From Pseudomonadales bacterium (GTDB lineage Bacteria > Pseudomonadota > Gammaproteobacteria > Pseudomonadales > Azotimanducaceae): DNA of 64,000 nucleotides. Below the pieces are notes generated by a model that ran no database searches, was not told the origin of the DNA, and saw nothing but the letters and a program-made list of their open reading frames with translations. This document shows, piece by piece, positions 1 to 64,000 of this stretch. The position numbers and the translations under genes were made by a program. The stretch covers positions 248,001-312,000 of the forward strand of contig JANQPF010000009.1 in NCBI GenBank assembly GCA_028285415.1, given 5' to 3'. Every line of letters starts with the position of its first letter. Position 1 is the first letter of the stretch.

Positions 1-2175
1 TTCGTGGCGCCGATAGCATCTGAAGATTCACCGAGACCACAATCGGCACCCTCACGCGCTGCGGCGCAGAGCGCAAATAACCTGCCCCGGGAACGAACAC
101 CGTTGTTCGGCCGGGAGCGCGACGTTGCGCACGGCCTCGAGCTCGTCGACGACAACCGGCTGGTCACCATTCTTGGCATCGGCGGCACAGGCAAAACCCG
201 CCTCGCAGCGCGTATCGGCCGGGAGGCAACAAGCCGGTTTGCGGATGGCGTCTGGTTCATCGATCTGATCCCGCTCACCAGCGTCGAGTCTCTGGAGACG
301 GCTATCGCGGACGTGCTCGGTATGGCGCTGACCGCCGAGGCCACACGTCCGCAGCTGATCGATGCGCTGCGCAACAGAGATCTCCTACTGATACTCGACA
401 ATTGCGAGCATCTGCGCAGCCCTGCCGCACAGCTGGTCAATGACCTGCTCGAATACACGGAACGTCCTCATATTCTCGCCACCAGCCGTGATCCGCTCGA
501 CCTCATCGACGAACATCGCTACTTCTTGAACCCCCTGGTGACCCACGTCTCCCAGGGGATTGCTCCCGCGGTGGAGCTCTTCGGCACCACCGCCGCCCGC
601 CATGGCGTAACGCTCGGTCTCGATCGCGACGCCAACGTAGCAACCATCTGCGGACAGCTCGACGGACTACCGCTGGCGATCGAGCTTGCGGCTGCACAGC
701 TTCGGCACCTGACGCTGGATGAGCTCGCTGAGCGCCTGAACAAACGATTCGAAGTGCTTGCCGGGCGTGAACGGACGGTCTCCGGGCGGCAGAGCAATCT
801 GCTTGGCGTCCTGGAAGATACCTGGGAAATGCTGGAACAAAGCGAGCAAACGCTGCTGCGTCAGCTTGCGGTATTCCCTTCCAGGTTCACCATGAGCGCC
901 GTGGAGGAGGTGCTGGCGGAAGTGCCCGGCCACGAAATCTCAACCAGCATATCTCGACTCGTGGATCTGGGTCTCATCCAACGCACCTCCAGCCGGGGCG
1001 TCTGGTGGCGGATGCTGGAAACCGTGCGGGCCTTTGCAACAAAAGATCAATCCGACGCTGACAAGCATGCCAATGCAGAGCGACACGCACGCTGGTGTCT
1101 CGAGAAGCTGGGCAAATTTCCAGACGACCAGCTCGACAACCTGAGCCAGGCGGATTGGTGCATCAATCACTACGCTGACCTCGAAGCAGCGGAACAGTTC
1201 TTTGCCCAGGCCGGCGAGCCGGAGCAGGCCTACGCGCTCTGTGCCGGGACCGGGCTCATGGTCCAGCTGGACGACGGCGCACGCGCCAAGGAACGGCTCG
1301 AGCGGGCTGAGCACTACCTGCAAGCGAACCCCTCCTCGTACTGGCAGGCCCGCCTACACGCAATTGCCGGCCTCTGCGCGCAAGCGAATCGTCTACCCGA
1401 CCTCTTGAATACCCACAATCAATCGTACCTGCGGCTTGCGCGCGAGGAAGGCGATGGGGAGCTGCTGGCCAACGCGTTGCTGATGCAGTCGCTGACCACC
1501 GGATTCATCGATCCGGAGCTTGCACACGCCCAGCTCTCCGAGATGATTGAGCTCGGCGAACAGTCGGCCAACGCATCACTCGTGCAATCCGGAACTTGTT
1601 ATCGCGCCTGGCAACACGTCATGGGCCGTGAGTATCAACGCGGTCGCGATCTGGCCGAACAGCTTGTACAGCAGTTTGAAGCTGCACCGGACGCGATCGA
1701 CAACCCCGCCTACAACTGCATCGGTATCATCGTCACCTGCGCCGTCGTTGAAGAGCCGGACGTCGCGGCCACCTGGGCCGCACGCATGAAAGACTTTCCC
1801 GCAGTCATGTCCTTCTGGGGCATACAGAACCTGCTCGCCTGTGTTGAAGCCAGCTCCGGGAACTTCTCGGCAGCGGCTCGCCAGTGCCTGGACATCAAAG
1901 CCCGCCTGAATCGCGCCGCTCGCGACGAGTTCCCGGATGTGCTCGTGACCGCAAGTCTGTTGGCTCATCGGTATGGCGCCGTGGAGCGCGCCCAACCCTG
2001 GCTGGCCGCCATCCGCTACGGCCGTGTTCCCATCCAGATGTACCACACCATCGCAATCTACCGGCAGCTTTACGAGCAGATCGGTTTCGGCGACTACGAC
2101 AACACCAACACACCCACTCTGGACGACATACGTGCTGACGTGGCCGCATGGCTCGCCGACTTGAGCGAAGCGTAA
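1..2175 (+). CDS. wHTH/STAND-ATPase transcriptional regulator, 5'-truncated by window edge
   Basis: The visible 724 codons hold a P-loop ATPase domain of the STAND/AfsR kind: Walker A GIGGTGKTR near residue 58, Walker B LLLILDNCEH near 127, an ATSRDPLDL sensor motif near 159, and GLPLAIELAAAQL near 221. A long helical, TPR-like C-terminal half follows. A GTG at position 4 could be read as a start, but the codon before it is Phe and the resulting FVAP matches the RFVAP that ends the DNA-binding domain of the next gene. The real protein therefore very likely begins upstream with a winged helix that is outside the window. It is a close paralog of the gene at 2217, over its whole visible length. 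Such proteins act as signal-sensing cytoplasmic transcription factors; the ligand is not evident. Confidence 0.85.
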   Translation, partial: FVAPIASEDSPRPQSAPSRAAAQSANNLPRERTPLFGRERDVAHGLELVDDNRLVTILGIGGTGKTRLAARIGREATSRFADGVWFIDLIPLTSVESLETAIADVLGMALTAEATRPQLIDALRNRDLLLILDNCEHLRSPAAQLVNDLLEYTERPHILATSRDPLDLIDEHRYFLNPLVTHVSQGIAPAVELFGTTAARHGVTLGLDRDANVATICGQLDGLPLAIELAAAQLRHLTLDELAERLNKRFEVLAGRERTVSGRQSNLLGVLEDTWEMLEQSEQTLLRQLAVFPSRFTMSAVEEVLAEVPGHEISTSISRLVDLGLIQRTSSRGVWWRMLETVRAFATKDQSDADKHANAERHARWCLEKLGKFPDDQLDNLSQADWCINHYADLEAAEQFFAQAGEPEQAYALCAGTGLMVQLDDGARAKERLERAEHYLQANPSSYWQARLHAIAGLCAQANRLPDLLNTHNQSYLRLAREEGDGELLANALLMQSLTTGFIDPELAHAQLSEMIELGEQSANASLVQSGTCYRAWQHVMGREYQRGRDLAEQLVQQFEAAPDAIDNPAYNCIGIIVTCAVVEEPDVAATWAARMKDFPAVMSFWGIQNLLACVEASSGNFSAAARQCLDIKARLNRAARDEFPDVLVTASLLAHRYGAVERAQPWLAAIRYGRVPIQMYHTIAIYRQLYEQIGFGDYDNTNTPTLDDIRADVAAWLADLSEA

Positions 2176-2216
2176 ATCTGCTAGCATTAGCGGCTTAGCA
2201 AGAACCGGTCCGTCGG

Positions 2217-4679
2217 GTGGCTGCCACGTCACAAATCACTGCGCCAATTTACGCGTTCGACGCATTCGAGCTCGACCTCGGCTCGTTTACGCTACGCGAA
2301 GGGGAAGCGGAAATTGCCCTCGAGCCCCAGGTCATGTCTCTGCTTGCCTATCTCGTGCAGAACTGCGACAAGCTGATCACGCGCGATGAGCTGCTCGATG
2401 AGCTCTGGGGGCATCGCTACGTGAGCGAATCCGCCGTCGCCACGCAGATCAAAACCCTGCGCAAAGCCCTCGGCGACGACGGGCGTAATCAACGCATCAT
2501 CAAGACGGTCCATGGCCGCGGCTATCGGTTTGTCGCCCCAGTCAGCCGCGGGCAGGCTCAGCCGCCACAAACGACCGCGACGACAAGTCAGCGCACCAGC
2601 AATCTCGGCTACGAGCGTACCAAGCTGATCGGACGCGACGCTGAACTCAGCCGCTGCATCGAGGCATTCGACCAATATCGCCTGGTATCGCTCCTTGGGA
2701 TTGGCGGTTCAGGCAAAACCCGCCTGGCCAAAGCCGTCGGGCGCACGGTCCAGGCGGAGTATCCGGACGGCGTGTGGTTCGTGGACCTGGTACCCGTCAG
2801 TGACGGGGCCGGTATAGATACCGCCATTGCTTCGGTCATGGGCATCAGCGTCCAGGAAGGTGAGGCACGCGCTCAAATCGCCGCAGCGGTGCGCGATAGC
2901 CGGGTGCTCTTCATTCTGGACAACTGCGAGCACATCGAGGACGACGTGGCCGCCGCGTTGGACTATCTGTTGGAGAACACGGCTGGGCCGAACTTCCTGG
3001 CCACCAGCCGCGACCCAATCGATCTTGCCGACGAGCTGCGTTTTTTCATCGACCCGTTGCCCGTGGAGAGCGACGACGGCATCTCTCCTGCGGTGGAGCT
3101 TTTCATACTGACCGCAGAACGCCACGGCATCCCAGGCGATGACCTGAAACCGCAAGAGGTTCAACAGATCTGCCAACGGCTGGACGGCCTGCCACTCGCC
3201 ATCGAGCTTGCCGCTGCGCAGCTGAAGCAGCTGACTATCGAGGAGCTCGCCGCACGCCTGGACCGGCGCTTTGAGCTGCTTGCCGGGCGTCAGCGCGAAG
3301 GCGACCACCGGCAGGACAGCCTCATCCGTGTGGTCGAGAACACCTGGCAGCTGCTGGATGCTGAAGAACAAAGGCTACTCGGACAGCTTGCGGTGTTTCC
3401 CGGGCAGTTCACCGTGGAGGACATTGAGGAAGTGTTTGCCGGGCAGCTGCCGCACGGTATCTCTTTTGCCATGTCGCGCCTTGTCGAGCTGTGCCTGCTG
3501 AGCCGCACGTCCCGCAGCGGCGGCTGGTGGCGGCTCCTCGAAACGGTGCGCCTCTTCGCCCTGGAAAAGCTGAGCTCCGATGATCGCGAGCAGAACACCG
3601 GTCGCCACGCGGAATGGGTACTCGAGCGTCTGGGCGCTTATCCGGAGGACCATCTGCACAACTTTTCCCAGGCTCGCTGGTGCGGAGATCACTATGCAGA
3701 CCTCGTCGCCGCGGAGTCACACTTTGAAGCCGTTGGTCAGCGCAAAAAGGCATTGGAAATCTGCTGCGGTACCGGTCTCGCAATCCAGCTCGATGATGGC
3801 GCGCGAGCCAGCGCCAAGCTCAAACGCATCGAACGCTATCTCGAAGACACGGAGGACGTATTCTCCCTGAGCAAACTGCACGGCACGGCTGCCCTTTGCG
3901 CCCAGGCCATCCGCAACCCCCAGCGACTCGCCGCCGAGGCGGAAATGAATCTCGAGCTGTGCCGGCAGTTGGACGAAGCCACTCGTACCTGCGGCGCTCT
4001 GATACTCACCTCACTGACGAACAATTTCGTCGATCCGGCGCTAGCAAGGGAGCAGCTTGCCGAAGCGATCCAGATTGCGGATGAATACGGGCATCCGCCA
4101 ACTCAGGATCTGGTGCAGATTTACCAGATCTGGTCGGATGCGGTCACCGGCAGCCTCGATACGGCAGTTGAATTAGCTGCGCCAATAACGGCCCGCCTGC
4201 TGGACGATGCCCGGCCAATGGACAATCCCACCTACAACGCTGCATGCGCAACTGCGGCGTGCCTCGTGTTCAGTCGACCGCAGGACGCGCTTAAGTGGAC
4301 TAACAGGCTGCTGGACCGGCCCGAAGCACACGCGCTCTGGGGTGCCACGGTGCTCTATGCGAGCGTGTTTGCCTCGGCGGGTGAAGTGCAAGGCGCGGTG
4401 CAGCTCATGCAGGAAGTTGAATCGCGGCTCCGGCGCGCCGGGCGCAGCCCCTGGCCCGATCTTCTGGTGCCTGCCATCGTACTGGCACACCACCAGGGCG
4501 AAGCGGATCGCGCAACGTCATGGTACGGCGCAATCCGCGCGGCGCAGCAGCCTCAGCAGATGTTCCATAGCATTGCGGTCTACCGACAGCTGCGCGACGT
4601 GCTGACGCCCGCCAGCGAAGCTGACCCGCTCGAGGCTGCTGGCTCAGCAGCTCTAGACTGGTGCCGCAGCCTCGTCTGA
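2217..4679 (+). CDS. Winged-helix (OmpR-type) STAND-ATPase transcriptional regulator
   Basis: This 820-residue protein is complete. Residues 12-107 form an OmpR/PhoB-type winged helix ending in the typical HGRGYRFVAP. A NB-ARC-like ATPase follows (Walker A GIGGSGKTR at 161, Walker B LFILDNCEH at 231, ATSRDPIDL at 262, GLPLAIELAAAQL at 324), then about 450 residues of TPR-like helices that probably sense a ligand or partner. There is no receiver domain with a phospho-Asp, so control is likely through nucleotide state. The start is GTG, 41 bases after the paralog upstream; I see no strong ribosome site. Its end overlaps the convergent CMD-family gene by 27 bases. Target genes cannot be read from the sequence; the nearest are the thiol/sulfur genes downstream. 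Confidence 0.88.
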   Translation: MAATSQITAPIYAFDAFELDLGSFTLREGEAEIALEPQVMSLLAYLVQNCDKLITRDELLDELWGHRYVSESAVATQIKTLRKALGDDGRNQRIIKTVHGRGYRFVAPVSRGQAQPPQTTATTSQRTSNLGYERTKLIGRDAELSRCIEAFDQYRLVSLLGIGGSGKTRLAKAVGRTVQAEYPDGVWFVDLVPVSDGAGIDTAIASVMGISVQEGEARAQIAAAVRDSRVLFILDNCEHIEDDVAAALDYLLENTAGPNFLATSRDPIDLADELRFFIDPLPVESDDGISPAVELFILTAERHGIPGDDLKPQEVQQICQRLDGLPLAIELAAAQLKQLTIEELAARLDRRFELLAGRQREGDHRQDSLIRVVENTWQLLDAEEQRLLGQLAVFPGQFTVEDIEEVFAGQLPHGISFAMSRLVELCLLSRTSRSGGWWRLLETVRLFALEKLSSDDREQNTGRHAEWVLERLGAYPEDHLHNFSQARWCGDHYADLVAAESHFEAVGQRKKALEICCGTGLAIQLDDGARASAKLKRIERYLEDTEDVFSLSKLHGTAALCAQAIRNPQRLAAEAEMNLELCRQLDEATRTCGALILTSLTNNFVDPALAREQLAEAIQIADEYGHPPTQDLVQIYQIWSDAVTGSLDTAVELAAPITARLLDDARPMDNPTYNAACATAACLVFSRPQDALKWTNRLLDRPEAHALWGATVLYASVFASAGEVQGAVQLMQEVESRLRRAGRSPWPDLLVPAIVLAHHQGEADRATSWYGAIRAAQQPQQMFHSIAVYRQLRDVLTPASEADPLEAAGSAALDWCRSLV

Positions 4680-5258
4680 TTCGATATCCCGTCCGACGGT
4701 CAGCGACGCTTTGAACGCGTCGGGCAGACGCTGGTATGCACCGTCTGGCAGCGCGCCCAATCCTTCCACGAGCTTGGAGAAAAAGGCGCGTCCGGCGGCA
4801 ATACCAGCGATATCGAAAATCTCTGCATCCGTGCAACCCGCTGCCCGAAGCGGCGCGACGTGTACCGCTTTAACCCCGCTGGCGTCGAGGGCCACCTGCC
4901 CGGCGTAACGCATGGCGGCCGCTTCGCGCACGCTGACGATGCCTTCGTACTCACCGCGGGTGAGGCACGTGATCTCAACGTCCGTCAGAAATTCCCTGAG
5001 CTTCACCCCGTGCGCCAGCGCGCAATAGGAGCTCTTGAGCGCAACCGCCGCAGCAAACGTCACCAGTTCGAACAAACGCGGACTGACATGACGGCGCAAT
5101 CCGCGCTGCAGCTCCGCCCACAGCTCGATGACCTCCGGACGGTGGCTGAAGAGCGGTGCATAGTTCGGCAGGTAGCCGAACGCCGCGGCCTGACGCTCGT
5201 ACACGGCCTGGACGTGCGCTTCCCGTTCGGCGCAGTGATCTGCTTCGATGAACGCCAT
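4653..5258 (-). CDS. Carboxymuconolactone decarboxylase / AhpD-like peroxidase-related protein
   Basis: About 201 residues. The core SSYCALAHG near residue 79 has the Cys-x3-His arrangement of the CMD/AhpD family, although the second upstream Cys of the AhpD CxxC pair is absent (Ser-Ser-Tyr-Cys), so a classic disulfide reductase role is doubtful. Family members are cytoplasmic all-helical proteins acting in alkylhydroperoxide defence or lactone decarboxylation. I chose ATG at 5258 because GGAGG sits 7 bases upstream; a GTG two codons earlier would overlap that site. It follows the 2OG-oxygenase gene on the same strand with almost no gap, so the two are probably one transcript. Its 3' end overlaps the regulator gene on the other strand. 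Confidence 0.8.
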   Translation of the reverse strand: MAFIEADHCAEREAHVQAVYERQAAAFGYLPNYAPLFSHRPEVIELWAELQRGLRRHVSPRLFELVTFAAAVALKSSYCALAHGVKLREFLTDVEITCLTRGEYEGIVSVREAAAMRYAGQVALDASGVKAVHVAPLRAAGCTDAEIFDIAGIAAGRAFFSKLVEGLGALPDGAYQRLPDAFKASLTVGRDIESDEAAAPV

Positions 5259-5260
5259 GG

Positions 5261-6208
5261 TCACACCTCCCGTGTCTGGATGCGGAACTGGTCGATCTGT
5301 ACCTCCTCACCGAGGTCAGCGTAGTCGCCCGAGGCCCGCTGTCGCCGGAAGTCGCCAAAGTTGATCGGGCGATAGCGGGCGCCGTCCTCCGCGGACGCGC
5401 TCTCGAGCGGCGCGTAGTCAAAACTCTCTTTCGGATTGAAAAAGAACGGGATGCTCATCCGCGAACGCCGGGTCTGACAGCAAACGCGATGCAGCGGCGC
5501 TGCATAGCGATCGTTTGACCAGACCTGGATGACGTCCCCGATGTTGATGATGAGGGCATCCGGCATCGGTGGCACCGGCTGCCAGGCATCGTGCACGTAG
5601 ACCTCGAGACCGGGAACATCGTCTGTCAGGAGCAGCGTCAGCGCACCGGAATCCGTGTGATGATTGACACCCATGTGGCCCTGCTCCGGCACGTCGACGG
5701 TCTCGGGTGCTGCGGGCTGTGGACACTCCGGGTAGTAGTTCAGCCGGACGAAGCTTGCGTGATCAGGCTCAAACGCATGAAACAGGAAAGAACCACCGAC
5801 GCCGAGATTGCCTGAAATTGCCGCCAGCACCTCGTATGAGAGCGTCTCGCACGCGGCGTAGTGTGCCTCGCATATCTCCTTCAATCGCGGCTGCCAGCTC
5901 GGCCACTGGGGCGAGAACTCGCCAACCTCGGGACCAAAGTCGAAGGTCTCTTTCCAATCCAGCGTATTTTTTGTGAGCTCCTCGTCAAAGAAACCCCACG
6001 CGTTCGTTGCCGTACGCCGGACCTCGTTTTTAACGCCTTTACCCGCAGCGAAGAACCGCCGGGCCTCGGCGAACATCCTGCCCGTTTCTCCCAGCCCGTG
6101 GTCGGTGAGGTAGAACACACCCCACTCACGGCAGGCGAGATCCAGGCGCGCCAGAGTTTCCGCTCGATCGAGCTCGAGTCGGGAGATGACGGGTGGCGTC
6201 TTGCTCAT
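5261..6208 (-). CDS. 2-oxoglutarate/Fe(II) dioxygenase, isopenicillin N synthase family
   Basis: 315 residues from ATG 6208, which has GGAG six bases upstream; a longer reading to 6253 would run into the preceding gene. Fe(II) ligands are clear: HTD at 184-186 (in NHHTDSGALTLLL) and His 240 (in APLHRV), followed by the RxS 2-oxoglutarate clamp at 250-252. The N-terminal part has the plant-like DIOX_N signature (REWGVFYLTDHG). The family hydroxylates, desaturates or cyclises small molecules in the cytoplasm. The gene lies 20 bases after the cysteine synthase fusion and just before a CMD protein, so a substrate derived from cysteine or another thiol is possible, but that is inference from context only. 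Confidence 0.85.
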   Translation of the reverse strand: MSKTPPVISRLELDRAETLARLDLACREWGVFYLTDHGLGETGRMFAEARRFFAAGKGVKNEVRRTATNAWGFFDEELTKNTLDWKETFDFGPEVGEFSPQWPSWQPRLKEICEAHYAACETLSYEVLAAISGNLGVGGSFLFHAFEPDHASFVRLNYYPECPQPAAPETVDVPEQGHMGVNHHTDSGALTLLLTDDVPGLEVYVHDAWQPVPPMPDALIINIGDVIQVWSNDRYAAPLHRVCCQTRRSRMSIPFFFNPKESFDYAPLESASAEDGARYRPINFGDFRRQRASGDYADLGEEVQIDQFRIQTREV

Positions 6209-6228
6209 GATGTTCTCCTTGTTGGCAA

Positions 6229-7707
6229 TCAGCTGGCACGGCTGTGGAGCCACTTCGGCAGCAGACTGTAGGGGTCTCGATCGAACGGCGTGAACTCGAT
6301 GCCCATCCGATCCAGCGCATCGGCGAGTCCTCCGCTGCGTTGGAAGTCGAAGAGTTCCGTGCAGCCGCCGACGAGCTCACCGTTAACGAATACCTGCGGA
6401 ATTGTGGGGCTGCCCGTGCGTTCGGCAAGCACGGCGCGGATCTTGTTACCCCGCTCACCTGCCTGGTAGGCGACCGAGTCGAGATCCACCGACTCGTAGT
6501 CGATGCCCATCGCAGCAAAAAGATTGCGCGCTGACCAGCAGAACTCACACCACTCGAGCGCAAACATCACAACCGGTGTACTGGCGACGGTTTCGTCCAC
6601 AAAACGTGCAGCGTCCTCGTGAAGCTGCCGTGACTGCGCCGCCGCCGGTGCGGGCGCACCGGCACGGTCGAATCGGAATCCTGCCGTTGACTGCGATATC
6701 GAAAGCTCTTCCTCGTCCATGTCTTCGCCGATATCGGCAAAGAGCGGCGTCGAAAGGTAACGCTCAGCTGTATCCGGCAACATGCAGACGATATTGGCGC
6801 CGGCAGGCGCCTCCGCAGCTACCTGGAGCGCCGCGTGCAGCGTGGCACCGCTGGAGGTACCTACAAAGATACCCTCCTCCCTGGCAAGGCGTCGTGAGGT
6901 GGCCATCGCCGCATCCCCCGGCACCGGCTGCATGGCGTCAATCAGATCACCTTCCACCGCAGCTTCGGTCAGCGAAGAAATGAAATCCGGACTCCAGCCT
7001 TGCATGAGATGTGGTTTGAAGTTGGGATGACTGCCTTGCGGGTTCCCCGCAGAGTCGCGCGGCTGCGGCACACCGCTGCCGAGGACCTGGGCGTTGTCGG
7101 GCTCTGCGGCAATGATGCGCGTCTCGGGCGAGTGTTCGCGCAGACCGGAGGCAACACCGTTCAAGGTGCCACCCGTACCGAAGCCGGTAACAAAGGCGTA
7201 AAGCGGCTCGCCGTTCATGTCGTCGAGGATCTCCGGCACCGTGGTTTCGCGATGCACCCGCGCGTTAGCCGGGTTATCGAACTGCCGACACAGGAACCAG
7301 CCATGCTCCGCTGCAAGCTCCTCCGCCTTTTTCAGCATGCCGGTGCCCTTCTCGGACGCCGGAGTCAGCACCACCCTTGCACCAAGGAACCGAAGCATCT
7401 TGCGCCGCTCCACGCTGAAATTCTCCGCCATGGTCACAACCAGCGGATAACCCTTCTGAGCACAAACCATCGCAAGCCCGATGCCGGTATTACCGCTGGT
7501 GGCTTCTATGACCGTTTGACCAGGCTGCAGCGCACCTGAGCGCTCGGCGTCTTCGATGATGGCCCGGGCCATCCGGTCCTTCACCGACGCCATGGGATTA
7601 AAAGACTCCACTTTGACATAAAGATTGACATGATCCGGCGCCATGCGATTCAGGCGCACCAGCGGGGTGTTGCCGATAGTGTCGAGAATGTTGTCGTAGC
7701 GGGCCAT
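6229..7707 (-). CDS. Cysteine synthase-like PLP enzyme fused to a glutaredoxin domain
   Basis: 492 residues in two parts. Residues 1-320 are a fold-type II PLP enzyme of the O-acetylserine sulfhydrylase/CBS family: IGNTPLVRL at the start, SVKDR with the PLP Lys at 43, TSGNTG at 70, GFGTGGTLNG near 175 and GTSSGA at 283. After an acidic and Ala/Pro-rich linker (about 325-365), residues 375-470 form a glutaredoxin: CEFC at 387-390, TIPQVF with the cis-Pro at 435, and a GG pair at 447. The enzyme should join sulfide or another thiol with an activated serine; the attached dithiol domain would use glutathione or reduce a persulfide or disulfide. It heads a three-gene minus-strand operon. Whether it is CysK, CBS or CysM-like is not decided by these motifs. 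Confidence 0.88.
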   Translation of the reverse strand: MARYDNILDTIGNTPLVRLNRMAPDHVNLYVKVESFNPMASVKDRMARAIIEDAERSGALQPGQTVIEATSGNTGIGLAMVCAQKGYPLVVTMAENFSVERRKMLRFLGARVVLTPASEKGTGMLKKAEELAAEHGWFLCRQFDNPANARVHRETTVPEILDDMNGEPLYAFVTGFGTGGTLNGVASGLREHSPETRIIAAEPDNAQVLGSGVPQPRDSAGNPQGSHPNFKPHLMQGWSPDFISSLTEAAVEGDLIDAMQPVPGDAAMATSRRLAREEGIFVGTSSGATLHAALQVAAEAPAGANIVCMLPDTAERYLSTPLFADIGEDMDEEELSISQSTAGFRFDRAGAPAPAAAQSRQLHEDAARFVDETVASTPVVMFALEWCEFCWSARNLFAAMGIDYESVDLDSVAYQAGERGNKIRAVLAERTGSPTIPQVFVNGELVGGCTELFDFQRSGGLADALDRMGIEFTPFDRDPYSLLPKWLHSRAS

Positions 7708-7786
7708 GTTTGCACTCCGTCGTCAGTAGGTGAGGTGCACTCTAGAGACACGCCCCATCCCAAGCTTGGAGACCATGTGGGGATTT

Positions 7787-7804
7787 CTTGAAGAAACCTT
7801 CAAG
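7787..7804. promoter_or_regulatory. Inverted repeat CTTGAA-N6-TTCAAG in divergent promoter gap
   Basis: In the 231-base gap between the cysteine synthase-glutaredoxin gene (minus) and the OsmC-like gene (plus), the six-base arms CTTGAA and TTCAAG are perfect and separated by six bases. Further TTCAA/TTCAT elements follow to about 7826. The position suits an operator shared by the two divergent units, perhaps for a thiol-stress regulator. The regulator is unknown and the match may be chance. Confidence 0.4.
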
Positions 7805-7938
7805 GAATCTTCATGACACCTTCAAACCATCCCCAAGCACCGTTTCGGCGCGAGCCCTACAGTGCGCACCACTCGCGCCAGGTCCCCGATACGGTCCAGG
7901 TGCGGTAACCCAACCTAAGCAAGTGAGAGGAAAGAGTC

Positions 7939-8511
7939 ATGGAAATGACAACTGCAGAGAGCCCCACCGTCGACAACGGCGTCAATGTCGAAGCGCTGCT
8001 CGGCGCGCGCGAAGCCCTGACGGAAGCGCCTGCCGGTGCGCAGTTCACCTGGCGGGCGACCAGCGACTGGGTCAACGGCACGCACACGCGCGCCAGCGTC
8101 AAAGGCTTCCACGGTCTGGGTGAGGAACAGCAGCACCACAAGGAGTTCACGTTCGAGTCCGATCATCCTGAAGTGTTTGCTGCGGAGGATGCGGGCGCAA
8201 CGCCGGTGGAGTTCGTGCTGGTTGGCCTGGCCGGGTGCCTGACGGCTGGCGTGGCGAGCGTTGCGCAGAATCGTGGCATCCAGCTGCGCAAGGTCAGCGC
8301 CACCATTGAAGGCAACATGGACCTGCAGGGGATCCTCGGTATCGATAGTGACGTACGCAACGGATTCGAAGACGTGACCGTACGGTTCGACATCGACGCC
8401 GATGCAACGCCGGAAGAAATTGAGGCACTCGTTGCGCAGTCTCAGAAGCGTTCTGCGGTCTTCGACATTGTCACGAACCCCACACAGGTCACCGTCGAGG
8501 TAGGAGCGTAG
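7939..8511 (+). CDS. OsmC/Ohr-family protein with a single conserved cysteine
   Basis: 190 residues; the OsmC fold is shown by TPVEFVLVGLAGCLTAG with the first redox Cys at 100, and by the following alpha/beta pattern. Classic OsmC/Ohr peroxidases carry a second Cys about 60-70 residues later; here that place reads SQKRSAVFD, with Ser at 172. The protein has only one cysteine of the pair, so it belongs to the YhfA-like or one-Cys group and would need an external thiol partner. The start has GAGGAAAG upstream. It is divergent from the cysteine synthase fusion and two bases before the FAD oxidoreductase gene, so probably co-transcribed with it. Confidence 0.88.
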   Translation: MEMTTAESPTVDNGVNVEALLGAREALTEAPAGAQFTWRATSDWVNGTHTRASVKGFHGLGEEQQHHKEFTFESDHPEVFAAEDAGATPVEFVLVGLAGCLTAGVASVAQNRGIQLRKVSATIEGNMDLQGILGIDSDVRNGFEDVTVRFDIDADATPEEIEALVAQSQKRSAVFDIVTNPTQVTVEVGA

Positions 8512-8513
8512 CC

Positions 8514-9800
8514 ATGACGCGGTCAACGTCCCCGTTTCGGGAACTGAGCATGCGCCGGAAAGCCCGCGAGATTGACGTCATCGTCATCGGTGCGGGTCAT
8601 GCCGGCCTCGCGATGAGTGCACAACTCAGCGCTCGCAAGGTCGAGCACGTGGTGCTGGAAGCGGGTGACATTGGCCACCGCTGGCGTCGCGAACGCTGGG
8701 ATTCCCTGCGCCTGCTGACACCCAATTGGACGCTGAACCTGCCGGGCAAGCCGTACGCGGGGCAGAACGCGGACGGCTTCATGCACAAGGATGCGCTGGC
8801 CGACTATCTGGAAGGCTACGCAAGGGCCGTCGCGGCGCCGGTAAAGCGCGCCACCCCGGTTCACCGTGTGACCGGTGTGGGTACGAAGTACCGGGTGACA
8901 ACCACTCAGGGTGAGTGGTACTGCCGCGCTCTGGTACTGGCAACGGGCGCGTATGCCGAAGCCGCTGTACCGAAAGTCGCCGAGTTTCTGCCGCAGGGCG
9001 TGACCCAGGTCACCGCGCGCGACTATCGACGTGCCGCCGATCTGCCGCGGGGCAAAGTGCTCGTCGTCGGCGGATCGGCAACCGGCCTGCAGCTTGCACA
9101 GGAGCTTCGCAACGCCGGCAGGGAAGTCATCCTGTCCACCGGTGAGCATGTCCGCATGCCCCGGCAGCTGGCGGACCGTGACGTTTACTGGTGGTTGACG
9201 AAGAGCGGTGTGCTCTGGGAATCCGCAGACGATGTCGACGACATTGTCAGAGCACGGCGACTGCCGTCGCCCCAGCTTGTGGGCCAACCCGGCGCGGATC
9301 TGAACCTCGGCAGTTTGCAGGACGCGGGTGTCGAGATTGTCGGGCGCTTTGCCGGCGTGAGCCAAGGCAAGGCGCAGTTTTCCGGCAATCTGCCGCATCT
9401 GTGCAAGAGCGCAGATCTCAAAATACAGCGGCTTTTGCAGCGGTTTGCGGAAAGCGTGCCGGGGGTTTTGAGCGAAGAGCAGCTCATCGTGACGCCAACG
9501 GAGTTGGCACGTCCGCGGCTTTCAGTAAGCCTCGCCGACGAAATCAAAGTTGTTCTCTGGGCAACGGGTTTCAAGCCCGACTACCGCTGGCTGGACGTCG
9601 ACACCTTCGATGCCAAGGGACGTCTTAAACACAGCGGCGGCGTCGTCGCCGCGCCGGGCATCTACGCGCTGGGCTTACCGCTCATGCGCAGCCGCGCATC
9701 GACGTTCATTGCCGGAATTGAGCCCGATACGCGGGCACTGGCTGAACATCTGTACGGCTACCTGAACACGTGCACACAACGGATTGCAGTGAGCACTTGA
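8514..9800 (+). CDS. FAD/NAD(P)-dependent oxidoreductase, flavin monooxygenase (CzcO-like) type
   Basis: 428 residues with two Rossmann motifs: GAGHAG at 26-31 for FAD and GGSATG at 186-191 for NAD(P)H, plus the LATGAYAEA and LWATGFKPDYRW signatures seen in FMO-like and thioredoxin-reductase-like enzymes. I do not see the full FMO FxGxxxHxxxY/F fingerprint, so reductase or monooxygenase cannot be separated. There is no CxxC redox pair of thioredoxin reductase. It starts two bases after the OsmC-like gene, which suggests that flavin electrons or substrate oxidation are linked to thiol chemistry in this operon. Confidence 0.82.
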   Translation: MTRSTSPFRELSMRRKAREIDVIVIGAGHAGLAMSAQLSARKVEHVVLEAGDIGHRWRRERWDSLRLLTPNWTLNLPGKPYAGQNADGFMHKDALADYLEGYARAVAAPVKRATPVHRVTGVGTKYRVTTTQGEWYCRALVLATGAYAEAAVPKVAEFLPQGVTQVTARDYRRAADLPRGKVLVVGGSATGLQLAQELRNAGREVILSTGEHVRMPRQLADRDVYWWLTKSGVLWESADDVDDIVRARRLPSPQLVGQPGADLNLGSLQDAGVEIVGRFAGVSQGKAQFSGNLPHLCKSADLKIQRLLQRFAESVPGVLSEEQLIVTPTELARPRLSVSLADEIKVVLWATGFKPDYRWLDVDTFDAKGRLKHSGGVVAAPGIYALGLPLMRSRASTFIAGIEPDTRALAEHLYGYLNTCTQRIAVST

Positions 9801-9821
9801 TACGACAACAAGGAGACAGTC

Positions 9822-9968
9822 ATGTTGATGACAACTTGGACCGGCTTGTTAAGCCAAGGCGCGATTATTGGTCCCGCGCTGCTCGCGACCGTCGCGAGCT
9901 ATTACCTGGCGTCGCTTTGGGCAGACGCCTTTCCAAACGAACAGTGCAGGAGGTGCGAACAATGTTAG
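9822..9968 (+). CDS. 48-residue membrane microprotein with CxxCxxC tail
   Basis: A short reading frame begins with ATG at 9822 behind AAGGAGA seven bases upstream, a strong ribosome site. It encodes a hydrophobic stretch (GAIIGPALLATVASYYLASL, about residues 13-32), then a hydrophilic tail ending QCRRCEQC and a stop. That is one transmembrane helix with three cysteines spaced CxxCxxC at the very C-terminus. The stop overlaps the start of the homocysteine methyltransferase gene by seven bases, and this frame also carries that gene's AGGAGG, so translation is probably coupled. I know no family for it. A role as a metal or thiol-binding membrane anchor is a guess; it may also act only as a leader. 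Confidence 0.55.
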   Translation: MLMTTWTGLLSQGAIIGPALLATVASYYLASLWADAFPNEQCRRCEQC

Positions 9969-10888
9969 CGAACTTGATGGAAAACACGAAAGTGCCGCTC
10001 TATCTGACGGACGGCGGCCTGGAGACAACGCTGGTATTCCTCGACGGCTACGAGCTGCCTGAGTTTGCTGCTTTTCCGCTCCTCGAGACGCCCGAAGGTC
10101 GGGCGCGCCTCAATGCGTACTACGAGCAGTACATCACCATTGCGCGACAGACCGGCGCGGGCTTCATTCTGGAAACGCCAACCTGGCGGGCCAGCAGCAA
10201 GTGGGCACGACTCCTGGGCTACTGCGACACCGATGTCTTCCGTCTCAACATGTTGTCCGTGGAAATGATGCATGCACTTCGCGACAGCCATCAGTCGGCT
10301 GCGACGCCGATGCTCGTCAGTGGCTGCATCGGTCCACAGGACGATGGCTACGAGCCGCAGCACCGCATGAGCGTCAGCGAAGCGGAGCAGTATCACACTC
10401 ACCAGGTGATGGCCTTCAAAGAGGCCGGCGTCGACATGGTGACCGCCATCACCATGACCTACCCGGACGAGGCGATTGGCATCGCCAATGCGGGCGCCGC
10501 TGCGGGGGTGCCTGTAGTGATCTCGTTCACCGTGGAAACGGACGGCCGTCTGCCGGTAGAAGTGGATCTCAAAGAGGCGATCGAAAGAGTTGATCAGGAG
10601 GCTCGGAAACCACCGGCTTACTACATGATCAATTGCGCGCATCCGGATCACTTCAATTTCGCGAAAGGCCAGCCGTGGCTCGAGCGTATTGGTGGTGTCA
10701 GGGCAAATGCCTCACGGATGAGTCACGCTGAGCTGGATGAGAGTGAGGAGCTCGACGACGGCAATCCCCAGGAGTTCGGGGAGCTCAATCACGAGCTGCA
10801 GGACATACTGCCGGGTCTGCGTGTGATCGGCGGGTGCTGCGGCACCGATCACCGCCACGTCGGCGCAGTTGCCCACAAGTGTATGTAG
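9962..10888 (+). CDS. Homocysteine S-methyltransferase family protein
   Basis: 308 residues from ATG 9962, eight bases after AGGAGG; the frame is open farther upstream but that part is unlike the family. It opens with LTDGGLETTL, the usual start of the family, and carries the three zinc-thiolate cysteines: one in MINCAHPDHF and two in GGCCGTDHRHV near the C-terminus. Such enzymes move a methyl group from S-methylmethionine, betaine or another donor to homocysteine to make methionine. The context (cysteine synthase fusion, OsmC) supports sulfur amino acid work. No corrinoid or folate domain is present, so it is not MetH. Confidence 0.87.
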   Translation: MLANLMENTKVPLYLTDGGLETTLVFLDGYELPEFAAFPLLETPEGRARLNAYYEQYITIARQTGAGFILETPTWRASSKWARLLGYCDTDVFRLNMLSVEMMHALRDSHQSAATPMLVSGCIGPQDDGYEPQHRMSVSEAEQYHTHQVMAFKEAGVDMVTAITMTYPDEAIGIANAGAAAGVPVVISFTVETDGRLPVEVDLKEAIERVDQEARKPPAYYMINCAHPDHFNFAKGQPWLERIGGVRANASRMSHAELDESEELDDGNPQEFGELNHELQDILPGLRVIGGCCGTDHRHVGAVAHKCM

Positions 10889-10903
10889 CAAACCCGTCAC
10901 GGA

Positions 10904-10929
10904 GCAGCCTTCACGCCTGTGGAGGCTGC
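10904..10929. terminator. Possible bidirectional terminator hairpin
   Basis: Arms GCAGCCT and AGGCTGC (7 bp) flank a 12-base loop in the 58-base gap between two convergent genes. There is no clear T run, so Rho-independent function is uncertain. Confidence 0.35.
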
Positions 10930-10946
10930 CTCCATCCGGTCGAGAT

Positions 10947-12125
10947 TCAGAAATACCAGCGGATACTGGCGTAGGCTGTATTCGGATTGACCCCGTACTC
11001 GGATTCGAGCACCGGCAAACCCAACGGCGTCACGGTGAGGTCGTCGCCGGTAAATACGTAAACGCCGAAGTCCATATAGAAGTTCTCAGCAACGTTGTAT
11101 TCGGCGGAGACGGAAGAAAAGACGGATTCATCATCCAGGTTGACGATGGCTTGCATACCGACGGTCCAGAGCGGTGACAGCTGAACCGACAGACTGGGCA
11201 TCAGATAGTTTTCGCCAAGGAGAAACACGCCACCACGCTGGTAGGGCGTGCTGGTAAAGAGCTCGAGGTAGTCTTCCGGCGTGTCGCTCCCGGCGCCGTT
11301 GTAGTGATACTCCACCATGCCGAAGACATGCTCGCTGAAGGCGTAGTCGAGCCCGGTGGATGCCCGTAGATAGTCAACATCACCATCCACGTACGCCGCT
11401 TCGAACCAGAAGCCCATGTCCCCGAGCTCCGATTGCACGCCGGCGCCTACCAGCGTCTGCTCGGCAAACTCTATCAGCGCAAAGTTGACGTCTTTACCAT
11501 CAAAGTTGTTGCGAATCTGAACAAACGCAGCTGACGTCTCTTCGTCCGCGTCTTCGCCGAGCACCAGTCCAACGTCGATTTCACCGAGATCACCCCAGGG
11601 TCTCTGGAACCGCACGGCATCCACACCGGTGCGATACTCGGTGTTGAAGGTTCTCACGTCGAACGGCAGAAAGATGTCAGTCGGATTGATGAAACGAGCG
11701 GCACCAAACGAAATGGCCTGCCGACCCACGGTCAGATCACCAGCGTCGAGCTGAATTTGCACGTTGAGACGGTCGAGATTCTGGTAAACCTGGTTCTTGT
11801 CCGTTTCGTCGTCTGTCAGCGAGGTCTCGAGATCGGTCAGGCGGTAGCTGTCGCCCACGACGTTGAAGGTCGGCACCTCCGCGGCAATTGCACGGGATAC
11901 ATATACCGGGCTTACCTCATAGTGCAGCTGGAAGACCATGTTGTCCCGAAAGGCCTCGACCATGAGACGCCCTGTGTTCTGCGATTGAAATATGGTGTCC
12001 GCCTCGATGAGCTCGTTGGAAATCTCGTCCTGGATGACACCGTAAGACTTGAGATAGCCGCTGACGTTCGTTTCGGCCTTGAGCGGAGGCGAAACAAGAA
12101 GAACCAGGAACGCAAGGGATCTCAC
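10947..12125 (-). CDS. Outer-membrane beta-barrel protein (porin-like), last gene of Lol-like operon
   Basis: 392 residues with a signal peptide (LAFLVLLVSPPLKA, cleavage about residue 18). The mature part alternates polar and hydrophobic residues with many aromatic girdle positions and ends in RWYF, the C-terminal Phe signal of BAM substrates. No further domain is seen; it resembles DUF1302-like/alginate-type barrels only loosely. It starts with GTG whose GTGA overlaps the stop of the ABC ATPase gene, so it is translationally coupled to the ATPase and is probably the outer-membrane end of that transporter. Cargo is unknown. Confidence 0.78.
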   Translation of the reverse strand: MRSLAFLVLLVSPPLKAETNVSGYLKSYGVIQDEISNELIEADTIFQSQNTGRLMVEAFRDNMVFQLHYEVSPVYVSRAIAAEVPTFNVVGDSYRLTDLETSLTDDETDKNQVYQNLDRLNVQIQLDAGDLTVGRQAISFGAARFINPTDIFLPFDVRTFNTEYRTGVDAVRFQRPWGDLGEIDVGLVLGEDADEETSAAFVQIRNNFDGKDVNFALIEFAEQTLVGAGVQSELGDMGFWFEAAYVDGDVDYLRASTGLDYAFSEHVFGMVEYHYNGAGSDTPEDYLELFTSTPYQRGGVFLLGENYLMPSLSVQLSPLWTVGMQAIVNLDDESVFSSVSAEYNVAENFYMDFGVYVFTGDDLTVTPLGLPVLESEYGVNPNTAYASIRWYF

Positions 12126-12814
12126 GGCGTGCGTCGTTCATCCAGGTGAATTCTGCCGTCCTCCAGGTGTATCAATCGGTCCGCACGATCCATGATCTTC
12201 TGATCGTGGGTAGAAAACACGAATGTCATGTTCATTTGCTTGTTGAGCTCGCGCATGACGTCAAGAAGCGCAATACCGGTCGCGGAGTCGAGATTGGCCG
12301 TGGGTTCATCGGCAAGAATGATATCGGGCTTGGACGCCATCGCCCTGGCAACCGCAACCCGCTGCTGCTGCCCGCCGGAGAGCTGTGCCGGACGCCGGTC
12401 TCCAAGTCCCTCCAGCCCGACGAGCGCAAGCATCTCCTTGACCCGGTCTTTGCGATTTTTCTCGGATATACCCTGCAGGAGCATGATGTACTCGATGTTC
12501 TCCTCAGCCGACAGGACCGGGATCAGGTTGTACGACTGGAAAATGAAGCCAATGTGATCGCGGCGAAAGTCGGACAGCTCGGTGCCCGACATGTGGGCAA
12601 TATTGGTACCCGACAGAAACACGTCTCCTTCGCTCGGCTCATCAAGCCCCCCGATCAGCTGCAGCAGCGTCGTTTTACCCGAGCCGGACGGGCCGATGAT
12701 GGCAGTGAATTCCCCTTCCTCGATAGTCACGCTGACATGATCAAGCGCGGTGACCATGGTTTCGCCTTCGCCAAATCTTCTGACGAGGTCTCTGGTTTCA
12801 ATCACGGTAGTCAT
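12122..12814 (-). CDS. ABC transporter ATP-binding protein, LolD/MacB type
   Basis: About 230 residues with Walker [10 protein letters not shown], the Q-loop, signature [14 protein letters not shown], Walker [13 protein letters not shown] and a switch His in FSTHD. This pattern is of the LolD/MacB/FtsE class that powers mechanotransmission rather than direct transport. ATG 12814 has AGGA eight bases upstream; a GTG one codon earlier is also possible. It lies nine bases after the second permease and overlaps the barrel gene by four bases. It should act as a dimer with the two permeases encoded upstream. Confidence 0.93.
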
Positions 12815-12823
12815 CACGGGGTC

Positions 12824-14044
12824 CTATAGGGCCCGCTGCAGCGCCCGACTGGGCACAATGCGCGAGGCGAAAATGGCTGGGTAGATCGCAGCGAGAAGCG
12901 TCAGCAGCGTGACGTAAATGGGAAAAGTCACAAACTGATAGGCACGCACCTGGGTATACATGTTGCCGTCGACGACAACGCCCGACATCTCGAATTGACC
13001 CATGGGCACGCCGTGGGTTTCAAAATAGCTGGAAGCGGCGTAGCCGAGCAGCAACCCAACCGCGCACGCGATCATCGCCAGGAACAGCGCTTCGAAGAGC
13101 ACCAGGAGGATAATGTGCCGAGGTGTCGTGCCAATCGCCTTTGCCACCCCGAACTCGTAGATCCGCTCATAGATCGACATGAACATGGAATTGATGACGC
13201 CGAGCGACGTCAGGACAAAGAGAACCGCACCCACAATGGCTGAAGCGTAGTTACTCATCTCGATCATCCCGCCGATGGCAGGCTGCAGATCCATCCAGCC
13301 GAGGGCCTCCACCTCTCCTTTGTTCAACTGTGTGAGCGTAGGCAGATTACTATTCTTGGCGTCTTCGGGGTCCGCAAAGCGAATGGCAATCTGGTGCACG
13401 TGGCCATCCATCCCAAGAAGCGGCTGGGCAGCGCTCAGATTGATGAAAGCAAACGACTCGTCCATTTCGTCCGGGCCGAATTCGACCAGCCCCGATACAC
13501 GAAACAACTCCTGGGTAATCTCGTTGGTATCCACCTCAGCGGCGGTGATGATTATGCGATCGCCAAGCTCCACTTCCAGCAGATCAGCCATCAGCCGGCC
13601 TATGAGAATCTCGCGCTTCCCGCCGGTGAGATAGCTGCCCGCGTAGACCGCATCGCGGATCTTGCTGACGCCAACCTCTGCATCAGCATCCACGCCGTAC
13701 ACCAGACCACCCGTCGTATTGTAAGAAGAGGCAATCATCCCGCCGACAATCACGCGTGGTGCGTACCCCGAAACCAGCTCGTCCGCAGCGAGCGCTGCCT
13801 CAATGTCCTCAGGGTTATCGAGGAAGAGTTCGGCTTCGAAATTATCCCTGAAACCCTTTTTGTTGACCTGAGCCTCACCCTCCAGCGTGTGTGTAATGCC
13901 GCCGACCATGACGTCCACCATGCCGAGCATGATGCCGTCGACCAGGATGAGCACAATCAGCGCGCTGCTGATCAGCGTGCAGGTCAGCACCGTTCGCCGG
14001 ACGTTGCGGAAGAGGTTCCGCCAGGCAAGTTTGAGGCTCAGCAT
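12824..14044 (-). CDS. ABC transporter permease, FtsX/MacB (LolC/E-like)
   Basis: 406 residues: a cytoplasmic N-terminal amphipathic start (LKLAWRNLFRNVRRT), one transmembrane helix at about 18-38, a periplasmic domain of about 220 residues, then three helices near 265-290, 315-340 and 370-395 that form the FtsX domain. This is the LolC/LolE/MacB layout, in which the periplasmic domain moves lipid or lipoprotein to a chaperone. Its ATG shares one base with the stop of the first permease gene, so the two should be made in equal amounts as a heterodimer. Confidence 0.9.
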   Translation of the reverse strand: MLSLKLAWRNLFRNVRRTVLTCTLISSALIVLILVDGIMLGMVDVMVGGITHTLEGEAQVNKKGFRDNFEAELFLDNPEDIEAALAADELVSGYAPRVIVGGMIASSYNTTGGLVYGVDADAEVGVSKIRDAVYAGSYLTGGKREILIGRLMADLLEVELGDRIIITAAEVDTNEITQELFRVSGLVEFGPDEMDESFAFINLSAAQPLLGMDGHVHQIAIRFADPEDAKNSNLPTLTQLNKGEVEALGWMDLQPAIGGMIEMSNYASAIVGAVLFVLTSLGVINSMFMSIYERIYEFGVAKAIGTTPRHIILLVLFEALFLAMIACAVGLLLGYAASSYFETHGVPMGQFEMSGVVVDGNMYTQVRAYQFVTFPIYVTLLTLLAAIYPAIFASRIVPSRALQRAL

Positions 14045-15264
14045 CAGTGACTCCCCAGCGCCACGCGCGGCAGAATCCGCGCTGCGCGCAGGCCCGGGGG
14101 GATGCTGATCAACGCCGCCGTCAACAGCATGAATCCCATCGGCATGAAGAAGACGTAGGTCGACATTTCACCCTTCATGGTGTCGAAAACGACGCCACCC
14201 ATGTCTACCGCCATATCCAGCTGCAGACCCACCTCGGTAAACCAGATGACAACCGGAAGAATCAACACAAAGCCGACGGCTACGCTGATGCCGGCGAGCA
14301 TGATGGTTTCCAGGAAGATCAGCCTGATCAGCTGAAAAGGCCGGCTGCCGATCGATTTCAGCACGCCAAACTCCCGGGTGCGCTCGAGCACAGACATGAG
14401 CACCGTGTTGAGCACACCAATGAACACAATGAAGACAATGAGGCCCATGGTGAAATGATTGCCTTGCTTGTCAGACTGCATCGTGCGGTAGAAAGTGGCT
14501 TCAATTTCCTGCCACGGGGAGACTTTCAGCTCCGGTAACAGTCCCTGCAGATCGACCGCGAGGTTTTCGTTGTCGTGCTTGTCTTTCGCCAGCAAGGCGT
14601 ATTCGTGAACATCAGCGCCCGTCGACAGAAACTCCTGCGCAACGGTAATCGGCAGATAGACTCCGAGGCGGTCGAATGAGGTTGCGTTACCCACAATACC
14701 GGTGACGATGAAGATGTCGTTGGCAATCGAGCCGTCCGCGCCGCTCGAGATCAGTACAATCTCGTCACCAATGCCGAGGTGTAGCGTTCGCGCAAGGCCG
14801 CGGCCTATCATCGCTTTGAAATATCCGTCCGCGTTCGGTGCCGCATCGAGATATTCACCTTCCGTCACTTTCTGCAGAATCCGCGTGACCGAAGGCTCCA
14901 GCGCCGGATCTATGCCGAATACCTGGGCCGGCGAGGTTTTGTCACCGCCGTACGCAAGCGCAGCCGAGTAGACCCTGGGCGCCCAGCCGGTAACTTCATC
15001 GTGGCTTTCGAGCACCCTCTCCACGGCCGCCCGATCGCGAATGGTTTTGTGGATCTTCGGGCGCTTCGCGTAGTCATCCTTGTGAATCTGCACGTGCCCG
15101 GTTTGATCCAGCGTGAAAATGTCGACCACGTTGGACCAGCTGCCTTCCAGGAGCGACATAGAGAACACGAACAGCATGTACCCACCCGTCATGCTGAGCG
15201 CGGTCAGAAGACTGCGGCGGCGCTGGCGCAGGATGTTCCTGAACGCAAGCTTCAGGGTGAGCAT
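14044..15264 (-). CDS. ABC transporter permease, FtsX/MacB (LolC/E-like)
   Basis: 406 residues, exactly as long as its neighbour and with the same plan: N-terminal helix after LKLAFRNILRQRRRS, large periplasmic region, and three C-terminal helices. The periplasmic part differs much from the neighbour, as for LolC and LolE. It lies three bases after the LolA-like gene and overlaps the next permease by one base. The two would form one complex with the ATPase at 12122. The hook and pad residues of LolC that bind LolA cannot be judged without alignment. Confidence 0.9.
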   Translation of the reverse strand: MLTLKLAFRNILRQRRRSLLTALSMTGGYMLFVFSMSLLEGSWSNVVDIFTLDQTGHVQIHKDDYAKRPKIHKTIRDRAAVERVLESHDEVTGWAPRVYSAALAYGGDKTSPAQVFGIDPALEPSVTRILQKVTEGEYLDAAPNADGYFKAMIGRGLARTLHLGIGDEIVLISSGADGSIANDIFIVTGIVGNATSFDRLGVYLPITVAQEFLSTGADVHEYALLAKDKHDNENLAVDLQGLLPELKVSPWQEIEATFYRTMQSDKQGNHFTMGLIVFIVFIGVLNTVLMSVLERTREFGVLKSIGSRPFQLIRLIFLETIMLAGISVAVGFVLILPVVIWFTEVGLQLDMAVDMGGVVFDTMKGEMSTYVFFMPMGFMLLTAALISIPPGLRAARILPRVALGSH

Positions 15265-15266
15265 GA

Positions 15267-16004
15267 CTAGAAGCGGGCCTTGAGATTTCTCAGCGAAAAG
15301 GTCTGCTCGTTGATGTTCGGAGGATCAAAGATAATCTCGTCATAAATGACCAGCGTACGGTGACCATCTTTGTTCAAGGGCTTCATCTCGAGCGTGCTCG
15401 GCATGAATCGCCCGCCAATCTCTTTCGGCTCACCAAACGACATCACGCGGATCTTCTCGCCGTCTTCGTCAAAGAACGACTGCGAGACTGGCAGCAGCGG
15501 CTCTTTGGACACCACGTATTCGATTTTGCCCCATACCGTCACCGTCATTTCCGTGGGAATGAGGGTGAAGTGATATTCGGTGTCGGTTTCTTCCATGGTG
15601 ATGTCGTAGGCATCAATGAGCTGCGTCTCTTTCACCAGATCATCATTGGTAAAGTCGCTGCCCATCCAGGAACCCATCATCATCGACGGCGGCACTTTGA
15701 TGACTTTGTTGATCTTGGGAAAGTAGTTCCACATCTCGACGTCGCGCTTCAGCGTGGCGATCCCGCGATCTTTCTTCGGTGAGAGAATGCGGAAGAAGCC
15801 GTATTCTTTGCCCAGGCTCTGACCGGTCATCTGCATGGTTCGCTTATACTGCGGTGTCTCGACGACCATCGTGATCTTCGCGTCACTCGAGTCCCCGCGG
15901 TAGAGCTGTTCCATTTCATCGATGATGTCCCTGGGGCTCTTATCGGTATTGTCTGCGTAGGCAAGCTGGCTCAGCGCCAGGCAGAAGACAAAAACAAACC
16001 GCAC
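15267..16004 (-). CDS. LolA-like periplasmic outer-membrane lipoprotein-sorting protein
   Basis: 245 residues. A signal peptide (FVFVFCLALSQLAYA, cleavage near residue 17) precedes a half-barrel protein of the LolA_like family (PF17131 type), recognised by NYFPKINKVIKVPPSMM and MGSWMGSDFTNDDL near the middle. Such proteins ferry lipids or lipoproteins across the periplasm, often next to MMPL or Lol-like pumps. GTG start with AAGGAG six bases upstream. It lies between the small membrane protein and the two permeases, so it is the likely periplasmic shuttle between permeases and the barrel at 10947. Confidence 0.87.
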   Translation of the reverse strand: MRFVFVFCLALSQLAYADNTDKSPRDIIDEMEQLYRGDSSDAKITMVVETPQYKRTMQMTGQSLGKEYGFFRILSPKKDRGIATLKRDVEMWNYFPKINKVIKVPPSMMMGSWMGSDFTNDDLVKETQLIDAYDITMEETDTEYHFTLIPTEMTVTVWGKIEYVVSKEPLLPVSQSFFDEDGEKIRVMSFGEPKEIGGRFMPSTLEMKPLNKDGHRTLVIYDEIIFDPPNINEQTFSLRNLKARF

Positions 16005-16007
16005 TGC

Positions 16008-16397
16008 TTACTCCTTTTTCTGGTTCCGTTGCTGAAGCTCCTGGGTCAGCAGGGCCAGCTGCAACTCGAGCTTCTTGACCTCTCTAACGGTTGTGTTGTG
16101 GTTCATCTGCACCCACAACCACAACATGGTCGTGCACGCCACGCCCATACAGATCAGCGCTGCCGTGGCGTAGGCCAGCATGCCCATGATCGAATCCTGC
16201 TGAAAGAACTGGTAGATGCAGAAATAGAAAATCAGACCAGCGACAACCATTTTGATGGCGCCGGAGATGTTCAGGAAGCTGTGACGACCTTTGAAGGTCC
16301 CCATGAGCTCTTCTGTCAGCGACGGTTCCGGGATCGAATCCGGCAGCTCAGTAGCTGCCTGCAAGGCCTGGCGAATCTTCGCGTCGAGTTCGTTCAT
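16008..16397 (-). CDS. Small two-helix membrane protein next to ECF sigma (DUF6768-like)
   Basis: 129 residues: a soluble N-terminal 45 residues starting with MNELDAKIRQAL, two transmembrane helices at about 48-65 and 72-95, and a C-terminal coiled coil (VREVKKLELQLALLTQELQQ). From memory it resembles DUF6768 proteins, which often follow ECF sigma genes. It overlaps the sigma gene by 50 bases and is thus tightly coupled. The place in the operon is the usual one for an anti-sigma factor, but no ZAS zinc motif (HxxxCxxC) is present, so an anti-sigma role is only a hypothesis. Confidence 0.75.
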   Translation of the reverse strand: MNELDAKIRQALQAATELPDSIPEPSLTEELMGTFKGRHSFLNISGAIKMVVAGLIFYFCIYQFFQQDSIMGMLAYATAALICMGVACTTMLWLWVQMNHNTTVREVKKLELQLALLTQELQQRNQKKE

Positions 16398-16950
16398 CTT
16401 TCATATCCTCTGAGGTCTGTTCCTCAAATATCGCCCGGAATCTTTCCCTGGCATGGTAGAGGCGGGATTTGATCGTGCCCTGGGGCTTTCTCAAAATGGT
16501 CGCAATCTCCTTGACGTCAAACTCCTGCAGATAGTGCAACGCCAGCACCGACCGGTGTTCCGGCGAGAGTTGTTCCAGCACCCACCACACCTGCTCATGG
16601 TCTTCGAGCTCCCGCAGGTTGCGATTATCGGCAACGTCTTTGAGCTCATCGAATACCCGCACCCGCCGCAGCGCATCCAGGCACTGATTGTTGATGATGC
16701 GAAACGCCCAGGCGGGAAACTTCAGCGGATCCCGCAGCTTCGGTAACGCGCGGATGATCTTGATCCAGGCTTCCTGCATGACGTCTTTCGCCGTGTCCGG
16801 GTTGCGCGTCATCACCGAGGCGTAGCGCAGAAACGGCGGCTGCCACTTGGTGATGAGCGCGGAGAGTGCGTCCCGATCACCGGTCTGGCAGCGCATGACC
16901 AGGAATTCGTCAACAACCCGGCCTTGTAAAACGTCAAATGAGTCAGTCAC
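16348..16950 (-). CDS. ECF-family RNA polymerase sigma factor
   Basis: 200 residues with region 2 (ALITKWQPPFLRYASVMTRN, then DVMQEAWIKI and FPAWAFRIINNQCLD) and region 4 (LSPEHRSVLALHYLQEF, then KEIATILRKPQGTIKSRLYHAR). Regions 1.1 and 3 are lacking, as in ECF sigmas. The start is GTG. The C-terminal ~17 residues are read over the start of the next gene. It should direct polymerase to the Lol-like operon and possibly itself; see the candidate promoter at 16958-16985. Confidence 0.92.
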   Translation of the reverse strand: MTDSFDVLQGRVVDEFLVMRCQTGDRDALSALITKWQPPFLRYASVMTRNPDTAKDVMQEAWIKIIRALPKLRDPLKFPAWAFRIINNQCLDALRRVRVFDELKDVADNRNLRELEDHEQVWWVLEQLSPEHRSVLALHYLQEFDVKEIATILRKPQGTIKSRLYHARERFRAIFEEQTSEDMKDERTRREDSPGLAGSY

Positions 16951-16957
16951 ATTGATA

Positions 16958-16995
16958 TAGACGTATCAGGTTGCCATCAGGTTCACATGTGAACC
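16958..16995 (-). promoter_or_regulatory. Candidate autoregulated ECF promoter overlapping a 16-bp perfect palindrome
   Basis: GGTTCACATGTGAACC at 16980-16995 is a perfect 16-bp palindrome. Read on the minus strand, its half TGAACC is followed after exactly 16 bases by CGTCTA (16963-16958), a spacing and -10 form like ECF promoters. Transcription would begin close to the GTG start, giving a nearly leaderless mRNA, which is a reason for caution. The palindrome could instead bind a dimeric repressor. Just upstream, GACTT and AAGTC arms form a small hairpin near 17006-17020. Confidence 0.45.
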
Positions 16996-17075
16996 GACTT
17001 TTTTGAAGTCGTTGAAATCCCTTACGAACCCGTTTCTGAACGCACTGCTATCTGGCGGCACCCCGCGCCACTCGG

Positions 17076-19157
17076 CTACTGCCGTAGCTCGTCGGCCTGC
17101 GCCAGTACGTAGGCACGAATTGCGGCAGATTGCTCCGCCGTGACGCCAACCGCCGGCATACCCCCTGCCGCTTTTGAACCGCCCACAACAATGGCATCCC
17201 ATATTTCGAACGTCTCTGCGGTTGCGTAGCGCAGGTCGGGCACGGAACCGTCGAAACGCGCGATTGCCTGGCTGCCGTGACAGATTTTGCAGTAGCCGGA
17301 ATAGTAGGCAGCTCCCGTTGCCACCATTTCGGGTGACGCGTCGAGCTTCGGCTGCTCAGGCAGCTGTCGAGCGACGGCTGTCGATTCCGGCATGGACTGT
17401 TTGCCCTCGAGCGCAAAGGCCAGCAGCCGCGTCGGACCTTTTGCCGCCGCGGCGCTGTGCATTTCCGGGTACTGAAACTGCAGGCCGCCGCCCGAGCCAA
17501 CGGGAATCAACACATACTGGGTCCCGTCCACCGAGTACGTCGACGGTGACGCGTTGATGGCAGAGCCGGTCTGGACTGACCAGAGGCGCTCCCCGCTGTC
17601 GGCGGCGTAAGCCTGAAAGTGTCCGGTGGCAAGACCCTGAAATAGAAGGTTTCCGCCGGTGGTCATGAGCCCACCGTTGAAAGGCAGCTCATGTTCGACG
17701 GTCCAGCGTACGCTGCCGCTGGCCGGATCCATCGCCACCAGCTTGCCCGGGGCGTGAGGTTCGCCGTCGACCTCCGTGAGCATGACAACGGATTCCCGCT
17801 CGTCGCCACCGCTCACCAGCGCGGGTGCGTCGACGACCGGAATGTAGGAAAGGTTCGTACCCGGGTGATACGCCATCGGGTGCCAGTTGTGCGCGCCCCA
17901 CATGTTCGGCCAGAGATAGCTGCTTTCGCCCTCCTCCAGATTCCAGTACTCGCCAGCGGGATCGTAGACGGGCTTACCCGTCTCGATGTCGATGTCCGAT
18001 GCCCAGTTGGTTTTCGCAAATTTGCCGACGGCCAGAAGCTCACCGCTGCGCCGGTCCAGCGTATAGTGGAATCCGTTCTTCGGCGCTATCAAGAGCGTCT
18101 CGCGCTCAGCACCACGAATCTGCATATCAGCCAGCACTATGTTCATGGTTGCGTTGTAGTCCCAGCTGTCTTTGTCGACGGTCTGGTAGTGCCACTGGTA
18201 CTCGCCCGTATCGGCATCCACGGCGACAATAGAGGACAGAAACAAATTGTCACCGCCCAGCGGAGCGCGATCTTTATGCAGGTACGGGTAGGCACCCGAG
18301 GTGCCGAAGAAGAGCTGGTTGGAGGCCGGATCGTAGGTCATCTCGTTCCAGTTGTGACCGCCGCCGCCGTGCTTTTCGAGCGTGTCGCCCGACCAGGTTT
18401 TGGCCGCCATCTGCATCGCCGGCGTGTCGTTTTCTTCCGGGTTGTCACTCGGCACGATGTAAAAACGCCACTTGAGCTCACCGCTCAGAGCGTCGTAGGC
18501 GGAAACATAGCCGCGGCCCTTCTCTTCGGATTCCGACCCGGCGTTGCCAAGAAAAACTTTCCCGCCCCCGACATACGGCGAGTCGGTGATGAAAAAACCT
18601 TTATCGTTGTCGCACGTCTGCCGGGTCCAGAGCTGCGTACCCGTACCCGCGTCCAGCGCAACAAGACGACAGTCTGCCGTAGACAAATAAACCCGGCCTG
18701 CCCACACGGCTACCCCGCGGTTCACTCGCGCCGGCCAGGACAGCATGGGCTGGCTGGCAAACGCTTCCCGTACGCCCTGGTCGTGCTGCCAGAGAATGTC
18801 GCCGCTGCCGGCATCAATGGCCAGCACAACGGAAAAAGCACCCGACAGGTAAACGACGCCGTCTACGACAATCGGTGTGGTCGACACACCATCGGGAATC
18901 GGCAGATCGGTGGCCCACGCGAGACCGAGATCACTCACGTTCGATGCGTCAATTTCCGCCAGCGGTGAATAGTGCTGACCCGAAAAGTCCCCGCCTTTGA
19001 GAAACCAGTTGTCGCCGGCCGCTGCTTCGTTCAGCACACGCGCTTCAGTGACGTTACCGGCACCTGGCGATTCAACAGGTGGGCGTTGAGACGCTTCCTC
19101 TCCCTGACAAGCGGCCAACAGTGATGCCGCCAGGATTGTCCCGAATACCTTTCTCAT
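17076..19157 (-). CDS. PQQ-dependent dehydrogenase lipoprotein with C-terminal cytochrome c
   Basis: 693 residues from ATG 19157 (GGGGGTGAG just upstream). The N-terminus has a lipobox (ASLLAAC), so the mature protein is probably a lipoprotein. An eight-bladed quinoprotein propeller follows with W-motif repeats (DAGSGDILWQHD, DAGTGTQLWTRQ, DADTGEYQWHYQ) and the likely catalytic Asp in DSWDYNA. The C-terminal 90 residues contain a c-type haem site CKICHG and a later Met in GGMPAVG as axial ligand. The adjacent CysCys disulfide of classic quinoprotein alcohol dehydrogenases is missing. It should oxidise an alcohol or aldehyde in the periplasm and pass electrons to the respiratory chain through its own haem. 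Metal preference (Ca or lanthanide) is open: the residue two after the catalytic Asp is Asn. Confidence 0.88.
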   Translation of the reverse strand: MRKVFGTILAASLLAACQGEEASQRPPVESPGAGNVTEARVLNEAAAGDNWFLKGGDFSGQHYSPLAEIDASNVSDLGLAWATDLPIPDGVSTTPIVVDGVVYLSGAFSVVLAIDAGSGDILWQHDQGVREAFASQPMLSWPARVNRGVAVWAGRVYLSTADCRLVALDAGTGTQLWTRQTCDNDKGFFITDSPYVGGGKVFLGNAGSESEEKGRGYVSAYDALSGELKWRFYIVPSDNPEENDTPAMQMAAKTWSGDTLEKHGGGGHNWNEMTYDPASNQLFFGTSGAYPYLHKDRAPLGGDNLFLSSIVAVDADTGEYQWHYQTVDKDSWDYNATMNIVLADMQIRGAERETLLIAPKNGFHYTLDRRSGELLAVGKFAKTNWASDIDIETGKPVYDPAGEYWNLEEGESSYLWPNMWGAHNWHPMAYHPGTNLSYIPVVDAPALVSGGDERESVVMLTEVDGEPHAPGKLVAMDPASGSVRWTVEHELPFNGGLMTTGGNLLFQGLATGHFQAYAADSGERLWSVQTGSAINASPSTYSVDGTQYVLIPVGSGGGLQFQYPEMHSAAAAKGPTRLLAFALEGKQSMPESTAVARQLPEQPKLDASPEMVATGAAYYSGYCKICHGSQAIARFDGSVPDLRYATAETFEIWDAIVVGGSKAAGGMPAVGVTAEQSAAIRAYVLAQADELRQ

Positions 19158-19224
19158 GCTCACCCCCTCTAGCCCGAAGTCGCATATTCAACGAGAAGTG
19201 CCTCGACTGACAACCGGGCAGGCG

Positions 19225-20553
19225 TCAGCCACCTGCTTCCATACGCGCCCTTTCCACAGCATACGGCTTTGCGCCCAACCACAGGAGCAACGCGGCGATC
19301 GGACCCATACAAACGCTGACGAGCGCCAGCGATTTCGCGACCGCCTGCGGATCCTGAAAGAGGAAGTCCGTTGACGCCGCAACCAGGGTGGGACCGAGCG
19401 CGAGCCCCATCACGTTTGTGGTGACAACGTACATCCCCGCCACCACGCCGCGCATGTCATTCGGGGTGACTTCCTGCATGGTGGTCGTAATCAGCGCCAG
19501 GGGCAGGGTCACGCTGAAGCTGGCGCCCGCAATCGCAATCAGGGCAACGCCTCCGCTGTCGAGCCAGGGTAGTCCCACCAGGCAGCACGGCGCGGCAATA
19601 GCGCCCACAACGCCGACCCGCAACGGCGCATCAAGGTGACCGCGACGACGCAGCCACGACGCTACGAAGGGCCCGGTGAGCACGCCCGCTGAGCCCGCGA
19701 GCAGCGCAATGATGCCGTAGCGGCGCCCCGCATCTGCCAGATCCCATTCGAAGACCCGCACCAGAATTGTCGGTACCCAGGCCTGCAGGCCATACAGGAT
19801 GACCACTATGAAGGGTACGCCCAGATGCAACGCCGCATAAACGCGCCGCTGGCGCCAGACGAAACTCCAAACCGCGCGCCAGTTGGGCACCGCGCCGGGA
19901 TCCGCTGCGCGCCCCTTCCGGACGGGCTCTCGGAGAAGCGCGATCATCCCGGCAATCAGAATGCCGGGAACGCCAACCACAACAAACGTGAACTGCCATG
20001 GCGCAAGCTCGCCGACGAGCGGCGTATTGACCGTCTCCATCTGTCGGGTCCAGTCGAGCACCTCTGCGCCCGCAATCATCGCAAGCCCGGCGCCGAGGTA
20101 AGGTCCCATGAGGTAGACACTCATTGGGCGCGCAAGCCGGTGGGGACGGAAGTAGTCTGACAACACAGACCACGCAGCTGGTGCAAGCGTTGCTTCACCG
20201 GCGCCCACGCCCATTCGCGCCGCGAGCAGCTGGCCATAGTTACGTGACAAACCGCACGCCACGGTGGTCGCCGACCAGAACAACACGCCGCCGACCATGA
20301 TGTGCACGCGGTTGTAGCGGTCGACCAGGCGGCCCAGCGGTATGCTCATCGCAACGTAGGTGATCACAAACGCAAAACCCTGGAGAAAGCTGATTTCCGT
20401 ATCGCTGATGCCAAGGTCTGCCTGAATGGGTTCAACCAGCAGGTTCAATACCTGACGGTCGATGAAAGAAAAGGTGAATCCAACGAGTAGAACGACGGTG
20501 ACCAGCCAGCCATAGGCCTCGGACGGCCAATCTTCTTCAGCAGCAGACTTCAC
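19225..20553 (-). CDS. MFS transporter, 12-helix
   Basis: 442 residues from GTG 20553; this GTG shares GTGA with the stop of the SnoaL-like gene, which decides the start over a longer reading. Twelve hydrophobic helices and the MFS loop 2-3 signature (IPLGRLVDRYNRVHIM) are seen, with FSFIDRQVLNLL in helix 1 as in spinster-like and aromatic-acid transporters. It probably takes up the substrate broken down by the neighbouring ALDH/SnoaL/EthD genes, or exports a product. Substrate is not readable. Confidence 0.87.
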   Translation of the reverse strand: MKSAAEEDWPSEAYGWLVTVVLLVGFTFSFIDRQVLNLLVEPIQADLGISDTEISFLQGFAFVITYVAMSIPLGRLVDRYNRVHIMVGGVLFWSATTVACGLSRNYGQLLAARMGVGAGEATLAPAAWSVLSDYFRPHRLARPMSVYLMGPYLGAGLAMIAGAEVLDWTRQMETVNTPLVGELAPWQFTFVVVGVPGILIAGMIALLREPVRKGRAADPGAVPNWRAVWSFVWRQRRVYAALHLGVPFIVVILYGLQAWVPTILVRVFEWDLADAGRRYGIIALLAGSAGVLTGPFVASWLRRRGHLDAPLRVGVVGAIAAPCCLVGLPWLDSGGVALIAIAGASFSVTLPLALITTTMQEVTPNDMRGVVAGMYVVTTNVMGLALGPTLVAASTDFLFQDPQAVAKSLALVSVCMGPIAALLLWLGAKPYAVERARMEAGG

Positions 20554-21095
20554 TCGTCCGCGCCCAACCGTCGAAACTCCTCGCTGGTGTACGCAAGCGT
20601 CATGTCTTCTATCTGCCAGCCGCTTCCGGACTCCCACCGCACACGGTCGTGGTAGGTGCCTAGCACCAGGCGCATGCGCCGGTCCGGCCACACGTGTGTC
20701 GCCTGCTGATAACTCGACATGCGGGCTGTCCCCACCGAGATCGCGCCCGTACCCGCATCGAACGCCACGCGTTCGAATGTGACAATCTGGGTGCCGATCA
20801 GATGCTGCGTCGTGGCGTAGTCGTGTAGCGCGCTGCGGGCCACATCAGCCCAGCCGTCGGGGCCGTCTGCACTCAAGAGGGTTACATCGTCTCGCGTGAC
20901 CCTGATGGCCGCATCCGGCGTGAAAACGCGATGGTAGATTCGCATCCCCTCCGCTTGTGCATCCAGATTGTCAATGAGCCCATGCAGATCGGTTGCAAGC
21001 GCGTATTCTCGGCGAAGGTACTCAATCTGCTGGCGGGCCCCGGTCAAAGCAATCTCCCGGGCCGAATCAGCGGCGATGTCTGCGTCGTCGAGCAT
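20550..21095 (-). CDS. SnoaL-like / NTF2-fold protein
   Basis: About 181 residues from ATG 21095, seven bases after the stop of the aldehyde dehydrogenase. The sequence has the cone-shaped NTF2 fold pattern: an N-terminal helix pair (REIALTGARQQIEYLRREYA), a central HDYATTQHLIGTQIV and a final strand region ending in WQIEDMTLAYT. The TQHLIGTQ pattern recalls small hydroxylases and dehydratases of the SnoaL_4 type found in aromatic and steroid degradation. It may be a small subunit or an isomerase/dehydratase. It overlaps the MFS gene by four bases. Confidence 0.75.
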   Translation of the reverse strand: MLDDADIAADSAREIALTGARQQIEYLRREYALATDLHGLIDNLDAQAEGMRIYHRVFTPDAAIRVTRDDVTLLSADGPDGWADVARSALHDYATTQHLIGTQIVTFERVAFDAGTGAISVGTARMSSYQQATHVWPDRRMRLVLGTYHDRVRWESGSGWQIEDMTLAYTSEEFRRLGADE

Positions 21096-21102
21096 CCCGT
21101 GT

Positions 21103-22575
21103 TCAGCTGTCCAGGTAGCTGGCGCCGGACATGACCTGCTTGATCTGAGTAAACTCCAGAATGCCTTCCGGTCCGCATTCGCGACCCCAGCCGGATTGTT
21201 TGTAGCCGCCAAACGGCTGGGTCAACGACACGCCCGCGCAGTTGATCGCCACGCCGCCTGAGCGAATGCGGCGCGCCATCTCGAGCGCCTTGCCTTCGTC
21301 ACGGGAGTAGATCGAGCAAGCCAGGCCGTAAGGCGTGTCATTGGCGATGGCCACCGCCTGATCCAGGCCTTCGTACGGAATGACGGCCGTCACGGGACCA
21401 AACACCTCTTCTTGAGCGATGGTCATCGTGTTGTCCACATCAGCGAGCACCGTCGGTTCGTAAAACCAGCCGCGGTTCAGATGACTGGGACGGCGCCCGC
21501 CACTCACGAGCCTGGCACCCTCTTCCTGTGCGAGGCTGACATAACGTTCAACACGATCCCTCGCTCGCAGCACCGACAGCGGGCCTTGATCGGTAGCTGA
21601 ATCAAAAGGATCGCCAATATTGATTGCCTGGTAGTGGCTCGCCAGGGCATCCACCACTTCGTCATAGCGTGAGCGTGGCGCCAGCACACGTGACAGGTTT
21701 ACGCACACCTGCCCCATGAACCCGCTGCTGCCCGCACCGAGCGTCTCCATGACTTCTCCCAGATCCACATCGTCGTCGATGATGGCGGGAGACTTGCCGC
21801 CAAGCTCGAGCGCCGTCCGCGCCAGGCGGTCCGCGGTACTTTTGACGACTTCGATGCCAATCGCGGTTCCGCCGGTCAGCGCCACCATGTCGATGCCTGC
21901 GTGGGCCACCAGGTACTGCGTCACGGGGGTGTCGGCGGCCAGCACGCTGATGACGCCGGTTGGAAAGTCTGCTTCCGCAATGGCATCGGCAATCAGGCGC
22001 GAGGTGAGCGCGGACTCCGGCGCGTGCTTGACGATCACCGTGCAACCTGCCAGCAATGCGGGAATGATTTTCATACCCATGAGCACAATCGGGCCATTGA
22101 AAGTCAGGACGCCGAGCACGGTGCCGATGGGTTCGCGCCAGATCCTGGTGCCCTCGCGGTTCTCCTCCCAGGCGAGCTCGGGGGCAAGCTCCAGCGCCTG
22201 ACGCCAGACCGCAACGCCGGCTCCGTCATTGATCATCTCACCATGCGCAATCGTCGGACCGGATTCGAACGTCCAGGCGCGATTCAACCGTGGCAGGCGG
22301 CGCTCCAGCGCGTCACACAGACGCGTGCACACAGCCACCCGATCCTCGACGGACATACGGGGCCACGGACCCTCGTCAAACGCTACGCGGGCGTGAGCGA
22401 CAGCGCGGTCTGCGTCACCCTGGCTCGGCATCGCAACCTGGGCGATGGGTTCTTCGGTGGTCGGCGATATGACGTCCACATCGAGCGCCTCCGGATCCCG
22501 GTGCCACTCACCGGCGATAAACTGTGCGTCCAGTCCCGGCACATCGATATCCAGATCAGCAGGATGGCTGGCCAT
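21103..22575 (-). CDS. NAD(P)-dependent aldehyde dehydrogenase
   Basis: 490 residues from ATG 22575, which follows GGGGGAGA; the frame stays open upstream over the divergent EthD gene but that part is not ALDH-like. The catalytic Glu is in LELGGKSP and the catalytic Cys in GFMGQVCVNLSR; GTAIGIEV and the final FGGYKQSGWGRECGPEG are typical. It oxidises an aldehyde to the acid in the cytoplasm. First gene of a three-gene operon with a SnoaL-like protein and an MFS transporter, divergent from the EthD genes. Confidence 0.92.
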   Translation of the reverse strand: MASHPADLDIDVPGLDAQFIAGEWHRDPEALDVDVISPTTEEPIAQVAMPSQGDADRAVAHARVAFDEGPWPRMSVEDRVAVCTRLCDALERRLPRLNRAWTFESGPTIAHGEMINDGAGVAVWRQALELAPELAWEENREGTRIWREPIGTVLGVLTFNGPIVLMGMKIIPALLAGCTVIVKHAPESALTSRLIADAIAEADFPTGVISVLAADTPVTQYLVAHAGIDMVALTGGTAIGIEVVKSTADRLARTALELGGKSPAIIDDDVDLGEVMETLGAGSSGFMGQVCVNLSRVLAPRSRYDEVVDALASHYQAINIGDPFDSATDQGPLSVLRARDRVERYVSLAQEEGARLVSGGRRPSHLNRGWFYEPTVLADVDNTMTIAQEEVFGPVTAVIPYEGLDQAVAIANDTPYGLACSIYSRDEGKALEMARRIRSGGVAINCAGVSLTQPFGGYKQSGWGRECGPEGILEFTQIKQVMSGASYLDS

Positions 22576-22647
22576 GTGTCTCCCCCTCTTGTCGCGGTCT
22601 TCAGTGTATCCTAGGTTAATCCAATCCCGAACGCGCGAACCTGCAGC

Positions 22648-23520
22648 ATGTACAAAATCTATGCATTCCTGAAGCGCAACCCCAACCTCAGCCATGACGA
22701 ATACCGTGCGGGTCACGTTGGCTATCACTGCGGCCAGTCCAGGCGCTTGAAGAACATTCGTGGTTATCTCGTCAACGTGTGGGCGAATGAGCCACTGCGC
22801 GACAAGGTTGGACCCTGGCTCGACGAAGTGACGCACAACGCACCCGACGGCTTTCTCGACATCTGGGACGGATTCCCGGAGGTCTACTTCGACGACCGCC
22901 TGAGTTGGACCGAAGCACGTACCGTTGAGCCGACACGGGCCATGGCCGACGGCCTGGTGATCGATCCGGACTGGGATCTGGGGGACAGTCCACATCTCTT
23001 CCGCCCGTCGCCCGATGACCCCACCAAATTCTGTGCACATCACCTGCACATGCTGGAATACGTGGCGCTGCCGGTACGCCGGCCCGAGTTCAAGCTCACC
23101 AAGATCATGCATTTCTTCAAACGCCGGGCTGATCTCGAAGAGGCAGAATTCACCCGAATCTGGGCGCAGGAGTATCTACCTCTGGCGGCATCCATGCCGA
23201 ACCTGCGAGGCTACATCGGCAACCTGCGCGACCCGGACCAGGAAGCCGCGCTGCACGGTTTCTTTGCCCCGGACGACTGGGTATTCACCGCGGAGGGTAG
23301 CGCCGAGCGACAAGCGTTCTGCAGCTTGTGGGACGGTGCCAGCGAGCTTTTTTTCAACCGCGCCACCGATTTCGCCGAGGCGCGCCAGGCTCCGCGGCTC
23401 ACGGGACAGCTGGATGAGCTCGAGCGCCAGCTTTTTGCAGCAAGCTGGTACGTCGAGGTCGATGAGAACCTCATCGTCAATCCCAATCGGGATCCCGCGC
23501 CCGGGTTCTACTTCCGCTAG
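22648..23520 (+). CDS. EthD-domain protein, two-module
   Basis: 290 residues. The start is a dimeric alpha/beta-barrel module of EthD type: MYKIYAFLKRNPNLSHDEYR then HVGYHCGQS and NIRGYLVNV. A second module begins near residue 148 (KLTKIMHFFKRRADLEEAEF, then LRGYIGNL). EthD proteins are associated with ether and aromatic degradation and act as small oxygenase- or lyase-like enzymes. It is followed 10 bases later by a paralog with the same layout, and is divergent from the ALDH operon across a 72-base gap. Confidence 0.8.
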   Translation: MYKIYAFLKRNPNLSHDEYRAGHVGYHCGQSRRLKNIRGYLVNVWANEPLRDKVGPWLDEVTHNAPDGFLDIWDGFPEVYFDDRLSWTEARTVEPTRAMADGLVIDPDWDLGDSPHLFRPSPDDPTKFCAHHLHMLEYVALPVRRPEFKLTKIMHFFKRRADLEEAEFTRIWAQEYLPLAASMPNLRGYIGNLRDPDQEAALHGFFAPDDWVFTAEGSAERQAFCSLWDGASELFFNRATDFAEARQAPRLTGQLDELERQLFAASWYVEVDENLIVNPNRDPAPGFYFR

Positions 23521-23530
23521 AGAGGTCATC

Positions 23531-24382
23531 GTGCTCAAAGTTTTCGGTTTTGTACGACGCCACCCACGCCTGACACATGACGAGTACCGCACCGCCCATG
23601 TGGGCTATCACAACTCGTTCGGCCGGCGGCTGCCGAACATCCGTGGTTACCTCCTGAACGTCCGGGCGAACCGTCCGTTGCAGGAGGTGTTGGGCCAGGC
23701 ACGTGTGGCACAACTCACGCGTGATGAGCCCGACGATTTCGACGCGCTGTGGGACGGGTGGGGACAGCTTCTCTTTGACTCGCTGGAGGACTATCTGAGC
23801 GCCCGTGCCCCGTCCCGCGACCGCGCCGGACCGGGTGGTTTGATGGATGACCCCGGTGTCGCCGAAGTGGGCGGCGATTTCGACTATCTCTACGGTGGCT
23901 CGCCGTTTCAATTTCATGTGGAAGAGCAGGTTGTGGTACCGGTCGAGCGCCCTGAGCGCAAGCTCCTGAAGCTCGTGCAGTTCGTCAAACGCCCAGACGA
24001 CCTGGCACCGGAACTTTTCCGGGCCTATCTGGGGGGACGGTACGCCAGCCTGCTCGCCGCAAGCCCGGACGTGTGCGGATTGGTGGTCAACCACCGCACA
24101 CCGGTCGATGTGATGACCGGCTTTTTCAAGCCGGACGCGGAAGGGTTCACGGCAGCGGGTACAGAACTCCGCGAGCGGTTCTACAGCTACTGGGACGCGA
24201 TGATGGAAATCTGGCTGACCTCCGCAGAAGGTCTGGTGCAAACAATCGATGCCAGCCCCGCTGCCGATGACCTCTCAGCCTGGCAGGCGCGCCTGGGCGC
24301 GCGCAGCATCTGGCGCGAGGTCGACGAGACCGTAGCGGTGTTACCCAACCGGGCGCCACCGCCCGATTTCTACCACCGCTAG
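23531..24382 (+). CDS. EthD-domain protein, paralog of the gene at 22648
   Basis: 283 residues from GTG 23531. It opens with LKVFGFVRRHPRLTHDEYR, HVGYHNSFG and NIRGYLLNV, nearly the same as its neighbour, so the pair arose by tandem duplication. The second half (KLLKLVQFVKRPDDLAPELF near 142) is more diverged and its second-module RGYIGNL-like motif reads CGLVVNH. It ends NRAPPPDFYHR where the neighbour ends NRDPAPGFYFR. The pair may form a hetero-oligomer. The frame is also open far upstream, overlapping the first gene, but that stretch has no EthD character. Confidence 0.78.
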   Translation: MLKVFGFVRRHPRLTHDEYRTAHVGYHNSFGRRLPNIRGYLLNVRANRPLQEVLGQARVAQLTRDEPDDFDALWDGWGQLLFDSLEDYLSARAPSRDRAGPGGLMDDPGVAEVGGDFDYLYGGSPFQFHVEEQVVVPVERPERKLLKLVQFVKRPDDLAPELFRAYLGGRYASLLAASPDVCGLVVNHRTPVDVMTGFFKPDAEGFTAAGTELRERFYSYWDAMMEIWLTSAEGLVQTIDASPAADDLSAWQARLGARSIWREVDETVAVLPNRAPPPDFYHR

Positions 24383-24399
24383 TCGAGGCGCGCATTCAC

Positions 24400-25587
24400 T
24401 TAGTCAGCGGGCTCAGCCATCACGCCGGTGGAGAGAAGATCATCGATTTCTTCAGCGCTGTAGCCCGCTTCAATCAGGATTTCCCTGCTGTGCTCACCAA
24501 GCGCGGCGGCGGTCTGCTCCGTGTTCACGGGCGTCCCTTCAAATCTTGCTGCCGGCCGCGGTTGCCGGACCATGCCTAACCCCGGCTGTTCATATTCACT
24601 GAGGATGTCGTTGACCTGAACCTGTTCCTGAGAGATGACCTCGGGCCGCGTCAGGACGGGTGCGCTCGGCACTTCGCATGCATCCAGACGTTCGAGCCAG
24701 TATGCCGATGTATTCGTTTGCAAGACCTCAGCGGTCATTTCCAGACGGGTTTTGACGTTGACGCTTCTGGCCTGGGGGGTGGCAAAGCGTTCATCGGTCA
24801 GCCACTCTTCCCGATCCAGCGCTTTGCACATCCCTCGCCACTCCGCATCCGAAACCGCACCCGCTGTGATGTAGCCATCCGCCGTCTGGTAAATCAGGTC
24901 TTTTGAACGCTGTCCCCGCTTCACCCGGTGTTCCTGGCCGACCAGCGTCAAGCCGCCCAAGCCCTCCTGCCAGAGGTAGGCAATCATGACGTCCAGCATC
25001 GCTACCCGGATGTGTTGCCCTTCGCCGGTTCGCTCCCTCGACAAGAGCGCGGCGGTGATGGCTTGTGCGGTTGTGATTCCCGTCGTTTTGTCCGGAATGA
25101 CCGTGCGAATCATGCGTGGCCGGTCGTTCTCGTCCGTTGCCTGCAAATCGGCAAGCCCCGACAACGCCTGAATCACGGGATCGTAAACACGCTTGTGTGC
25201 GTACGGTCCTTTCTCGCCGAAGCCGCTCATGGAAACATAGACGATGCTCGGGTTGATCTCGCGAATGACCGGCTCACCCAGGCCCATTCCATCAATTGCG
25301 CCAGGGCGGAAGTTCTGCACAAACACATCCGCGTCTCGCGCGAGACGTTTGACAATCTCTATGCCCGCTGGCGACTTCAGATCGAGCGCAATGGATCGCT
25401 TTCCCCGGTTAGCGGTCACGAAACCCGGCGTCACGCCGCCGCCACCCATCGCGCGCACCACATCACCCCGGAGGGGCTCTACTTTCACCACGTCCGCACC
25501 CTGATCCGCCAGCAACACCGTAGCGGCTGGACCGGCAAGCACGCGCGACATATCCAGAATCTTGAACCCGGACAACGGACCACTCAT
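24400..25587 (-). CDS. CoA transferase family III (CaiB/BaiF, formyl-CoA transferase-like)
   Basis: 395 residues with LAGPAATVLLADQGADVVKVEP at the N-terminus (family III hallmark), FVQNFRPGA, and the nucleophilic Asp at 136 in RVYDPVIQALSG. The enzyme moves CoA between acids, activating a carboxylic acid for breakdown. GGGAGG lies six bases before the ATG. It is 17 bases after an acyl-CoA dehydrogenase-like gene and convergent with the EthD pair, so an operon handling a CoA-activated acid is likely; the acid made by the ALDH upstream is a candidate (inference). Confidence 0.92.
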   Translation of the reverse strand: MSGPLSGFKILDMSRVLAGPAATVLLADQGADVVKVEPLRGDVVRAMGGGGVTPGFVTANRGKRSIALDLKSPAGIEIVKRLARDADVFVQNFRPGAIDGMGLGEPVIREINPSIVYVSMSGFGEKGPYAHKRVYDPVIQALSGLADLQATDENDRPRMIRTVIPDKTTGITTAQAITAALLSRERTGEGQHIRVAMLDVMIAYLWQEGLGGLTLVGQEHRVKRGQRSKDLIYQTADGYITAGAVSDAEWRGMCKALDREEWLTDERFATPQARSVNVKTRLEMTAEVLQTNTSAYWLERLDACEVPSAPVLTRPEVISQEQVQVNDILSEYEQPGLGMVRQPRPAARFEGTPVNTEQTAAALGEHSREILIEAGYSAEEIDDLLSTGVMAEPAD

Positions 25588-25604
25588 GAAAAACCTCCCA
25601 AGGT

Positions 25605-26789
25605 CTAAAACGGATTCTCGGCGGCGAGGCCAAGCAGATTGCGCCCGAACTGCTCCGTGACGCGATCCTGGTGTGCATTGATGTGAAGCGGCATGGCCTG
25701 AAAGTCACGTAACCGTCGCTCGAAATCCGGGCCTTCCCGTAAACCGTTTCCACCCATGACGCGCACGAGCAGTCGCAGACTCTCGTCACACAATCTGAGC
25801 GCTGCCATCGCGGCCGCCAGCTGGCGTAGATAGTCTTCCTCCGTCGGGATGATGGCACCTTCGATACGCGCATCCGTCTCACGACACGCTGCGAGCGCGG
25901 TGTCTCGTGCCGCGTTGACGTTGGCCTGCGCAAGACCCAGATTGACGTGAACGGTAGGCCGCTCGGCCACCTTGACGCCCATGATCGCAACCCGGTCTTT
26001 GATCCCATTGCAAACTTCGTCGAGCGCGGCCTGCACCAGCCCGACCGCCATCAAGGCAAGCCAGAGGTCTGAGAGGGCCACCCAGTCCTCCCGATAACGA
26101 TGAGCAACCATGGCTAGGCTGGGATCACGGAAGGCGACACGGTACATGAACGGGAATTCGACGAGGCGTTGTGAGTCTACGATCGCGTCAGCGTAGTACA
26201 CCGTATCCGTTGCGCTCGCGCGCAGGCTCAGAGAGAACCAGTCAGCGTCGATATTGACACCGGGTTGGTGAAGATTGACCAACGCGAATAGCGGCTTGGC
26301 GGGATTGTCGGTGACAAACGAGACCCCTGCCCAATCCGCATATCGGCCCCCGGAGCCGAACGCTGCCTTTCCCGCAAGCCGTATTTCACCGCCGGCGGAC
26401 TCGCCGCGAACGCCGGTACTGGCGCCAGCGGGAAAACACACCCACTCACTCCGTTCGACGATGCCCGCGAGCTGATCCGCATTTGCCGGTCCCAGCAGAC
26501 CCGCAAACAAGTGAAACGTACACAGATGATTCCACAGAACCCAGCCGGTCGACGCGCAACGCGCGGCCACGGCTTCGAGCTCGAGACCGGTATCAACGAC
26601 GCTGGCGTCGAGCCCACCGATTTCCCTTGCGGCGGAAAAACTCATGATCGGGTTCTCTTTGATCGCTGTTACCAGCTCCGGCGACAGCGATCGCTCACGA
26701 TCCGCCTCAGCCGCACCCTCACCGATCTGGGCCAGCAGTGGTGCTATCGTCAGCGCGTCCTGGCCGTTAGAAGCCATTGGCCCGCTCAT
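25605..26789 (-). CDS. Acyl-CoA dehydrogenase-fold flavoprotein (HsaA/DszC-like monooxygenase or dehydrogenase)
   Basis: 394 residues from ATG 26789 (GGGGG about 7 bases upstream). The all-helical N-terminus, central beta domain (AGKAAFGSGGRYADWAGVSF) and C-terminal four-helix part with RVMGGNGLREGPDFERRLRD fit the acyl-CoA dehydrogenase superfamily. SGGRYADW is close to the SG..NADW motif of two-component flavin monooxygenases such as HsaA and DszC, and the catalytic Glu of true acyl-CoA dehydrogenases is not evident, so a group D monooxygenase is more likely. It would need a separate flavin reductase, not seen nearby. Confidence 0.8.
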   Translation of the reverse strand: MSGPMASNGQDALTIAPLLAQIGEGAAEADRERSLSPELVTAIKENPIMSFSAAREIGGLDASVVDTGLELEAVAARCASTGWVLWNHLCTFHLFAGLLGPANADQLAGIVERSEWVCFPAGASTGVRGESAGGEIRLAGKAAFGSGGRYADWAGVSFVTDNPAKPLFALVNLHQPGVNIDADWFSLSLRASATDTVYYADAIVDSQRLVEFPFMYRVAFRDPSLAMVAHRYREDWVALSDLWLALMAVGLVQAALDEVCNGIKDRVAIMGVKVAERPTVHVNLGLAQANVNAARDTALAACRETDARIEGAIIPTEEDYLRQLAAAMAALRLCDESLRLLVRVMGGNGLREGPDFERRLRDFQAMPLHINAHQDRVTEQFGRNLLGLAAENPF

Positions 26790-26913
26790 ACAATTCCCCC
26801 TCCCCAAAGCCACTCGATACTAACCGCATAGAACGTCTCGCGGAACTCACAAAGGACACCTGGATTGAGCCAGAGCGCCGATGTTATGTTGGGTGCAGGA
26901 GGAGGAGGTTTTC

Positions 26914-27405
26914 ATGCCAGAGATGACAGCGTTGGGTTGGTTTCATACCGTTCTCGGGATACTTGCACTGCTCTTCGGTGTTCTATCGTTTGTGCAGCAC
27001 AAGCTGATCGCATGGTCACATCGCCCGGGGCAGATCTATCTGATCTTCACGCTCATCACAGCGCTTTCCGCCCTGGGCATCTATAACCAGGGCGGCTTCG
27101 GTATCGCACACGTCTTGGCAGTCATGACGCTGGGTGCGGTTGGCGTAGGCAGCGCCGCGGAGAAGACACAGTTTATCGGCAAGCTCTCTCCTTACCTGCA
27201 AGCGGTGAGCTACTCGGCCACTTATCTGTTTCACATGATCCCCGCAATCACAGACGGGCTCATGCGCCTGCCGGTGGGTAACCCCATCGTCGCCGAGATT
27301 GGAGATCCGCTCCTGCGTGGTTTCTACATCGCGTTCCTGTTGGCATATTTGATCGGTGCCGCGCTACAGATCAACTATCTACGCGGCCGCTCCGTTCCGG
27401 CATAA
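26914..27405 (+). CDS. Five-helix integral membrane protein, unknown function
   Basis: 163 residues from ATG 26914, which follows GGAGGAGGAGG. Five hydrophobic segments are visible (starting near GILALLFGVLSF, IYLIFTLITALSAL, VLAVMTLGAVGVG, VSYSATYLFHMIP and FYIAFLLAYLIGAAL), with conserved-looking His residues in FHTVLG, GIAHVL and FHMIPA. The layout recalls DUF2306-like proteins. No catalytic motif is recognised. It stands alone between divergent and convergent neighbours. Confidence 0.7.
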   Translation: MPEMTALGWFHTVLGILALLFGVLSFVQHKLIAWSHRPGQIYLIFTLITALSALGIYNQGGFGIAHVLAVMTLGAVGVGSAAEKTQFIGKLSPYLQAVSYSATYLFHMIPAITDGLMRLPVGNPIVAEIGDPLLRGFYIAFLLAYLIGAALQINYLRGRSVPA

Positions 27406-27414
27406 GGACAGTTA

Positions 27415-27933
27415 TCAGCTGGGACGCCGTCGCAAGGTCCTCGACCCGAGGATGAGCAAGGCAAGGAGCGCAAAGCCCAGACCCGGCAGGTAGAGGGCCA
27501 GCTTCAGTGGAGTGACGATGACCTTCAGATCGACCCAATCCGTGTTGCCGCTGAGCAACATGACCTGCGCCAGCCCTTCCGTCAGATCGATGGGTATACA
27601 AATCAAGCTGAGCGGCGCAATCCACCGCCCCCAAGGCCCGAGGAAACGGTATGCCATGCCCGCCTGAAACACCCCGTAGGCAAAAGGATAGGCAACATCG
27701 AGTGTTGCAGTCGTGATGGTATGAACTCGTTTTTGCTCGTCTGTCATCGCGGACAGATGCGCCAGGATGTCCGGCTTCACGAACAGTTCGTCAATGACCA
27801 GGAAGTCCCACACGTGCATCACCACCACGAAGCCGATTGACAAGCAAACGTAAGCCGCAAAGCTGACCCAGAGAACGCCACTTCGCGTAGTAAACGCCTC
27901 GACGCGCTCGAAACCACCTCCTATCGACAACAC
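27415..27933 (-). CDS. Hypothetical membrane protein
   Basis: About 172 residues with four hydrophobic segments (SFAAYVCLSIGFVVVMHVW, VAYPFAYGVFQAGMAY, WIAPLSLICIPIDLT, LPGLGFALLALLIL). I do not recognise a family. The frame is open to a GTG at 28038; I prefer the GTG at 27933 because the longer N-terminus is unlike the rest and would leave no promoter room before the divergent deacetylase gene. No ATG exists in the N-terminal region, so the start is unsure. Its end is nine bases from the end of the convergent membrane protein. Confidence 0.55.
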   Translation of the reverse strand: MLSIGGGFERVEAFTTRSGVLWVSFAAYVCLSIGFVVVMHVWDFLVIDELFVKPDILAHLSAMTDEQKRVHTITTATLDVAYPFAYGVFQAGMAYRFLGPWGRWIAPLSLICIPIDLTEGLAQVMLLSGNTDWVDLKVIVTPLKLALYLPGLGFALLALLILGSRTLRRRPS

Positions 27934-28063
27934 ACTTGTCCCGGATACTTGAGGAACTGTCCACTGTGAATGAAGATGATCGAATATGCACGACGTCGCG
28001 GATGCTTCCCTAGGCTTCGTTGCGTTTGAGAACAACACACACTAGACGCTGGAACTATCGGAA

Positions 28064-29176
28064 ATGAATAAAACAGGGTTTGTCTGGCAGGAACGTTTCA
28101 TGTGGCATTTCAACGGTCCTGCTGCCGGCACCTACCCCGTCAGTGGTGATCTCCAGCCTGGCGTGCACCTCGAAAACGCAGAAACAAAACGCAAGCTCAA
28201 AAACCTGCTGGATGCCTACGAGGTGACGCCTCAGCTACATGCCATCCCATTCACCGAAGCGAACAACGAAGACCTCCTGAGATTTCACACACCGGGTTAC
28301 ATTGAGAAAGTGCAGCATTTGAGTGACCACGGTGGCGGCGACGCCGGAGAGTACGCGCCCGTCGGCGCTGGATCGGCCGAAATCGCCCGCCTCGGCGTAG
28401 GCGGCACCTCCGCCGCTATTGCCGCGGTCGCGAGGGGTGAGCTCGACAACGCTTACGCGCTGGTTCGCCCGCCGGGCCATCACGCTGAAAGAGACCAGGG
28501 TCGAGGATTCTGTGTGTTCAACAACGTTGGGCTGGGCGTGCTCAGCGCACTCGAGGCCAAGCTCGTGGATCGTGTTGCTGTCGTGGACTGGGACGTTCAC
28601 CACGGCAACGGGACCCAGCAATGCTTCTACGATCGTGCCGACGTTCTGACCATCTCGGTCCATCAGGAGATGCTCTATCCGTCGGACCTGGGGACGACGG
28701 AAGAAACCGGGGATGCCGCCGGCGAAGGTTTCAACGTCAACGTGCCGCTACCCGCGGGCAGCGGCGGCGAAGCCTACCTCGCGACAATGGATGACATTGT
28801 GCTGCCCGCGCTTTACGCATTCAAACCATCGATGATTGTTGTCGCCTGCGGATACGATGCCAGCTACTTCGACCCTTTGAGCCATATGCTGTTGCTCGCC
28901 AATCATTTCAGGCAGTTCACACAGAAAATCATGCAAGCGGCGGATGAGTTGTGCGGCGGCCGCCTGGTCATGAACCATGAAGGTGGCTACTCGGATTTCT
29001 ATGTTCCGCTCTGCGGCATGGCAGTGATCGAGGAGCTGAGCGGGTTGCAAACGCCCGTGCGTGATCCCTATGCGGCCACCGAATTCGTCGCCAACCAGGC
29101 ACTCATGCCGCATCAGCAGGAGTACATTAATCGAGCGCACGGCGGACCGTTAGCAGCGCTCCTGGAGCAATGCTGA
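28064..29176 (+). CDS. Histone deacetylase-family protein / acetylpolyamine amidohydrolase-like
   Basis: 370 residues with the full class II-type deacetylase set: RPPGHHAERDQGRGFCVFNN (active-site His pair), VVDWDVHHGNGTQ (Zn ligands Asp and His) and CGYDASYFDPLS (third Zn ligand Asp). NHEGGYS replaces the usual LEGGYN. These bacterial enzymes remove acetyl groups from acetylpolyamines, acetoin-type or other small amides in the cytoplasm. The next genes are a PhyH oxygenase and a copper amine oxidase, which suggests an amide-to-amine-to-aldehyde route. Confidence 0.9.
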   Translation: MNKTGFVWQERFMWHFNGPAAGTYPVSGDLQPGVHLENAETKRKLKNLLDAYEVTPQLHAIPFTEANNEDLLRFHTPGYIEKVQHLSDHGGGDAGEYAPVGAGSAEIARLGVGGTSAAIAAVARGELDNAYALVRPPGHHAERDQGRGFCVFNNVGLGVLSALEAKLVDRVAVVDWDVHHGNGTQQCFYDRADVLTISVHQEMLYPSDLGTTEETGDAAGEGFNVNVPLPAGSGGEAYLATMDDIVLPALYAFKPSMIVVACGYDASYFDPLSHMLLLANHFRQFTQKIMQAADELCGGRLVMNHEGGYSDFYVPLCGMAVIEELSGLQTPVRDPYAATEFVANQALMPHQQEYINRAHGGPLAALLEQC

Positions 29177-29201
29177 ACACACAGACTAAGGAGCACTCCC
29201 C

Positions 29202-29993
29202 ATGGCCATTCCCCAGTTCTCAGCCGGCGATTCAGCCGATGGTATCGCCGAAGCGCTAGGCGAGGCCGGTTGCGCGGTAGTGACCGGTGTCACGGACGCG
29301 AAGTTGCGCGACGCCATCAAGCGTGAGCTGGCACCGCACATGGACGCCGCCCGCGTCGTTGAAGAGGATGACCCCAAGGAGTTTTACCCAGGTCATACAC
29401 GACGGATATCTGCACTGGTGGCACGTTCTCCCAGCATTACTGATAACCTCATTGCACACCCATTGAGCAAGCAGGCATGCAAAACCCACTTGCTGCCCAA
29501 CGGCGAATACGGCTGGCAGTTGCATGTCACCGCCGCACTCGAGGTTGGTCCCGGCGCCCGTGAGCAGATTCTGCATCGGGAGGAGGATCCATTCACCTTT
29601 TTCCCCGTACCTCGCCCCAACATCATCGTGGCCAGCATGTGGGCTATTTCGGATTTCCGCACCGATAACGGGGCCACATTGCTGGTTCCCGGTAGTCACA
29701 AGTGGCCGGCAGACCGCAAACCCGCGAAAAACGAGATCGTGAACGCAGAGATGCCAGCGGGTTCGGTGCTGTATTGGATGGGCGGAACCCTGCACGGTGC
29801 AGGAGAGAATACATCGCAAGACTGGCGCTACGGCGTCATCCTGACATATTCCCTGGGCTGGGTACGGCCGGAAGAAAATCAATATCTGGACCTGCCTCGT
29901 GAGCGCATCGCAGAGCTCTCTCCGGAAGTCAGACGGATTGCAGGCATCGATATGTACGGCGCGCTGGGATTTTTTGACCCGACGGTGGCTTGA
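29202..29993 (+). CDS. Phytanoyl-CoA dioxygenase (PhyH)-family 2OG oxygenase with HxE variant
   Basis: 263 residues. The double-stranded beta-helix core shows ILHREEDPF (His 125 as first Fe ligand), IIVASMWAISDF, NGATLLVPGSHKWP and TLHGAG (distal His 198), which fits the PhyH family. The second ligand is normally Asp in HxD; here the spacing gives Glu (His-Arg-Glu), with an Asp two places further. That may still bind iron, as in a few HxE oxygenases, or mark changed chemistry. The start has AAGGAG upstream and lies 25 bases after the deacetylase. Confidence 0.83.
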   Translation: MAIPQFSAGDSADGIAEALGEAGCAVVTGVTDAKLRDAIKRELAPHMDAARVVEEDDPKEFYPGHTRRISALVARSPSITDNLIAHPLSKQACKTHLLPNGEYGWQLHVTAALEVGPGAREQILHREEDPFTFFPVPRPNIIVASMWAISDFRTDNGATLLVPGSHKWPADRKPAKNEIVNAEMPAGSVLYWMGGTLHGAGENTSQDWRYGVILTYSLGWVRPEENQYLDLPRERIAELSPEVRRIAGIDMYGALGFFDPTVA

Positions 29994-30038
29994 AGTCACC
30001 GGCTATCGACTAAATTCAAATTCGAAAAGAGAAGTAAC

Positions 30039-31919
30039 ATGACCCATCCACTTGATCCGCTTTCGGCCGCGGAAATTGAGCACGCCGTCGCCATCTTTCG
30101 CGACCAGCACGATGATGCAAACGCGTTCTTTTCGTCAGCCGGTCTGGTTGAACCGCCAAAAGACAGCGTCAAATCGGGCACAAGCGAACCCCGAATCGCC
30201 CGGTTGCTCGGCTTGGACCAAACGCCGGACGGCGGTTTCAGTGCCGACGTCAATCTTGATGCCGGCGAAGCCACAATCTCCCGCCTGCCAGGTAACGCCC
30301 AGGCGCCCTACGGTTTCGCGGACCTTGGATATGCCGTCATTCTGACCAAACAGAACGAAGAATGGTTGCACGCAGTTGCCGAGCGCGGTGTTGCCATCGA
30401 GACCGAAGAAGACCTCGAACTCATCCAGATTGATCCCTGGCCGGCCGGCGGATTTGCCCACCCGGCAATCCCCGAAGGTCATCGAGCCGTGCGCTGTATT
30501 GCCTTTGTTCGCGAAAACGAGACCGACAACGGGTATGCCAGGCCCATTCACGGCTTGATTGCGCACGTCGACATCACCGCCGGCAAGGTGGTTGCGATCG
30601 AAGACAACGGCGTCGTACCGATGCCCGAAGCTCACGGGCGGTTCGACGCTGCCAGCCAGGACGCCATCCGCACGGACCTCAAAGCGCTGGAGATCACCCA
30701 ACCCGAAGGGCCAAGCTTCAGCGTCGACGGGTACCACGTGAAATGGCAGGGCTACGAGTTCCGAGTTGGCATTCATCCGGTCAACGGCCTGGTGCTGCAT
30801 CAGCTGTCGCTGCGTGAACGCCCCGTGCTTTACCGTGCTGCGCTGTCGGAGATGGTGGTTCCCTACGGCGACGACGATCCGATGCATCGCTGGAAACACG
30901 TGCTCGACGCCAGCGAATACAACATGGGTCAGCTGATCAACTCTCTGAAACTCGGCTGCGACTGCCTGGGTGAAATCCACTACTTCGACATCGACCAGAT
31001 CACGCACGAGGGTGAAGCAAGGACGGTCGAGAACGCCATCTGTATGCACGAAGAGGACTATGGCATCCAGTGGAAACACTATGACAGCCAATCGAAGACG
31101 AGCGAAGTCAGGCGATCTCGGAGGCTGGTGATCTCCTCCATCTTCACGATCGGCAACTACGACTACGGTTTCTACTGGTATCTCTACCTCGATGGCACGA
31201 TCCAAATGGAGATCAAGCTGACCGGCATTGTGGGCGTCAGCGCCATCACGGACGGTAACGTGAACGCCGCCCAATCTCCGCTGATCTCAACGGAGCTGTC
31301 ATCACCCGTTCACCAACATGTTTTCTGCTTCCGATTGGACTGGGAACTCGACGGCGGCACCAACTCCCTGTACGAAAACCAGATTGAGGTCATGCCGATC
31401 GACGATAGAAATCCGGAAGGGACACAATTCCGCTCGGTCTCCCGCCATCTTGCCGATGAAGCCAGCGCCAAACGCAATATTGCACCCGAGCAGTCCCGGT
31501 ACTGGAAAGTCACCAATCCCGCATCCAAGAACGGCCTGGGACAGCCGGTGGCCTACAAGCTCTTGCCACAGGCGTCACCACCTCTCTTTGCTCATCCCGA
31601 TTCACAGGTTGTGCAACGCGCTGGCTTCGGTAAGCATCATCTCTGGGCAACACCGTACGTTGACGGTGAGCTGCACGCCGCGGGGCCTTACACGGTCATG
31701 CACGAAGGGCAGCAGGGGCTGCCTGAGTTGACGGCGGGGAACCGCAGCATCGCCGAATGCGATCTGGTGATGTGGCACACGGTGGCAGTGACTCACGTTC
31801 CGCGACCTGAAGACTGGCCGGTCATGCCCGTCGAGTACTGTGGCTTTCACCTCATTCCGGTCGGCTTTTTCGACCGCAATCCGACGCTCGATCTGCCCTC
31901 GTCCTGTCACAGCGACTAG
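30039..31919 (+). CDS. Copper-containing primary-amine oxidase
   Basis: 626 residues, usual for the family. The topaquinone precursor Tyr 374 is in NYDYG, the catalytic base Asp 290 in VLDASEYNMG, and the Cu ligands are HxH at 425/427 (PVHQHVF) and His 586 in THVPRPEDWPVMP. SEMVVPYGDDDP and GCDCLG are strong family marks. I see no signal peptide, so it appears cytoplasmic. It turns primary amines to aldehydes with ammonia and hydrogen peroxide. It follows the PhyH oxygenase by 45 bases. Confidence 0.95.
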   Translation: MTHPLDPLSAAEIEHAVAIFRDQHDDANAFFSSAGLVEPPKDSVKSGTSEPRIARLLGLDQTPDGGFSADVNLDAGEATISRLPGNAQAPYGFADLGYAVILTKQNEEWLHAVAERGVAIETEEDLELIQIDPWPAGGFAHPAIPEGHRAVRCIAFVRENETDNGYARPIHGLIAHVDITAGKVVAIEDNGVVPMPEAHGRFDAASQDAIRTDLKALEITQPEGPSFSVDGYHVKWQGYEFRVGIHPVNGLVLHQLSLRERPVLYRAALSEMVVPYGDDDPMHRWKHVLDASEYNMGQLINSLKLGCDCLGEIHYFDIDQITHEGEARTVENAICMHEEDYGIQWKHYDSQSKTSEVRRSRRLVISSIFTIGNYDYGFYWYLYLDGTIQMEIKLTGIVGVSAITDGNVNAAQSPLISTELSSPVHQHVFCFRLDWELDGGTNSLYENQIEVMPIDDRNPEGTQFRSVSRHLADEASAKRNIAPEQSRYWKVTNPASKNGLGQPVAYKLLPQASPPLFAHPDSQVVQRAGFGKHHLWATPYVDGELHAAGPYTVMHEGQQGLPELTAGNRSIAECDLVMWHTVAVTHVPRPEDWPVMPVEYCGFHLIPVGFFDRNPTLDLPSSCHSD

Positions 31920-31928
31920 AACGCTGTT

Positions 31929-31941
31929 GGGCTGAAAGCCC
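31929..31941. terminator. Small hairpin between convergent genes
   Basis: GGGCT and AGCCC arms with a three-base loop lie in the 31-base gap between the amine oxidase and the molybdopterin enzyme. The stem is short and no long T run follows, so this is only a possible terminator. Confidence 0.3.
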
Positions 31942-31950
31942 CCTGACAAT

Positions 31951-34143
31951 TTAGTCCAGGGTTTTCTCCAGAGTGACGGCAATGCCATTGAGCGCAGCAG
32001 TGATGCTGAGCGGATCAACCTCACTCGCGGCAGCCAGGCGATTGTAGTTCGCCCCCGGCTGACGTACGCGTTGATCGACGTCCGCCGCTTCGCTGAATCC
32101 ATGCGGCAGACAAACACATCCTTTCATCAGTTCGTCGGTGAGGAACGCTTCTGCTGCAATCGAAGCGGTTGCTGAACTCACTTTCACCCGATCACCCGAC
32201 TCAATACCGAGGGCAGCAGCGTCCTCCGGGTGCACCTGCAGCACACAGGGATTCTGTCCCTTCGCCAGCATGGGTAGGTTGCCGAGCCAGGAGTTGTTTC
32301 TCGCCGCCTGCCTGCGGCCGACGAGCTGCAGGTCTTTTACCGGCGCTTCATCCCCGAGAGACCCCAGCGCCGCAAGAATCTCTGCAGGCCCAAGATCAAT
32401 GCACTGATTATCATGCAGCACGACTTCCTTCAGCCGACCTGCGCGCAGCTCTCCCAGATCGATGCCGTCGGGTGTCTCGATCATCTGCTGAAGCGTCAGT
32501 CCATCCCGCCGGCCAAAGTGGTCACCCCACCGACCCGCGCGAACACCCAGATCGAGCAGCCGCTCGACGCCGGCCTGTGGACCTATCTGGCCGACAATTT
32601 CCTGCACGTCGCGTCCATGCAACGGCCCGGACTCGTCATCCGTGTAGCGCGCAACCGCGCCCGCAACAACCGTGTCTTCGAAATCGCGTAGATCATCGGG
32701 AGACGGCGTATTCCCGGTTGCACTCACGTACGCAAGACCGAGGCAGATGTCCCACTCCCGCGGCTGGTTTTCATTTGCAAAGAGAGGCGGTGAATAGCGA
32801 GCGCTGTTACGCCATCCCATGGCGCCGAGGAAGCTGTCGTAGTGACTGTCTTCAAACGGCGAAGTCCCCGGGAGCACCACATCGGCAAGGCGCGTCGTCT
32901 CATTGTGATAAATGTCCGTGCACACCAGAAGATCCAGAGTCTTCAACGCCTCGGCTAAGCGGTCGCTATCGGGATTGGAGACAACCGGATTCCCGGCAAA
33001 ACAAAAAAGCGCACGGACTTGACCCTCGCCGGGTGTTTCTATCTCTTCCGCCAGCGCAGCACAGGGCAGCTGGCTCATCACTTCCGGGTATGCACTCACC
33101 CGTGAACGCCAGCGACCGTACTCCATGCCGGAACCCGACACCGCCGCGGACGCAAAGGGCTGTTCCGGGAACATCGCGCCACCGGATTCATCGAGCGCGC
33201 CCAACAGGACGTTCAAAACCTCAACGAGGAAGCTGGTCAGCGTACCGTGACGCTGCAGCGTCGTGCCGACGCGGCCGTACACGACCGGCCGCTCAGCTTT
33301 CATCAGTCCGTCCGCCAGGTGATGTATGTCTTCGACGGCAAGACCGCTTTGCTCCGCCGCTGACTCATGATCTATCGCAGCAAGCGCTGCTTTGAGCTGC
33401 GCCCAGTTCGCGCAATTCATGTGTGCAGGCGGCTCAACACCCCGACCAATGAGCTCGTTCGCGACGGCTGCCAGGAGATACGCATCCGCACCCGGCCGAA
33501 TGAACAAATGGTGATCCGACAACCTTGCCGTCTCAGTGCGCCGCGGATCCACGGTAACGAGCTTGCCACCGCGCCCGTGAAACTCGCGCAGCTTGTTTCT
33601 GAATCCCGGCACCATCCACAGCGACCCATTCGAGACTGCCGGGTTGGCACCGAGCATCAGAATGAAGTCCACCCGCGCAATGTCCGGCACGGGTATGGCC
33701 ATGGCGTTGCCGAACATCAGAATCGAAGCGAGGTGCTTTGGCATCTGATCAACCGTGCTGGCGCTGTATATGTTGGTGGTGTTGAGCGTGCCGAGGAACA
33801 CACCCATACCGGTCGAGAGGCCTATGTTGTGCGCGGTCGGGTTGCCAATGTAGGCGCCAACTGCGTCAGCGCCGTGCTCGGTTCGTACGGCTGCAAGCCC
33901 GTCCGCAATCACGGTCATTGCTTCCGGCCACGACGCGGGCTGCAGCAGACCGTCTTTGCGAACGAGCGGGGTGCGCAGACGATCCGGATCCGCATCCAGC
34001 TCTTTCAGAGCAATACCCTTCGCGCAGACGTGACCTTCCGAAAAAACGTCAGCGGGGTTTGCTTCGATGCCAATCACCTCGCGGCCATCAGCGCTGATGG
34101 TCAAGCCGCAGCCGGCTTCACAGATCGGACAGATTCTTTTCAT
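31951..34143 (-). CDS. Molybdopterin oxidoreductase (formate dehydrogenase/nitrate reductase superfamily), one-subunit
   Basis: 730 residues from ATG 34143. A 4Fe-4S site sits at the N-terminus (CPICEAGC then HVCAKG, C-x2-C-x3-C-x27-C), followed by the molybdopterin domain (YIGNPTAHN, GANPAVSNGS, VTVDPRRTETA) and a C-terminal dinucleotide-binding domain (ENQPREWD earlier, VLQVHPEDAAALGI, HGFSE). At the place where formate dehydrogenases have Cys/SeCys, the text is NIYSASTVDQMP, so Ser or Thr may bind Mo. There is no twin-arginine signal, thus it is cytoplasmic. Substrate is unknown. It is divergent from the P450 gene. Confidence 0.88.
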   Translation of the reverse strand: MKRICPICEAGCGLTISADGREVIGIEANPADVFSEGHVCAKGIALKELDADPDRLRTPLVRKDGLLQPASWPEAMTVIADGLAAVRTEHGADAVGAYIGNPTAHNIGLSTGMGVFLGTLNTTNIYSASTVDQMPKHLASILMFGNAMAIPVPDIARVDFILMLGANPAVSNGSLWMVPGFRNKLREFHGRGGKLVTVDPRRTETARLSDHHLFIRPGADAYLLAAVANELIGRGVEPPAHMNCANWAQLKAALAAIDHESAAEQSGLAVEDIHHLADGLMKAERPVVYGRVGTTLQRHGTLTSFLVEVLNVLLGALDESGGAMFPEQPFASAAVSGSGMEYGRWRSRVSAYPEVMSQLPCAALAEEIETPGEGQVRALFCFAGNPVVSNPDSDRLAEALKTLDLLVCTDIYHNETTRLADVVLPGTSPFEDSHYDSFLGAMGWRNSARYSPPLFANENQPREWDICLGLAYVSATGNTPSPDDLRDFEDTVVAGAVARYTDDESGPLHGRDVQEIVGQIGPQAGVERLLDLGVRAGRWGDHFGRRDGLTLQQMIETPDGIDLGELRAGRLKEVVLHDNQCIDLGPAEILAALGSLGDEAPVKDLQLVGRRQAARNNSWLGNLPMLAKGQNPCVLQVHPEDAAALGIESGDRVKVSSATASIAAEAFLTDELMKGCVCLPHGFSEAADVDQRVRQPGANYNRLAAASEVDPLSITAALNGIAVTLEKTLD

Positions 34144-34271
34144 GGTTCGATAATACACAAATCACCTGACACCAGAACGCCGCCCGCCGAATAGCGGGAT
34201 TCCACGATGTAGCGCCTCTGCGTGCCTCCTACAATGGGGTGCACACGCGAGACATTAGAGGGGATTGTTGC

Positions 34272-35609
34272 ATGGCTGAAGCTTACGAATTTCACGATGA
34301 CGACGTCATCGCTCCAGAGGTCTACGGGCGCATTGGCCATCCTCACGACGCGTTTGCCTGGCTGCGCAACAACGATCCGCTACGCCGGGTGGAACCGGCG
34401 AACTACCGGCCGTTCTGGGCCGTAACCAAACACGCGGACATCATCGAGATCGAAAAGAACCCGGCCGTCTTCGCCAGCGAGCCGCGGCCCATATTGATCC
34501 CTGAGCAGACACAGCCCGAGCTGCGGGAAGAGCTCCTGGTGGAAATCTTCAAACGACTGGAAGACCGGCCTAAGCTCCTCGAGGTGCTGGCCACGGCCGG
34601 CGACCAAGGTCTCATCCGCTCGCTGGTGCAGATGGACCCGCCGGACCACACGCACTATCGGGCGCTCGTGCAGCCCTGGTTCAAGCCGAGCAACATCAAG
34701 GCCCTGGAAGATCGGCTGAACGTCATTACCCGGGCGATCATCGACGACATGATGGCCGACGGCAGCGAACGGGAGCTGGACTTCGTTCAAGACGTGGCCG
34801 TGTGGCCGCCACTCAAGCTCATCGTGGAGCTGCTCGGCGTGCCTGAAGAGGACGAGCCGCTGATTCTCAAGCTCACAAACGAACTCTTCGCCGGGGAGGA
34901 CCCGGAAATGATGCGGGCTGGTGACGATCCGCTGTCGGGCATCGACACCGTGAAATCACTGTATGACTACTTCACGGAGCTGACGGAAGATCGCCGCGCC
35001 AATCCCCGGGAAGATCTCGCCTCCTACATCGCCAACGGCAGGATCAACGACGAGTATCTGCCCTACAAGGAGCTCATTTCCTATTACATCATCGTCGCCA
35101 CCGCTGGCCACGAGACGACCCGCACGTCGATCTCCGGCGGGATGCACGCGCTGCTGAGAAACCCCGATCAGCTCGCGTTCCTGAAAGAGAACATCGACGA
35201 CGAAGACACGGTCAAGCTGGCTGTGGAAGAGATGATCCGCTGGACGACCGCGGTCAACCAGTTCTGCCGCACCGCCACAGAAGACTACGAGATACGCGGG
35301 CAGAAGATCCGGAAGGGCGATCACCTTGGCCTATTTTATGCGTCCGCCAATTTCGACGAGGAAGTGTTCGACGAGCCGTTCAAGTTCGACATCACCCGCA
35401 AACCCAACCGTCATCTGGCGTTTGGTACCGGACCGCATCAGTGTCTGGGACTTCTGCTGGCGCGCATGCAGATGCGTATCTTCTTTACCCAGCTCGTCCC
35501 GCGCATCGAAGAGATGAACCTCGTCGGGGAAGGGGAATATCTGCGCGCAAGTTTCGTGCACGGTTTCAAACACCTGCCGGTGCGCTTCCGGCTCACACCC
35601 GCGGCGTAA
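34272..35609 (+). CDS. Cytochrome P450
   Basis: 445 residues from ATG 34272 (GAGGGGATT upstream). The haem signature FGTGPHQCLG has the thiolate Cys at about 391; the I-helix oxygen motif AGHETT is near 278 and the K-helix ExxR at 320-323. It is a soluble class I enzyme needing a ferredoxin and reductase, neither of which is nearby. The QFCRTATEDYEIRG stretch is typical of CYP families acting on steroids, terpenes or fatty acids in actinobacteria and gammaproteobacteria. Substrate is not readable. Confidence 0.94.
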   Translation: MAEAYEFHDDDVIAPEVYGRIGHPHDAFAWLRNNDPLRRVEPANYRPFWAVTKHADIIEIEKNPAVFASEPRPILIPEQTQPELREELLVEIFKRLEDRPKLLEVLATAGDQGLIRSLVQMDPPDHTHYRALVQPWFKPSNIKALEDRLNVITRAIIDDMMADGSERELDFVQDVAVWPPLKLIVELLGVPEEDEPLILKLTNELFAGEDPEMMRAGDDPLSGIDTVKSLYDYFTELTEDRRANPREDLASYIANGRINDEYLPYKELISYYIIVATAGHETTRTSISGGMHALLRNPDQLAFLKENIDDEDTVKLAVEEMIRWTTAVNQFCRTATEDYEIRGQKIRKGDHLGLFYASANFDEEVFDEPFKFDITRKPNRHLAFGTGPHQCLGLLLARMQMRIFFTQLVPRIEEMNLVGEGEYLRASFVHGFKHLPVRFRLTPAA

Positions 35610-35623
35610 CGTTCGTGTGAAAC

Positions 35624-36148
35624 TCAGTCGGTTCGCTTCCCGACGGGCACCATGGCGTTCCAGATGCCATCCTGTTTGCGGCGATGATAAATTGCAGCCG
35701 CCACGTGACCGATGATCAGCGCATAGCTCACGTTGACCGCAATTTCATGCAGGATGAGCGCAAGCTCGATGGCAACACCGGTTTTGGCACCGGACCAATA
35801 CAGCCCGCCAATCGTCAAGCCAGTGACCGCAATCAGCGACAAACTGGCATACATGGCCAGGTGGACGGTCCGAGCCAGGCGCCTGACGGACGCCGGTGTC
35901 TCGTCCGGCAACGCGCTCGGACGAGTCGACTGCATGAACACGAAGCGGACAATCAACAAAAGAAGAAAGACAGACGCAAATGCCATCTCGTAGTGCAGGA
36001 GCGACAGATCTTCGAGCTCCTCGACTTCATCGAGCTGTTTGGTCAGCGCGTAGACAAAGACGCCAATAAATCCCCAGTGAAAGACCTTTGCCGTCAAACC
36101 ATGAGGACGCACGCTCTCAGCTTGTTCCTGATTCGTGCCCATCACCAT
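35624..36148 (-). CDS. Cytochrome b561-family membrane protein
   Basis: 174 residues with four transmembrane helices and His residues in the right places for two b-haems: KVFHWGFIG, LLHYEMAFA, RTVHLAMYA and LILHEIAVN/IIGHVAAAIYH. The family moves electrons between quinol or cytochromes across the inner membrane. It lies 25 bases after the phoX gene on the same strand, so may be in the same transcript. Partner not seen. Confidence 0.85.
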   Translation of the reverse strand: MVMGTNQEQAESVRPHGLTAKVFHWGFIGVFVYALTKQLDEVEELEDLSLLHYEMAFASVFLLLLIVRFVFMQSTRPSALPDETPASVRRLARTVHLAMYASLSLIAVTGLTIGGLYWSGAKTGVAIELALILHEIAVNVSYALIIGHVAAAIYHRRKQDGIWNAMVPVGKRTD

Positions 36149-36173
36149 TTGCGGTTCTCAATCGGTAACCGAC

Positions 36174-38114
36174 TTACCCGCCGATTGGGCCGCCGTCCTG
36201 GCGATAGATCGACACCACGCTCGGGCGTGGGGGTCCTGCTGGATCAAAATCCGGCCAACGCGTTGTCGGCGATTCAAACGTTGCCTGGCGGCCGTCGCCG
36301 GGATGCTGCACCGCCAGAAACAGAGTCTTCCCTTCCGGCGTAAAACGCGGACCACAGACTTCAGCACCCACGGGCGCTCGAAAAAACGCGTAACCGGTGC
36401 CACGCAAGGGACCGTCGGTCTCGATACCCCATAAACCGTCAGCGGCACCGGTCGCCTGGTTTCCATCGGTGGCAACCCACAAACGTCCCGACGCATCGAA
36501 CGCGCAGTTGTCGGGGCTGCCAAACCACCCGTTCGGACTGGTTGCGGGATTCCAGACGGCCGCGAAGCTTGGATCCTCGGGGTCTCCACACTGAATCAGA
36601 ATGTCCCATCGGGCCGAATCAGACGCGTGATCGCCGTCCGGCGACGTGATTTCGACAATGTGACCAAAGGCATTGTTCGCGCGTGGGTTGGCTGCGTTCA
36701 CATCGTCCGCCTCACGCAGCGTGTTGTTGGTGAGCATGACATAGGCACGCCCGGTATCCGGCTGGGCTTCCACGTCCTCCGGCCGGTCCATCGGCGTTGC
36801 CCCGAGCAGATCTGCCGCGCGCCTGCATTCAATGACAACGTCCGCCTGTGATGCAAAGCCGTTGGCCGTCGTCAGCGGCCCCTGGCCGTGGATCAGCGGC
36901 AGCCAGTTCAGGCTGCCGTCTTCATTGAATCGGGCAACAAACAGCGTACCTTTGTCCAGCAGATCCAGATTTGCGCTGCGGTTGTCCGGATCGTACCGGC
37001 CTTCCGTCACAAACTTGTATACGTACTCGAACCGCTCATCGTCGCCCATGTAAACGACCACCCGCCCATCCGGAGCGACAACGCTCTCCGCACCTTCGTG
37101 CTTGAACCGTCCGAGGGCCGTGCGTTTTTTTGGCGTCGACTGCGGGTCGAGAATATCGACCTCTACCACCCAGCCGAATCGGTTAGGCGCGTTGGGTTCG
37201 CTGCTGACGTTGAACTCATCGCGATGACGCCCCCACTGGAACCAGCCGCCTGGCACGCCATAGCGCTGATGATTCGGCGTCTCCGGGTGATCTTCGGTCA
37301 GCTCACCCTGGAAATAGCCGTGGAAGTTTTCCTCTGCGAGAAGGTATGTGCCCCACGGCGTAACCCCGCCTGCGCAGTTGTTGAGCGTGCCCGTGGCCCG
37401 GGTGCCTGACGGGTCAGAGCCGATGGCAAGGCGTGGACTTCCTGCGGCAGGACCACTGAACGCCATCGGCGTGCCGTCCGCCATGATGCGGCGGTTGTAA
37501 GCTGAATCGAGCACCACCTGCCAGCGATCCGCTACGAGTTTCAGCTCGACGACGCTGCCACCATGCGCGGCCATCTCAACCGCGCAGCGCTCCGCCGTCA
37601 TCGAGCTGGGATAGTCCGCTGCCACACCGGGGAACATGAGGACCGAAGACGTGAATTCATGATTCACACACAAGAGGCCGCGTGGCACATCGTCCGCATC
37701 AGGGGGTAGTGGCAGGAAGCCAACAAAATCACAGTTGTAGCCAAACTGACGGGATTGCGCCGCTGCGGTCTGGCTCTGCGGATCAAAGTCCGGCGAGTCG
37801 CTGAACAGAGGATCTCCCCACCGGAGCAGCACGTCGAGGTCGTAGCCCGCCGGTACATGGTGGGTCTGGTCGGAACCCCTGGCAATCTCTTCAAAATTGA
37901 ATCGTCCCGAAACCGGCAACGCTGCGGTCTCTGGATCTTCGACCCGGCCACCCGGCTGCGGACTGCATCCCTGCAATGACGGAACGCTCAATGCAGCACT
38001 CGCCACGAGGGACCCTTTGAGGAGACGGCGTCGCGAGAAACGGCGGGTGATCAGCTCATCCAGGGCCCCACCGTCGTGAGCACGCGGATTCGTGAAGGTA
38101 TCATCATCATGCAT
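36174..38114 (-). CDS. phoX: PhoX-family phosphatase (DUF839), Tat-exported
   Basis: 646 residues. A Tat signal RFSRRRLLKGS is followed by a hydrophobic stretch and SLQGC, which could be a lipobox. The rest is the PhoX propeller (DFVGFLPLPPDADDVPRGLL, CVNHEFT, GVTPWGTYLLAEENFHGYF, CNPEDPSFAAVWNP-like blade with NPATSPNGWF, and PDNCAFDASGRLWVATDGN). PhoX enzymes use Fe and Ca, not Zn, to split phosphomonoesters in the periplasm. It lies seven bases after zur and so may share the zinc-starvation transcript, where a Zn-free alkaline phosphatase would be useful (inference). Confidence 0.88.
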   Translation of the reverse strand: MHDDDTFTNPRAHDGGALDELITRRFSRRRLLKGSLVASAALSVPSLQGCSPQPGGRVEDPETAALPVSGRFNFEEIARGSDQTHHVPAGYDLDVLLRWGDPLFSDSPDFDPQSQTAAAQSRQFGYNCDFVGFLPLPPDADDVPRGLLCVNHEFTSSVLMFPGVAADYPSSMTAERCAVEMAAHGGSVVELKLVADRWQVVLDSAYNRRIMADGTPMAFSGPAAGSPRLAIGSDPSGTRATGTLNNCAGGVTPWGTYLLAEENFHGYFQGELTEDHPETPNHQRYGVPGGWFQWGRHRDEFNVSSEPNAPNRFGWVVEVDILDPQSTPKKRTALGRFKHEGAESVVAPDGRVVVYMGDDERFEYVYKFVTEGRYDPDNRSANLDLLDKGTLFVARFNEDGSLNWLPLIHGQGPLTTANGFASQADVVIECRRAADLLGATPMDRPEDVEAQPDTGRAYVMLTNNTLREADDVNAANPRANNAFGHIVEITSPDGDHASDSARWDILIQCGDPEDPSFAAVWNPATSPNGWFGSPDNCAFDASGRLWVATDGNQATGAADGLWGIETDGPLRGTGYAFFRAPVGAEVCGPRFTPEGKTLFLAVQHPGDGRQATFESPTTRWPDFDPAGPPRPSVVSIYRQDGGPIGG

Positions 38115-38121
38115 TGCGGTT

Positions 38122-38607
38122 TTATTCCGCGGTCAACTGTTTGCATTCACTACACAACCCCGTGACTTCGACCACCGAATTCACCGGTAAGAACCCCTGC
38201 TGATCAGTGAGCTTGTCCAGAAGGCTCACGAGCTGCTTGGATTCGAGCTCGTCCGCGCGGCCACACGACGAACAGAGCAGATACTGACTTTCGTGCGCGT
38301 GCTCCGGATGATCGCAGGCAAGGTAGGTCTGCTTGGACTCCAGACGATGCACCAGGCCCACACGAATGAGAAAATCCAGGTGCCGGTAGACCGTCAGTGG
38401 AGCAATTTTGCGTTTTTCGCGCTTTTCGAGTCGTGCAATGAGCCCGTAGGCGGATAGCGGTCGATCGCTTGTCAGGAGCTCCGCATAGGCCGTCAACCGA
38501 GCCGGCGTCAATCGTTCACCCGCTTCCGCGCATCTTGCCTCCGCGACCTGACGATGCGTTGCGGTCAGGCCTTTGATTTCTTTTGCAGTCTTCGTCGCTT
38601 TTACCAT
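38122..38607 (-). CDS. zur: Fur-family regulator, Zur type
   Basis: 161 residues with a Fur winged helix (ERLTPARLTAYAELLTSDRP, ISAYGLI-like ALSAYGLIARLEKR, TVYRHLDFLIRVGLVHRLES) and the dimer domain with two CxxC structural zinc pairs, CSSC and CSEC. The sensory His/Cys-rich stretch YLACDHPEHAHES is that of Zur rather than Fur. It would repress zinc uptake and zinc-sparing genes by binding the 13-bp boxes at 42334, 44052, 48760 and 52255. It lies 45 bases after the DUF3299 gene in the operon led by the first box, so may regulate itself. Confidence 0.9.
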   Translation of the reverse strand: MVKATKTAKEIKGLTATHRQVAEARCAEAGERLTPARLTAYAELLTSDRPLSAYGLIARLEKREKRKIAPLTVYRHLDFLIRVGLVHRLESKQTYLACDHPEHAHESQYLLCSSCGRADELESKQLVSLLDKLTDQQGFLPVNSVVEVTGLCSECKQLTAE

Positions 38608-38652
38608 CAGACCAGTCGTTCAGACGCTATGATTCGAATACCCGATTATCCT

Positions 38653-39537
38653 TCACGGCTTTACCTCGCGGGCATCGAGGAGTCGGTAGACGACACCAAT
38701 ATCGCTGGTTTCCTGCGGCTCGAAACGCCCTTCCAGGACAACAGGATTCCATGACACCTCCACGCCCTCAGCCGCAACCACTTCCACCGAGCCCGCAGGA
38801 CCGCCGGGCACATGGAAGAAACAGCTTGGTGGATTCGACGTCAGGAGAAAGTGCTTCTGTTTGAGGTCAGGCTGCAGAGGCATCATAAACCCGGAGATCT
38901 TAACGGTTTCGCCCGCTCTCGATTTGATGCTGTCCGGAAACGTGGCCACGTAACCCATGTCTTTGTACTCCAGGCGTGCCGACAGGAGCTCATCCCAGCC
39001 GAGCCCATCCTCGAGAACTTCCAACGTCGGGAATCCCGCAGCCCGCAGGCTGATCACGTTGATGGCATACTCGACGCTTTTCTCGCCGACGCTTGCCGTC
39101 ACGCGGTCCAGACCCATCTGTCCGCCGATGACGCCAAAATTCATCACACCGTCTTCCGCTGTCGTGAGCTCAGCCAGAAGCAGACGGCTTTTTCCGTCGA
39201 TCGAAATGTTGGGCATGGCGCCGACGACGGGGTGTCCGTCGGTGGTCGTGACGCGAACGCCGAGGTAAGCCTTGTCCCGCTCGAGCAGGTCGACGACGTA
39301 GCGGCCTTCTTCATCCTGATAGCCGTACTCGACGATTGCATCCAGGACAAGGTTCTTAACATCCGCGTCTTCAATCGAGACGGGTTCCTTATAGACTAGC
39401 GCATCATCCGGCGCTTCGATGTTGAGCTCAACGTCTGATAGGTCCGTCCAATCTATGGTTTCGGCTGTCGCGTCGAGCGCGAGCAGCAGGGCTGCCAGCA
39501 GCGCGCCGCGCGTGAATAAACTTAGCCAACTGTTCAA
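38653..39537 (-). CDS. DUF3299 protein, periplasmic, zinc-regulon partner
   Basis: 294 residues starting with TTG 39537. A signal peptide (GALLAALLLALDATA) leads into a middle region with beta-sandwich look, and the C-terminal 100 residues are DUF3299: SGFMMPLQPDLKQKHFLLT, PPSCFFHVPGGPAGSVEV. From memory, DUF3299 proteins accompany the Zrg-type zinc ABC importer of Vibrio. It lies six bases after the His-rich permease gene. I would place it in the periplasm, as partner or lipoprotein-like helper of that permease. Confidence 0.78.
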   Translation of the reverse strand: MNSWLSLFTRGALLAALLLALDATAETIDWTDLSDVELNIEAPDDALVYKEPVSIEDADVKNLVLDAIVEYGYQDEEGRYVVDLLERDKAYLGVRVTTTDGHPVVGAMPNISIDGKSRLLLAELTTAEDGVMNFGVIGGQMGLDRVTASVGEKSVEYAINVISLRAAGFPTLEVLEDGLGWDELLSARLEYKDMGYVATFPDSIKSRAGETVKISGFMMPLQPDLKQKHFLLTSNPPSCFFHVPGGPAGSVEVVAAEGVEVSWNPVVLEGRFEPQETSDIGVVYRLLDAREVKP

Positions 39538-39543
39538 ACTCTC

Positions 39544-41166
39544 TCATCCTTCTGCAAGGGTTCTGGCAACGTCAGTTCGGTACGCCTGTATTGCCGGAAC
39601 AATGGCGCTCAAGGCGCCAACCAGGAACAACCCCAGCAGTAATAGTGTTTCGGCAGGCGCCCATATCCAACCCGTCATGACAACCCCTCGGGTGCTCGCG
39701 AGCCAGTTGCCGACAAGCTCCATCATTCCATGACCGGCAAGAAAACCCAAGGTGACGCCAAGCAGGGACATCAGCAACCCTTCGACAATGAGATAGAGTA
39801 ATAATTCGAAACGGCTGGCACCGAGACAGCGTAGCATGGCCAGCTCACCACGCCGCGCACGGAGCGATCCGTAAAGCGCCGCAAAGATAGACAACGCCGC
39901 TGTGGCCACCAGTACCCAGGCGAAAGCGCCCAACGCGGTCATCCCCACGCCCACGAGCTGCAGAATTCGGGAAATCTCCATGGCGGGTGCTGCAGCTTGT
40001 AGCGCCCCCGCGGCGTTGATGTCCAACGGCAAAGTGGTGGCAGCCAGCGGGGATCGGTAGCTCAGCAGGAGCGCCGTGATTTCTACATCCTCGTCATGGT
40101 CATGGGCGTTATGGTCGGTATCAGCGTCATGCGCGTGCCCATCATCGCTCTCTCCATGGTCTTCATCGGCATGATGCTCGTGATGCGCTTCATCGTGATC
40201 GTGGTGATCTTCCTCTTCGTGGTGGTGATCCCCCTCCTCGTGATGACCTTCTCCTTCGTCGCGGTGATCCCCTTCCGCGTGATGATCTTCTCCTTCGTCG
40301 TGGTGATCCCCCTCCGCGTGGTGGTGGCCCTCTTCCTCGTGGTGATGTTCACCTTCGTGTTGATGACCCTCTTCGTGGTCATGACCCTCTTCGTGGTGAT
40401 GATCCTCTTCGTGGTGATGATCCTCTTCGTGGGCGTGCTCCGCCTCGTGGTCATGTTCCTCCTCGTGGTGATGCTCTTCCGCCTGCCCCGCTTCTTCGTC
40501 ATGGCCATCCCCCGAGTGATCCTCATCGTGGTCGTGGTCATGGGCGCCTTCCTCTGCATGCAGTTCCCAGACGCTTTCAAGAGACGTCACTACCAGCCGA
40601 TCGATCACCGTACCTGTCGGTGCCAACACGCCCACCACGCGATAAGGCTTTGCGTCGTGGGTGTGGCCGCCATCAACGAGTCCGTGCGCACCGGCAAAGG
40701 TTGAGCCCACCCCCATCGCCGCCGCTTCTGCCACCGCGGCGCCGAGCACCGCTTCCATAGGCGCTGACCAGATTCGACCAGCCCCCAGCTGCGCGTTGTA
40801 CAGATCAACGTAAGCCTTCGTAGTACCGACAATACGGAATCCTCGGAAGCTGTCGCCGAGCGACACCGGAATGGCTGTGGCAACGCGTGAGTCGTCCGCC
40901 CAGCGTTGCGCCTCGTTCAATTTGATATTTCCGGGCGGTACATCCGCATGGTAAACAGCGGAAAGAACGAGCTGTACCGGACTGCCTTGAGCACCGACAA
41001 CCAAGTCAACGCCTTTGGCATCTCTCGACATGGTCTCGGCAAGCTGCACACCGGCCAGCAGCAGCAGGACAATGCTGGCTGTTCCGAGCGCCATCAGCAG
41101 CACGTTGACGGCCGTCGTCAACGGCGACAGGGACAGATTGGCAAACGCCAGCCGCAACCAGGTCAC
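39544..41166 (-). CDS. FtsX-type ABC permease with giant His/Asp/Glu-rich periplasmic loop
   Basis: 540 residues from a GTG that overlaps the ATPase stop by four bases. The N-terminal helix (about 18-40), periplasmic domain, and three C-terminal helices (about 395-420, 455-480, 505-530) are the MacB/FtsX plan. Residues 203-360 form an insertion of about 158 residues with about 50 histidines, in units like HHHEEDH and HHEEGDH, nearly all other residues being Asp, Glu, Gly or Ala. It faces the periplasm next to the last periplasmic strand and should bind many Zn ions. Together with the ATPase at 41163 it is a probable zinc importer or zinc-handling pump, under the Zur box at 42334. Confidence 0.88.
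   Translation of the reverse strand: MTWLRLAFANLSLSPLTTAVNVLLMALGTASIVLLLLAGVQLAETMSRDAKGVDLVVGAQGSPVQLVLSAVYHADVPPGNIKLNEAQRWADDSRVATAIPVSLGDSFRGFRIVGTTKAYVDLYNAQLGAGRIWSAPMEAVLGAAVAEAAAMGVGSTFAGAHGLVDGGHTHDAKPYRVVGVLAPTGTVIDRLVVTSLESVWELHAEEGAHDHDHDEDHSGDGHDEEAGQAEEHHHEEEHDHEAEHAHEEDHHHEEDHHHEEGHDHEEGHQHEGEHHHEEEGHHHAEGDHHDEGEDHHAEGDHRDEGEGHHEEGDHHHEEEDHHDHDEAHHEHHADEDHGESDDGHAHDADTDHNAHDHDEDVEITALLLSYRSPLAATTLPLDINAAGALQAAAPAMEISRILQLVGVGMTALGAFAWVLVATAALSIFAALYGSLRARRGELAMLRCLGASRFELLLYLIVEGLLMSLLGVTLGFLAGHGMMELVGNWLASTRGVVMTGWIWAPAETLLLLGLFLVGALSAIVPAIQAYRTDVARTLAEG
40087..40560. repeat. Degenerate repeat region coding for the His/acidic loop
   Basis: About 474 bases within the permease gene are low-complexity: imperfect repeats around CTCTTCGTGGTGATGATC on the plus strand, the complement of GAT/GAA/CAC/CAT codons. 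The repeats change length in multiples of three, keep the frame and encode the metal-binding loop, residues 203-360. Such DNA can slip in replication, so loop length probably varies among strains. Confidence 0.85.
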
Positions 41167-41837
41167 GACAACGCACTCATGTTGAATTCGTGATCGAGCT
41201 GCCCGCGCACCCGTCCATCATGGGTCACGACCAGGAGCGACGCACCCACGGCCGCAGTCGAATCTTTGAGCAGCGTCAGCGCCTGGCTGGCGTGCTCGTC
41301 GTCCAGCGCCGAGGTCGGCTCGTCTGCCAGCACGAGCGCAGGGCTGTGGACCAGGGCTCGCGCAATGGCAACCCGCTGCGCCTGTCCCTGGCTCAACATC
41401 CCGGGCTTGTGATGCGAAACCTCGGCGATACCGAGCTGTTCGAGCAGTGCGTCAATCCGCGCATGGTCCCGCGGCTTACGGGCAAGCCGCTGCGCGAGCG
41501 CTATGTTCTGATGCACGCTGAGCGCCGGCATCAGAAACAGCCGCTGAAACACCATGCCCATGTGCTCGCCGCGAAAGCGATCGAGCTGCGCGCCGCTCAT
41601 CGCCGTGATGTCGTGTCCAAGAATGCGGATGCTGCCGGTGGCGGGTTGTAAAAGCCCCGCCAGCAGATGGAGCAGCGTCGTCTTGCCGCACCCGGATGAG
41701 CCGATGACGGCGATGCTCTCATCGGCAGCAAGTTGGAACTGTTCGAGATCAACGACCTTCCGTGACCCGTAGCTGAACGTCAGGGCATCAATGTCGATGA
41801 CCTGCGCTGCCGTTTCGCCGCGAGCGCCCTCAGGCAT
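41163..41837 (-). CDS. ABC transporter ATP-binding protein, MacB/LolD type, zinc locus
   Basis: 224 residues: Walker A GSSGCGKTT, signature MLSQGQAQRVAIARA (LSQGQ instead of LSGGQ), Walker B LVLADEPTSALD and the switch His in VVTHD. It belongs to the LolD/MacB class. The ATG 41837 overlaps the end of the MerC-like gene by eight bases, and its own end overlaps the permease start by four, so MerC-like protein, ATPase and permease form one coupled unit. It drives the His-rich permease. Confidence 0.92.
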   Translation of the reverse strand: MPEGARGETAAQVIDIDALTFSYGSRKVVDLEQFQLAADESIAVIGSSGCGKTTLLHLLAGLLQPATGSIRILGHDITAMSGAQLDRFRGEHMGMVFQRLFLMPALSVHQNIALAQRLARKPRDHARIDALLEQLGIAEVSHHKPGMLSQGQAQRVAIARALVHSPALVLADEPTSALDDEHASQALTLLKDSTAAVGASLLVVTHDGRVRGQLDHEFNMSALS

Positions 41838-42231
41838 CGTCGCTCACTACCCGGCTTTCCATGGGTCCCTGGTGCCGGAACCAGCGCCACAGATGCGCAC
41901 CGCCCAGCATGCTCCCGCCGATGACCGTGAGCACAACCTCATAGGGTTCCAGAATGGTCACCGCAGCGATCATGAGGGTTAATCCTGACAGCGCCAAAGG
42001 TGTGAAGATCAAACCATCTCCGACAATCCCTTCGCCCCAGACCACCCAGAGCGTGACGGGTACTGCAAGGAACACCAGCACCACGTGCAGCAGATGATTG
42101 TCGACCAGCTGAGTGGCGACAGGTGCCAGGCTTGCCAGCAGCGGCAATGCCAGACAGTGAATCAGACAGGCCGAAGTCAAGGTGGCTGCGCATACATCCC
42201 ACATGCGTGCGGCTCTGCGGCGTTTCAACAT
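41830..42231 (-). CDS. MerC-family membrane protein
   Basis: About 133 residues from ATG 42231. Four hydrophobic helices are visible and the first carries SACLIHCLALPLLASL, the two-Cys pattern typical of MerC, which transports Hg(II) in mercury operons. No other mer gene is near, and chromosomal MerC-like proteins are often in zinc regulons, so zinc or another soft metal is more likely here. First gene after the Zur box at 42334, leading the ABC transporter genes. A longer frame to 42294 exists but would start close to the box and adds a charged, unlikely N-terminus. Confidence 0.83.
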   Translation of the reverse strand: MLKRRRAARMWDVCAATLTSACLIHCLALPLLASLAPVATQLVDNHLLHVVLVFLAVPVTLWVVWGEGIVGDGLIFTPLALSGLTLMIAAVTILEPYEVVLTVIGGSMLGGAHLWRWFRHQGPMESRVVSDDA

Positions 42232-42333
42232 CTGTCTCGTTCCCGAAGTCTCTGATTTGTTGTATGAATCATGCAGTTTACGACGACGAAGCACGGACCT
42301 TGCCCGTGACGAAGCGCATGGCAGCCAAAAAAA

Positions 42334-42346
42334 GATATGTTATATC
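42334..42346. promoter_or_regulatory. Zur-box candidate 1 (GATATGTTATATC)
   Basis: A 13-bp inverted repeat with arms GATAT/ATATC around GTT, 103 bases before the MerC-like start. It shares NNTATGTTATANC with three other promoter-gap sites in the next 10 kb. It can control merC-like, ABC, DUF3299, zur and phoX genes. Confidence 0.7.
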
Positions 42347-42390
42347 AACGACGAAACATGCGACAGGGCACCGTGCACCAGGGGCTGACG

Positions 42391-43437
42391 TCATACGGGA
42401 CTGGAGACCGCCTCCAGTCCCAATCCGGCAAAACACTCACGCAGCTCCGCGTGGTTCAGGTCCCGGGCAATCATCACTATGCGGGTGCTCCGATTTGGAC
42501 TGGGCCATTGGTCCAGTATTTCTGGCGGGTGAAACACGTGCTGCACGCCGTGGATGACCATAGGCTTATCCATGCCGGCGACGTTGACGATCCCTTTGAC
42601 GCGCAGCAGATCCGCACCGCGGAACAGCATGAGCGACGCAAGACACGCTTCAAAAGATGCGGGGTCCACGGGGTCATCGAACGTCAGACAGCTCGCCTGG
42701 ATGCGGCCATGGCGATTGCGGTCGTGATGTCCGTGATCGTGGTCATGGTGAGCTTCAGCAGAAGCACGCTCGGCACGGAGCCAGCCTTCGACATCGGGGT
42801 GTTTCCCATCGAGCGCATAGCTGCCACCCGCAAAGAGCCAGTCCACGTTGGCCACACCATTCAGCACAGATGAAACCGGCGCCGACGGCGCAATGTCTTG
42901 GAGCCGGTCGAGCAACGGCGCGATTTCGGTCTGTGTCGCGAGATCGGTTTTGGTGAGCAATACCCGATCAGCAACGGCCGCCTGCTTGAGGGCTTCAGGA
43001 TGACTGTCGATGCTGGCGAGGCCATTCACAGCGTCGACCGTTGTGACCACACCTGCCAACGCATAGTGCCTGCTCACGGACGGTTCACCGAGGATCGTCT
43101 GCAGCACGGGCGCTGGATCCGCGATGCCGGTCGTTTCGATGACCACGCGGTCAAACCAGCGCTCACCTCCACGGGCATAGCGACCCGGCGCTGCAGCCAG
43201 CGTCTGTGCCAGGTCCGCACGAATGGTGCAGCAGATACAGCCGCTATCGATCGCCACGAGCGTGTCATCGGCAATCGGCGTCATGAGATGATGATCTAAT
43301 CCGACCTCACCGAACTCGTTCACTAGGATCAGCGTGCGACTCAGTTCGTTCGTCTCCGCCAGATGGCGCAGGACCGTTGTTTTGCCGCTGCCGAGAAAGC
43401 CGGTCAGCACGGCAATGGGGATGCGAGAGTCAGTCAT
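42391..43437 (-). CDS. COG0523/CobW-type GTPase, FGEVG subtype, His-rich
   Basis: 348 residues: P-loop GFLGSGKTT at 13-21, the metal motif CICC at 67-70 (SGCICC), VNEFGEVGLDHHL, the guanine motif TKTD at 162, and a CobW_C domain at the end. A His-rich stretch of about 14 residues at 230-243 (HHDHDHGHHDRNRH) is typical of metallochaperones. It should deliver zinc to target proteins using GTP. It begins one base before the stop end of the DUF1826 gene, so both are under the Zur box at 44052. Confidence 0.92.
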   Translation of the reverse strand: MTDSRIPIAVLTGFLGSGKTTVLRHLAETNELSRTLILVNEFGEVGLDHHLMTPIADDTLVAIDSGCICCTIRADLAQTLAAAPGRYARGGERWFDRVVIETTGIADPAPVLQTILGEPSVSRHYALAGVVTTVDAVNGLASIDSHPEALKQAAVADRVLLTKTDLATQTEIAPLLDRLQDIAPSAPVSSVLNGVANVDWLFAGGSYALDGKHPDVEGWLRAERASAEAHHDHDHGHHDRNRHGRIQASCLTFDDPVDPASFEACLASLMLFRGADLLRVKGIVNVAGMDKPMVIHGVQHVFHPPEILDQWPSPNRSTRIVMIARDLNHAELRECFAGLGLEAVSSPV

Positions 43438-44022
43438 CTACGCCGCAATGTCCATGGTCATGACCACACGATCTACCCGCTCTTGAGGTGACCGATGCAC
43501 GACACCGCAGCGGGATACCGGGTCGAATGCTGCACCCTTGAAAATACCAACGCTACCGGGCGCCAATTGCTGCACGGTGTCAGGCGCAGGTGTCTGGTCG
43601 ATGCTGCCATCGTTAGCGCGCGCCACGTGTTCGCTTCGCAGCCATTCGGTGCCCGGTCCCAGCAGCGTGGCGATGAGGCGCAGACGCACCGCATCCATGT
43701 GGAACCTGGGACAGGTCGCATGACGGGAATGGGACATGCGCAGACTCACGGCCGCAGCCTCACTCAGCTCGCCGAATCGGGAAGTCCAGTGCCCAACCCA
43801 TGCGAGCCAGGGCTCGAAACCCGGAATGTCAGCAATTTGCTCGACCGCACGCTCACGCCGCAAATCGGTCGCAGGGCGCTCCCGGCCAATGAGTGGCACC
43901 TCGAGGCTTGCCGCCAGTGCACGACGCTCGACAAGCGTTGCGGCGAAAGAGGTCACCGGCCGCGGCACTGCATCGAAGATTTCGATCGGACCTTCCTTCT
44001 GCGATGGGTCGTGTTCAGGCAT
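43438..44022 (-). CDS. DUF1826 protein, zinc-regulon
   Basis: 194 residues from ATG 44022 (GGAG eight bases upstream); an ATG at 44061 would lie inside the Zur box and is rejected. The protein matches DUF1826 as I remember it: CPRFHMDAVRLRLIATLLGP followed by GTEWL, and late GVVHRSP. The FHMD and VVHRS motifs give an HxD...H order like Fe(II)/2OG oxygenases, with an Arg soon after the last His. Genes of this family sit beside COG0523 GTPases in Zur regulons. Function is unknown. Confidence 0.82.
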   Translation of the reverse strand: MPEHDPSQKEGPIEIFDAVPRPVTSFAATLVERRALAASLEVPLIGRERPATDLRRERAVEQIADIPGFEPWLAWVGHWTSRFGELSEAAAVSLRMSHSRHATCPRFHMDAVRLRLIATLLGPGTEWLRSEHVARANDGSIDQTPAPDTVQQLAPGSVGIFKGAAFDPVSRCGVVHRSPQERVDRVVMTMDIAA

Positions 44023-44051
44023 TTCGTCTGCTCCGTCAGCTACCGGCGAAT

Positions 44052-44064
44052 GATATAACATAAC
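44052..44064. promoter_or_regulatory. Zur-box candidate 2 (GTTATGTTATATC on minus strand)
   Basis: It lies 30 bases before the DUF1826 start (minus) and 58 bases before the Fe-ADH start (plus), in a 100-base divergent gap. One site can thus control both directions: DUF1826-CobW, and Fe-ADH, 89-aa protein, DUF4198 and the second GTPase. Confidence 0.78.
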
Positions 44065-44122
44065 AAAAACTGTACCATCACCGGTCCGCTTTCGCGGATG
44101 GGAACCAACTCGGGATAGACAC

Positions 44123-45259
44123 ATGGCCACGCTGACCTTCATGACCCAGACCCTCTTTGACCACGGCGCGAGCCAACAGCTCGGCCAGGTGCTCAGCATG
44201 CACGGCATCCGGCGCCCTTTGCTATGCACGGACAGGGGTCTGGTTGAGCTCGGCATGGTCAACGATCTGGTGGGTCATCTCGGCAACGACGCGGCGTTGA
44301 CCATCTACGACGGCACCCCGGAGAATCCAACGCAGGCCGCTGTCGCGGATGCGGTCTCAAGATACCACGATGCCGATTGCGACGGCGTGGTAGCCCTCGG
44401 CGGCGGTTCGTCCATGGATCTTGCCAAGGCCGTGGCACTGGCTGTCACACACGAAGGTGATCTCATTGAGTATACCGCCGGCCTCGGCGGCGTCGAAAAG
44501 ATTGGTGAAGTAGCCCCGCTCATTGCCATCCCGACCACGTCCGGTACGGGCAGCGAAGTGTCGAGCGGCTCTGTCATCATTATGGACAACGGCGAAAAGC
44601 TCATCCTCATCAGTCGCAACCTCGTTCCCCGCACCGCCATCTGCGACCCTTCGTTGACCCTGGGCTTGCCACCGCAGCTGACCGCTGCCACCGGCATGGA
44701 CGCCATGACGCACTGCATCGAGGCGCTCCTGTCACCGGAGGTGAACCCTCCGGCAGAAGCCGTAGGCTGCGACGGAATCAAACGCGGCATCCGCGAGGGC
44801 AATCTGCAACGCGCGGTACGTGACGGCAGCGACCAAGACGCCCGGTGGCACATGATGATGGCGGCAACCGAGGGTGCCATGGCATTCAGCAAAGGATTGG
44901 GCGCCGTACACTCCATGAGCCATGCATGCGGTGCCGACCAGAATCTGAGACTTCACCACGGCACGCTCAACGCTGTCATTCTGCCGACCATTCTCGATTT
45001 CAATCGCGATCACGTCGGCGACAAGTACGCGCGCTTGAACAGAGCCATGGGGGTTGATGCAAGCGCAGATCCGGCAGATCACATTCGTGAGCTCAACGCA
45101 TCGCTTGGGTTGCCTGCCAATCTTGGCGAAATGGGCGTGCAGAGCGAGGCCATACCGGCGCTGGCGCAGCACGCCGCCAAAGACGTCTGCACGTTCACCA
45201 ACCCACGCCCTGCCTCGGTGGAAGACTACGAAACGCTCTATGCAGTGGCACTCTCGTGA
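44123..45259 (+). CDS. Iron-containing (group III) alcohol dehydrogenase
   Basis: 378 residues. Family marks: GGGSSMDLAKAVAL (NAD site), PTTSGTGSEVSSGSVI, and metal ligands in TGMDAMTHCIEA and GAVHSMSHACGA...LHHG. Enzymes of this type use Fe(II) rather than Zn and oxidise alcohols or reduce aldehydes. The gene is divergent from DUF1826 and has the Zur box 58 bases upstream, so it may stand in for zinc alcohol dehydrogenases when zinc is scarce. It shares GTGA with the next small gene. Confidence 0.92.
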   Translation: MATLTFMTQTLFDHGASQQLGQVLSMHGIRRPLLCTDRGLVELGMVNDLVGHLGNDAALTIYDGTPENPTQAAVADAVSRYHDADCDGVVALGGGSSMDLAKAVALAVTHEGDLIEYTAGLGGVEKIGEVAPLIAIPTTSGTGSEVSSGSVIIMDNGEKLILISRNLVPRTAICDPSLTLGLPPQLTAATGMDAMTHCIEALLSPEVNPPAEAVGCDGIKRGIREGNLQRAVRDGSDQDARWHMMMAATEGAMAFSKGLGAVHSMSHACGADQNLRLHHGTLNAVILPTILDFNRDHVGDKYARLNRAMGVDASADPADHIRELNASLGLPANLGEMGVQSEAIPALAQHAAKDVCTFTNPRPASVEDYETLYAVALS

Positions 45260-45525
45260 AGAAGGTCCAGAAGACCGCGCTCAGCCCGGAAGACGCCCGC
45301 GAGATCGTCAGCGACGTCACCAACGCGGACAGAGACCGGGCACGTCTCGCGATCAGCGCCGGCGTGCAGGCTGCGCAGGGACAGTGGATCGAAGCCCCGC
45401 TCATTGCCGAAGCGCTTGCACTCGAGCTGATTGCCATTGCCGAACACAACCGCTCGGGCGCGCACGTCGCGGCGTACCTGCGCGGGCTTGCTGAAGCAAT
45501 CGACACAACGGCTGGCTATCACTAA
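45256..45525 (+). CDS. 89-residue hypothetical protein in zinc operon
   Basis: A small, helical, Ala-rich protein (LAISAGVQAAQGQWIEAPLIAEALALELIAIAEHN). It begins with GTG overlapping the stop of the Fe-ADH gene by four bases, so translation is coupled. No signal peptide or Cys; two His only. I do not recognise a family. Confidence 0.68.
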   Translation: MKKVQKTALSPEDAREIVSDVTNADRDRARLAISAGVQAAQGQWIEAPLIAEALALELIAIAEHNRSGAHVAAYLRGLAEAIDTTAGYH

Positions 45526-45537
45526 CGGACACGACAG

Positions 45538-46371
45538 ATGACAACACTCCTCCGCCAGAAACCGAGCTTCAACATCGCAGCCGCACTCTTATTTTTCGCG
45601 GTGGCAGGCATTGCGCCGAAGAGCGAAGCACATCAGCAGTGGCTTGCGCCAAACTTCTTTGTCGAATCGGCCGATAGTGCCTGGGTGAGCTTTGATCACA
45701 CGTTCAGCGACAGGCGGTTTCAACCCGGCTCAGCGCCCAGCAGCTACTACCAATGGTGGTCTGTCGGACCGGACGGCGTTAAAAGATCGATTCCCTTTCT
45801 ATTTCTGGGCAAAACCCGAACCGTCGGAGAACTCGAGATCGATGCCCCTGGCACCTACCGCCTGGAAGGCGAGGAAGCCAACATGGCCTGGACACAGATC
45901 AAGGTTGGCGGAGAAAGCCGTTGGCAGCCTGGTACGCGCGCCGCCTTCGCCAACGGTGAAGACGAGATCATCAGCTCACGAGTCTATTTCAACAAAGCCA
46001 TCGCATACGTGACGCTGGGTACACCGAGCCGGGAAGTGCTTGCCGCAAGCGGAGACCCTCTGGAGATCCTGTTCGTCGATCATCCCAACGAACTGGTTAC
46101 AGGCAAGCCCGCGCGGATAAGAGTATTCGGCAACGGCGAACCCAGGCGCGGACAGAAGGTAGAACTTCACGCCGAAGGGGGCGCGGGCCACGATGAACCG
46201 ATGAGCGTGTGCACCACCGACCAGGCAGGCACCTGTCAGTTCACGCTCCCAACCAAGGGCAGATACCTGCTCATCGCCAGTGCAGAGGGCAGGCATGAGA
46301 ACGGGTCGGAGACGGACGGATTTTCCAACAGCGTTTCGGTGATCGTTGCAGCGCGAGAGGCGACACAATGA
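45538..46371 (+). CDS. DUF4198 periplasmic protein (NikM-like), N-terminal His after signal peptide
   Basis: 277 residues with a signal peptide ending SEA and the mature protein starting HQQWLAPNFF. The His-x-x-W-L-x-P start after cleavage is the mark of DUF4198 proteins, whose N-terminal amino group and His bind metal. A beta-sandwich follows and a C-terminal Ig-like module (KVELHAEGGAGHDEP...TLPTKGRYLLIAS). Such proteins are linked to Ni, Co, Cu or Zn uptake. It lies 12 bases after the 89-residue gene and 100 bases before the second GTPase. Confidence 0.85.
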   Translation: MTTLLRQKPSFNIAAALLFFAVAGIAPKSEAHQQWLAPNFFVESADSAWVSFDHTFSDRRFQPGSAPSSYYQWWSVGPDGVKRSIPFLFLGKTRTVGELEIDAPGTYRLEGEEANMAWTQIKVGGESRWQPGTRAAFANGEDEIISSRVYFNKAIAYVTLGTPSREVLAASGDPLEILFVDHPNELVTGKPARIRVFGNGEPRRGQKVELHAEGGAGHDEPMSVCTTDQAGTCQFTLPTKGRYLLIASAEGRHENGSETDGFSNSVSVIVAAREATQ

Positions 46372-46473
46372 CCTCCGACGCCAGACAACTAAAAAACGCT
46401 CAAGCAAACCGGGGCCACCGCTGCGTCCCACTTTCAACTTCTCAATCGTTCATAACGTAAGGACCTGAGACTC

Positions 46474-47685
46474 ATGCAAAGCAATATTCCGGGTACGCTC
46501 CCTGTCACCGTCCTGTCGGGGTTCCTCGGCGCGGGCAAAACCACGGTATTGAGCCACGTATTGAACAATCGGCAGGGCAAGAAAGTCGCCGTCATCGTCA
46601 ACGACATGAGTGAAATCAATATCGATTCTTCACTGGTGCAGAATGAGGTCTCTCTCAATCGCAGCGAAGAGAAACTGGTGGAGATGAGCAATGGCTGTAT
46701 CTGCTGCACGCTCAGGGAAGACCTGCTGGAGGAAGTGACCAAGCTCGCAAACGACGGACGCTTCGACTACCTGCTGATCGAATCCACCGGCATATCCGAA
46801 CCGTTGCCGGTGGCGGAGACGTTTACGTTTGCCGACGAAGACGGTGTGTCGCTATCGGACGTCGCCAAACTGGACACCATGGTGACGGTTGTCGATGCCG
46901 TGAATTTCCTGAAAGACTACGACGCCGCCCAGTATCTGCGTGAGACGGGAGAGTCCCTGGGTGAGGACGACGAGCGCAGCGTAGCGGACCTGCTGGTCGA
47001 TCAAGTCGAGTTCGCCGACGTCATTCTCGTCAGCAAAACCGATCTCGTCGAAGATACGGAAGTCGAGCGCCTCATTGCCGTTCTGCAAACGCTCAATACC
47101 GACGCGCGCATCATTCCGATCGTCAAGGGTGACGTCGACATCGATGCCGTGCTGGACACGGGACTATTCGATTTTGCGCGCGCCCAACAGGCACCGGGCT
47201 GGCTTAAGGAGATGCGCGGCGAGCATGTACCCGAAACAGAAGAGTATGGCATCGGCAGCTTCAGCTACGTTGCCCGCCGCCCGTTCCATCCGGAGAAGTT
47301 CTACGAGTTTCTTCACGGTACAGAAAAATACGGCAAGCTGATTCGTTCCAAGGGTTACTTCTGGTTGGCAAGTCGACCGGAGTTTGCCGGGCAATGGAGC
47401 CAGGCCGGTGGGATTGCGCACTATGGATTCGCGGGCATGTTCTGGAAGGCTGTCCCCAAATCCAACTGGCCGACAGACGCAGACTACCTCGCCTCAATCG
47501 AGAAACAGTGGGTTGAGCCCTTTGGCGACATGCGTCAGGAGCTCGTGTTCATCGGCCAGGGGTTGGACGAGGAACAGATGGTCAACGCCTTGGACAGCTG
47601 CCTCTTGAGCGAAGAAGAGGTGCTGCGCGGAAAGTCCTACTGGAAGACGTTGCCCGACCCGTTTCCTCTCTGGCAACAGAGCTGA
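46474..47685 (+). CDS. COG0523/CobW-type GTPase, NDMSE subtype (ZigA/YciC-like)
   Basis: 403 residues: P-loop GFLGAGKTT at 16-24, [14 protein letters not shown] near 42, CICC at 75-78 in NGCICC, guanine motif SKTD near 188 and a long CobW_C domain with [16 protein letters not shown]-like text. The NDMSE motif marks the Zur-regulated subtype known as ZigA/YciC, different from the FGEVG subtype at 42391. It should bind GTP and zinc and pass zinc to client enzymes. Last gene of the operon led by Fe-ADH; it ends in the 21-bp repeats at 47677. Confidence 0.93.
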
Positions 47686-47752
47686 GGGCTCCGGCAGCAG
47701 AGCTGAGGGCTCCGGCAGCAGAGCTGAGGGCTCCCGCAGCAGCGCTGAGGGC
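47677..47752. repeat. 21-bp tandem repeat, 3.6 copies, spanning a stop codon
   Basis: The unit CAGAGCTGAGGGCTCCGGCAG occurs twice perfectly, once with one change, and once in part. The first copy holds the final codons and stop of the second GTPase gene, so each copy repeats that TGA. The rest fills the gap before the convergent folE2 end. It may act as a spacer or mild terminator, or be a slippage product. Confidence 0.8.
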
Positions 47753-47766
47753 GCGACGAAGCGCCA

Positions 47767-48714
47767 TCAGGGAATCGGCAGGTACCCGTTCGTCACACCC
47801 TTGGTGAACACACTCACAGCATCATGCGGGTGCAGGCTTTCCATATGCTCAACCCGCACCCAGAAGTCGCGATAGCGGGACTCGTTGTTCAAGGCTTTCT
47901 GAACGCGCCGTCCGGCGTCCTCACAGAACATCAGGTTGGCGGCGTTACGTCTGGCGAACTCCTGTTCGTCCTCGCGCTTGACTGCTGTCTGGACAGCAGT
48001 TTGCAATGTCTCCTCAGCCAGCTCGATCAGTCCCGAAATCGGAAACTCGGTGATGCCCGGCTCCAGACGCGTGAGGATGTGCACTTCGCTGCGCTGGGAG
48101 TGGGGAGTCGCTGCAATCCCCTCTTCCGTACCGAGCCAGGCTCTGACGTCCGCCGCGGATACTGAGCTCTTTCCGGCAAAATCTTTGTCGAACTGAGTCT
48201 GGATGATCTGCCGGGACAGCGCCGCGGAGCATGGGCAGGTTGAGGAGTAACGGACCGTCACACCAAGCTCAATGTGCAGCTCACCATCAATGAAGGTGCC
48301 TTTGAGCAACACCGGGTAGCTGTTCCAACCGGCGTTGTCCGACAAAAGCGCGGGGCGTCGCAACAGGTGTTCGAAGTCGAACTGGATGAACGCTTTCGAG
48401 CTGAGATCATTGTGCGAATCGAGGACGTCGCCAAGCACCTCAGTCATGACTGCGGGCGTGAGCGCGTGCGCCTCGGCGCTGGCGTCGAGGATGAGGTACA
48501 AGCGGGACATGTGAATGCCTTTTGCCTGCGGGTCCTCCAGATTGACGTATATCTGTGCTTTGGCAGACACGCCGTGGACCTTGCCTTCATCCGATACATG
48601 GAGCGGCACATGCACGTTGCTCATGCCAACCCAGTCTAGCGTGCCCTGGGGGTGCAAGTGTTCGCGTGACGCAATGTCGGGCATTTCTGCCACCGCTGCC
48701 GTGAGATCGGTCAT
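47767..48714 (-). CDS. folE2: GTP cyclohydrolase IB, FolE2 (zinc-independent)
   Basis: 315 residues with KGIHMSRLYLIL, YSSTCPCSAALSRQI (the active-site Cys in TCPCS) and HSQRSEV, all typical of GCYH-IB. It makes dihydroneopterin triphosphate for folate and queuosine from GTP and works with Mn or other metals when the Zn-dependent FolE fails. folE2 is a known Zur target in several bacteria. The Zur box 3 lies 46 bases upstream of the ATG, which has AAAGGTAG as ribosome site. Confidence 0.94.
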   Translation of the reverse strand: MTDLTAAVAEMPDIASREHLHPQGTLDWVGMSNVHVPLHVSDEGKVHGVSAKAQIYVNLEDPQAKGIHMSRLYLILDASAEAHALTPAVMTEVLGDVLDSHNDLSSKAFIQFDFEHLLRRPALLSDNAGWNSYPVLLKGTFIDGELHIELGVTVRYSSTCPCSAALSRQIIQTQFDKDFAGKSSVSAADVRAWLGTEEGIAATPHSQRSEVHILTRLEPGITEFPISGLIELAEETLQTAVQTAVKREDEQEFARRNAANLMFCEDAGRRVQKALNNESRYRDFWVRVEHMESLHPHDAVSVFTKGVTNGYLPIP

Positions 48715-48759
48715 AACTACCTTTCAACTCCTGATTGGGTATTACTGAATACGGGATCC

Positions 48760-48772
48760 GTTATGTTATAAC
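48760..48772. promoter_or_regulatory. Zur-box candidate 3 (GTTATGTTATAAC)
   Basis: Perfect arms GTTAT/ATAAC. It agrees with the gammaproteobacterial Zur core GTTATAWTATAAC at 12 of 13 positions. It lies in the divergent gap 46 bases before folE2 and 55 bases before the 76-residue gene, so can repress both. Confidence 0.85.
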
Positions 48773-48827
48773 ACAGATGTCGACTGGCATTCCGCCTCAC
48801 CATTCACCCGCTTAGAGTCCACGCATC

Positions 48828-49058
48828 ATGATGTCAACGCCTTTTCCGGAGAACTACGAGCAGTGGCAGCACTGCATCACCGTCGAATGTGGCATCCCGC
48901 TGACACCTGCCTTCGTGGCTGAACGCCTGGCTGTGTGGCGCAACGAACAACGGGAAGAAACGCAACGCTTCCGCAGCCTCTACGGAGAGGATTACCTGCA
49001 GGCCGTGATCGGCTGGTTCGAGCGGGCTGAACGCGAAGTGAGTCTCCCCGGCGCGTAA
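48828..49058 (+). CDS. 76-residue hypothetical protein, probable Zur target
   Basis: The text NYEQWQHCITVECGIPLTPAFV and LYGEDYLQAVIGWFERAE indicates a soluble, mainly helical protein with two cysteines. I recall similar small proteins beside zinc-regulon genes in other gammaproteobacteria but know no function. It has the Zur box 55 bases upstream and stands alone before the convergent lipoprotein gene. Either ATG 48828 or 48831 may start it. Confidence 0.72.
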   Translation: MMSTPFPENYEQWQHCITVECGIPLTPAFVAERLAVWRNEQREETQRFRSLYGEDYLQAVIGWFERAEREVSLPGA

Positions 49059-49075
49059 GCGTCCGCGCCGCACCG

Positions 49076-50011
49076 TTAACCGGGGGTCACGTTCACGCGG
49101 GTGGCTGGATTCAGGTCTTCCCGGGGATCCGTCACCAGACCTGCCGGGAACTGCACCAACGATGGGACACCTTCACGGTCCAGGCAGAGTTCGTGATTGT
49201 TGTCGCCGTCGCCCAGATCACCAATGGCAAACGGCGCCACCTCCAGCGTTTCCCCTTCCCCGGTTGTCAGCGTCACCCTGTAGGCGGAGCGTTCTTTGTC
49301 ATCAATATCTCCACCACCGGGTTTGGTGACACCGCCGGCCCAGGTGACGCGAACGACCTGTTTCGTGCCTGCCGGACACCCGCTGCCACCACCGAATCGA
49401 ATGGCGGTGGCCGCCTTGTCGAGATGCCACGCTGTATCCGGGACAACCTCGGCCAGCTGCAGCGTCGGGCCCGCCTCCAGCAGCGTTACCTCAGTGTTCG
49501 CACCCCGAAAATTCACCTGCCCGTCCATCGACAGCAGGTTGCCGGTTATCTCAACACTCGCCGGTTGATCTTCGGCGCTGCCGAACTGCCCCACTGTCAG
49601 CACCGTTCTGAGTTCACCATCGTCATCGGCGGGCGCCAGCGTAACGCAGGTCATCTCCCCGACCGCACCGGACTCGGACACGATCCGGAAGTCACCGGCC
49701 TGCAGCGTTGAGAAATCAATCTCGTGCGAAAAAATGACCGGCATGCCGTCCTTCCCCGACGCCCCGTCACAGATGACGCGATCAGCGAGATCCGGCAGTG
49801 CATCATCCAACCCAAAGAAAGCCGAGAGCAGCGTGGCGCTCTTGCCGTTCGCATCCCGGGTGGCGCCCACGTCCGTCGTCGTCGTGTCTTCCTGTGTCGC
49901 ATCCGCCAGCGTGATTTCGTAGGTCGCTGCCTGATAGATGGTCTGAATCCGGTCACACCCTGAAACCAGGGAAACGGTAGAGAGCAGAATGATGATCGAT
50001 AGGCGTTGCAA
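49076..50011 (-). CDS. Secreted lipoprotein, unknown function
   Basis: 311 residues if begun at TTG 50011, which has GGGGAGAG upstream and gives an ideal lipoprotein signal (MQRLSIIILLSTVSLVSGC). The frame is open to a TTG at 50047, which would spoil the signal. The mature part is acidic and beta-rich, with several Cys that may pair (VICDGASG, GEMTCVTL, GSGCPAG, HELCLDREG). No family recognised. It follows the SMP-30-like gene closely. Confidence 0.72.
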   Translation of the reverse strand: MQRLSIIILLSTVSLVSGCDRIQTIYQAATYEITLADATQEDTTTTDVGATRDANGKSATLLSAFFGLDDALPDLADRVICDGASGKDGMPVIFSHEIDFSTLQAGDFRIVSESGAVGEMTCVTLAPADDDGELRTVLTVGQFGSAEDQPASVEITGNLLSMDGQVNFRGANTEVTLLEAGPTLQLAEVVPDTAWHLDKAATAIRFGGGSGCPAGTKQVVRVTWAGGVTKPGGGDIDDKERSAYRVTLTTGEGETLEVAPFAIGDLGDGDNNHELCLDREGVPSLVQFPAGLVTDPREDLNPATRVNVTPG

Positions 50012-50040
50012 GTCAGGTCTCTCCCCAGCGTGGTAGCTTC

Positions 50041-51096
50041 TCAACAAAAATGTGCACCCTGAGCATGCACGTAACAGGCGTAAATCGACTGACTGGCGGT
50101 CATATAGAGCCGATTGCGTTTCACCCCGCCAAAACAGAGATTGGCACAGATTTCCGGCAGCCGGATCTGGGCGACCCGCTCACCCTCGGGATTGAAGATG
50201 TGCACCCCGTCATAGCCATCCCCAACCCAGCCTGCACTCGACCAGATGTTGCCGTCGGTGTCGCAGCGTATGCCGTCGGCAAACCCCTGCTTCATCTCGC
50301 CGTCGAGTTCCATGGCCATCGACGTAAAGTCCCGACCTCCTCTGAGAGACTGCGCATCAACCACTTCCCAGGTTCTGATCACGGCCGGGGCCGCCGCACC
50401 GTAGTGTGAGCCTCCGGTATCGGCCACATATAGTCGGGAGTAGTCCGGGGAGAAGCAGATGCCATTCGGCTTATAGATATCGTCTGCTACCTGGTGCAAC
50501 TTTCCCGACTTCATGTCCAACCGATAAACGGCTTCTTTCTGATGCGGCTGCGGAGAGCCCGTCTTGTCTTCGTGGCCTTCGTAAGCACCCAGGCTGCCGT
50601 AGCCGGGATCGGTAAACCAGAGGTCGCCGTTCGGATGCACAATGCCATCATTCGGCGCGTTCAGCGGTTTCCCGCCATACGTTTCCGCCAGGACGGTGAC
50701 CGTGCCATCCAGCTCATAACGCACAACCCGATGTGTATCGTGCTCAAACGATATCTGGCGCCCCTCGAGATCGAACGTGTTCCCGTTGCTGAAATTCGAC
50801 TGTCGGCGGAACACCGATACGTGATTGTCCTCTTCGAGAATCCGATACTGCAGGTTGGCAGGAATGTCACTCCAGACTACAAACCGGCCGGCCGCATGCC
50901 AGGCCGGGCCTTCCGCCCAGAACATGTCGCGGCTGGTAAAGAGTCGCTGAATGGGTGTCTGACCGATGAAGCCGCTGAAGGCGGGATCGATCACCACCCG
51001 GTCCGGGTGTGGGTAACGCGTCGGGGTATAACCCGCACTGGCGGTTACCGCCGGCAGCAAAGCGCTGGTGGCGCCCAGGAAGTTCCTGCGATTCAT
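50041..51096 (-). CDS. SMP-30/gluconolactonase-like beta-propeller, exported
   Basis: 351 residues. MNRRNFLGATSALLPAVTASA is a Tat-like signal. The propeller shows EGPAWHAAGRFVVWSDI, NAPNDGIVHPNGDLWFTDPGYG, KPNGICFSPDYSRLYVADTG and GFADGIRCDTDGNIWSSAGW, with Glu, Asn and Asp positions for the usual divalent metal (Ca or Zn). The family hydrolyses lactones. It lies between a lipoprotein and a kelch protein, all minus strand, possibly one operon behind the Zur box at 52255. Confidence 0.88.
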   Translation of the reverse strand: MNRRNFLGATSALLPAVTASAGYTPTRYPHPDRVVIDPAFSGFIGQTPIQRLFTSRDMFWAEGPAWHAAGRFVVWSDIPANLQYRILEEDNHVSVFRRQSNFSNGNTFDLEGRQISFEHDTHRVVRYELDGTVTVLAETYGGKPLNAPNDGIVHPNGDLWFTDPGYGSLGAYEGHEDKTGSPQPHQKEAVYRLDMKSGKLHQVADDIYKPNGICFSPDYSRLYVADTGGSHYGAAAPAVIRTWEVVDAQSLRGGRDFTSMAMELDGEMKQGFADGIRCDTDGNIWSSAGWVGDGYDGVHIFNPEGERVAQIRLPEICANLCFGGVKRNRLYMTASQSIYACYVHAQGAHFC

Positions 51097-51135
51097 GTTT
51101 GTCTCCTCTCCCCACTAACAGGCTACCGCGTCAGG

Positions 51136-52152
51136 TTAAGCACTCTCCGGCAGCACGAGCACCTCGTTGAGGTTGCTCGTACCGCTGCCACCCGGCTTGG
51201 TCGCGCCGCCTATCACGTAGGCCCTGTTGTCAATCAATCCGGCGCCGATACCGTGCCTTGGCGTCAGCATATCTGGCTGCGACAGCCAAAGATCACGGCT
51301 CATCACATAGCGCCACACATTCGGGAATACTCTGGCCTCTGGCTGGAAAATCTCACCGCCGAAAACGATGAGACCGTCGTCTACCATCACGCTGGCGGTG
51401 CCCGCCTGTGGCAGCGGCAGTGGAGCCGCTTCGCGCCAGCGATCTGCTTTTCGATCGTATATCTCCGTCACCGCAAGATTGCCTTGCGCGGTGCGCCCTC
51501 CCGTCACAATCAGCTGATCGCCAAGCCACCCGCCGGTTGCGCTATTGCGCGCAGTTGGTATCGGTGCAGCTGGTTGCCATTCACCGCTAGCGTCCCATTG
51601 CCAGTGATCGGTGATCTCACTGTGGTCACTACGTTTGCTGTTTGCGCTGCCACGAGGGGATTGTCCCGTCACCAAGTGTACAACGCCGTCGGCATGACAG
51701 GCGAGAACACCTTCCGCCTGTGGCTTGGGCAGGACGCCAACGCTGATCCAACCTGCTTCCGTCAGCTCATGCACCGTGTCCCGCATGCGCCAGACGTCCG
51801 TGTAGCCTCCATTGAAACCGCCGATCATGAAGAGGCGCGTGCCGGTGCTCACCAACGCGGCATGGTGGCGATCTTCCGGCAGATCAGGCAGCGCATCCCA
51901 ACGATCCAATCGTGGATCGTAGGCATAACTCGCGCTCGTGAAGTACGGCACGCCGAGGCGCGCGGCGATGCCGCCAGCGACGTAGAGTCGGCCCCGGTGC
52001 ACGCAGCTGTAGAGTTCCTGGGTATTGATCGGCAACGGTGCGGCCGCTTGCCACGTAGCGCCGGTCACGTTTGCATCAAGCGTCTGACCGCGGCCAAGCG
52101 GGCTTGCCAGAATGGCAGCGCTTGCGAACAGACACTGACGACGGGAGAACAT
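51136..52152 (-). CDS. Kelch-repeat beta-propeller, Tat-exported
   Basis: 338 residues from ATG 52152. SRRQCLFASAAILASPLGRG is a Tat-like signal. At least five kelch blades are seen (GRLYVAGGIAAR, TRLFMIGGFNGGYTDVW, HLVTGQSPRG, DQLIVTGGRTAQGNLAVTEIYD, DGLIVFGGEIF, RAYVIGGATKPGG). Role unknown; periplasmic kelch proteins may bind sugars, or sialate. It is divergent from the TonB receptor with the Zur box 103 bases before its start. Confidence 0.85.
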   Translation of the reverse strand: MFSRRQCLFASAAILASPLGRGQTLDANVTGATWQAAAPLPINTQELYSCVHRGRLYVAGGIAARLGVPYFTSASYAYDPRLDRWDALPDLPEDRHHAALVSTGTRLFMIGGFNGGYTDVWRMRDTVHELTEAGWISVGVLPKPQAEGVLACHADGVVHLVTGQSPRGSANSKRSDHSEITDHWQWDASGEWQPAAPIPTARNSATGGWLGDQLIVTGGRTAQGNLAVTEIYDRKADRWREAAPLPLPQAGTASVMVDDGLIVFGGEIFQPEARVFPNVWRYVMSRDLWLSQPDMLTPRHGIGAGLIDNRAYVIGGATKPGGSGTSNLNEVLVLPESA

Positions 52153-52254
52153 CAGATGCGTGAACTTGATGTAGATCGAGTCACCGGGCTTCCTCTCAGG
52201 CAGATGAGGCAACGATGACAGTCCGACGTAGTTTCGGCAAGACCACACCAGATT

Positions 52255-52267
52255 GATATGTTATAAC
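52255..52267. promoter_or_regulatory. Zur-box candidate 4 (GATATGTTATAAC)
   Basis: The site lies about midway in the 220-base divergent gap, 103 bases from the kelch start and 105 bases from the TonB-receptor start. One arm has a single mismatch. The location makes the receptor a likely zinc-starvation gene. Confidence 0.75.
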
Positions 52268-52371
52268 GTCACCCCCCAGCAAAGACGAAACACCACCAAG
52301 CATCGCATCAGCCGATCGGTGTGAGGTGTTTACGGCTTGCCGGTATTTCAACCGTTGATAGAAAGAGTGAA

Positions 52372-54561
52372 ATGGACAAACACATCTCCAGGCCAGTGGC
52401 GCTCGCAATCGCGGCCGCTCTGGCAATACCCTGCACAGTGCCTGTCGCAGCAGAAACCGCCCCATCAAGCGACGATGAGACAATTGTCGAGGAAGTTTTT
52501 GTACTGGGTAAGCGCCGCGCTTATCAAGGCAACATCGACCCCCTCGAAAACCCAACTGCCGATCAACTGATCGATGAGGAACTGCTGCGCGAAGCTGGCG
52601 CCATCAGTCTGGACGATGCGTTGGATCTGTCGGCATCTGTCGCCCGCCAGAATAACTTTGGCGGCCTGTGGAACAGCTTTTCGGTTCGCGGCTTCTCAGG
52701 TGACATCAACCTGCCGAGCGGGTTTCTAGTCAACGGATTCAACGCGGGACGCGGATTCGCCGGTCCACGAGACATTGTCGGTATCGAGACCGTGGAGGTG
52801 CTCAAGGGGCCGCGCTCGGCACTTTTTGGTCGCGGTGAACCTGGCGGCACCGTTAACCTCGTTACCAAACGACCACAGTTCGAGAAAGGCGGTGACGTTC
52901 GCGCCACCTTCGGTCGCTGGGACCAGATGCGCTTCGAGGGCGATTTTCAGACCGTGGCGGGTTCGAACGACGAAATCGGTATCCGTTTCGTTGGATTCTA
53001 CGAGGACGCAGAGAGCTTCCGCGACACCGTCGAGACTGAAAAGCGCGGGCTGTATCCGTCGATTACCTGGGACATTGCCGATGCCACCAGCATCACCTAT
53101 GAGTTGGAGTACACCGAGCAGGAAATTCCCTTTGACCGCGGCGTTGTGTATGCCGACGCGTTCGGCTTCTCACCTCGCGATACCTTTGTGGGAGAGCCCG
53201 GAGACGGACCGATCGAAACTGAAGTGGTTGGGCATCAGTTGGAACTGCAGCACAACTTCTCCAACAACTGGAGCCTGCTTGCGGGGCTCGGCTACAGAGA
53301 TACATCATTTGAGGGCGACGCTTCCGAGCCAAATTTCGGCGGCCGACAGACTTATTTTCTCGATGGGCGCAACGTCTCCAGATTTTTCCGCGAGCGAGAC
53401 TTCGAATCGGACTACTTTGTCGCTCGCGCGGAAGTGGCCGGTGAATTCGAAGTGGGCTCTGTGCGTCACCGATTGCTGATCGGAGCTGACTATGACCGGT
53501 TCGAAAACAGCCTGTTCATTCTCCGTTACCGACCCGGCTCCGCAGGTACGGATGTCAGCCTCCTGGACCCCGAAGAGTTTCTACTCCTTGATGTCTTTAA
53601 TCCGGTCTACGGTCAATACGCACGACCCGTTCCCGGACCAAACACGGACAGAGAAGAGGACCTGGACGGGTTTGGTATCTACATCCAGGATCAGATTGAT
53701 CTCACGGATCAGCTGCAGATTCGACTGGGTCTGCGCTGGGACGATTTCGAGCAAGATCTCACCAACCTGCTGGCCTCCCCGGCAGCCACGACCAGTTCGT
53801 CCGACGACCGCATCTCTCCACAGTTCGGCGTCGTCTACCGAGTCAACGATGGAGTCAGTCTGTACGCTTCTTACGGCGAAGGCTTCCGCCAACAGACCGG
53901 CTCCGATTTCCAGGGCAATCAGTTTGACCCCAACATCACGGAGTCAGCCGAAATTGGATTGAAGCTGGATCTGGCTCAGTTTTCCGAAGGCATTTCAGGC
54001 TCACTGACCGTGGCACTCTTCGACGTCGAGCAGAGCAACATACTGGTCAACGACGACCGAGACTTTGTCACCGGCTTTTTCTCTATCGATGCGGGTGAAG
54101 CTGAGAGCCAGGGCATTGAGATTGACGCGGACGTTGCGTTCGAGAACGGATTCAACGTCTGGTTTTCCTACGCCTTCACAGACGCCGAATACACGACAAG
54201 CAATCCCGACGCCGACGGATTTGGCGTAATCGAAAAAGGCGATCCGTTGATCAACTCGCCGGAACACCAGCTGAGCCTGCAGATCAGCCAGCGTTTCGAA
54301 GTTGGCGGTATGCCTGCGCAAGTTGGTGCTGGTGTTCAATACACTGATGAACGCGCCGGTTTTGTTACGTCTGACTTCGAACTGCCTGACTACACCATCG
54401 CAAGGTTTTTTGGACAGATCGAGCCGACTGACCGACTTACGCTGCGCTTCGACCTGGACAACGCGTTCGATGAGACGTTCTACACGAACTCATTTGCGGA
54501 CGTCTGGGTAGGACCGGGCACGCCCCGTCGCTGGCGCCTAACCGCGGCATATTCGTTTTAA
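52372..54561 (+). CDS. TonB-dependent outer-membrane receptor
   Basis: 729 residues from ATG 52372. Signal peptide (ALAIAAALAIPCTVPVAA), TonB-box-like ETIVEEVFVLG, plug domain (SFSVRGFSGDINLPSGFLVNG, IETVEVLKGPRSALFGRGEPGGTVN) and a 22-strand barrel ending AYSF. The plug text is of the siderophore-receptor class. With the Zur-type box upstream it may import a zinc-chelate rather than, or as well as, a ferric siderophore. Terminator at 54569 follows. Confidence 0.92.
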   Translation: MDKHISRPVALAIAAALAIPCTVPVAAETAPSSDDETIVEEVFVLGKRRAYQGNIDPLENPTADQLIDEELLREAGAISLDDALDLSASVARQNNFGGLWNSFSVRGFSGDINLPSGFLVNGFNAGRGFAGPRDIVGIETVEVLKGPRSALFGRGEPGGTVNLVTKRPQFEKGGDVRATFGRWDQMRFEGDFQTVAGSNDEIGIRFVGFYEDAESFRDTVETEKRGLYPSITWDIADATSITYELEYTEQEIPFDRGVVYADAFGFSPRDTFVGEPGDGPIETEVVGHQLELQHNFSNNWSLLAGLGYRDTSFEGDASEPNFGGRQTYFLDGRNVSRFFRERDFESDYFVARAEVAGEFEVGSVRHRLLIGADYDRFENSLFILRYRPGSAGTDVSLLDPEEFLLLDVFNPVYGQYARPVPGPNTDREEDLDGFGIYIQDQIDLTDQLQIRLGLRWDDFEQDLTNLLASPAATTSSSDDRISPQFGVVYRVNDGVSLYASYGEGFRQQTGSDFQGNQFDPNITESAEIGLKLDLAQFSEGISGSLTVALFDVEQSNILVNDDRDFVTGFFSIDAGEAESQGIEIDADVAFENGFNVWFSYAFTDAEYTTSNPDADGFGVIEKGDPLINSPEHQLSLQISQRFEVGGMPAQVGAGVQYTDERAGFVTSDFELPDYTIARFFGQIEPTDRLTLRFDLDNAFDETFYTNSFADVWVGPGTPRRWRLTAAYSF

Positions 54562-54568
54562 ACTGGAC

Positions 54569-54606
54569 GCGAGGCGTAGCACTCGGGTACTACGCCTCGC
54601 TTGTTG
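54569..54606 (+). terminator. Strong intrinsic terminator after TonB receptor
   Basis: GCGAGGCGTAG and CTACGCCTCGC form a perfect 11-bp stem with a 10-base loop, followed by TTGTTG. It lies eight bases after the receptor stop and separates it from the next gene. Confidence 0.75.
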
Positions 54607-54615
54607 AACTGACGG

Positions 54616-55782
54616 GTGAAAGCCGTGTCCGGAGAAAATCCCCCTGCCCGTATCGCGTCGATCGACATCGTACGTGGTCTTGTCATCCTGCTGATGATGC
54701 TGGACCACGTTCGCGAGCGTTTTTACATGCATGTGCGCACGGGCGATCCGATCCATGACCACATCGATCCGGACCTCTTTTTCACGCGTTTTCTGACCCA
54801 CTTTTGCGCGCCGATATTCATCTTCCTGGCAGGATTGTCGGCATGGTTGTACGCACACCCCCGTCCCGACGAGCAGAGATCACCCTCCGGTTTTCTGTTC
54901 AAACGGGGTTTGGTCATCATCGCCATCGAGGTTGTTCTTTATTACTTCGTCTGGGTCGACAGCTATCCCTCGTTTCTCTTCCTGCAAGTGCTCTTCACCA
55001 TTGGCGCATGCATGGTCCTGCTTGCCGGCGCATGCCGCCTCAACTACTGGTGGATCGGCGGCCTCGGTTTCTTGATCGTCTTTGGACACAACCTTCTGGA
55101 GCCAATTCACTTCGAACCCGGTGAGTTCGGCTACATACCCTGGACCATTCTCCACGATCCGGGTGAACTGGGTCAGATTGGCCCCTTGACGATCTCGTTG
55201 TCTTATCCGGTGCTGCCTTGGTTCGGCGTCATTCTTCTCGGTTACTTCGCGGGACCGCTTTACGCTCGAGTGATGACCGTATCGACACGACGTAAATATC
55301 TTGTCGGGATCGGCCTGGCATGTCTCGCGCTGCTGCTGTTGCTGAGAGGCTTGAATCTCTACGGGGAGACGCTCCCTTGGACCGTGCAGGACGACGTTGT
55401 GCGAACACTAATGTCCTTCCTGAACTATACAAAATACCCGCCGTCGCTCGATTTTCTGCTCGTCACATTGGGCATCGGGTTACTGGTGCTGGCGTGGATC
55501 GAATCGTTCCGCAGCTCTATCAAGATACTGGATGCCATACGGGACTTCGGCTCCGTTCCGATGTTCATCTACATTCTGCATCTGTATGTCTTATTGGTCG
55601 CATACTGGATTCTGTATCTGCTATTCGGCCCGACACACGGGGATCGGTTCGGTCTGGATGGCGTTGGCTCGATCTGGGTTGGCGCAATCCTGCTGATACT
55701 TGTGCACTATCCCATCGCAAAGTACTTTGCAACATACAAACATAACAACAAACACAGACGACCCTGGCTGAGTTACCTATGA
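54616..55782 (+). CDS. DUF1624 / heparan-alpha-glucosaminide acetyltransferase-like membrane protein
   Basis: 388 residues. RIASIDIVRGLVILLMMLDHVRE near the start is the DUF1624/HGSNAT signature, with the active His in LDH and about ten transmembrane helices. The family acetylates sugars or other acceptors across the membrane. GTG 54616 or 54625 may be the start. It shares ATGA with the following ABC ATPase gene, so it belongs to the ABC operon; it might modify the cargo of that transporter. Confidence 0.82.
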   Translation: MKAVSGENPPARIASIDIVRGLVILLMMLDHVRERFYMHVRTGDPIHDHIDPDLFFTRFLTHFCAPIFIFLAGLSAWLYAHPRPDEQRSPSGFLFKRGLVIIAIEVVLYYFVWVDSYPSFLFLQVLFTIGACMVLLAGACRLNYWWIGGLGFLIVFGHNLLEPIHFEPGEFGYIPWTILHDPGELGQIGPLTISLSYPVLPWFGVILLGYFAGPLYARVMTVSTRRKYLVGIGLACLALLLLLRGLNLYGETLPWTVQDDVVRTLMSFLNYTKYPPSLDFLLVTLGIGLLVLAWIESFRSSIKILDAIRDFGSVPMFIYILHLYVLLVAYWILYLLFGPTHGDRFGLDGVGSIWVGAILLILVHYPIAKYFATYKHNNKHRRPWLSYL

Positions 55783-56510
55783 ACAGTTCGCCCCCAAAAC
55801 CCGTTTTGACAGCGGAAAGCTTGACCGTCGATCGCGGCGGTCACCAGGTGCTGAGCGGCGTGGAGTTCAGCATCGCGCAGGGCGAGATCTTCGCTCTGCT
55901 CGGTGGCAATGGCGCGGGTAAGTCGACCACGCTACTCACCTTCCTTGGTTTCGTCACCCCAACGAGCGGCGTCGCAAGAGTGAACGGTCAGTCCGTCCAC
56001 GAAGACATCAAGGCGATACACAAACAGGTCGCTTATCTGCCTGAGGCTGCCAACCTGTATCCTCACCTGAACGCCCGGGAGAATCTCGACTACTTCCTCT
56101 CCCTGGCAAAGGCAGATAACAGCCGCGCTCGAATCGACAGCGCGCTGGACATGGTAGGCCTTGCAGCCAGCGCCAGAGACCGTCGTCTGGAGGCCTACTC
56201 CAAGGGCATGCGACAAAAAGTCGGCATTGCGCTGGCAATCCTGCGCGATGCCCCTATTTTGCTGCTGGATGAGCCGACATCCGGCCTCGACCCGGTTGCA
56301 ATAGATGAGTTTAACAGCCTCGTCGTTGCGCTCGCCGGCGAGGGGACGACGGTTCTCATGGTCACCCACGACGTCTACGGGGCGTGTCAGGTAGCACGCC
56401 ACATCGGTCTCTTGCAGAAAGGTCAGATGGTTGGCGATTTTCGAGCCTCCGCTGGCAATCCCATTTCCGCGGACGAGGTACATCGAAAGTTCACGGAGAG
56501 TCACCTGTGA
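55779..56510 (+). CDS. ABC transporter ATP-binding protein, ABC-2 type
   Basis: 243 residues: Walker A GGNGAGKST, signature AYSKGMRQKVGIALA (YSKGM form, as in NosF/CcmA-like exporters), Walker B ILLLDEPTSGLD and switch His in VTHD. It starts on the last bases of the DUF1624 gene and overlaps the first permease by 1-4 bases. Partner of the two permeases that follow. Confidence 0.93.
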   Translation: MNSSPPKPVLTAESLTVDRGGHQVLSGVEFSIAQGEIFALLGGNGAGKSTTLLTFLGFVTPTSGVARVNGQSVHEDIKAIHKQVAYLPEAANLYPHLNARENLDYFLSLAKADNSRARIDSALDMVGLAASARDRRLEAYSKGMRQKVGIALAILRDAPILLLDEPTSGLDPVAIDEFNSLVVALAGEGTTVLMVTHDVYGACQVARHIGLLQKGQMVGDFRASAGNPISADEVHRKFTESHL

Positions 56511-57964
56511 TGGACAAAGCCGCGGTGGTGCGCATCGCACGGGAAGAATGGCGTTTCTGGCTGCGTTCCAGGACGGCTGTAGCAGCTGCCGCTGTGGTTT
56601 TTATACTGGTGATCACCTCGCTCGTTTCAACCGCCATCCGTATCGAGACCGAACGAGAGGCACGCCTTCAGCTTCAAGCAATCGCCGAAGAGACTTTTCG
56701 CAGCCAGCCGGCACGTCATCCCCATCGGATGATCCACTACGGGCACTACGTATTCCGGGCCCCAGCGCCCCTCGCCACAGCGGACCCGGGCGTTGACCCG
56801 TATACGGGAACGGTCATGTTTCTCGAAGGCCACAAACAGAATTCGGCGACGTTCTCACCCCGATACACACAAGCCGATGCCGGGCCATACGCGTTCTTAT
56901 CTCCCGCGCTGACTTACCAGCTGCTCGTGCCGCTCCTATTGATTGTGGTCGGCTTTGCCTGCCTCGCGCGCGAGCGCGAAACGCGTACCGACCAGCTGGT
57001 GTTCACAATGGCCGTCAATCCGGGCTCGTTCTGGCTGGGCAAATCCCTGGCGCTGGCAGCGCTGGCTTTTGCAACTCTGGTGCCACTGGGATTCGTCGCG
57101 GGCAACGCCTGGCTCCAGGGTGAGAACGGATGGATTGCGTTGACCTTCTGGCTGGGATACGCGGTATATCTCTTGTGCTGGGTGTTTTTGATCACAGCGT
57201 GCTCGGTGTGGAGCAAGCGCGCCTCGACATCATTGCTGGCCCTGCTCGCCTGTTGGATGGTGTTGAACGTGTTGTTGCCACGCATCGCCAGCAGCGCAGC
57301 AGACGCCTGGGCGCCGCTCGCCGGGAAAGTGCAGAGTGACCTGGAGATCGCCCGCGAGTTGCGAGACGTCGGCGATGGACACAACGCCAATGACCCTTCG
57401 TTCGCAAAGCTGCGGGCGCAGCTGTTAGCTCAGTATGATGTGTCCAGCGTCGAGGAGCTGCCGATCAATTTCCGCGGTGTCGTTGCAGAAGCCGCTGAGG
57501 AAGAGCTGACGGAAACTCTGAATCGATTCGCGGATCGACGGTTCGATCAGGAACTTGCACAGGCAGAACTCGCCAACGCTTTCAGCCTGCTGTCCCCCTA
57601 CCTCGCGCTGAAGTCGTTTTCCATCACAACAGCCAGCACCAATATCGGACAACATCACCTGTTCCTGCGATCTGCTGAAGCTTTGCGTTTCTCGTTTGTG
57701 CAGAGTCTGAACAAGGTACATGCAGAAGTGCTTACCTACGCAGACGACGTGAATCGCAGCGTCGACCAGCAATCTGAGCAGCGCACACGCGTAGATGCGC
57801 ATCACTGGCGCGTCCTGGAAGACTTTGACTGGGAGCCTGCAAGCGTCAGTGATCGACTTTCGGGCAGCTTACCTTTCTTCGGAATGCTGCTGATGTGGGC
57901 GCTTGCCGCCTCCATCCTGGGTTGGATCGGAACATCACGCGGAGCATGGTCGCAGGATGGGTAA
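56510..57964 (+). CDS. ABC-2 permease with large periplasmic domain (DUF3526-like)
   Basis: 484 residues from ATG 56510 (GTG 56507 is also possible; both follow GGAGAG). First helix at about 22-42, then about 100 residues of periplasmic text with FRSQPARHPHRMIHYG, helices at about 140-160, 190-210, 220-245 and 255-275, a second periplasmic part and a last helix near the end. ERETRTDQLVFTMAVNP after the second helix is typical of ABC-2 permeases. Paired with the next gene, it may export or import a metal-chelate or peptide; direction unknown. Confidence 0.83.
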   Translation: MDKAAVVRIAREEWRFWLRSRTAVAAAAVVFILVITSLVSTAIRIETEREARLQLQAIAEETFRSQPARHPHRMIHYGHYVFRAPAPLATADPGVDPYTGTVMFLEGHKQNSATFSPRYTQADAGPYAFLSPALTYQLLVPLLLIVVGFACLARERETRTDQLVFTMAVNPGSFWLGKSLALAALAFATLVPLGFVAGNAWLQGENGWIALTFWLGYAVYLLCWVFLITACSVWSKRASTSLLALLACWMVLNVLLPRIASSAADAWAPLAGKVQSDLEIARELRDVGDGHNANDPSFAKLRAQLLAQYDVSSVEELPINFRGVVAEAAEEELTETLNRFADRRFDQELAQAELANAFSLLSPYLALKSFSITTASTNIGQHHLFLRSAEALRFSFVQSLNKVHAEVLTYADDVNRSVDQQSEQRTRVDAHHWRVLEDFDWEPASVSDRLSGSLPFFGMLLMWALAASILGWIGTSRGAWSQDG

Positions 57965-59207
57965 CCTTGCACTCGAAGTTCGCTATGCGCTAAGAGAGCG
58001 CGTGGTAATCGCGTCACTCGTACTCGCATTCGCGATGGCTTCGTATGCAGTGATCACGGGCAAACTCGAAGTCGACGAGCAGCGCTCTGAAATCTCCACC
58101 CTCGTCCGCGAAACCGAGTCCGATCAGGATCACGTCCTGGGTCAACAGCCGGACGCTGGTGGCGCTGCCTACTACGTACATCACGTCACCTACCAACCAC
58201 CTTCAGCGCTCGCGTTTGCCGCCCTCGGCTCGCGCGGAGAGCTGCCGTGGCAACACAGGGTGCGCATGCTCGCGCTGGAGGGTCAGATCTACGAAACAGA
58301 CGCCGGCAATCCGGCGCTGTCGCGATTGGGGCGACTGGATTTTGCATTTCTGACATCCGTGCTGCTACCGCTCATCCTGATTCTGCTGCTCTACGATCTC
58401 GACGGCCGGGAGCGGCGCGATGGCCGGTACGAGCTACTGAGCGCAACGAGCGCTTCAAAAGGCAGCCCCTTCTTCGTCAAAGCGGGCGCCCGCACCCTGC
58501 TACTGTTCGCCGCCTCAGCAACCCCATTTGCCGTTATGGCAGCGTTTGTCAGCGCGCCACTTGGGCCGAGCCTGGTCGTCGCAGCCGTAGTCGCTCTGCA
58601 TCTGTGTTTCTGGCTGGTGATTTGTAGACTGGTCGCGGTCCGGTTCACACAAGCCTCGTCGTCCGCAACGGTGCTGCTGGCTGGGTGGCTGCTGTTTTCG
58701 ATGGCTGTCCCTGCCGCTGCTCGCATTGTGGTCGAGTCTTCCGTCCCGGTACCTGCAGGGGGCGAACTTCTGCTTGCGCAACGAGAAGCCGTCAACGACG
58801 CCTGGGACCTACCCAAGGCAGACACCATGGAGCCGTTCGTCGCGTCCCACCCGGAGTGGCGTGACCACGCCGAGGTGACGCAGCCGTTCGAATGGAAGTG
58901 GTACTACGCTTTCCAGCAGATGGGAGATGAGTTCGTTGCATCAGAGTCAGCGCAGCTTCGCGCAGGCATTACCCGCCGGGACAACCTGATGGGCGTGGCC
59001 GCGCTGCTGTCACCGCCGCTGGCGACCGAACGTTGGCTCACTCGTCTTGCTGCGACTGACCGAGCCCATCATCAGCGCTACATTCAATGCGTGCGAGGTT
59101 TTCATGCAGCGTTGCGCGAGTTTCACTATCCCATGCTGTTCGGGGCGAGCGAATACTCCCCCGAGAAGATGGCTGGATTACCGAAGTATCAACCCTGCGA
59201 TGAATAA
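57957..59207 (+). CDS. ABC-2 permease, second subunit (DUF3526-like)
   Basis: 416 residues from ATG 57957, overlapping the first permease by eight bases. Same plan: helix near 15-35, periplasmic segment with YYVHHVTYQPPSALAF, helices near 125-145, 175-195, 200-225, 240-260, then a soluble part and ending YQPCDE. DLDGRERRDGRYELLSATSA is the ABC-2 cytoplasmic loop. The two would form a heterodimer with the ATPase. It ends one base before the convergent PepSY gene. Confidence 0.82.
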   Translation: MGNLALEVRYALRERVVIASLVLAFAMASYAVITGKLEVDEQRSEISTLVRETESDQDHVLGQQPDAGGAAYYVHHVTYQPPSALAFAALGSRGELPWQHRVRMLALEGQIYETDAGNPALSRLGRLDFAFLTSVLLPLILILLLYDLDGRERRDGRYELLSATSASKGSPFFVKAGARTLLLFAASATPFAVMAAFVSAPLGPSLVVAAVVALHLCFWLVICRLVAVRFTQASSSATVLLAGWLLFSMAVPAAARIVVESSVPVPAGGELLLAQREAVNDAWDLPKADTMEPFVASHPEWRDHAEVTQPFEWKWYYAFQQMGDEFVASESAQLRAGITRRDNLMGVAALLSPPLATERWLTRLAATDRAHHQRYIQCVRGFHAALREFHYPMLFGASEYSPEKMAGLPKYQPCDE

Positions 59208-59208
59208 G

Positions 59209-60375
59209 TCAGCGCCTGCTCACCTCTTCCTGTTGCCAGCCAACGCCTCTGAACCGTTTTTGTCGACGTTTCCGTAGAAATATCCAAACTCCTGTCACGG
59301 AGACAACGGCCAGTCCGATGCCCGTGACAAAGATAACCAATCGCCCGAGCATACCGAACGCCTGGCCCGAATGAAGGGGAAACTGCCAGTCAACAACAAG
59401 ATCACCAACGGTACCTTCACCCACAATGCGCATGTGGCGGATACTACCATCGCCGTTGACGTAAACATGTCCGGACGGCGTATCCCGGGACAAATCGCGA
59501 TCGGTGTAGAAAGCCACCGCGTAGTAGCCCGCTCGCTCGCTCCACGACACGTAGTCAAGGGCATCCACGTCGACTCCTTTCGACGTAAGCGTCGCACGAC
59601 CTGAAGCTATCGCCTCAGCATAGTCGATACGTCGATCAACCGCCGGTGCAACCGGCTTCTCTTCATACGGCTGCCTGGTGATGGTGGAAAACGCGTTCAC
59701 GACCGGAACGAATGCCTCGTAATACAGGTTGAAGTACACACCAGTGGTCGCAAGCACGACAAATACCGGAGTCAACCACAACCCTACCGCGCGGTGCAGG
59801 TCGTATCCGATCCGGCGTCGGGCGATGAACCAGGCGCCTTTCCAGCCACCCCATGAGAACGATCTGGGCGTCGTCAGATACCAGGCTATGAGCGAATCGA
59901 GTAGCCAGATGATCGCCACCACCCCGAGAAACTTGGTGACCAGCTGGCCCGCGGTCAGCGAATAGTGAAACTGATAAATCCACGGGATGATCTCCGCACG
60001 CTTGGTCAGCTCCGGAGAAATTGTATTGCGCAGCCCCAGGACCTCACCGCTTCCCGTATCAACCAGGAGCTGGTTGCCTCGAACGATGCCGGTGACATAA
60101 GCGATTGCGCTTCGATCCGGCAACCGCGGGAAGACGAGGAAGCTAAGGCTTGCGTTCTGCGCACCAGATTCGACGAGGTACGCTTCAATGCGCTCGACCA
60201 GGAGGTGTGGTGCGAGCGGTTCAATCTGGCCTCTATTCTTGAGTAGTTCAGGATTCAGAGCAGCGTCCAGCTCCTCTTCCCAGACCAGAACCGCACCTGT
60301 CAGGCCGAGCAGAAACAGAAATGGTGCTGCGCCGAGACCAATGGCCCGATGCAGACGCAGTACCGAGAAGCGCAC
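59209..60375 (-). CDS. PepSY-associated TM protein (iron-reductase-like)
   Basis: 388 residues: LRLHRAIGLGAAPFLFLLGLTGAVLVWEEE at the N-terminus is the PepSY_TM hallmark, with further helices near 140-170, 195-220 and 345-370 and a periplasmic part that holds a PepSY domain. Conserved His are in LHRAIG, QFHYSLTAG, YDLHRAVG and FPLHSGQAF, probable haem ligands. Such proteins sit by siderophore TonB receptors and reduce ferric chelates at the inner membrane. It is convergent with the ABC operon and divergent from the spermidine-synthase-like gene. Confidence 0.87.
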   Translation of the reverse strand: MRFSVLRLHRAIGLGAAPFLFLLGLTGAVLVWEEELDAALNPELLKNRGQIEPLAPHLLVERIEAYLVESGAQNASLSFLVFPRLPDRSAIAYVTGIVRGNQLLVDTGSGEVLGLRNTISPELTKRAEIIPWIYQFHYSLTAGQLVTKFLGVVAIIWLLDSLIAWYLTTPRSFSWGGWKGAWFIARRRIGYDLHRAVGLWLTPVFVVLATTGVYFNLYYEAFVPVVNAFSTITRQPYEEKPVAPAVDRRIDYAEAIASGRATLTSKGVDVDALDYVSWSERAGYYAVAFYTDRDLSRDTPSGHVYVNGDGSIRHMRIVGEGTVGDLVVDWQFPLHSGQAFGMLGRLVIFVTGIGLAVVSVTGVWIFLRKRRQKRFRGVGWQQEEVSRR

Positions 60376-60512
60376 GTTTCACGTCCGATGATTTGCAAAC
60401 CCAAACCTAACATCGACCCTCACCTGACTACCAGGATAGATGTCGATACACGCGCCGGTTATGCTTTCCATCCAAACAGCTTTCCCAACAACAAAGGTAG
60501 CAACCGCTCGAT

Positions 60513-63074
60513 ATGACCCGTGAACCGAGGGCCCGCAGCGTCCTGGTCGCGACGATCTTGTTCTTCGTCTCCGGCTCGGCGGCGCTCGTCTACGAAGTGC
60601 TGTGGATGAAAGAGCTCTCGCTCCTCTTCGGGAACAGCGCACAAGCGGCGGCCGCAACGCTGGCCGCCTTCTTTTCGGGTATCGCCGCTGGCAACGCATA
60701 CTGGGGACGGCGCGCAACCCGGTTGCGCCGGCCGCTGTGGGCATATGGCCTTCTGGAGCTTGGGGTCACCTGCAGCGCCGTCTTTTATTTCGGGATTTTT
60801 CTGGTTTACGACAGTCTCTATCAGACGCTGTTCGGCATGCTGGAAGGTACACCCTTCGCATTTACGGTAATCAAGTTCGCGCTGGCCTTCGTCATGTTTT
60901 TTCCCGCGGCGTTTTTCATGGGCGGCACGCTGCCCGTGATGACGCAGTTTCTTGTGCAACAGAAGAAGACGCTCGGCAAGCGCGCTTCGCTGGTTTATGC
61001 GATCAATACCCTTGGCGCGGCCAGCGGCGCAATGATTGCCGGTTTTGTTCTGCCGCAAACGCTTGGCTTTCGAAACTCGTATCTGGCAGCGATGGGAGCA
61101 ACGTTCATGGTTGCGGTGATTGCAATCGTAGTGGACGGTCGCCTCCTCTCCTCCATCCGATCCGAAGATCCATTCAGCGCAACGCCAGCTGTTGCAGATG
61201 CTGCACCTACTGTACCCGGGGATGGCGAGCTGGGGAAAAACCCCTACTCACCTCGCGCTCTGATGGCGCTTGCTGCGCTATCCGGATTCGCAGCCCTTGG
61301 CCTGCAGGTTCTGTGGATACGCATGTTTGCACAGGTACTGCACAACTCGACGTACTCCTACGCAGCCATTCTGTCGATTTTTCTCCTGGCACTGGCCCTC
61401 GGCGGTGCACTCGCGCGGGCGTGTGCATCTCGTATCCGGGACGCATCCTGGTTTCTGCCGGTATTACTGACTGCAACGGGGATCCTGGTTGCAGGTTCAC
61501 CCTTGCTTTTCAATGCGTTGACTAACGGCGGCACGTACATCGGGGGCGATGCGAACTTTACCGGGTACATGCGCCAGATCGTATGGATGACCATGGTCGT
61601 GATTGGCCTGCCCGTCGCGATACTGGGAATCCTGCTGCCTTACCTTTTCAAGCTCGCAGAGAGCGGTATCTACGGCCCCGGTGAAACGGTCGGACGGCTT
61701 GTGACTGCAAACACAGTCGCCGCAATCATCGGTTCTGTCATGGCCGGGTTTGTGCTTCTAGGCTCATTTGGCCTCTGGGCCAGCATTCACTTGATGGCTG
61801 GGCTATATCTTGCTGCTGCGATCTGGCTCGCGCTCGAGAAGCCCCCACAACGTAAAAGCCTGGCATTCGTTCCCGTGATTGGCGTCCTTCTGTTGATTGC
61901 ACAAATCGGTACCAACCGAATACCCGTGGTTCGAATAGATCGCATCACGAAGGATGAAACGCTCCTCCGGGTCTGGCAAGGCGCAGATGCGACAGTTGCC
62001 GTCGTGCGGCAGGCCGGGCATTTGAGAACCAAGCTGAACAACTGGTACACGCTCGGTAGCACCGGTGACACCACCACACAAGAAGCGCAAACCCATCTAC
62101 CCGTACTGTTGCACGGCGCGCCGGAGCGCGTGTTTTATCTGGGTCTCGGCACCGGGATCACCGCCGGAGCGGCGCTCGACTACAACGTCGATGAGGTCGT
62201 CGTAACCGAGATTGCGGGCTCTGTCATCCAAGCTTCACGTGAGTACTTCTCCGATTACACGAACGGTTTGTACGATGATCCGCGCGTTCGTGTGCTCGCC
62301 GAAGATGGACGCACGGTTCTGCGCGGTGGTCGGGCCGGATACGATCTCATCATCAGCGATCTGTTTGTGCCCTGGAAAGCCGGCACCGGAACGCTGTATT
62401 CGGTTGAACACTACCAAACGTCGATCGAGCGATTGCGGCCTGGGGGGTTGTACGCGCAATGGCTACCTCTGTACCAGCTGACGCAGGATGAACTCGCGAT
62501 CATTGCTCGAACGATGCTCGAGGTGTTTCCCACGGTGACCATGTGGCGCGGCAACTTCTGGGCAGATAGACCCGTGCTTGCGCTGATCGGGCATCGCGAC
62601 TCGACGCCACTCGCCACGAACGCGCCACTCATGCAGGCCTCGCGGATGGCGCTCCGGGAACACAGCGAGGGACAAGGGGATACGGTTCCCCTCATCGCGC
62701 ACTACGCGGGCCAGCTGCAGGCGGAGAGCAGTTTGCTCAAACAGGCACCGCTGAACACGGACAATCGGCCGATCATCGAATACGTTGCCCCCATCAACCA
62801 CCGACGCGAGCGAGCGGGCGAGACGGAGTGGTTCACCGACGAATCCATGCTGGCGTTTGTCGCGAGTCATGTCGGTCAAGCGCAGCTGTCGGGAGATACC
62901 TACCTCGCTGAGCTGGATGTCACCTGGTACAGCGTCATCCAGGCTGGGTACTACCTGCACACTTCTCATCTGCTCAGGCGACAGAACAGCGAGGAAGCTG
63001 GCGAGGCACGCCGGCTCTTCCGGAACTTACTCCAGCAGGCGGCTCTCGCTTTCCAGAACCGCGCCGCAAACTAG
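60513..63074 (+). CDS. Membrane protein fused to spermidine-synthase-like domain
   Basis: 853 residues. The N-terminal half is a bundle of about 12 or more transmembrane helices starting FFVSGSAALVYEVLWMKE, the hallmark of fused spermidine synthase proteins. The C-terminal part (about 530-720) has a Rossmann methyltransferase fold with YLGLGTGITAG, VVVTEIAGSVIQASREYF and YDLIISD. The Asp/Glu pair of true aminopropyltransferases is only partly present, so polyamine synthesis is not certain. Alone on the plus strand; its end overlaps the convergent alcohol dehydrogenase by four bases. Confidence 0.85.
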   Translation: MTREPRARSVLVATILFFVSGSAALVYEVLWMKELSLLFGNSAQAAAATLAAFFSGIAAGNAYWGRRATRLRRPLWAYGLLELGVTCSAVFYFGIFLVYDSLYQTLFGMLEGTPFAFTVIKFALAFVMFFPAAFFMGGTLPVMTQFLVQQKKTLGKRASLVYAINTLGAASGAMIAGFVLPQTLGFRNSYLAAMGATFMVAVIAIVVDGRLLSSIRSEDPFSATPAVADAAPTVPGDGELGKNPYSPRALMALAALSGFAALGLQVLWIRMFAQVLHNSTYSYAAILSIFLLALALGGALARACASRIRDASWFLPVLLTATGILVAGSPLLFNALTNGGTYIGGDANFTGYMRQIVWMTMVVIGLPVAILGILLPYLFKLAESGIYGPGETVGRLVTANTVAAIIGSVMAGFVLLGSFGLWASIHLMAGLYLAAAIWLALEKPPQRKSLAFVPVIGVLLLIAQIGTNRIPVVRIDRITKDETLLRVWQGADATVAVVRQAGHLRTKLNNWYTLGSTGDTTTQEAQTHLPVLLHGAPERVFYLGLGTGITAGAALDYNVDEVVVTEIAGSVIQASREYFSDYTNGLYDDPRVRVLAEDGRTVLRGGRAGYDLIISDLFVPWKAGTGTLYSVEHYQTSIERLRPGGLYAQWLPLYQLTQDELAIIARTMLEVFPTVTMWRGNFWADRPVLALIGHRDSTPLATNAPLMQASRMALREHSEGQGDTVPLIAHYAGQLQAESSLLKQAPLNTDNRPIIEYVAPINHRRERAGETEWFTDESMLAFVASHVGQAQLSGDTYLAELDVTWYSVIQAGYYLHTSHLLRRQNSEEAGEARRLFRNLLQQAALAFQNRAAN

Positions 63075-64000
63075 CGGCTCAGGTCAATAATGACTTTGCA
63101 CTGGTCCGTGGGCGAGCGAAGCGCCTCGAAGACATCCGGCAGCTCATCCAGCGACACCACGTTGGTGATCATCGGGGAACCGTCAACGCGTCCGGCAATC
63201 ATCATCTGTATGGTGAAATCCCAGTCTTCCTTGTCGTAGGCGACCGCCCACTGGATTCTGAGCTCTTTGGAAAACGCCACGAGCGGCACGATAGTGTCGG
63301 GATGGTCGCAAAGGCCAATACCCATGATGAGTCCGCGCCGCGGGGCGCGTTCGATGCACTGCTGCAGGATGCCCGGTGCGCCGACGCAGTCGAACTGGAT
63401 TTCAGGTTCCCCTGCCGTGATCCCGGCAAACTGCGCTTGCACGTCCCCGGACGGGTCGACAATGTCTTCGAAACCGAGCGTATTGGCCATCTTGATGCGG
63501 GCGGGTGACATTTCGCTGATCACCACGTTCCTTGCGCCGAAGAAGCGGCACCAGATTGCACACGCAAGCCCGATGGGTCCGGCGCCGATGATGAGCACCC
63601 GTTTCTCATCAACCCCGGCAGCCATCTTGACCGAATGCAGCCCAACCGCGAGGGGTTCCACCAGCGCGCCGTTCAAATCATCCAGTTGCGGCGGAATCTG
63701 CACCACGCTCGCGGGATCAACCTTCACGTATTCCGCGTAGGCGCCCGTCACCTCACCCAGCCCGATGGTCTGATCCTTGATGAACGGCAGCGAGGTCACC
63801 CGATGACCCACCGCGAAGTCTCCCTTCGCAACCGCATTCCCCACCTCGACAATCTCGCCCGAAAATTCGTGACCGAATACGGTGTTCGGAGGCGCCATGA
63901 AGGGTCCCTCCCTCGACGCATGTATGTCCGTACCGCAGATGCCGCAGTGCGACACGCGAACCAGGAGTTCGTCGTCGGCAATCTCCGGTTTGTCGATGTC
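63071..64000 (-). CDS. Zinc-type medium-chain alcohol/sorbitol dehydrogenase, 5'-truncated by window edge
   Basis: The visible 309 codons run open to the last base. SHCGICGTDIHAS and FGHEFSGEIVEVG give the catalytic Zn ligands, and GAGPIGLACA the NAD site. The four-Cys structural-zinc lobe of classic alcohol dehydrogenases is absent (its place reads VTSLPFIKDQTIGLGEV). A GTG at 63955 is possible as a start but the codons before it (DIDKPEIADDELLVR) fit the normal N-terminus of the family, so the gene continues beyond the window. Substrate unknown. Confidence 0.88.
   Translation of the reverse strand, partial: DIDKPEIADDELLVRVSHCGICGTDIHASREGPFMAPPNTVFGHEFSGEIVEVGNAVAKGDFAVGHRVTSLPFIKDQTIGLGEVTGAYAEYVKVDPASVVQIPPQLDDLNGALVEPLAVGLHSVKMAAGVDEKRVLIIGAGPIGLACAIWCRFFGARNVVISEMSPARIKMANTLGFEDIVDPSGDVQAQFAGITAGEPEIQFDCVGAPGILQQCIERAPRRGLIMGIGLCDHPDTIVPLVAFSKELRIQWAVAYDKEDWDFTIQMMIAGRVDGSPMITNVVSLDELPDVFEALRSPTDQCKVIIDLSR

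Follow-up and report, generated by a model that had tools for sequence, protein, structure and literature searches.

Eight of the nine predicted Zur boxes in the genome of a Pseudomonadales bacterium (GCA_028285415.1) fall in one island of about 50 kb, which is very probably a clustered Zur regulon. The assignment to Zur, already made in the original prediction, was upheld by the arms of the boxes, by two Zur-like proteins encoded in the island, by many standard Zur targets and by boxes at orthologous genes in relatives. One of the two Zur-like proteins has lost half of its regulatory zinc ligands, and the island has additional candidate members, among them genes for an iron-type phosphatase and an iron-type alcohol dehydrogenase.

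Zur boxes and extent of the island

The stretch of 64,000 nucleotides that was analysed (the window, to which coordinates refer unless a contig is named) contains four 13-bp sites, exactly where the original prediction had placed them. Box 1 (GATATGTTATATC, 42334..42346, plus strand) stands upstream of the merC-ABC-permease-DUF3299-zurW(-phoX) genes; box 2 (GTTATGTTATATC, 44052..44064, minus strand) between the divergent DUF1826-COG0523 and iron-type alcohol dehydrogenase (Fe-ADH) operons; box 3 (GTTATGTTATAAC, 48760..48772, plus strand) between the divergent folE2 and orf76; and box 4 (GATATGTTATAAC, 52255..52267, plus strand) between a kelch gene and a divergent TonB receptor gene. All four occupy gaps before genes, three of them divergent, the gap at 42334 lying between two minus-strand genes; the predicted match to the Zur core GTTATANTATAAC at 12 of 13 positions is correct provided that N is counted as a match. 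By their sequence, with arms GWTAY and RTAWC around GTT, the sites are Zur boxes of the gammaproteobacterial type. The arms equal those of the published 23-bp Zur box, given as GAAATGTTATA-N-TATAACATTTC in PMC4219657, and the spacer differs, GTT in the island versus ANT for Zur of E. coli (PMC4219657).

Counting of a short pattern with two mismatches allowed revealed no enrichment in the window (8 matches versus a shuffle mean of 9.68); this low-stringency count, being no better than shuffles, was dropped and a 21-bp weight matrix built from nine own-genome sites was used instead. Leave-one-out scores of these nine sites were 17.6-26.4 bits, and the highest score in 20 Markov-simulated windows was 15.6 bits. 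The four sites of the window scored 22.6-26.4 bits and are the only strong ones within it, no other position reaching 12 bits.

In the whole genome (5.97 Mb; assembly 99% complete, with 3% contamination) GWTATGTTATAWC has seven exact copies, all inside 48.5 kb (C2:290334-338787), and its reversed control none; the rough probability of such clustering is about 2e-12. Over half of this span is outside the window. The four sites had been described as packed into 10 kb, which is true of the sites and not of the extent, as the array continues for another 38 kb and the island is about five times longer. Relaxed matching brings in two more boxes, one next to znuCBA-type genes and the other at a TonB gene far from the island, and seven of the eight island boxes are located between divergent operons. 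Across 120 family genomes, 84 exact sites were counted versus 22 for the reversed control, so that a single exact site in a relative is no proof; Zur boxes nevertheless recur before orthologs of the flanking genes in relatives.

It should be added that a few weak candidate boxes exist outside the island, part of them left without explanation. Three single-mismatch sites were found there, one within a predicted gene (C15:218064, 9.4 bits) and two in divergent gaps (C15:271377, 12.1 bits; C30:212340, 12.0 bits). Among 14 palindromes in the genome, six are without the GTT/AAC spacer (-0.7 to 18.5 bits): four coincide with predicted genes (L109, L110, L111, the last with 14.7 bits, and L107, at the edge of one), and L106 (3.5 bits) and L108 (18.5 bits) are outside them. 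L108, at C7:25130 near a response-regulator gene, was set aside with no explanation found. Separately, a weak candidate box (13.9 bits) is present at C2:335963, before a second Fe-ADH.

Two Zur proteins

The Fur family of this genome consists of Fur and two Zur-like proteins, both of the latter encoded in the island behind Zur boxes. ZurW (38122..38607, minus strand; FUR domain), of the canonical class of Zur repressors, and ZurI (C2:323784) have Zur as their best NCBIfam model, with 97 and 108 bits, below the equivalog cut-off of 167. Like E. coli Zur (PDB 4mtd, PMC4219657), both possess the four structural cysteines of site A and the DNA-reading residues Tyr45 and Arg65, Tyr45 being described in that paper as unique to gram-negative Zur. 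ZurW also keeps every ligand of site B (H77, C88, H96 and E111), whereas in ZurI this site reads S77, C88, Q96 and E111, so that two of the four regulatory zinc ligands are lost.

Simple decay of ZurI is disfavoured, dN/dS being 0.11-0.25 in both clades of altered proteins (20 pairs) versus 0.13-0.24 in six canonical pairs; these values are rough, with many pS high and one further pair (ZurW and that of G115) undefined. ZurI probably reads the same boxes as ZurW and responds at a different zinc level. A serious contender, if short of probable, is that ZurI is an ordinary repressor with a sensor site rebuilt from nearby residues and that the two Zurs are redundant. Additional His and Cys residues do occur next to the sensor site of ZurI, and in two g14 genomes (94% complete) the only Zur found is a ZurI-class protein with H77 changed and the other three ligands kept, which should therefore work as a repressor there. 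Losses elsewhere speak against such redundancy: in the clade of ZurI our protein lacks two ligands, that of G112 three and the other three members one each, and in a second clade of altered proteins each of the five members lacks two or three; in E. coli Zur the single site-B change C88S abolishes regulation (PMC4219657). Furthermore, the altered protein coexists with another Zur in our genome, in G109, in G112 and in four g35 genomes.

Genes behind the boxes

All genes behind box 1 are on the minus strand. They code for a MerC-family membrane protein, a candidate zinc permease (41830..42294; Pfam MerC, 54 bits), the ATPase of an ABC system of MacB/FtsX type (41163..41837; Pfam), its permease with a long His/Asp/Glu-rich insert (39544..41166; sequence and Pfam), a DUF3299 protein of the same system (38653..39537; Pfam DUF3299, 23.1 bits versus 22 needed), ZurW and PhoX. 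The families and the box make MerC/ABC/DUF3299 a candidate zinc import system. We take the DUF3299 protein to resemble PA4066, presumably the DUF3299-type partner of the PA4063-PA4066 ABC system. The merC gene was grouped with zur of the canonical (ZurW) class in 11 of 13 loci examined.

PhoX is usually associated with phosphate starvation. The island gene (36174..38114) starts 7 bp downstream of zurW, and its product has a full-length PhoX domain (Pfam, 543 bits, profile positions 2-515 of 515) and is homologous to the PhoX structures PDB 4amf and 3zwu across residues 68-645 of 646 (E 1e-127), the island copy being distinguished by its place behind a zur gene. With iron as the PhoX cofactor, versus zinc in PhoA (PMC5454538), it is a candidate zinc-free alkaline phosphatase of the putative zurW operon.

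On the minus-strand side of box 2 are COG0523 GTPase A (42391..43437; cobW and CobW_C) and DUF1826 protein A (43438..44022; Pfam). The plus-strand side begins with an iron-type (group III) alcohol dehydrogenase (44123..45259; Fe-ADH), which scored 481 bits against a 4-hydroxybutyrate dehydrogenase model needing 500. A review lists alcohol dehydrogenase among Zur-controlled zinc-free paralogues (PMC6103462), and the island Fe-ADH thus adds a new example to an idea already put forward. Downstream, on the same strand, are genes for an 89-aa protein in the predicted Fe-ADH operon (orf89, 45256..45525; without Pfam or NCBIfam match), a DUF4198 protein (45538..46371; Pfam) and the zinc metallochaperone GTPase ZigA of COG0523 (46474..47685; NF038288, 703 bits, cut-off 600).

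Box 3 separates folE2 (47767..48714, minus strand; NF010200, 318 bits, cut-off 215; Pfam GCHY-1), for the GTP cyclohydrolase type that replaces zinc-dependent FolE1, from orf76 (48828..49058, plus strand). The latter codes for a 76-aa four-helix protein that has a conserved pair of cysteines and is itself maintained in zinc-starvation clusters; it has no match in Pfam, NCBIfam or PDB, the best E-value of a fold search being 5.6. In all 21 other loci its homologs have a Zur box or zinc-type genes as neighbours; 17 of these loci were found independently of boxes.

The TonB-dependent receptor behind box 4 (52321..54561, plus strand) belongs to the siderophore-receptor class (TIGR01783, 290 bits, cut-off 223.5), and its translation is likelier to begin with the ATG at 52374, which precedes a signal-like stretch, than at the listed 52321. 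It is followed by genes for an acyltransferase-like protein, an ABC ATPase and two further proteins, which from their sequence are candidate ABC-2 permeases (54616..59207, plus strand); in a relative (G093, L059) a Zur box and a TonB gene precede the homologs.

The flanking genes named in the original prediction were thus recovered for zur, folE2, two COG0523 GTPases, DUF1826 and the TonB receptor, and not for an ABC importer, the ABC system of the window being MacB/FtsX-like and the ZnuABC-type genes lying outside it. A role by association, claimed for several unknown members, is sustained by conserved context for orf76. The kelch and SGL genes, orf323 (49076), orf89 and the DUF4198 gene were dropped as conserved Zur targets: no homologs were found in the fetched loci of relatives (252 records), and their membership is therefore by position only. 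The island also carries a third COG0523, a second DUF1826, the second Zur, and hisI, cysS, thrS and pyrC paralogs, with further copies of cysS, thrS and hisI elsewhere in the genome. The island CysRS was rejected as a zinc-free substitute, since it keeps the Cys, Cys, His and Glu of the motif, at what we assume to be the zinc-ligand positions of CysRS.

The proposed membership of PhoX, Fe-ADH, MerC, orf76 and the second Zur draws on conservation in relatives. It is unlikely that some of the first four are cluster passengers with no zinc role: 3 of 13 Fe-ADH ortholog loci have no upstream box, two of the five closest PhoX orthologs are located elsewhere, and such passengers apparently exist in the kelch and SGL genes, but a box precedes Fe-ADH in the other ten loci, phoX follows the DUF3299-permease of the same ABC operon in the other three, and the PhoX, Fe-ADH, orf76 and MerC links recur across genera despite different gene orders, which hitch-hiking alone would not preserve. 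An iron or general metal-stress cluster, with boxes bound by Fur or by a different sensor of iron or peroxide, is highly improbable. In its favour are a genuine Fur in the genome (C15, 152 bits), the siderophore class of the TonB receptor and the use of iron by the PhoX and Fe-ADH families; against it, the fur gene is on a contig other than that of the island, the box arms and the Tyr45 of both Zur-like proteins are those of Zur (PMC4219657), and the neighbours include FolE2, ZigA, ZnuABC-type genes, PyrC, CysRS, ThrRS and HisI.

Comparison with known systems

Zur-regulated clusters of zinc-protein paralogs are of a known kind (Haas et al. 2009, PMC2770081). As presented there, clusters in Pseudomonas fluorescens and in Cupriavidus metallidurans share with the island Zur boxes, COG0523, FolE2 and paralogs of PyrC, CysRS, ThrRS and HisI; DUF1826 appears in a figure legend, and COG0523 subfamily 5 is shown with WD40 and znuABC genes. 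What sets the island apart is the concentration of eight boxes and two zur genes in 48.5 kb and the presence of MerC, Fe-ADH, PhoX and orf76; the main text of PMC2770081 mentions neither MerC nor PhoX and does not use the term dehydrogenase. The zinc-shortage-induced PA4063-PA4066 system of P. aeruginosa likewise has other proteins besides its ABC ATPase and permease, as given in PMC10393844 and PMC8561739. In the island MerC heads the operon in place of PA4063, the permease has its His-rich insert, and the run of genes continues with zurW and phoX. A comparable cluster on a Pantoea soli plasmid includes folE2, dksA, zigA, cysS, two Fur-type repressors and an orf76 homolog. Searches of the openly accessible literature yielded no paper whose title or abstract opening links Zur control with an iron-type alcohol dehydrogenase, MerC, PhoX or a second altered Zur, and passages of PMC5007448 and PMC11340326 contain no such link either.

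Proposed model and its implications

With ample zinc, zinc-loaded Zur dimers would repress the promoters by occupying the GWTAY-GTT-RTAWC boxes; as zinc falls, it would leave the sensor site and Zur would be released. Importers (ZnuABC-type, TonB receptors, the MerC/ABC/DUF3299 system) and COG0523 metal chaperones would then be made, along with substitutes or extra copies of zinc enzymes, namely FolE2, PyrC, HisI, CysRS and ThrRS, and probably PhoX and the iron-type alcohol dehydrogenase. ZurW would be the canonical sensor and ZurI probably a second one. We tentatively propose, as possible rather than probable, a two-sensor zinc response in which canonical Zur and a self-controlled Zur, its sensor site rebuilt or weakened and its DNA-reading head intact, share boxes and either define two thresholds or act against one another, in a regulon that includes zinc-free PhoX, Fe-ADH, a MerC zinc permease and orf76 as a COG0523 partner.

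The island offers a ready list of candidates gathered in one place, with orf76 as a small, conserved and testable neighbour for COG0523 chaperones. Through its changed sensor site, the second Zur would exemplify how a single box sequence can serve two zinc thresholds. Should phoX truly be under Zur control, zinc scarcity, besides phosphate scarcity, would trigger the switch to an iron phosphatase, and this control would provide a genetic handle on the link between zinc, phosphorus and iron that is studied in the ocean.

Predicted Zur boxes and extent of the island

The 13-bp sites of the original prediction (boxes 1-4, at 42334, 44052, 48760 and 52255) were read directly in the window sequence at exactly these positions. 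With their flanks they form palindromes with arms GWTAT/ATAWC and GTT in the centre, and longer arms are possible in relatives, e.g. TAATGTTATGTTATAACATTA in L073, a locus with an orf76 relative. These extended arms are the same as in the proteobacterial Zur box, GAAATGTTATA-N-TATAACATTTC, except for the centre and the outer ends, as far as the accessible text of PMC4219657 describes it. Matrix scores also confirmed the four sites: with a matrix built from nine own-genome sites, boxes 1-4 reached 22.6-26.4 bits and no other position of the window reached 12 bits. After exclusion of box 2 from training they scored 22.9-24.8 bits, an overlapping register of box 4 11.6 bits and an unrelated place 8.5 bits; the highest score in 20 simulated sequences of 64 kb each was 15.6 bits.

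In the 5.97-Mb genome, of which the window represents C2:248001-312000, GWTATGTTATAWC occurred in 7 copies, all within C2:290334-338787, and its reversed control in none. The boxes of the proposed four-site regulon stand, its extent was too small, as the island exceeds even the window, and the interpretation as a Zur regulon is supported and extended. Allowing one mismatch added overlapping pairs at C2:317954/317959 and C2:464689/464694 and three weak single matches elsewhere in the genome. Among 120 family genomes (own included), 38 had at least one exact site, with the top count of 7 in our genome and G035. The exact sites tallied from the table numbered 84 vs 22 for the reversed control, so that a single site in a relative is little proof. 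It should be added that the overlapping predicted boxes at C2:464689-464706 (L017:9690-9707) precede genes encoding a TonB receptor, an ABC ATPase and a protein of 1116 aa; G115 (L050, L051) has a similar trio downstream of boxes, and so does L078, where the box is a variant.

Gene content

Operon extents were inferred from strand and spacing. In the window, box 1 was assigned merC, ABC, FtsX-type permease, DUF3299, zurW and phoX genes; box 2, DUF1826-COG0523 A on one side and Fe-ADH (iron-type alcohol dehydrogenase), an 89-aa protein, DUF4198 and zigA on the other; box 3, folE2 and orf76; box 4, kelch, SGL and orf323 on one side and TonB receptor, acyltransferase-like, ABC and two further genes on the other. 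Beyond the window, the box at C2:317954 separates znuCBA-type genes from DUF1636, COG0523 and WD40; that at C2:323742, hisI and a flavoprotein gene from zurI, a 120-aa protein gene and cysS; that at C2:331242, DUF2817, M19 peptidase and pyrC from thrS; and that at C2:338775, a GST-like gene from a second DUF1826. The nearest model for the binding protein of the znuCBA-type genes was AztC, at 264 bits under the cut-off of 350. For kelch, SGL, orf323, the 89-aa protein gene and DUF4198, the fetched loci of relatives yielded no homolog.

The permease gene (39544-41166) has a long His/Glu/Asp-rich stretch that gives rise, near 40083-40704, to spurious long open frames on either strand. Behind predicted box 4, at 52321-59207, the TonB receptor precedes an ABC ATPase and two ABC-2 (exporter-type) permease-like genes, an arrangement that recurs in G093 (L059), also behind a Zur box.

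Two Zur-like proteins

Three Fur-family proteins are encoded in the genome, Fur and two Zur-like proteins, both within the island: the canonical-class ZurW (38122..38607, minus strand) and ZurI (C2:323784). In Escherichia coli Zur, according to the part of PMC4219657 available, C103, C106, C143 and C146 bind one zinc and H77, C88, H96 and E111 the other, and C88S abolishes regulation. In an alignment of 41 sequences (39 and two solved Zurs), Tyr45, Arg65 and the four Cys were present in all. All four regulatory ligands were found in 27, Arg at 96 was the only change in 3, and H77 was missing in 11 (five in the ZurI clade, five in a second clade, one on a Pantoea plasmid); ZurI itself has S77 and Q96. 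The two H77-less clades are separate in the tree, and the closest sisters of the ZurI clade retain H77. Within the altered clades dN/dS was 0.11-0.25, similar to canonical Zurs. A box precedes zurI-class genes in our genome, G109, G045 and G112, and a weak one (13 bits) in G013.

Two Zur matches occurred in 10 of the 45 family genomes with any. The ZurI class could be taken for a simple "dead sensor"; however, the only Zur found besides Fur in G045 and G013 is the altered protein, and there it retains C88, H96 and E111. Since these ligands are kept, the altered Zur may, judging from sequence, be retuned rather than blind. A comparable zinc cluster on the soil Pantoea plasmid NZ_CP032704.1:154655-170828 (L112) carries two Fur-type repressors with regulatory zinc ligands missing; the second, outside the 41-sequence alignment, also lacks Tyr45.

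MerC and PhoX

The 13 ZurW-class loci surveyed were our own, L050 and a subset of 11 taken from the family-genome Zur matches. The merC gene adjoins zur at 10 of them (L050, L140, L142, L143, L145, L147, L148, L151, L152, L153), all 10 confirmed by Pfam, and our own merC (41830..42294, minus strand) heads the zurW gene run, three genes away from zurW. A box lies upstream of merC in all 11 loci, in L140 within the called 5' end. Of the remaining two loci, L139 stops at a contig edge, and in L154 this place is occupied by DUF3299. Another MerC homolog (55%) lies next to an exact box in L038 (G029:C109).

The phoX gene (36174..38114, minus strand), for an alkaline phosphatase family protein, starts 7 bp downstream of zurW. 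Orthologs (E <=1e-80) were present in 29 of 120 genomes; in three of the five closest (57-63%), G072, G052 and G038, phoX lies directly behind DUF3299 and permease genes with no zur between, and in G055 and G090 the context is different. In G038 this run is headed by a box, and in G072 a box lies further upstream; the sequence taken for G052 was cut short of that point. In G052 a single gene separates PhoX from Fe-ADH, the latter without a box of its own. Since PhoX uses iron and PhoA zinc, as stated in the accessible portion of PMC5454538, the simplest reading of the phoX placement is zinc sparing in the periplasm.

Fe-ADH and paralogues of zinc enzymes

Orthologs of Fe-ADH (44123..45259, plus strand; E <=1e-100) were found in 14 of 120 family genomes, own included. 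L126, which begins at a contig edge, was dropped, and 13 loci were scored with a matrix lacking our own box: 10, in genera g1, g2, g7, g33 and g35, had a box of at least 16 bits 46-92 bp before the start, and L121, L123 and L124 had none. The protein is close to the 4-hydroxybutyrate dehydrogenase model (481 bits, 500 needed). In the consulted part of a review (PMC6103462), alcohol dehydrogenase is already given to illustrate zinc-free paralogues under Zur, so Fe-ADH adds a new case to an idea that had been noted. The island contains another iron-type alcohol dehydrogenase (L016:4805-5947), preceded only by a weak candidate box (13.9 bits, L016:5964).

Copies of cysS (C12), thrS (C26) and hisI (C12) exist beyond the island. 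As the island CysRS retains the zinc-binding motif residues, it is an extra copy and not a zinc-free one; retained zinc residues are reported for CysRS, ThrRS and HisI paralogs in the available text of Haas et al. 2009 (PMC2770081). The non-island cysS and hisI adjoin (C12:208120-209918), reminiscent of zinc clusters, without an exact Zur box. The non-island threonyl-tRNA synthetase (C26:235286-237031) is only 40% identical to the island copy, which carries a TGS domain; the N-terminal part of the non-island enzyme remained unaligned.

orf76 and novelty of the island

The 76-aa orf76 (48828..49058, plus strand), across box 3 from folE2, had no Pfam, NCBIfam or PDB sequence match. Relatives were found in 7 of 369 class genomes (own included), at 13 loci of named genomes and on 520 of 72,556 plasmids, 496 of them from Klebsiella; a Zur-regulated cluster on Klebsiella plasmid pLVPK is mentioned in the accessible part of Haas et al. 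(PMC2770081). In the plasmid collection, whose gene table is incomplete, no gene was listed under the match in 19/20 and 57/60 listed rows.

Neighbourhoods of 3 to 20 kb were sampled at 21 non-own loci (L071-L089 and two soil plasmids). COG0523, ZigA, FolE2, DksA, DUF1826, HisI, CysRS, ThrRS, Znu or Zur counted as zinc-type, and so did, in place of COG0523, a protein annotated as GTP-binding on one of the plasmids. Such a neighbour was present at 19 loci (in L076, DksA only); at the other two, L073 and L078, a Zur box lies immediately upstream. L083, L085, L088 and L089 were apparently first picked for having a box, which leaves 17 loci chosen independently of boxes; of these, 15 have a zinc-type neighbour and 2 a box. 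The order of genes varies from locus to locus. Alignment of 21 sequences showed one invariant Cys, the first, and a second that is retained in 20. The predicted model comprises four helices (mean pLDDT 87.5) and gave no match in a fold search against PDB. Our best guess is that orf76 is a small protein that partners either COG0523 chaperones or the clients of these chaperones.

A clustered Zur system is of a known kind; the combination of two Zurs, PhoX, iron-type alcohol dehydrogenase, MerC and orf76 appears to be new within the literature searched.
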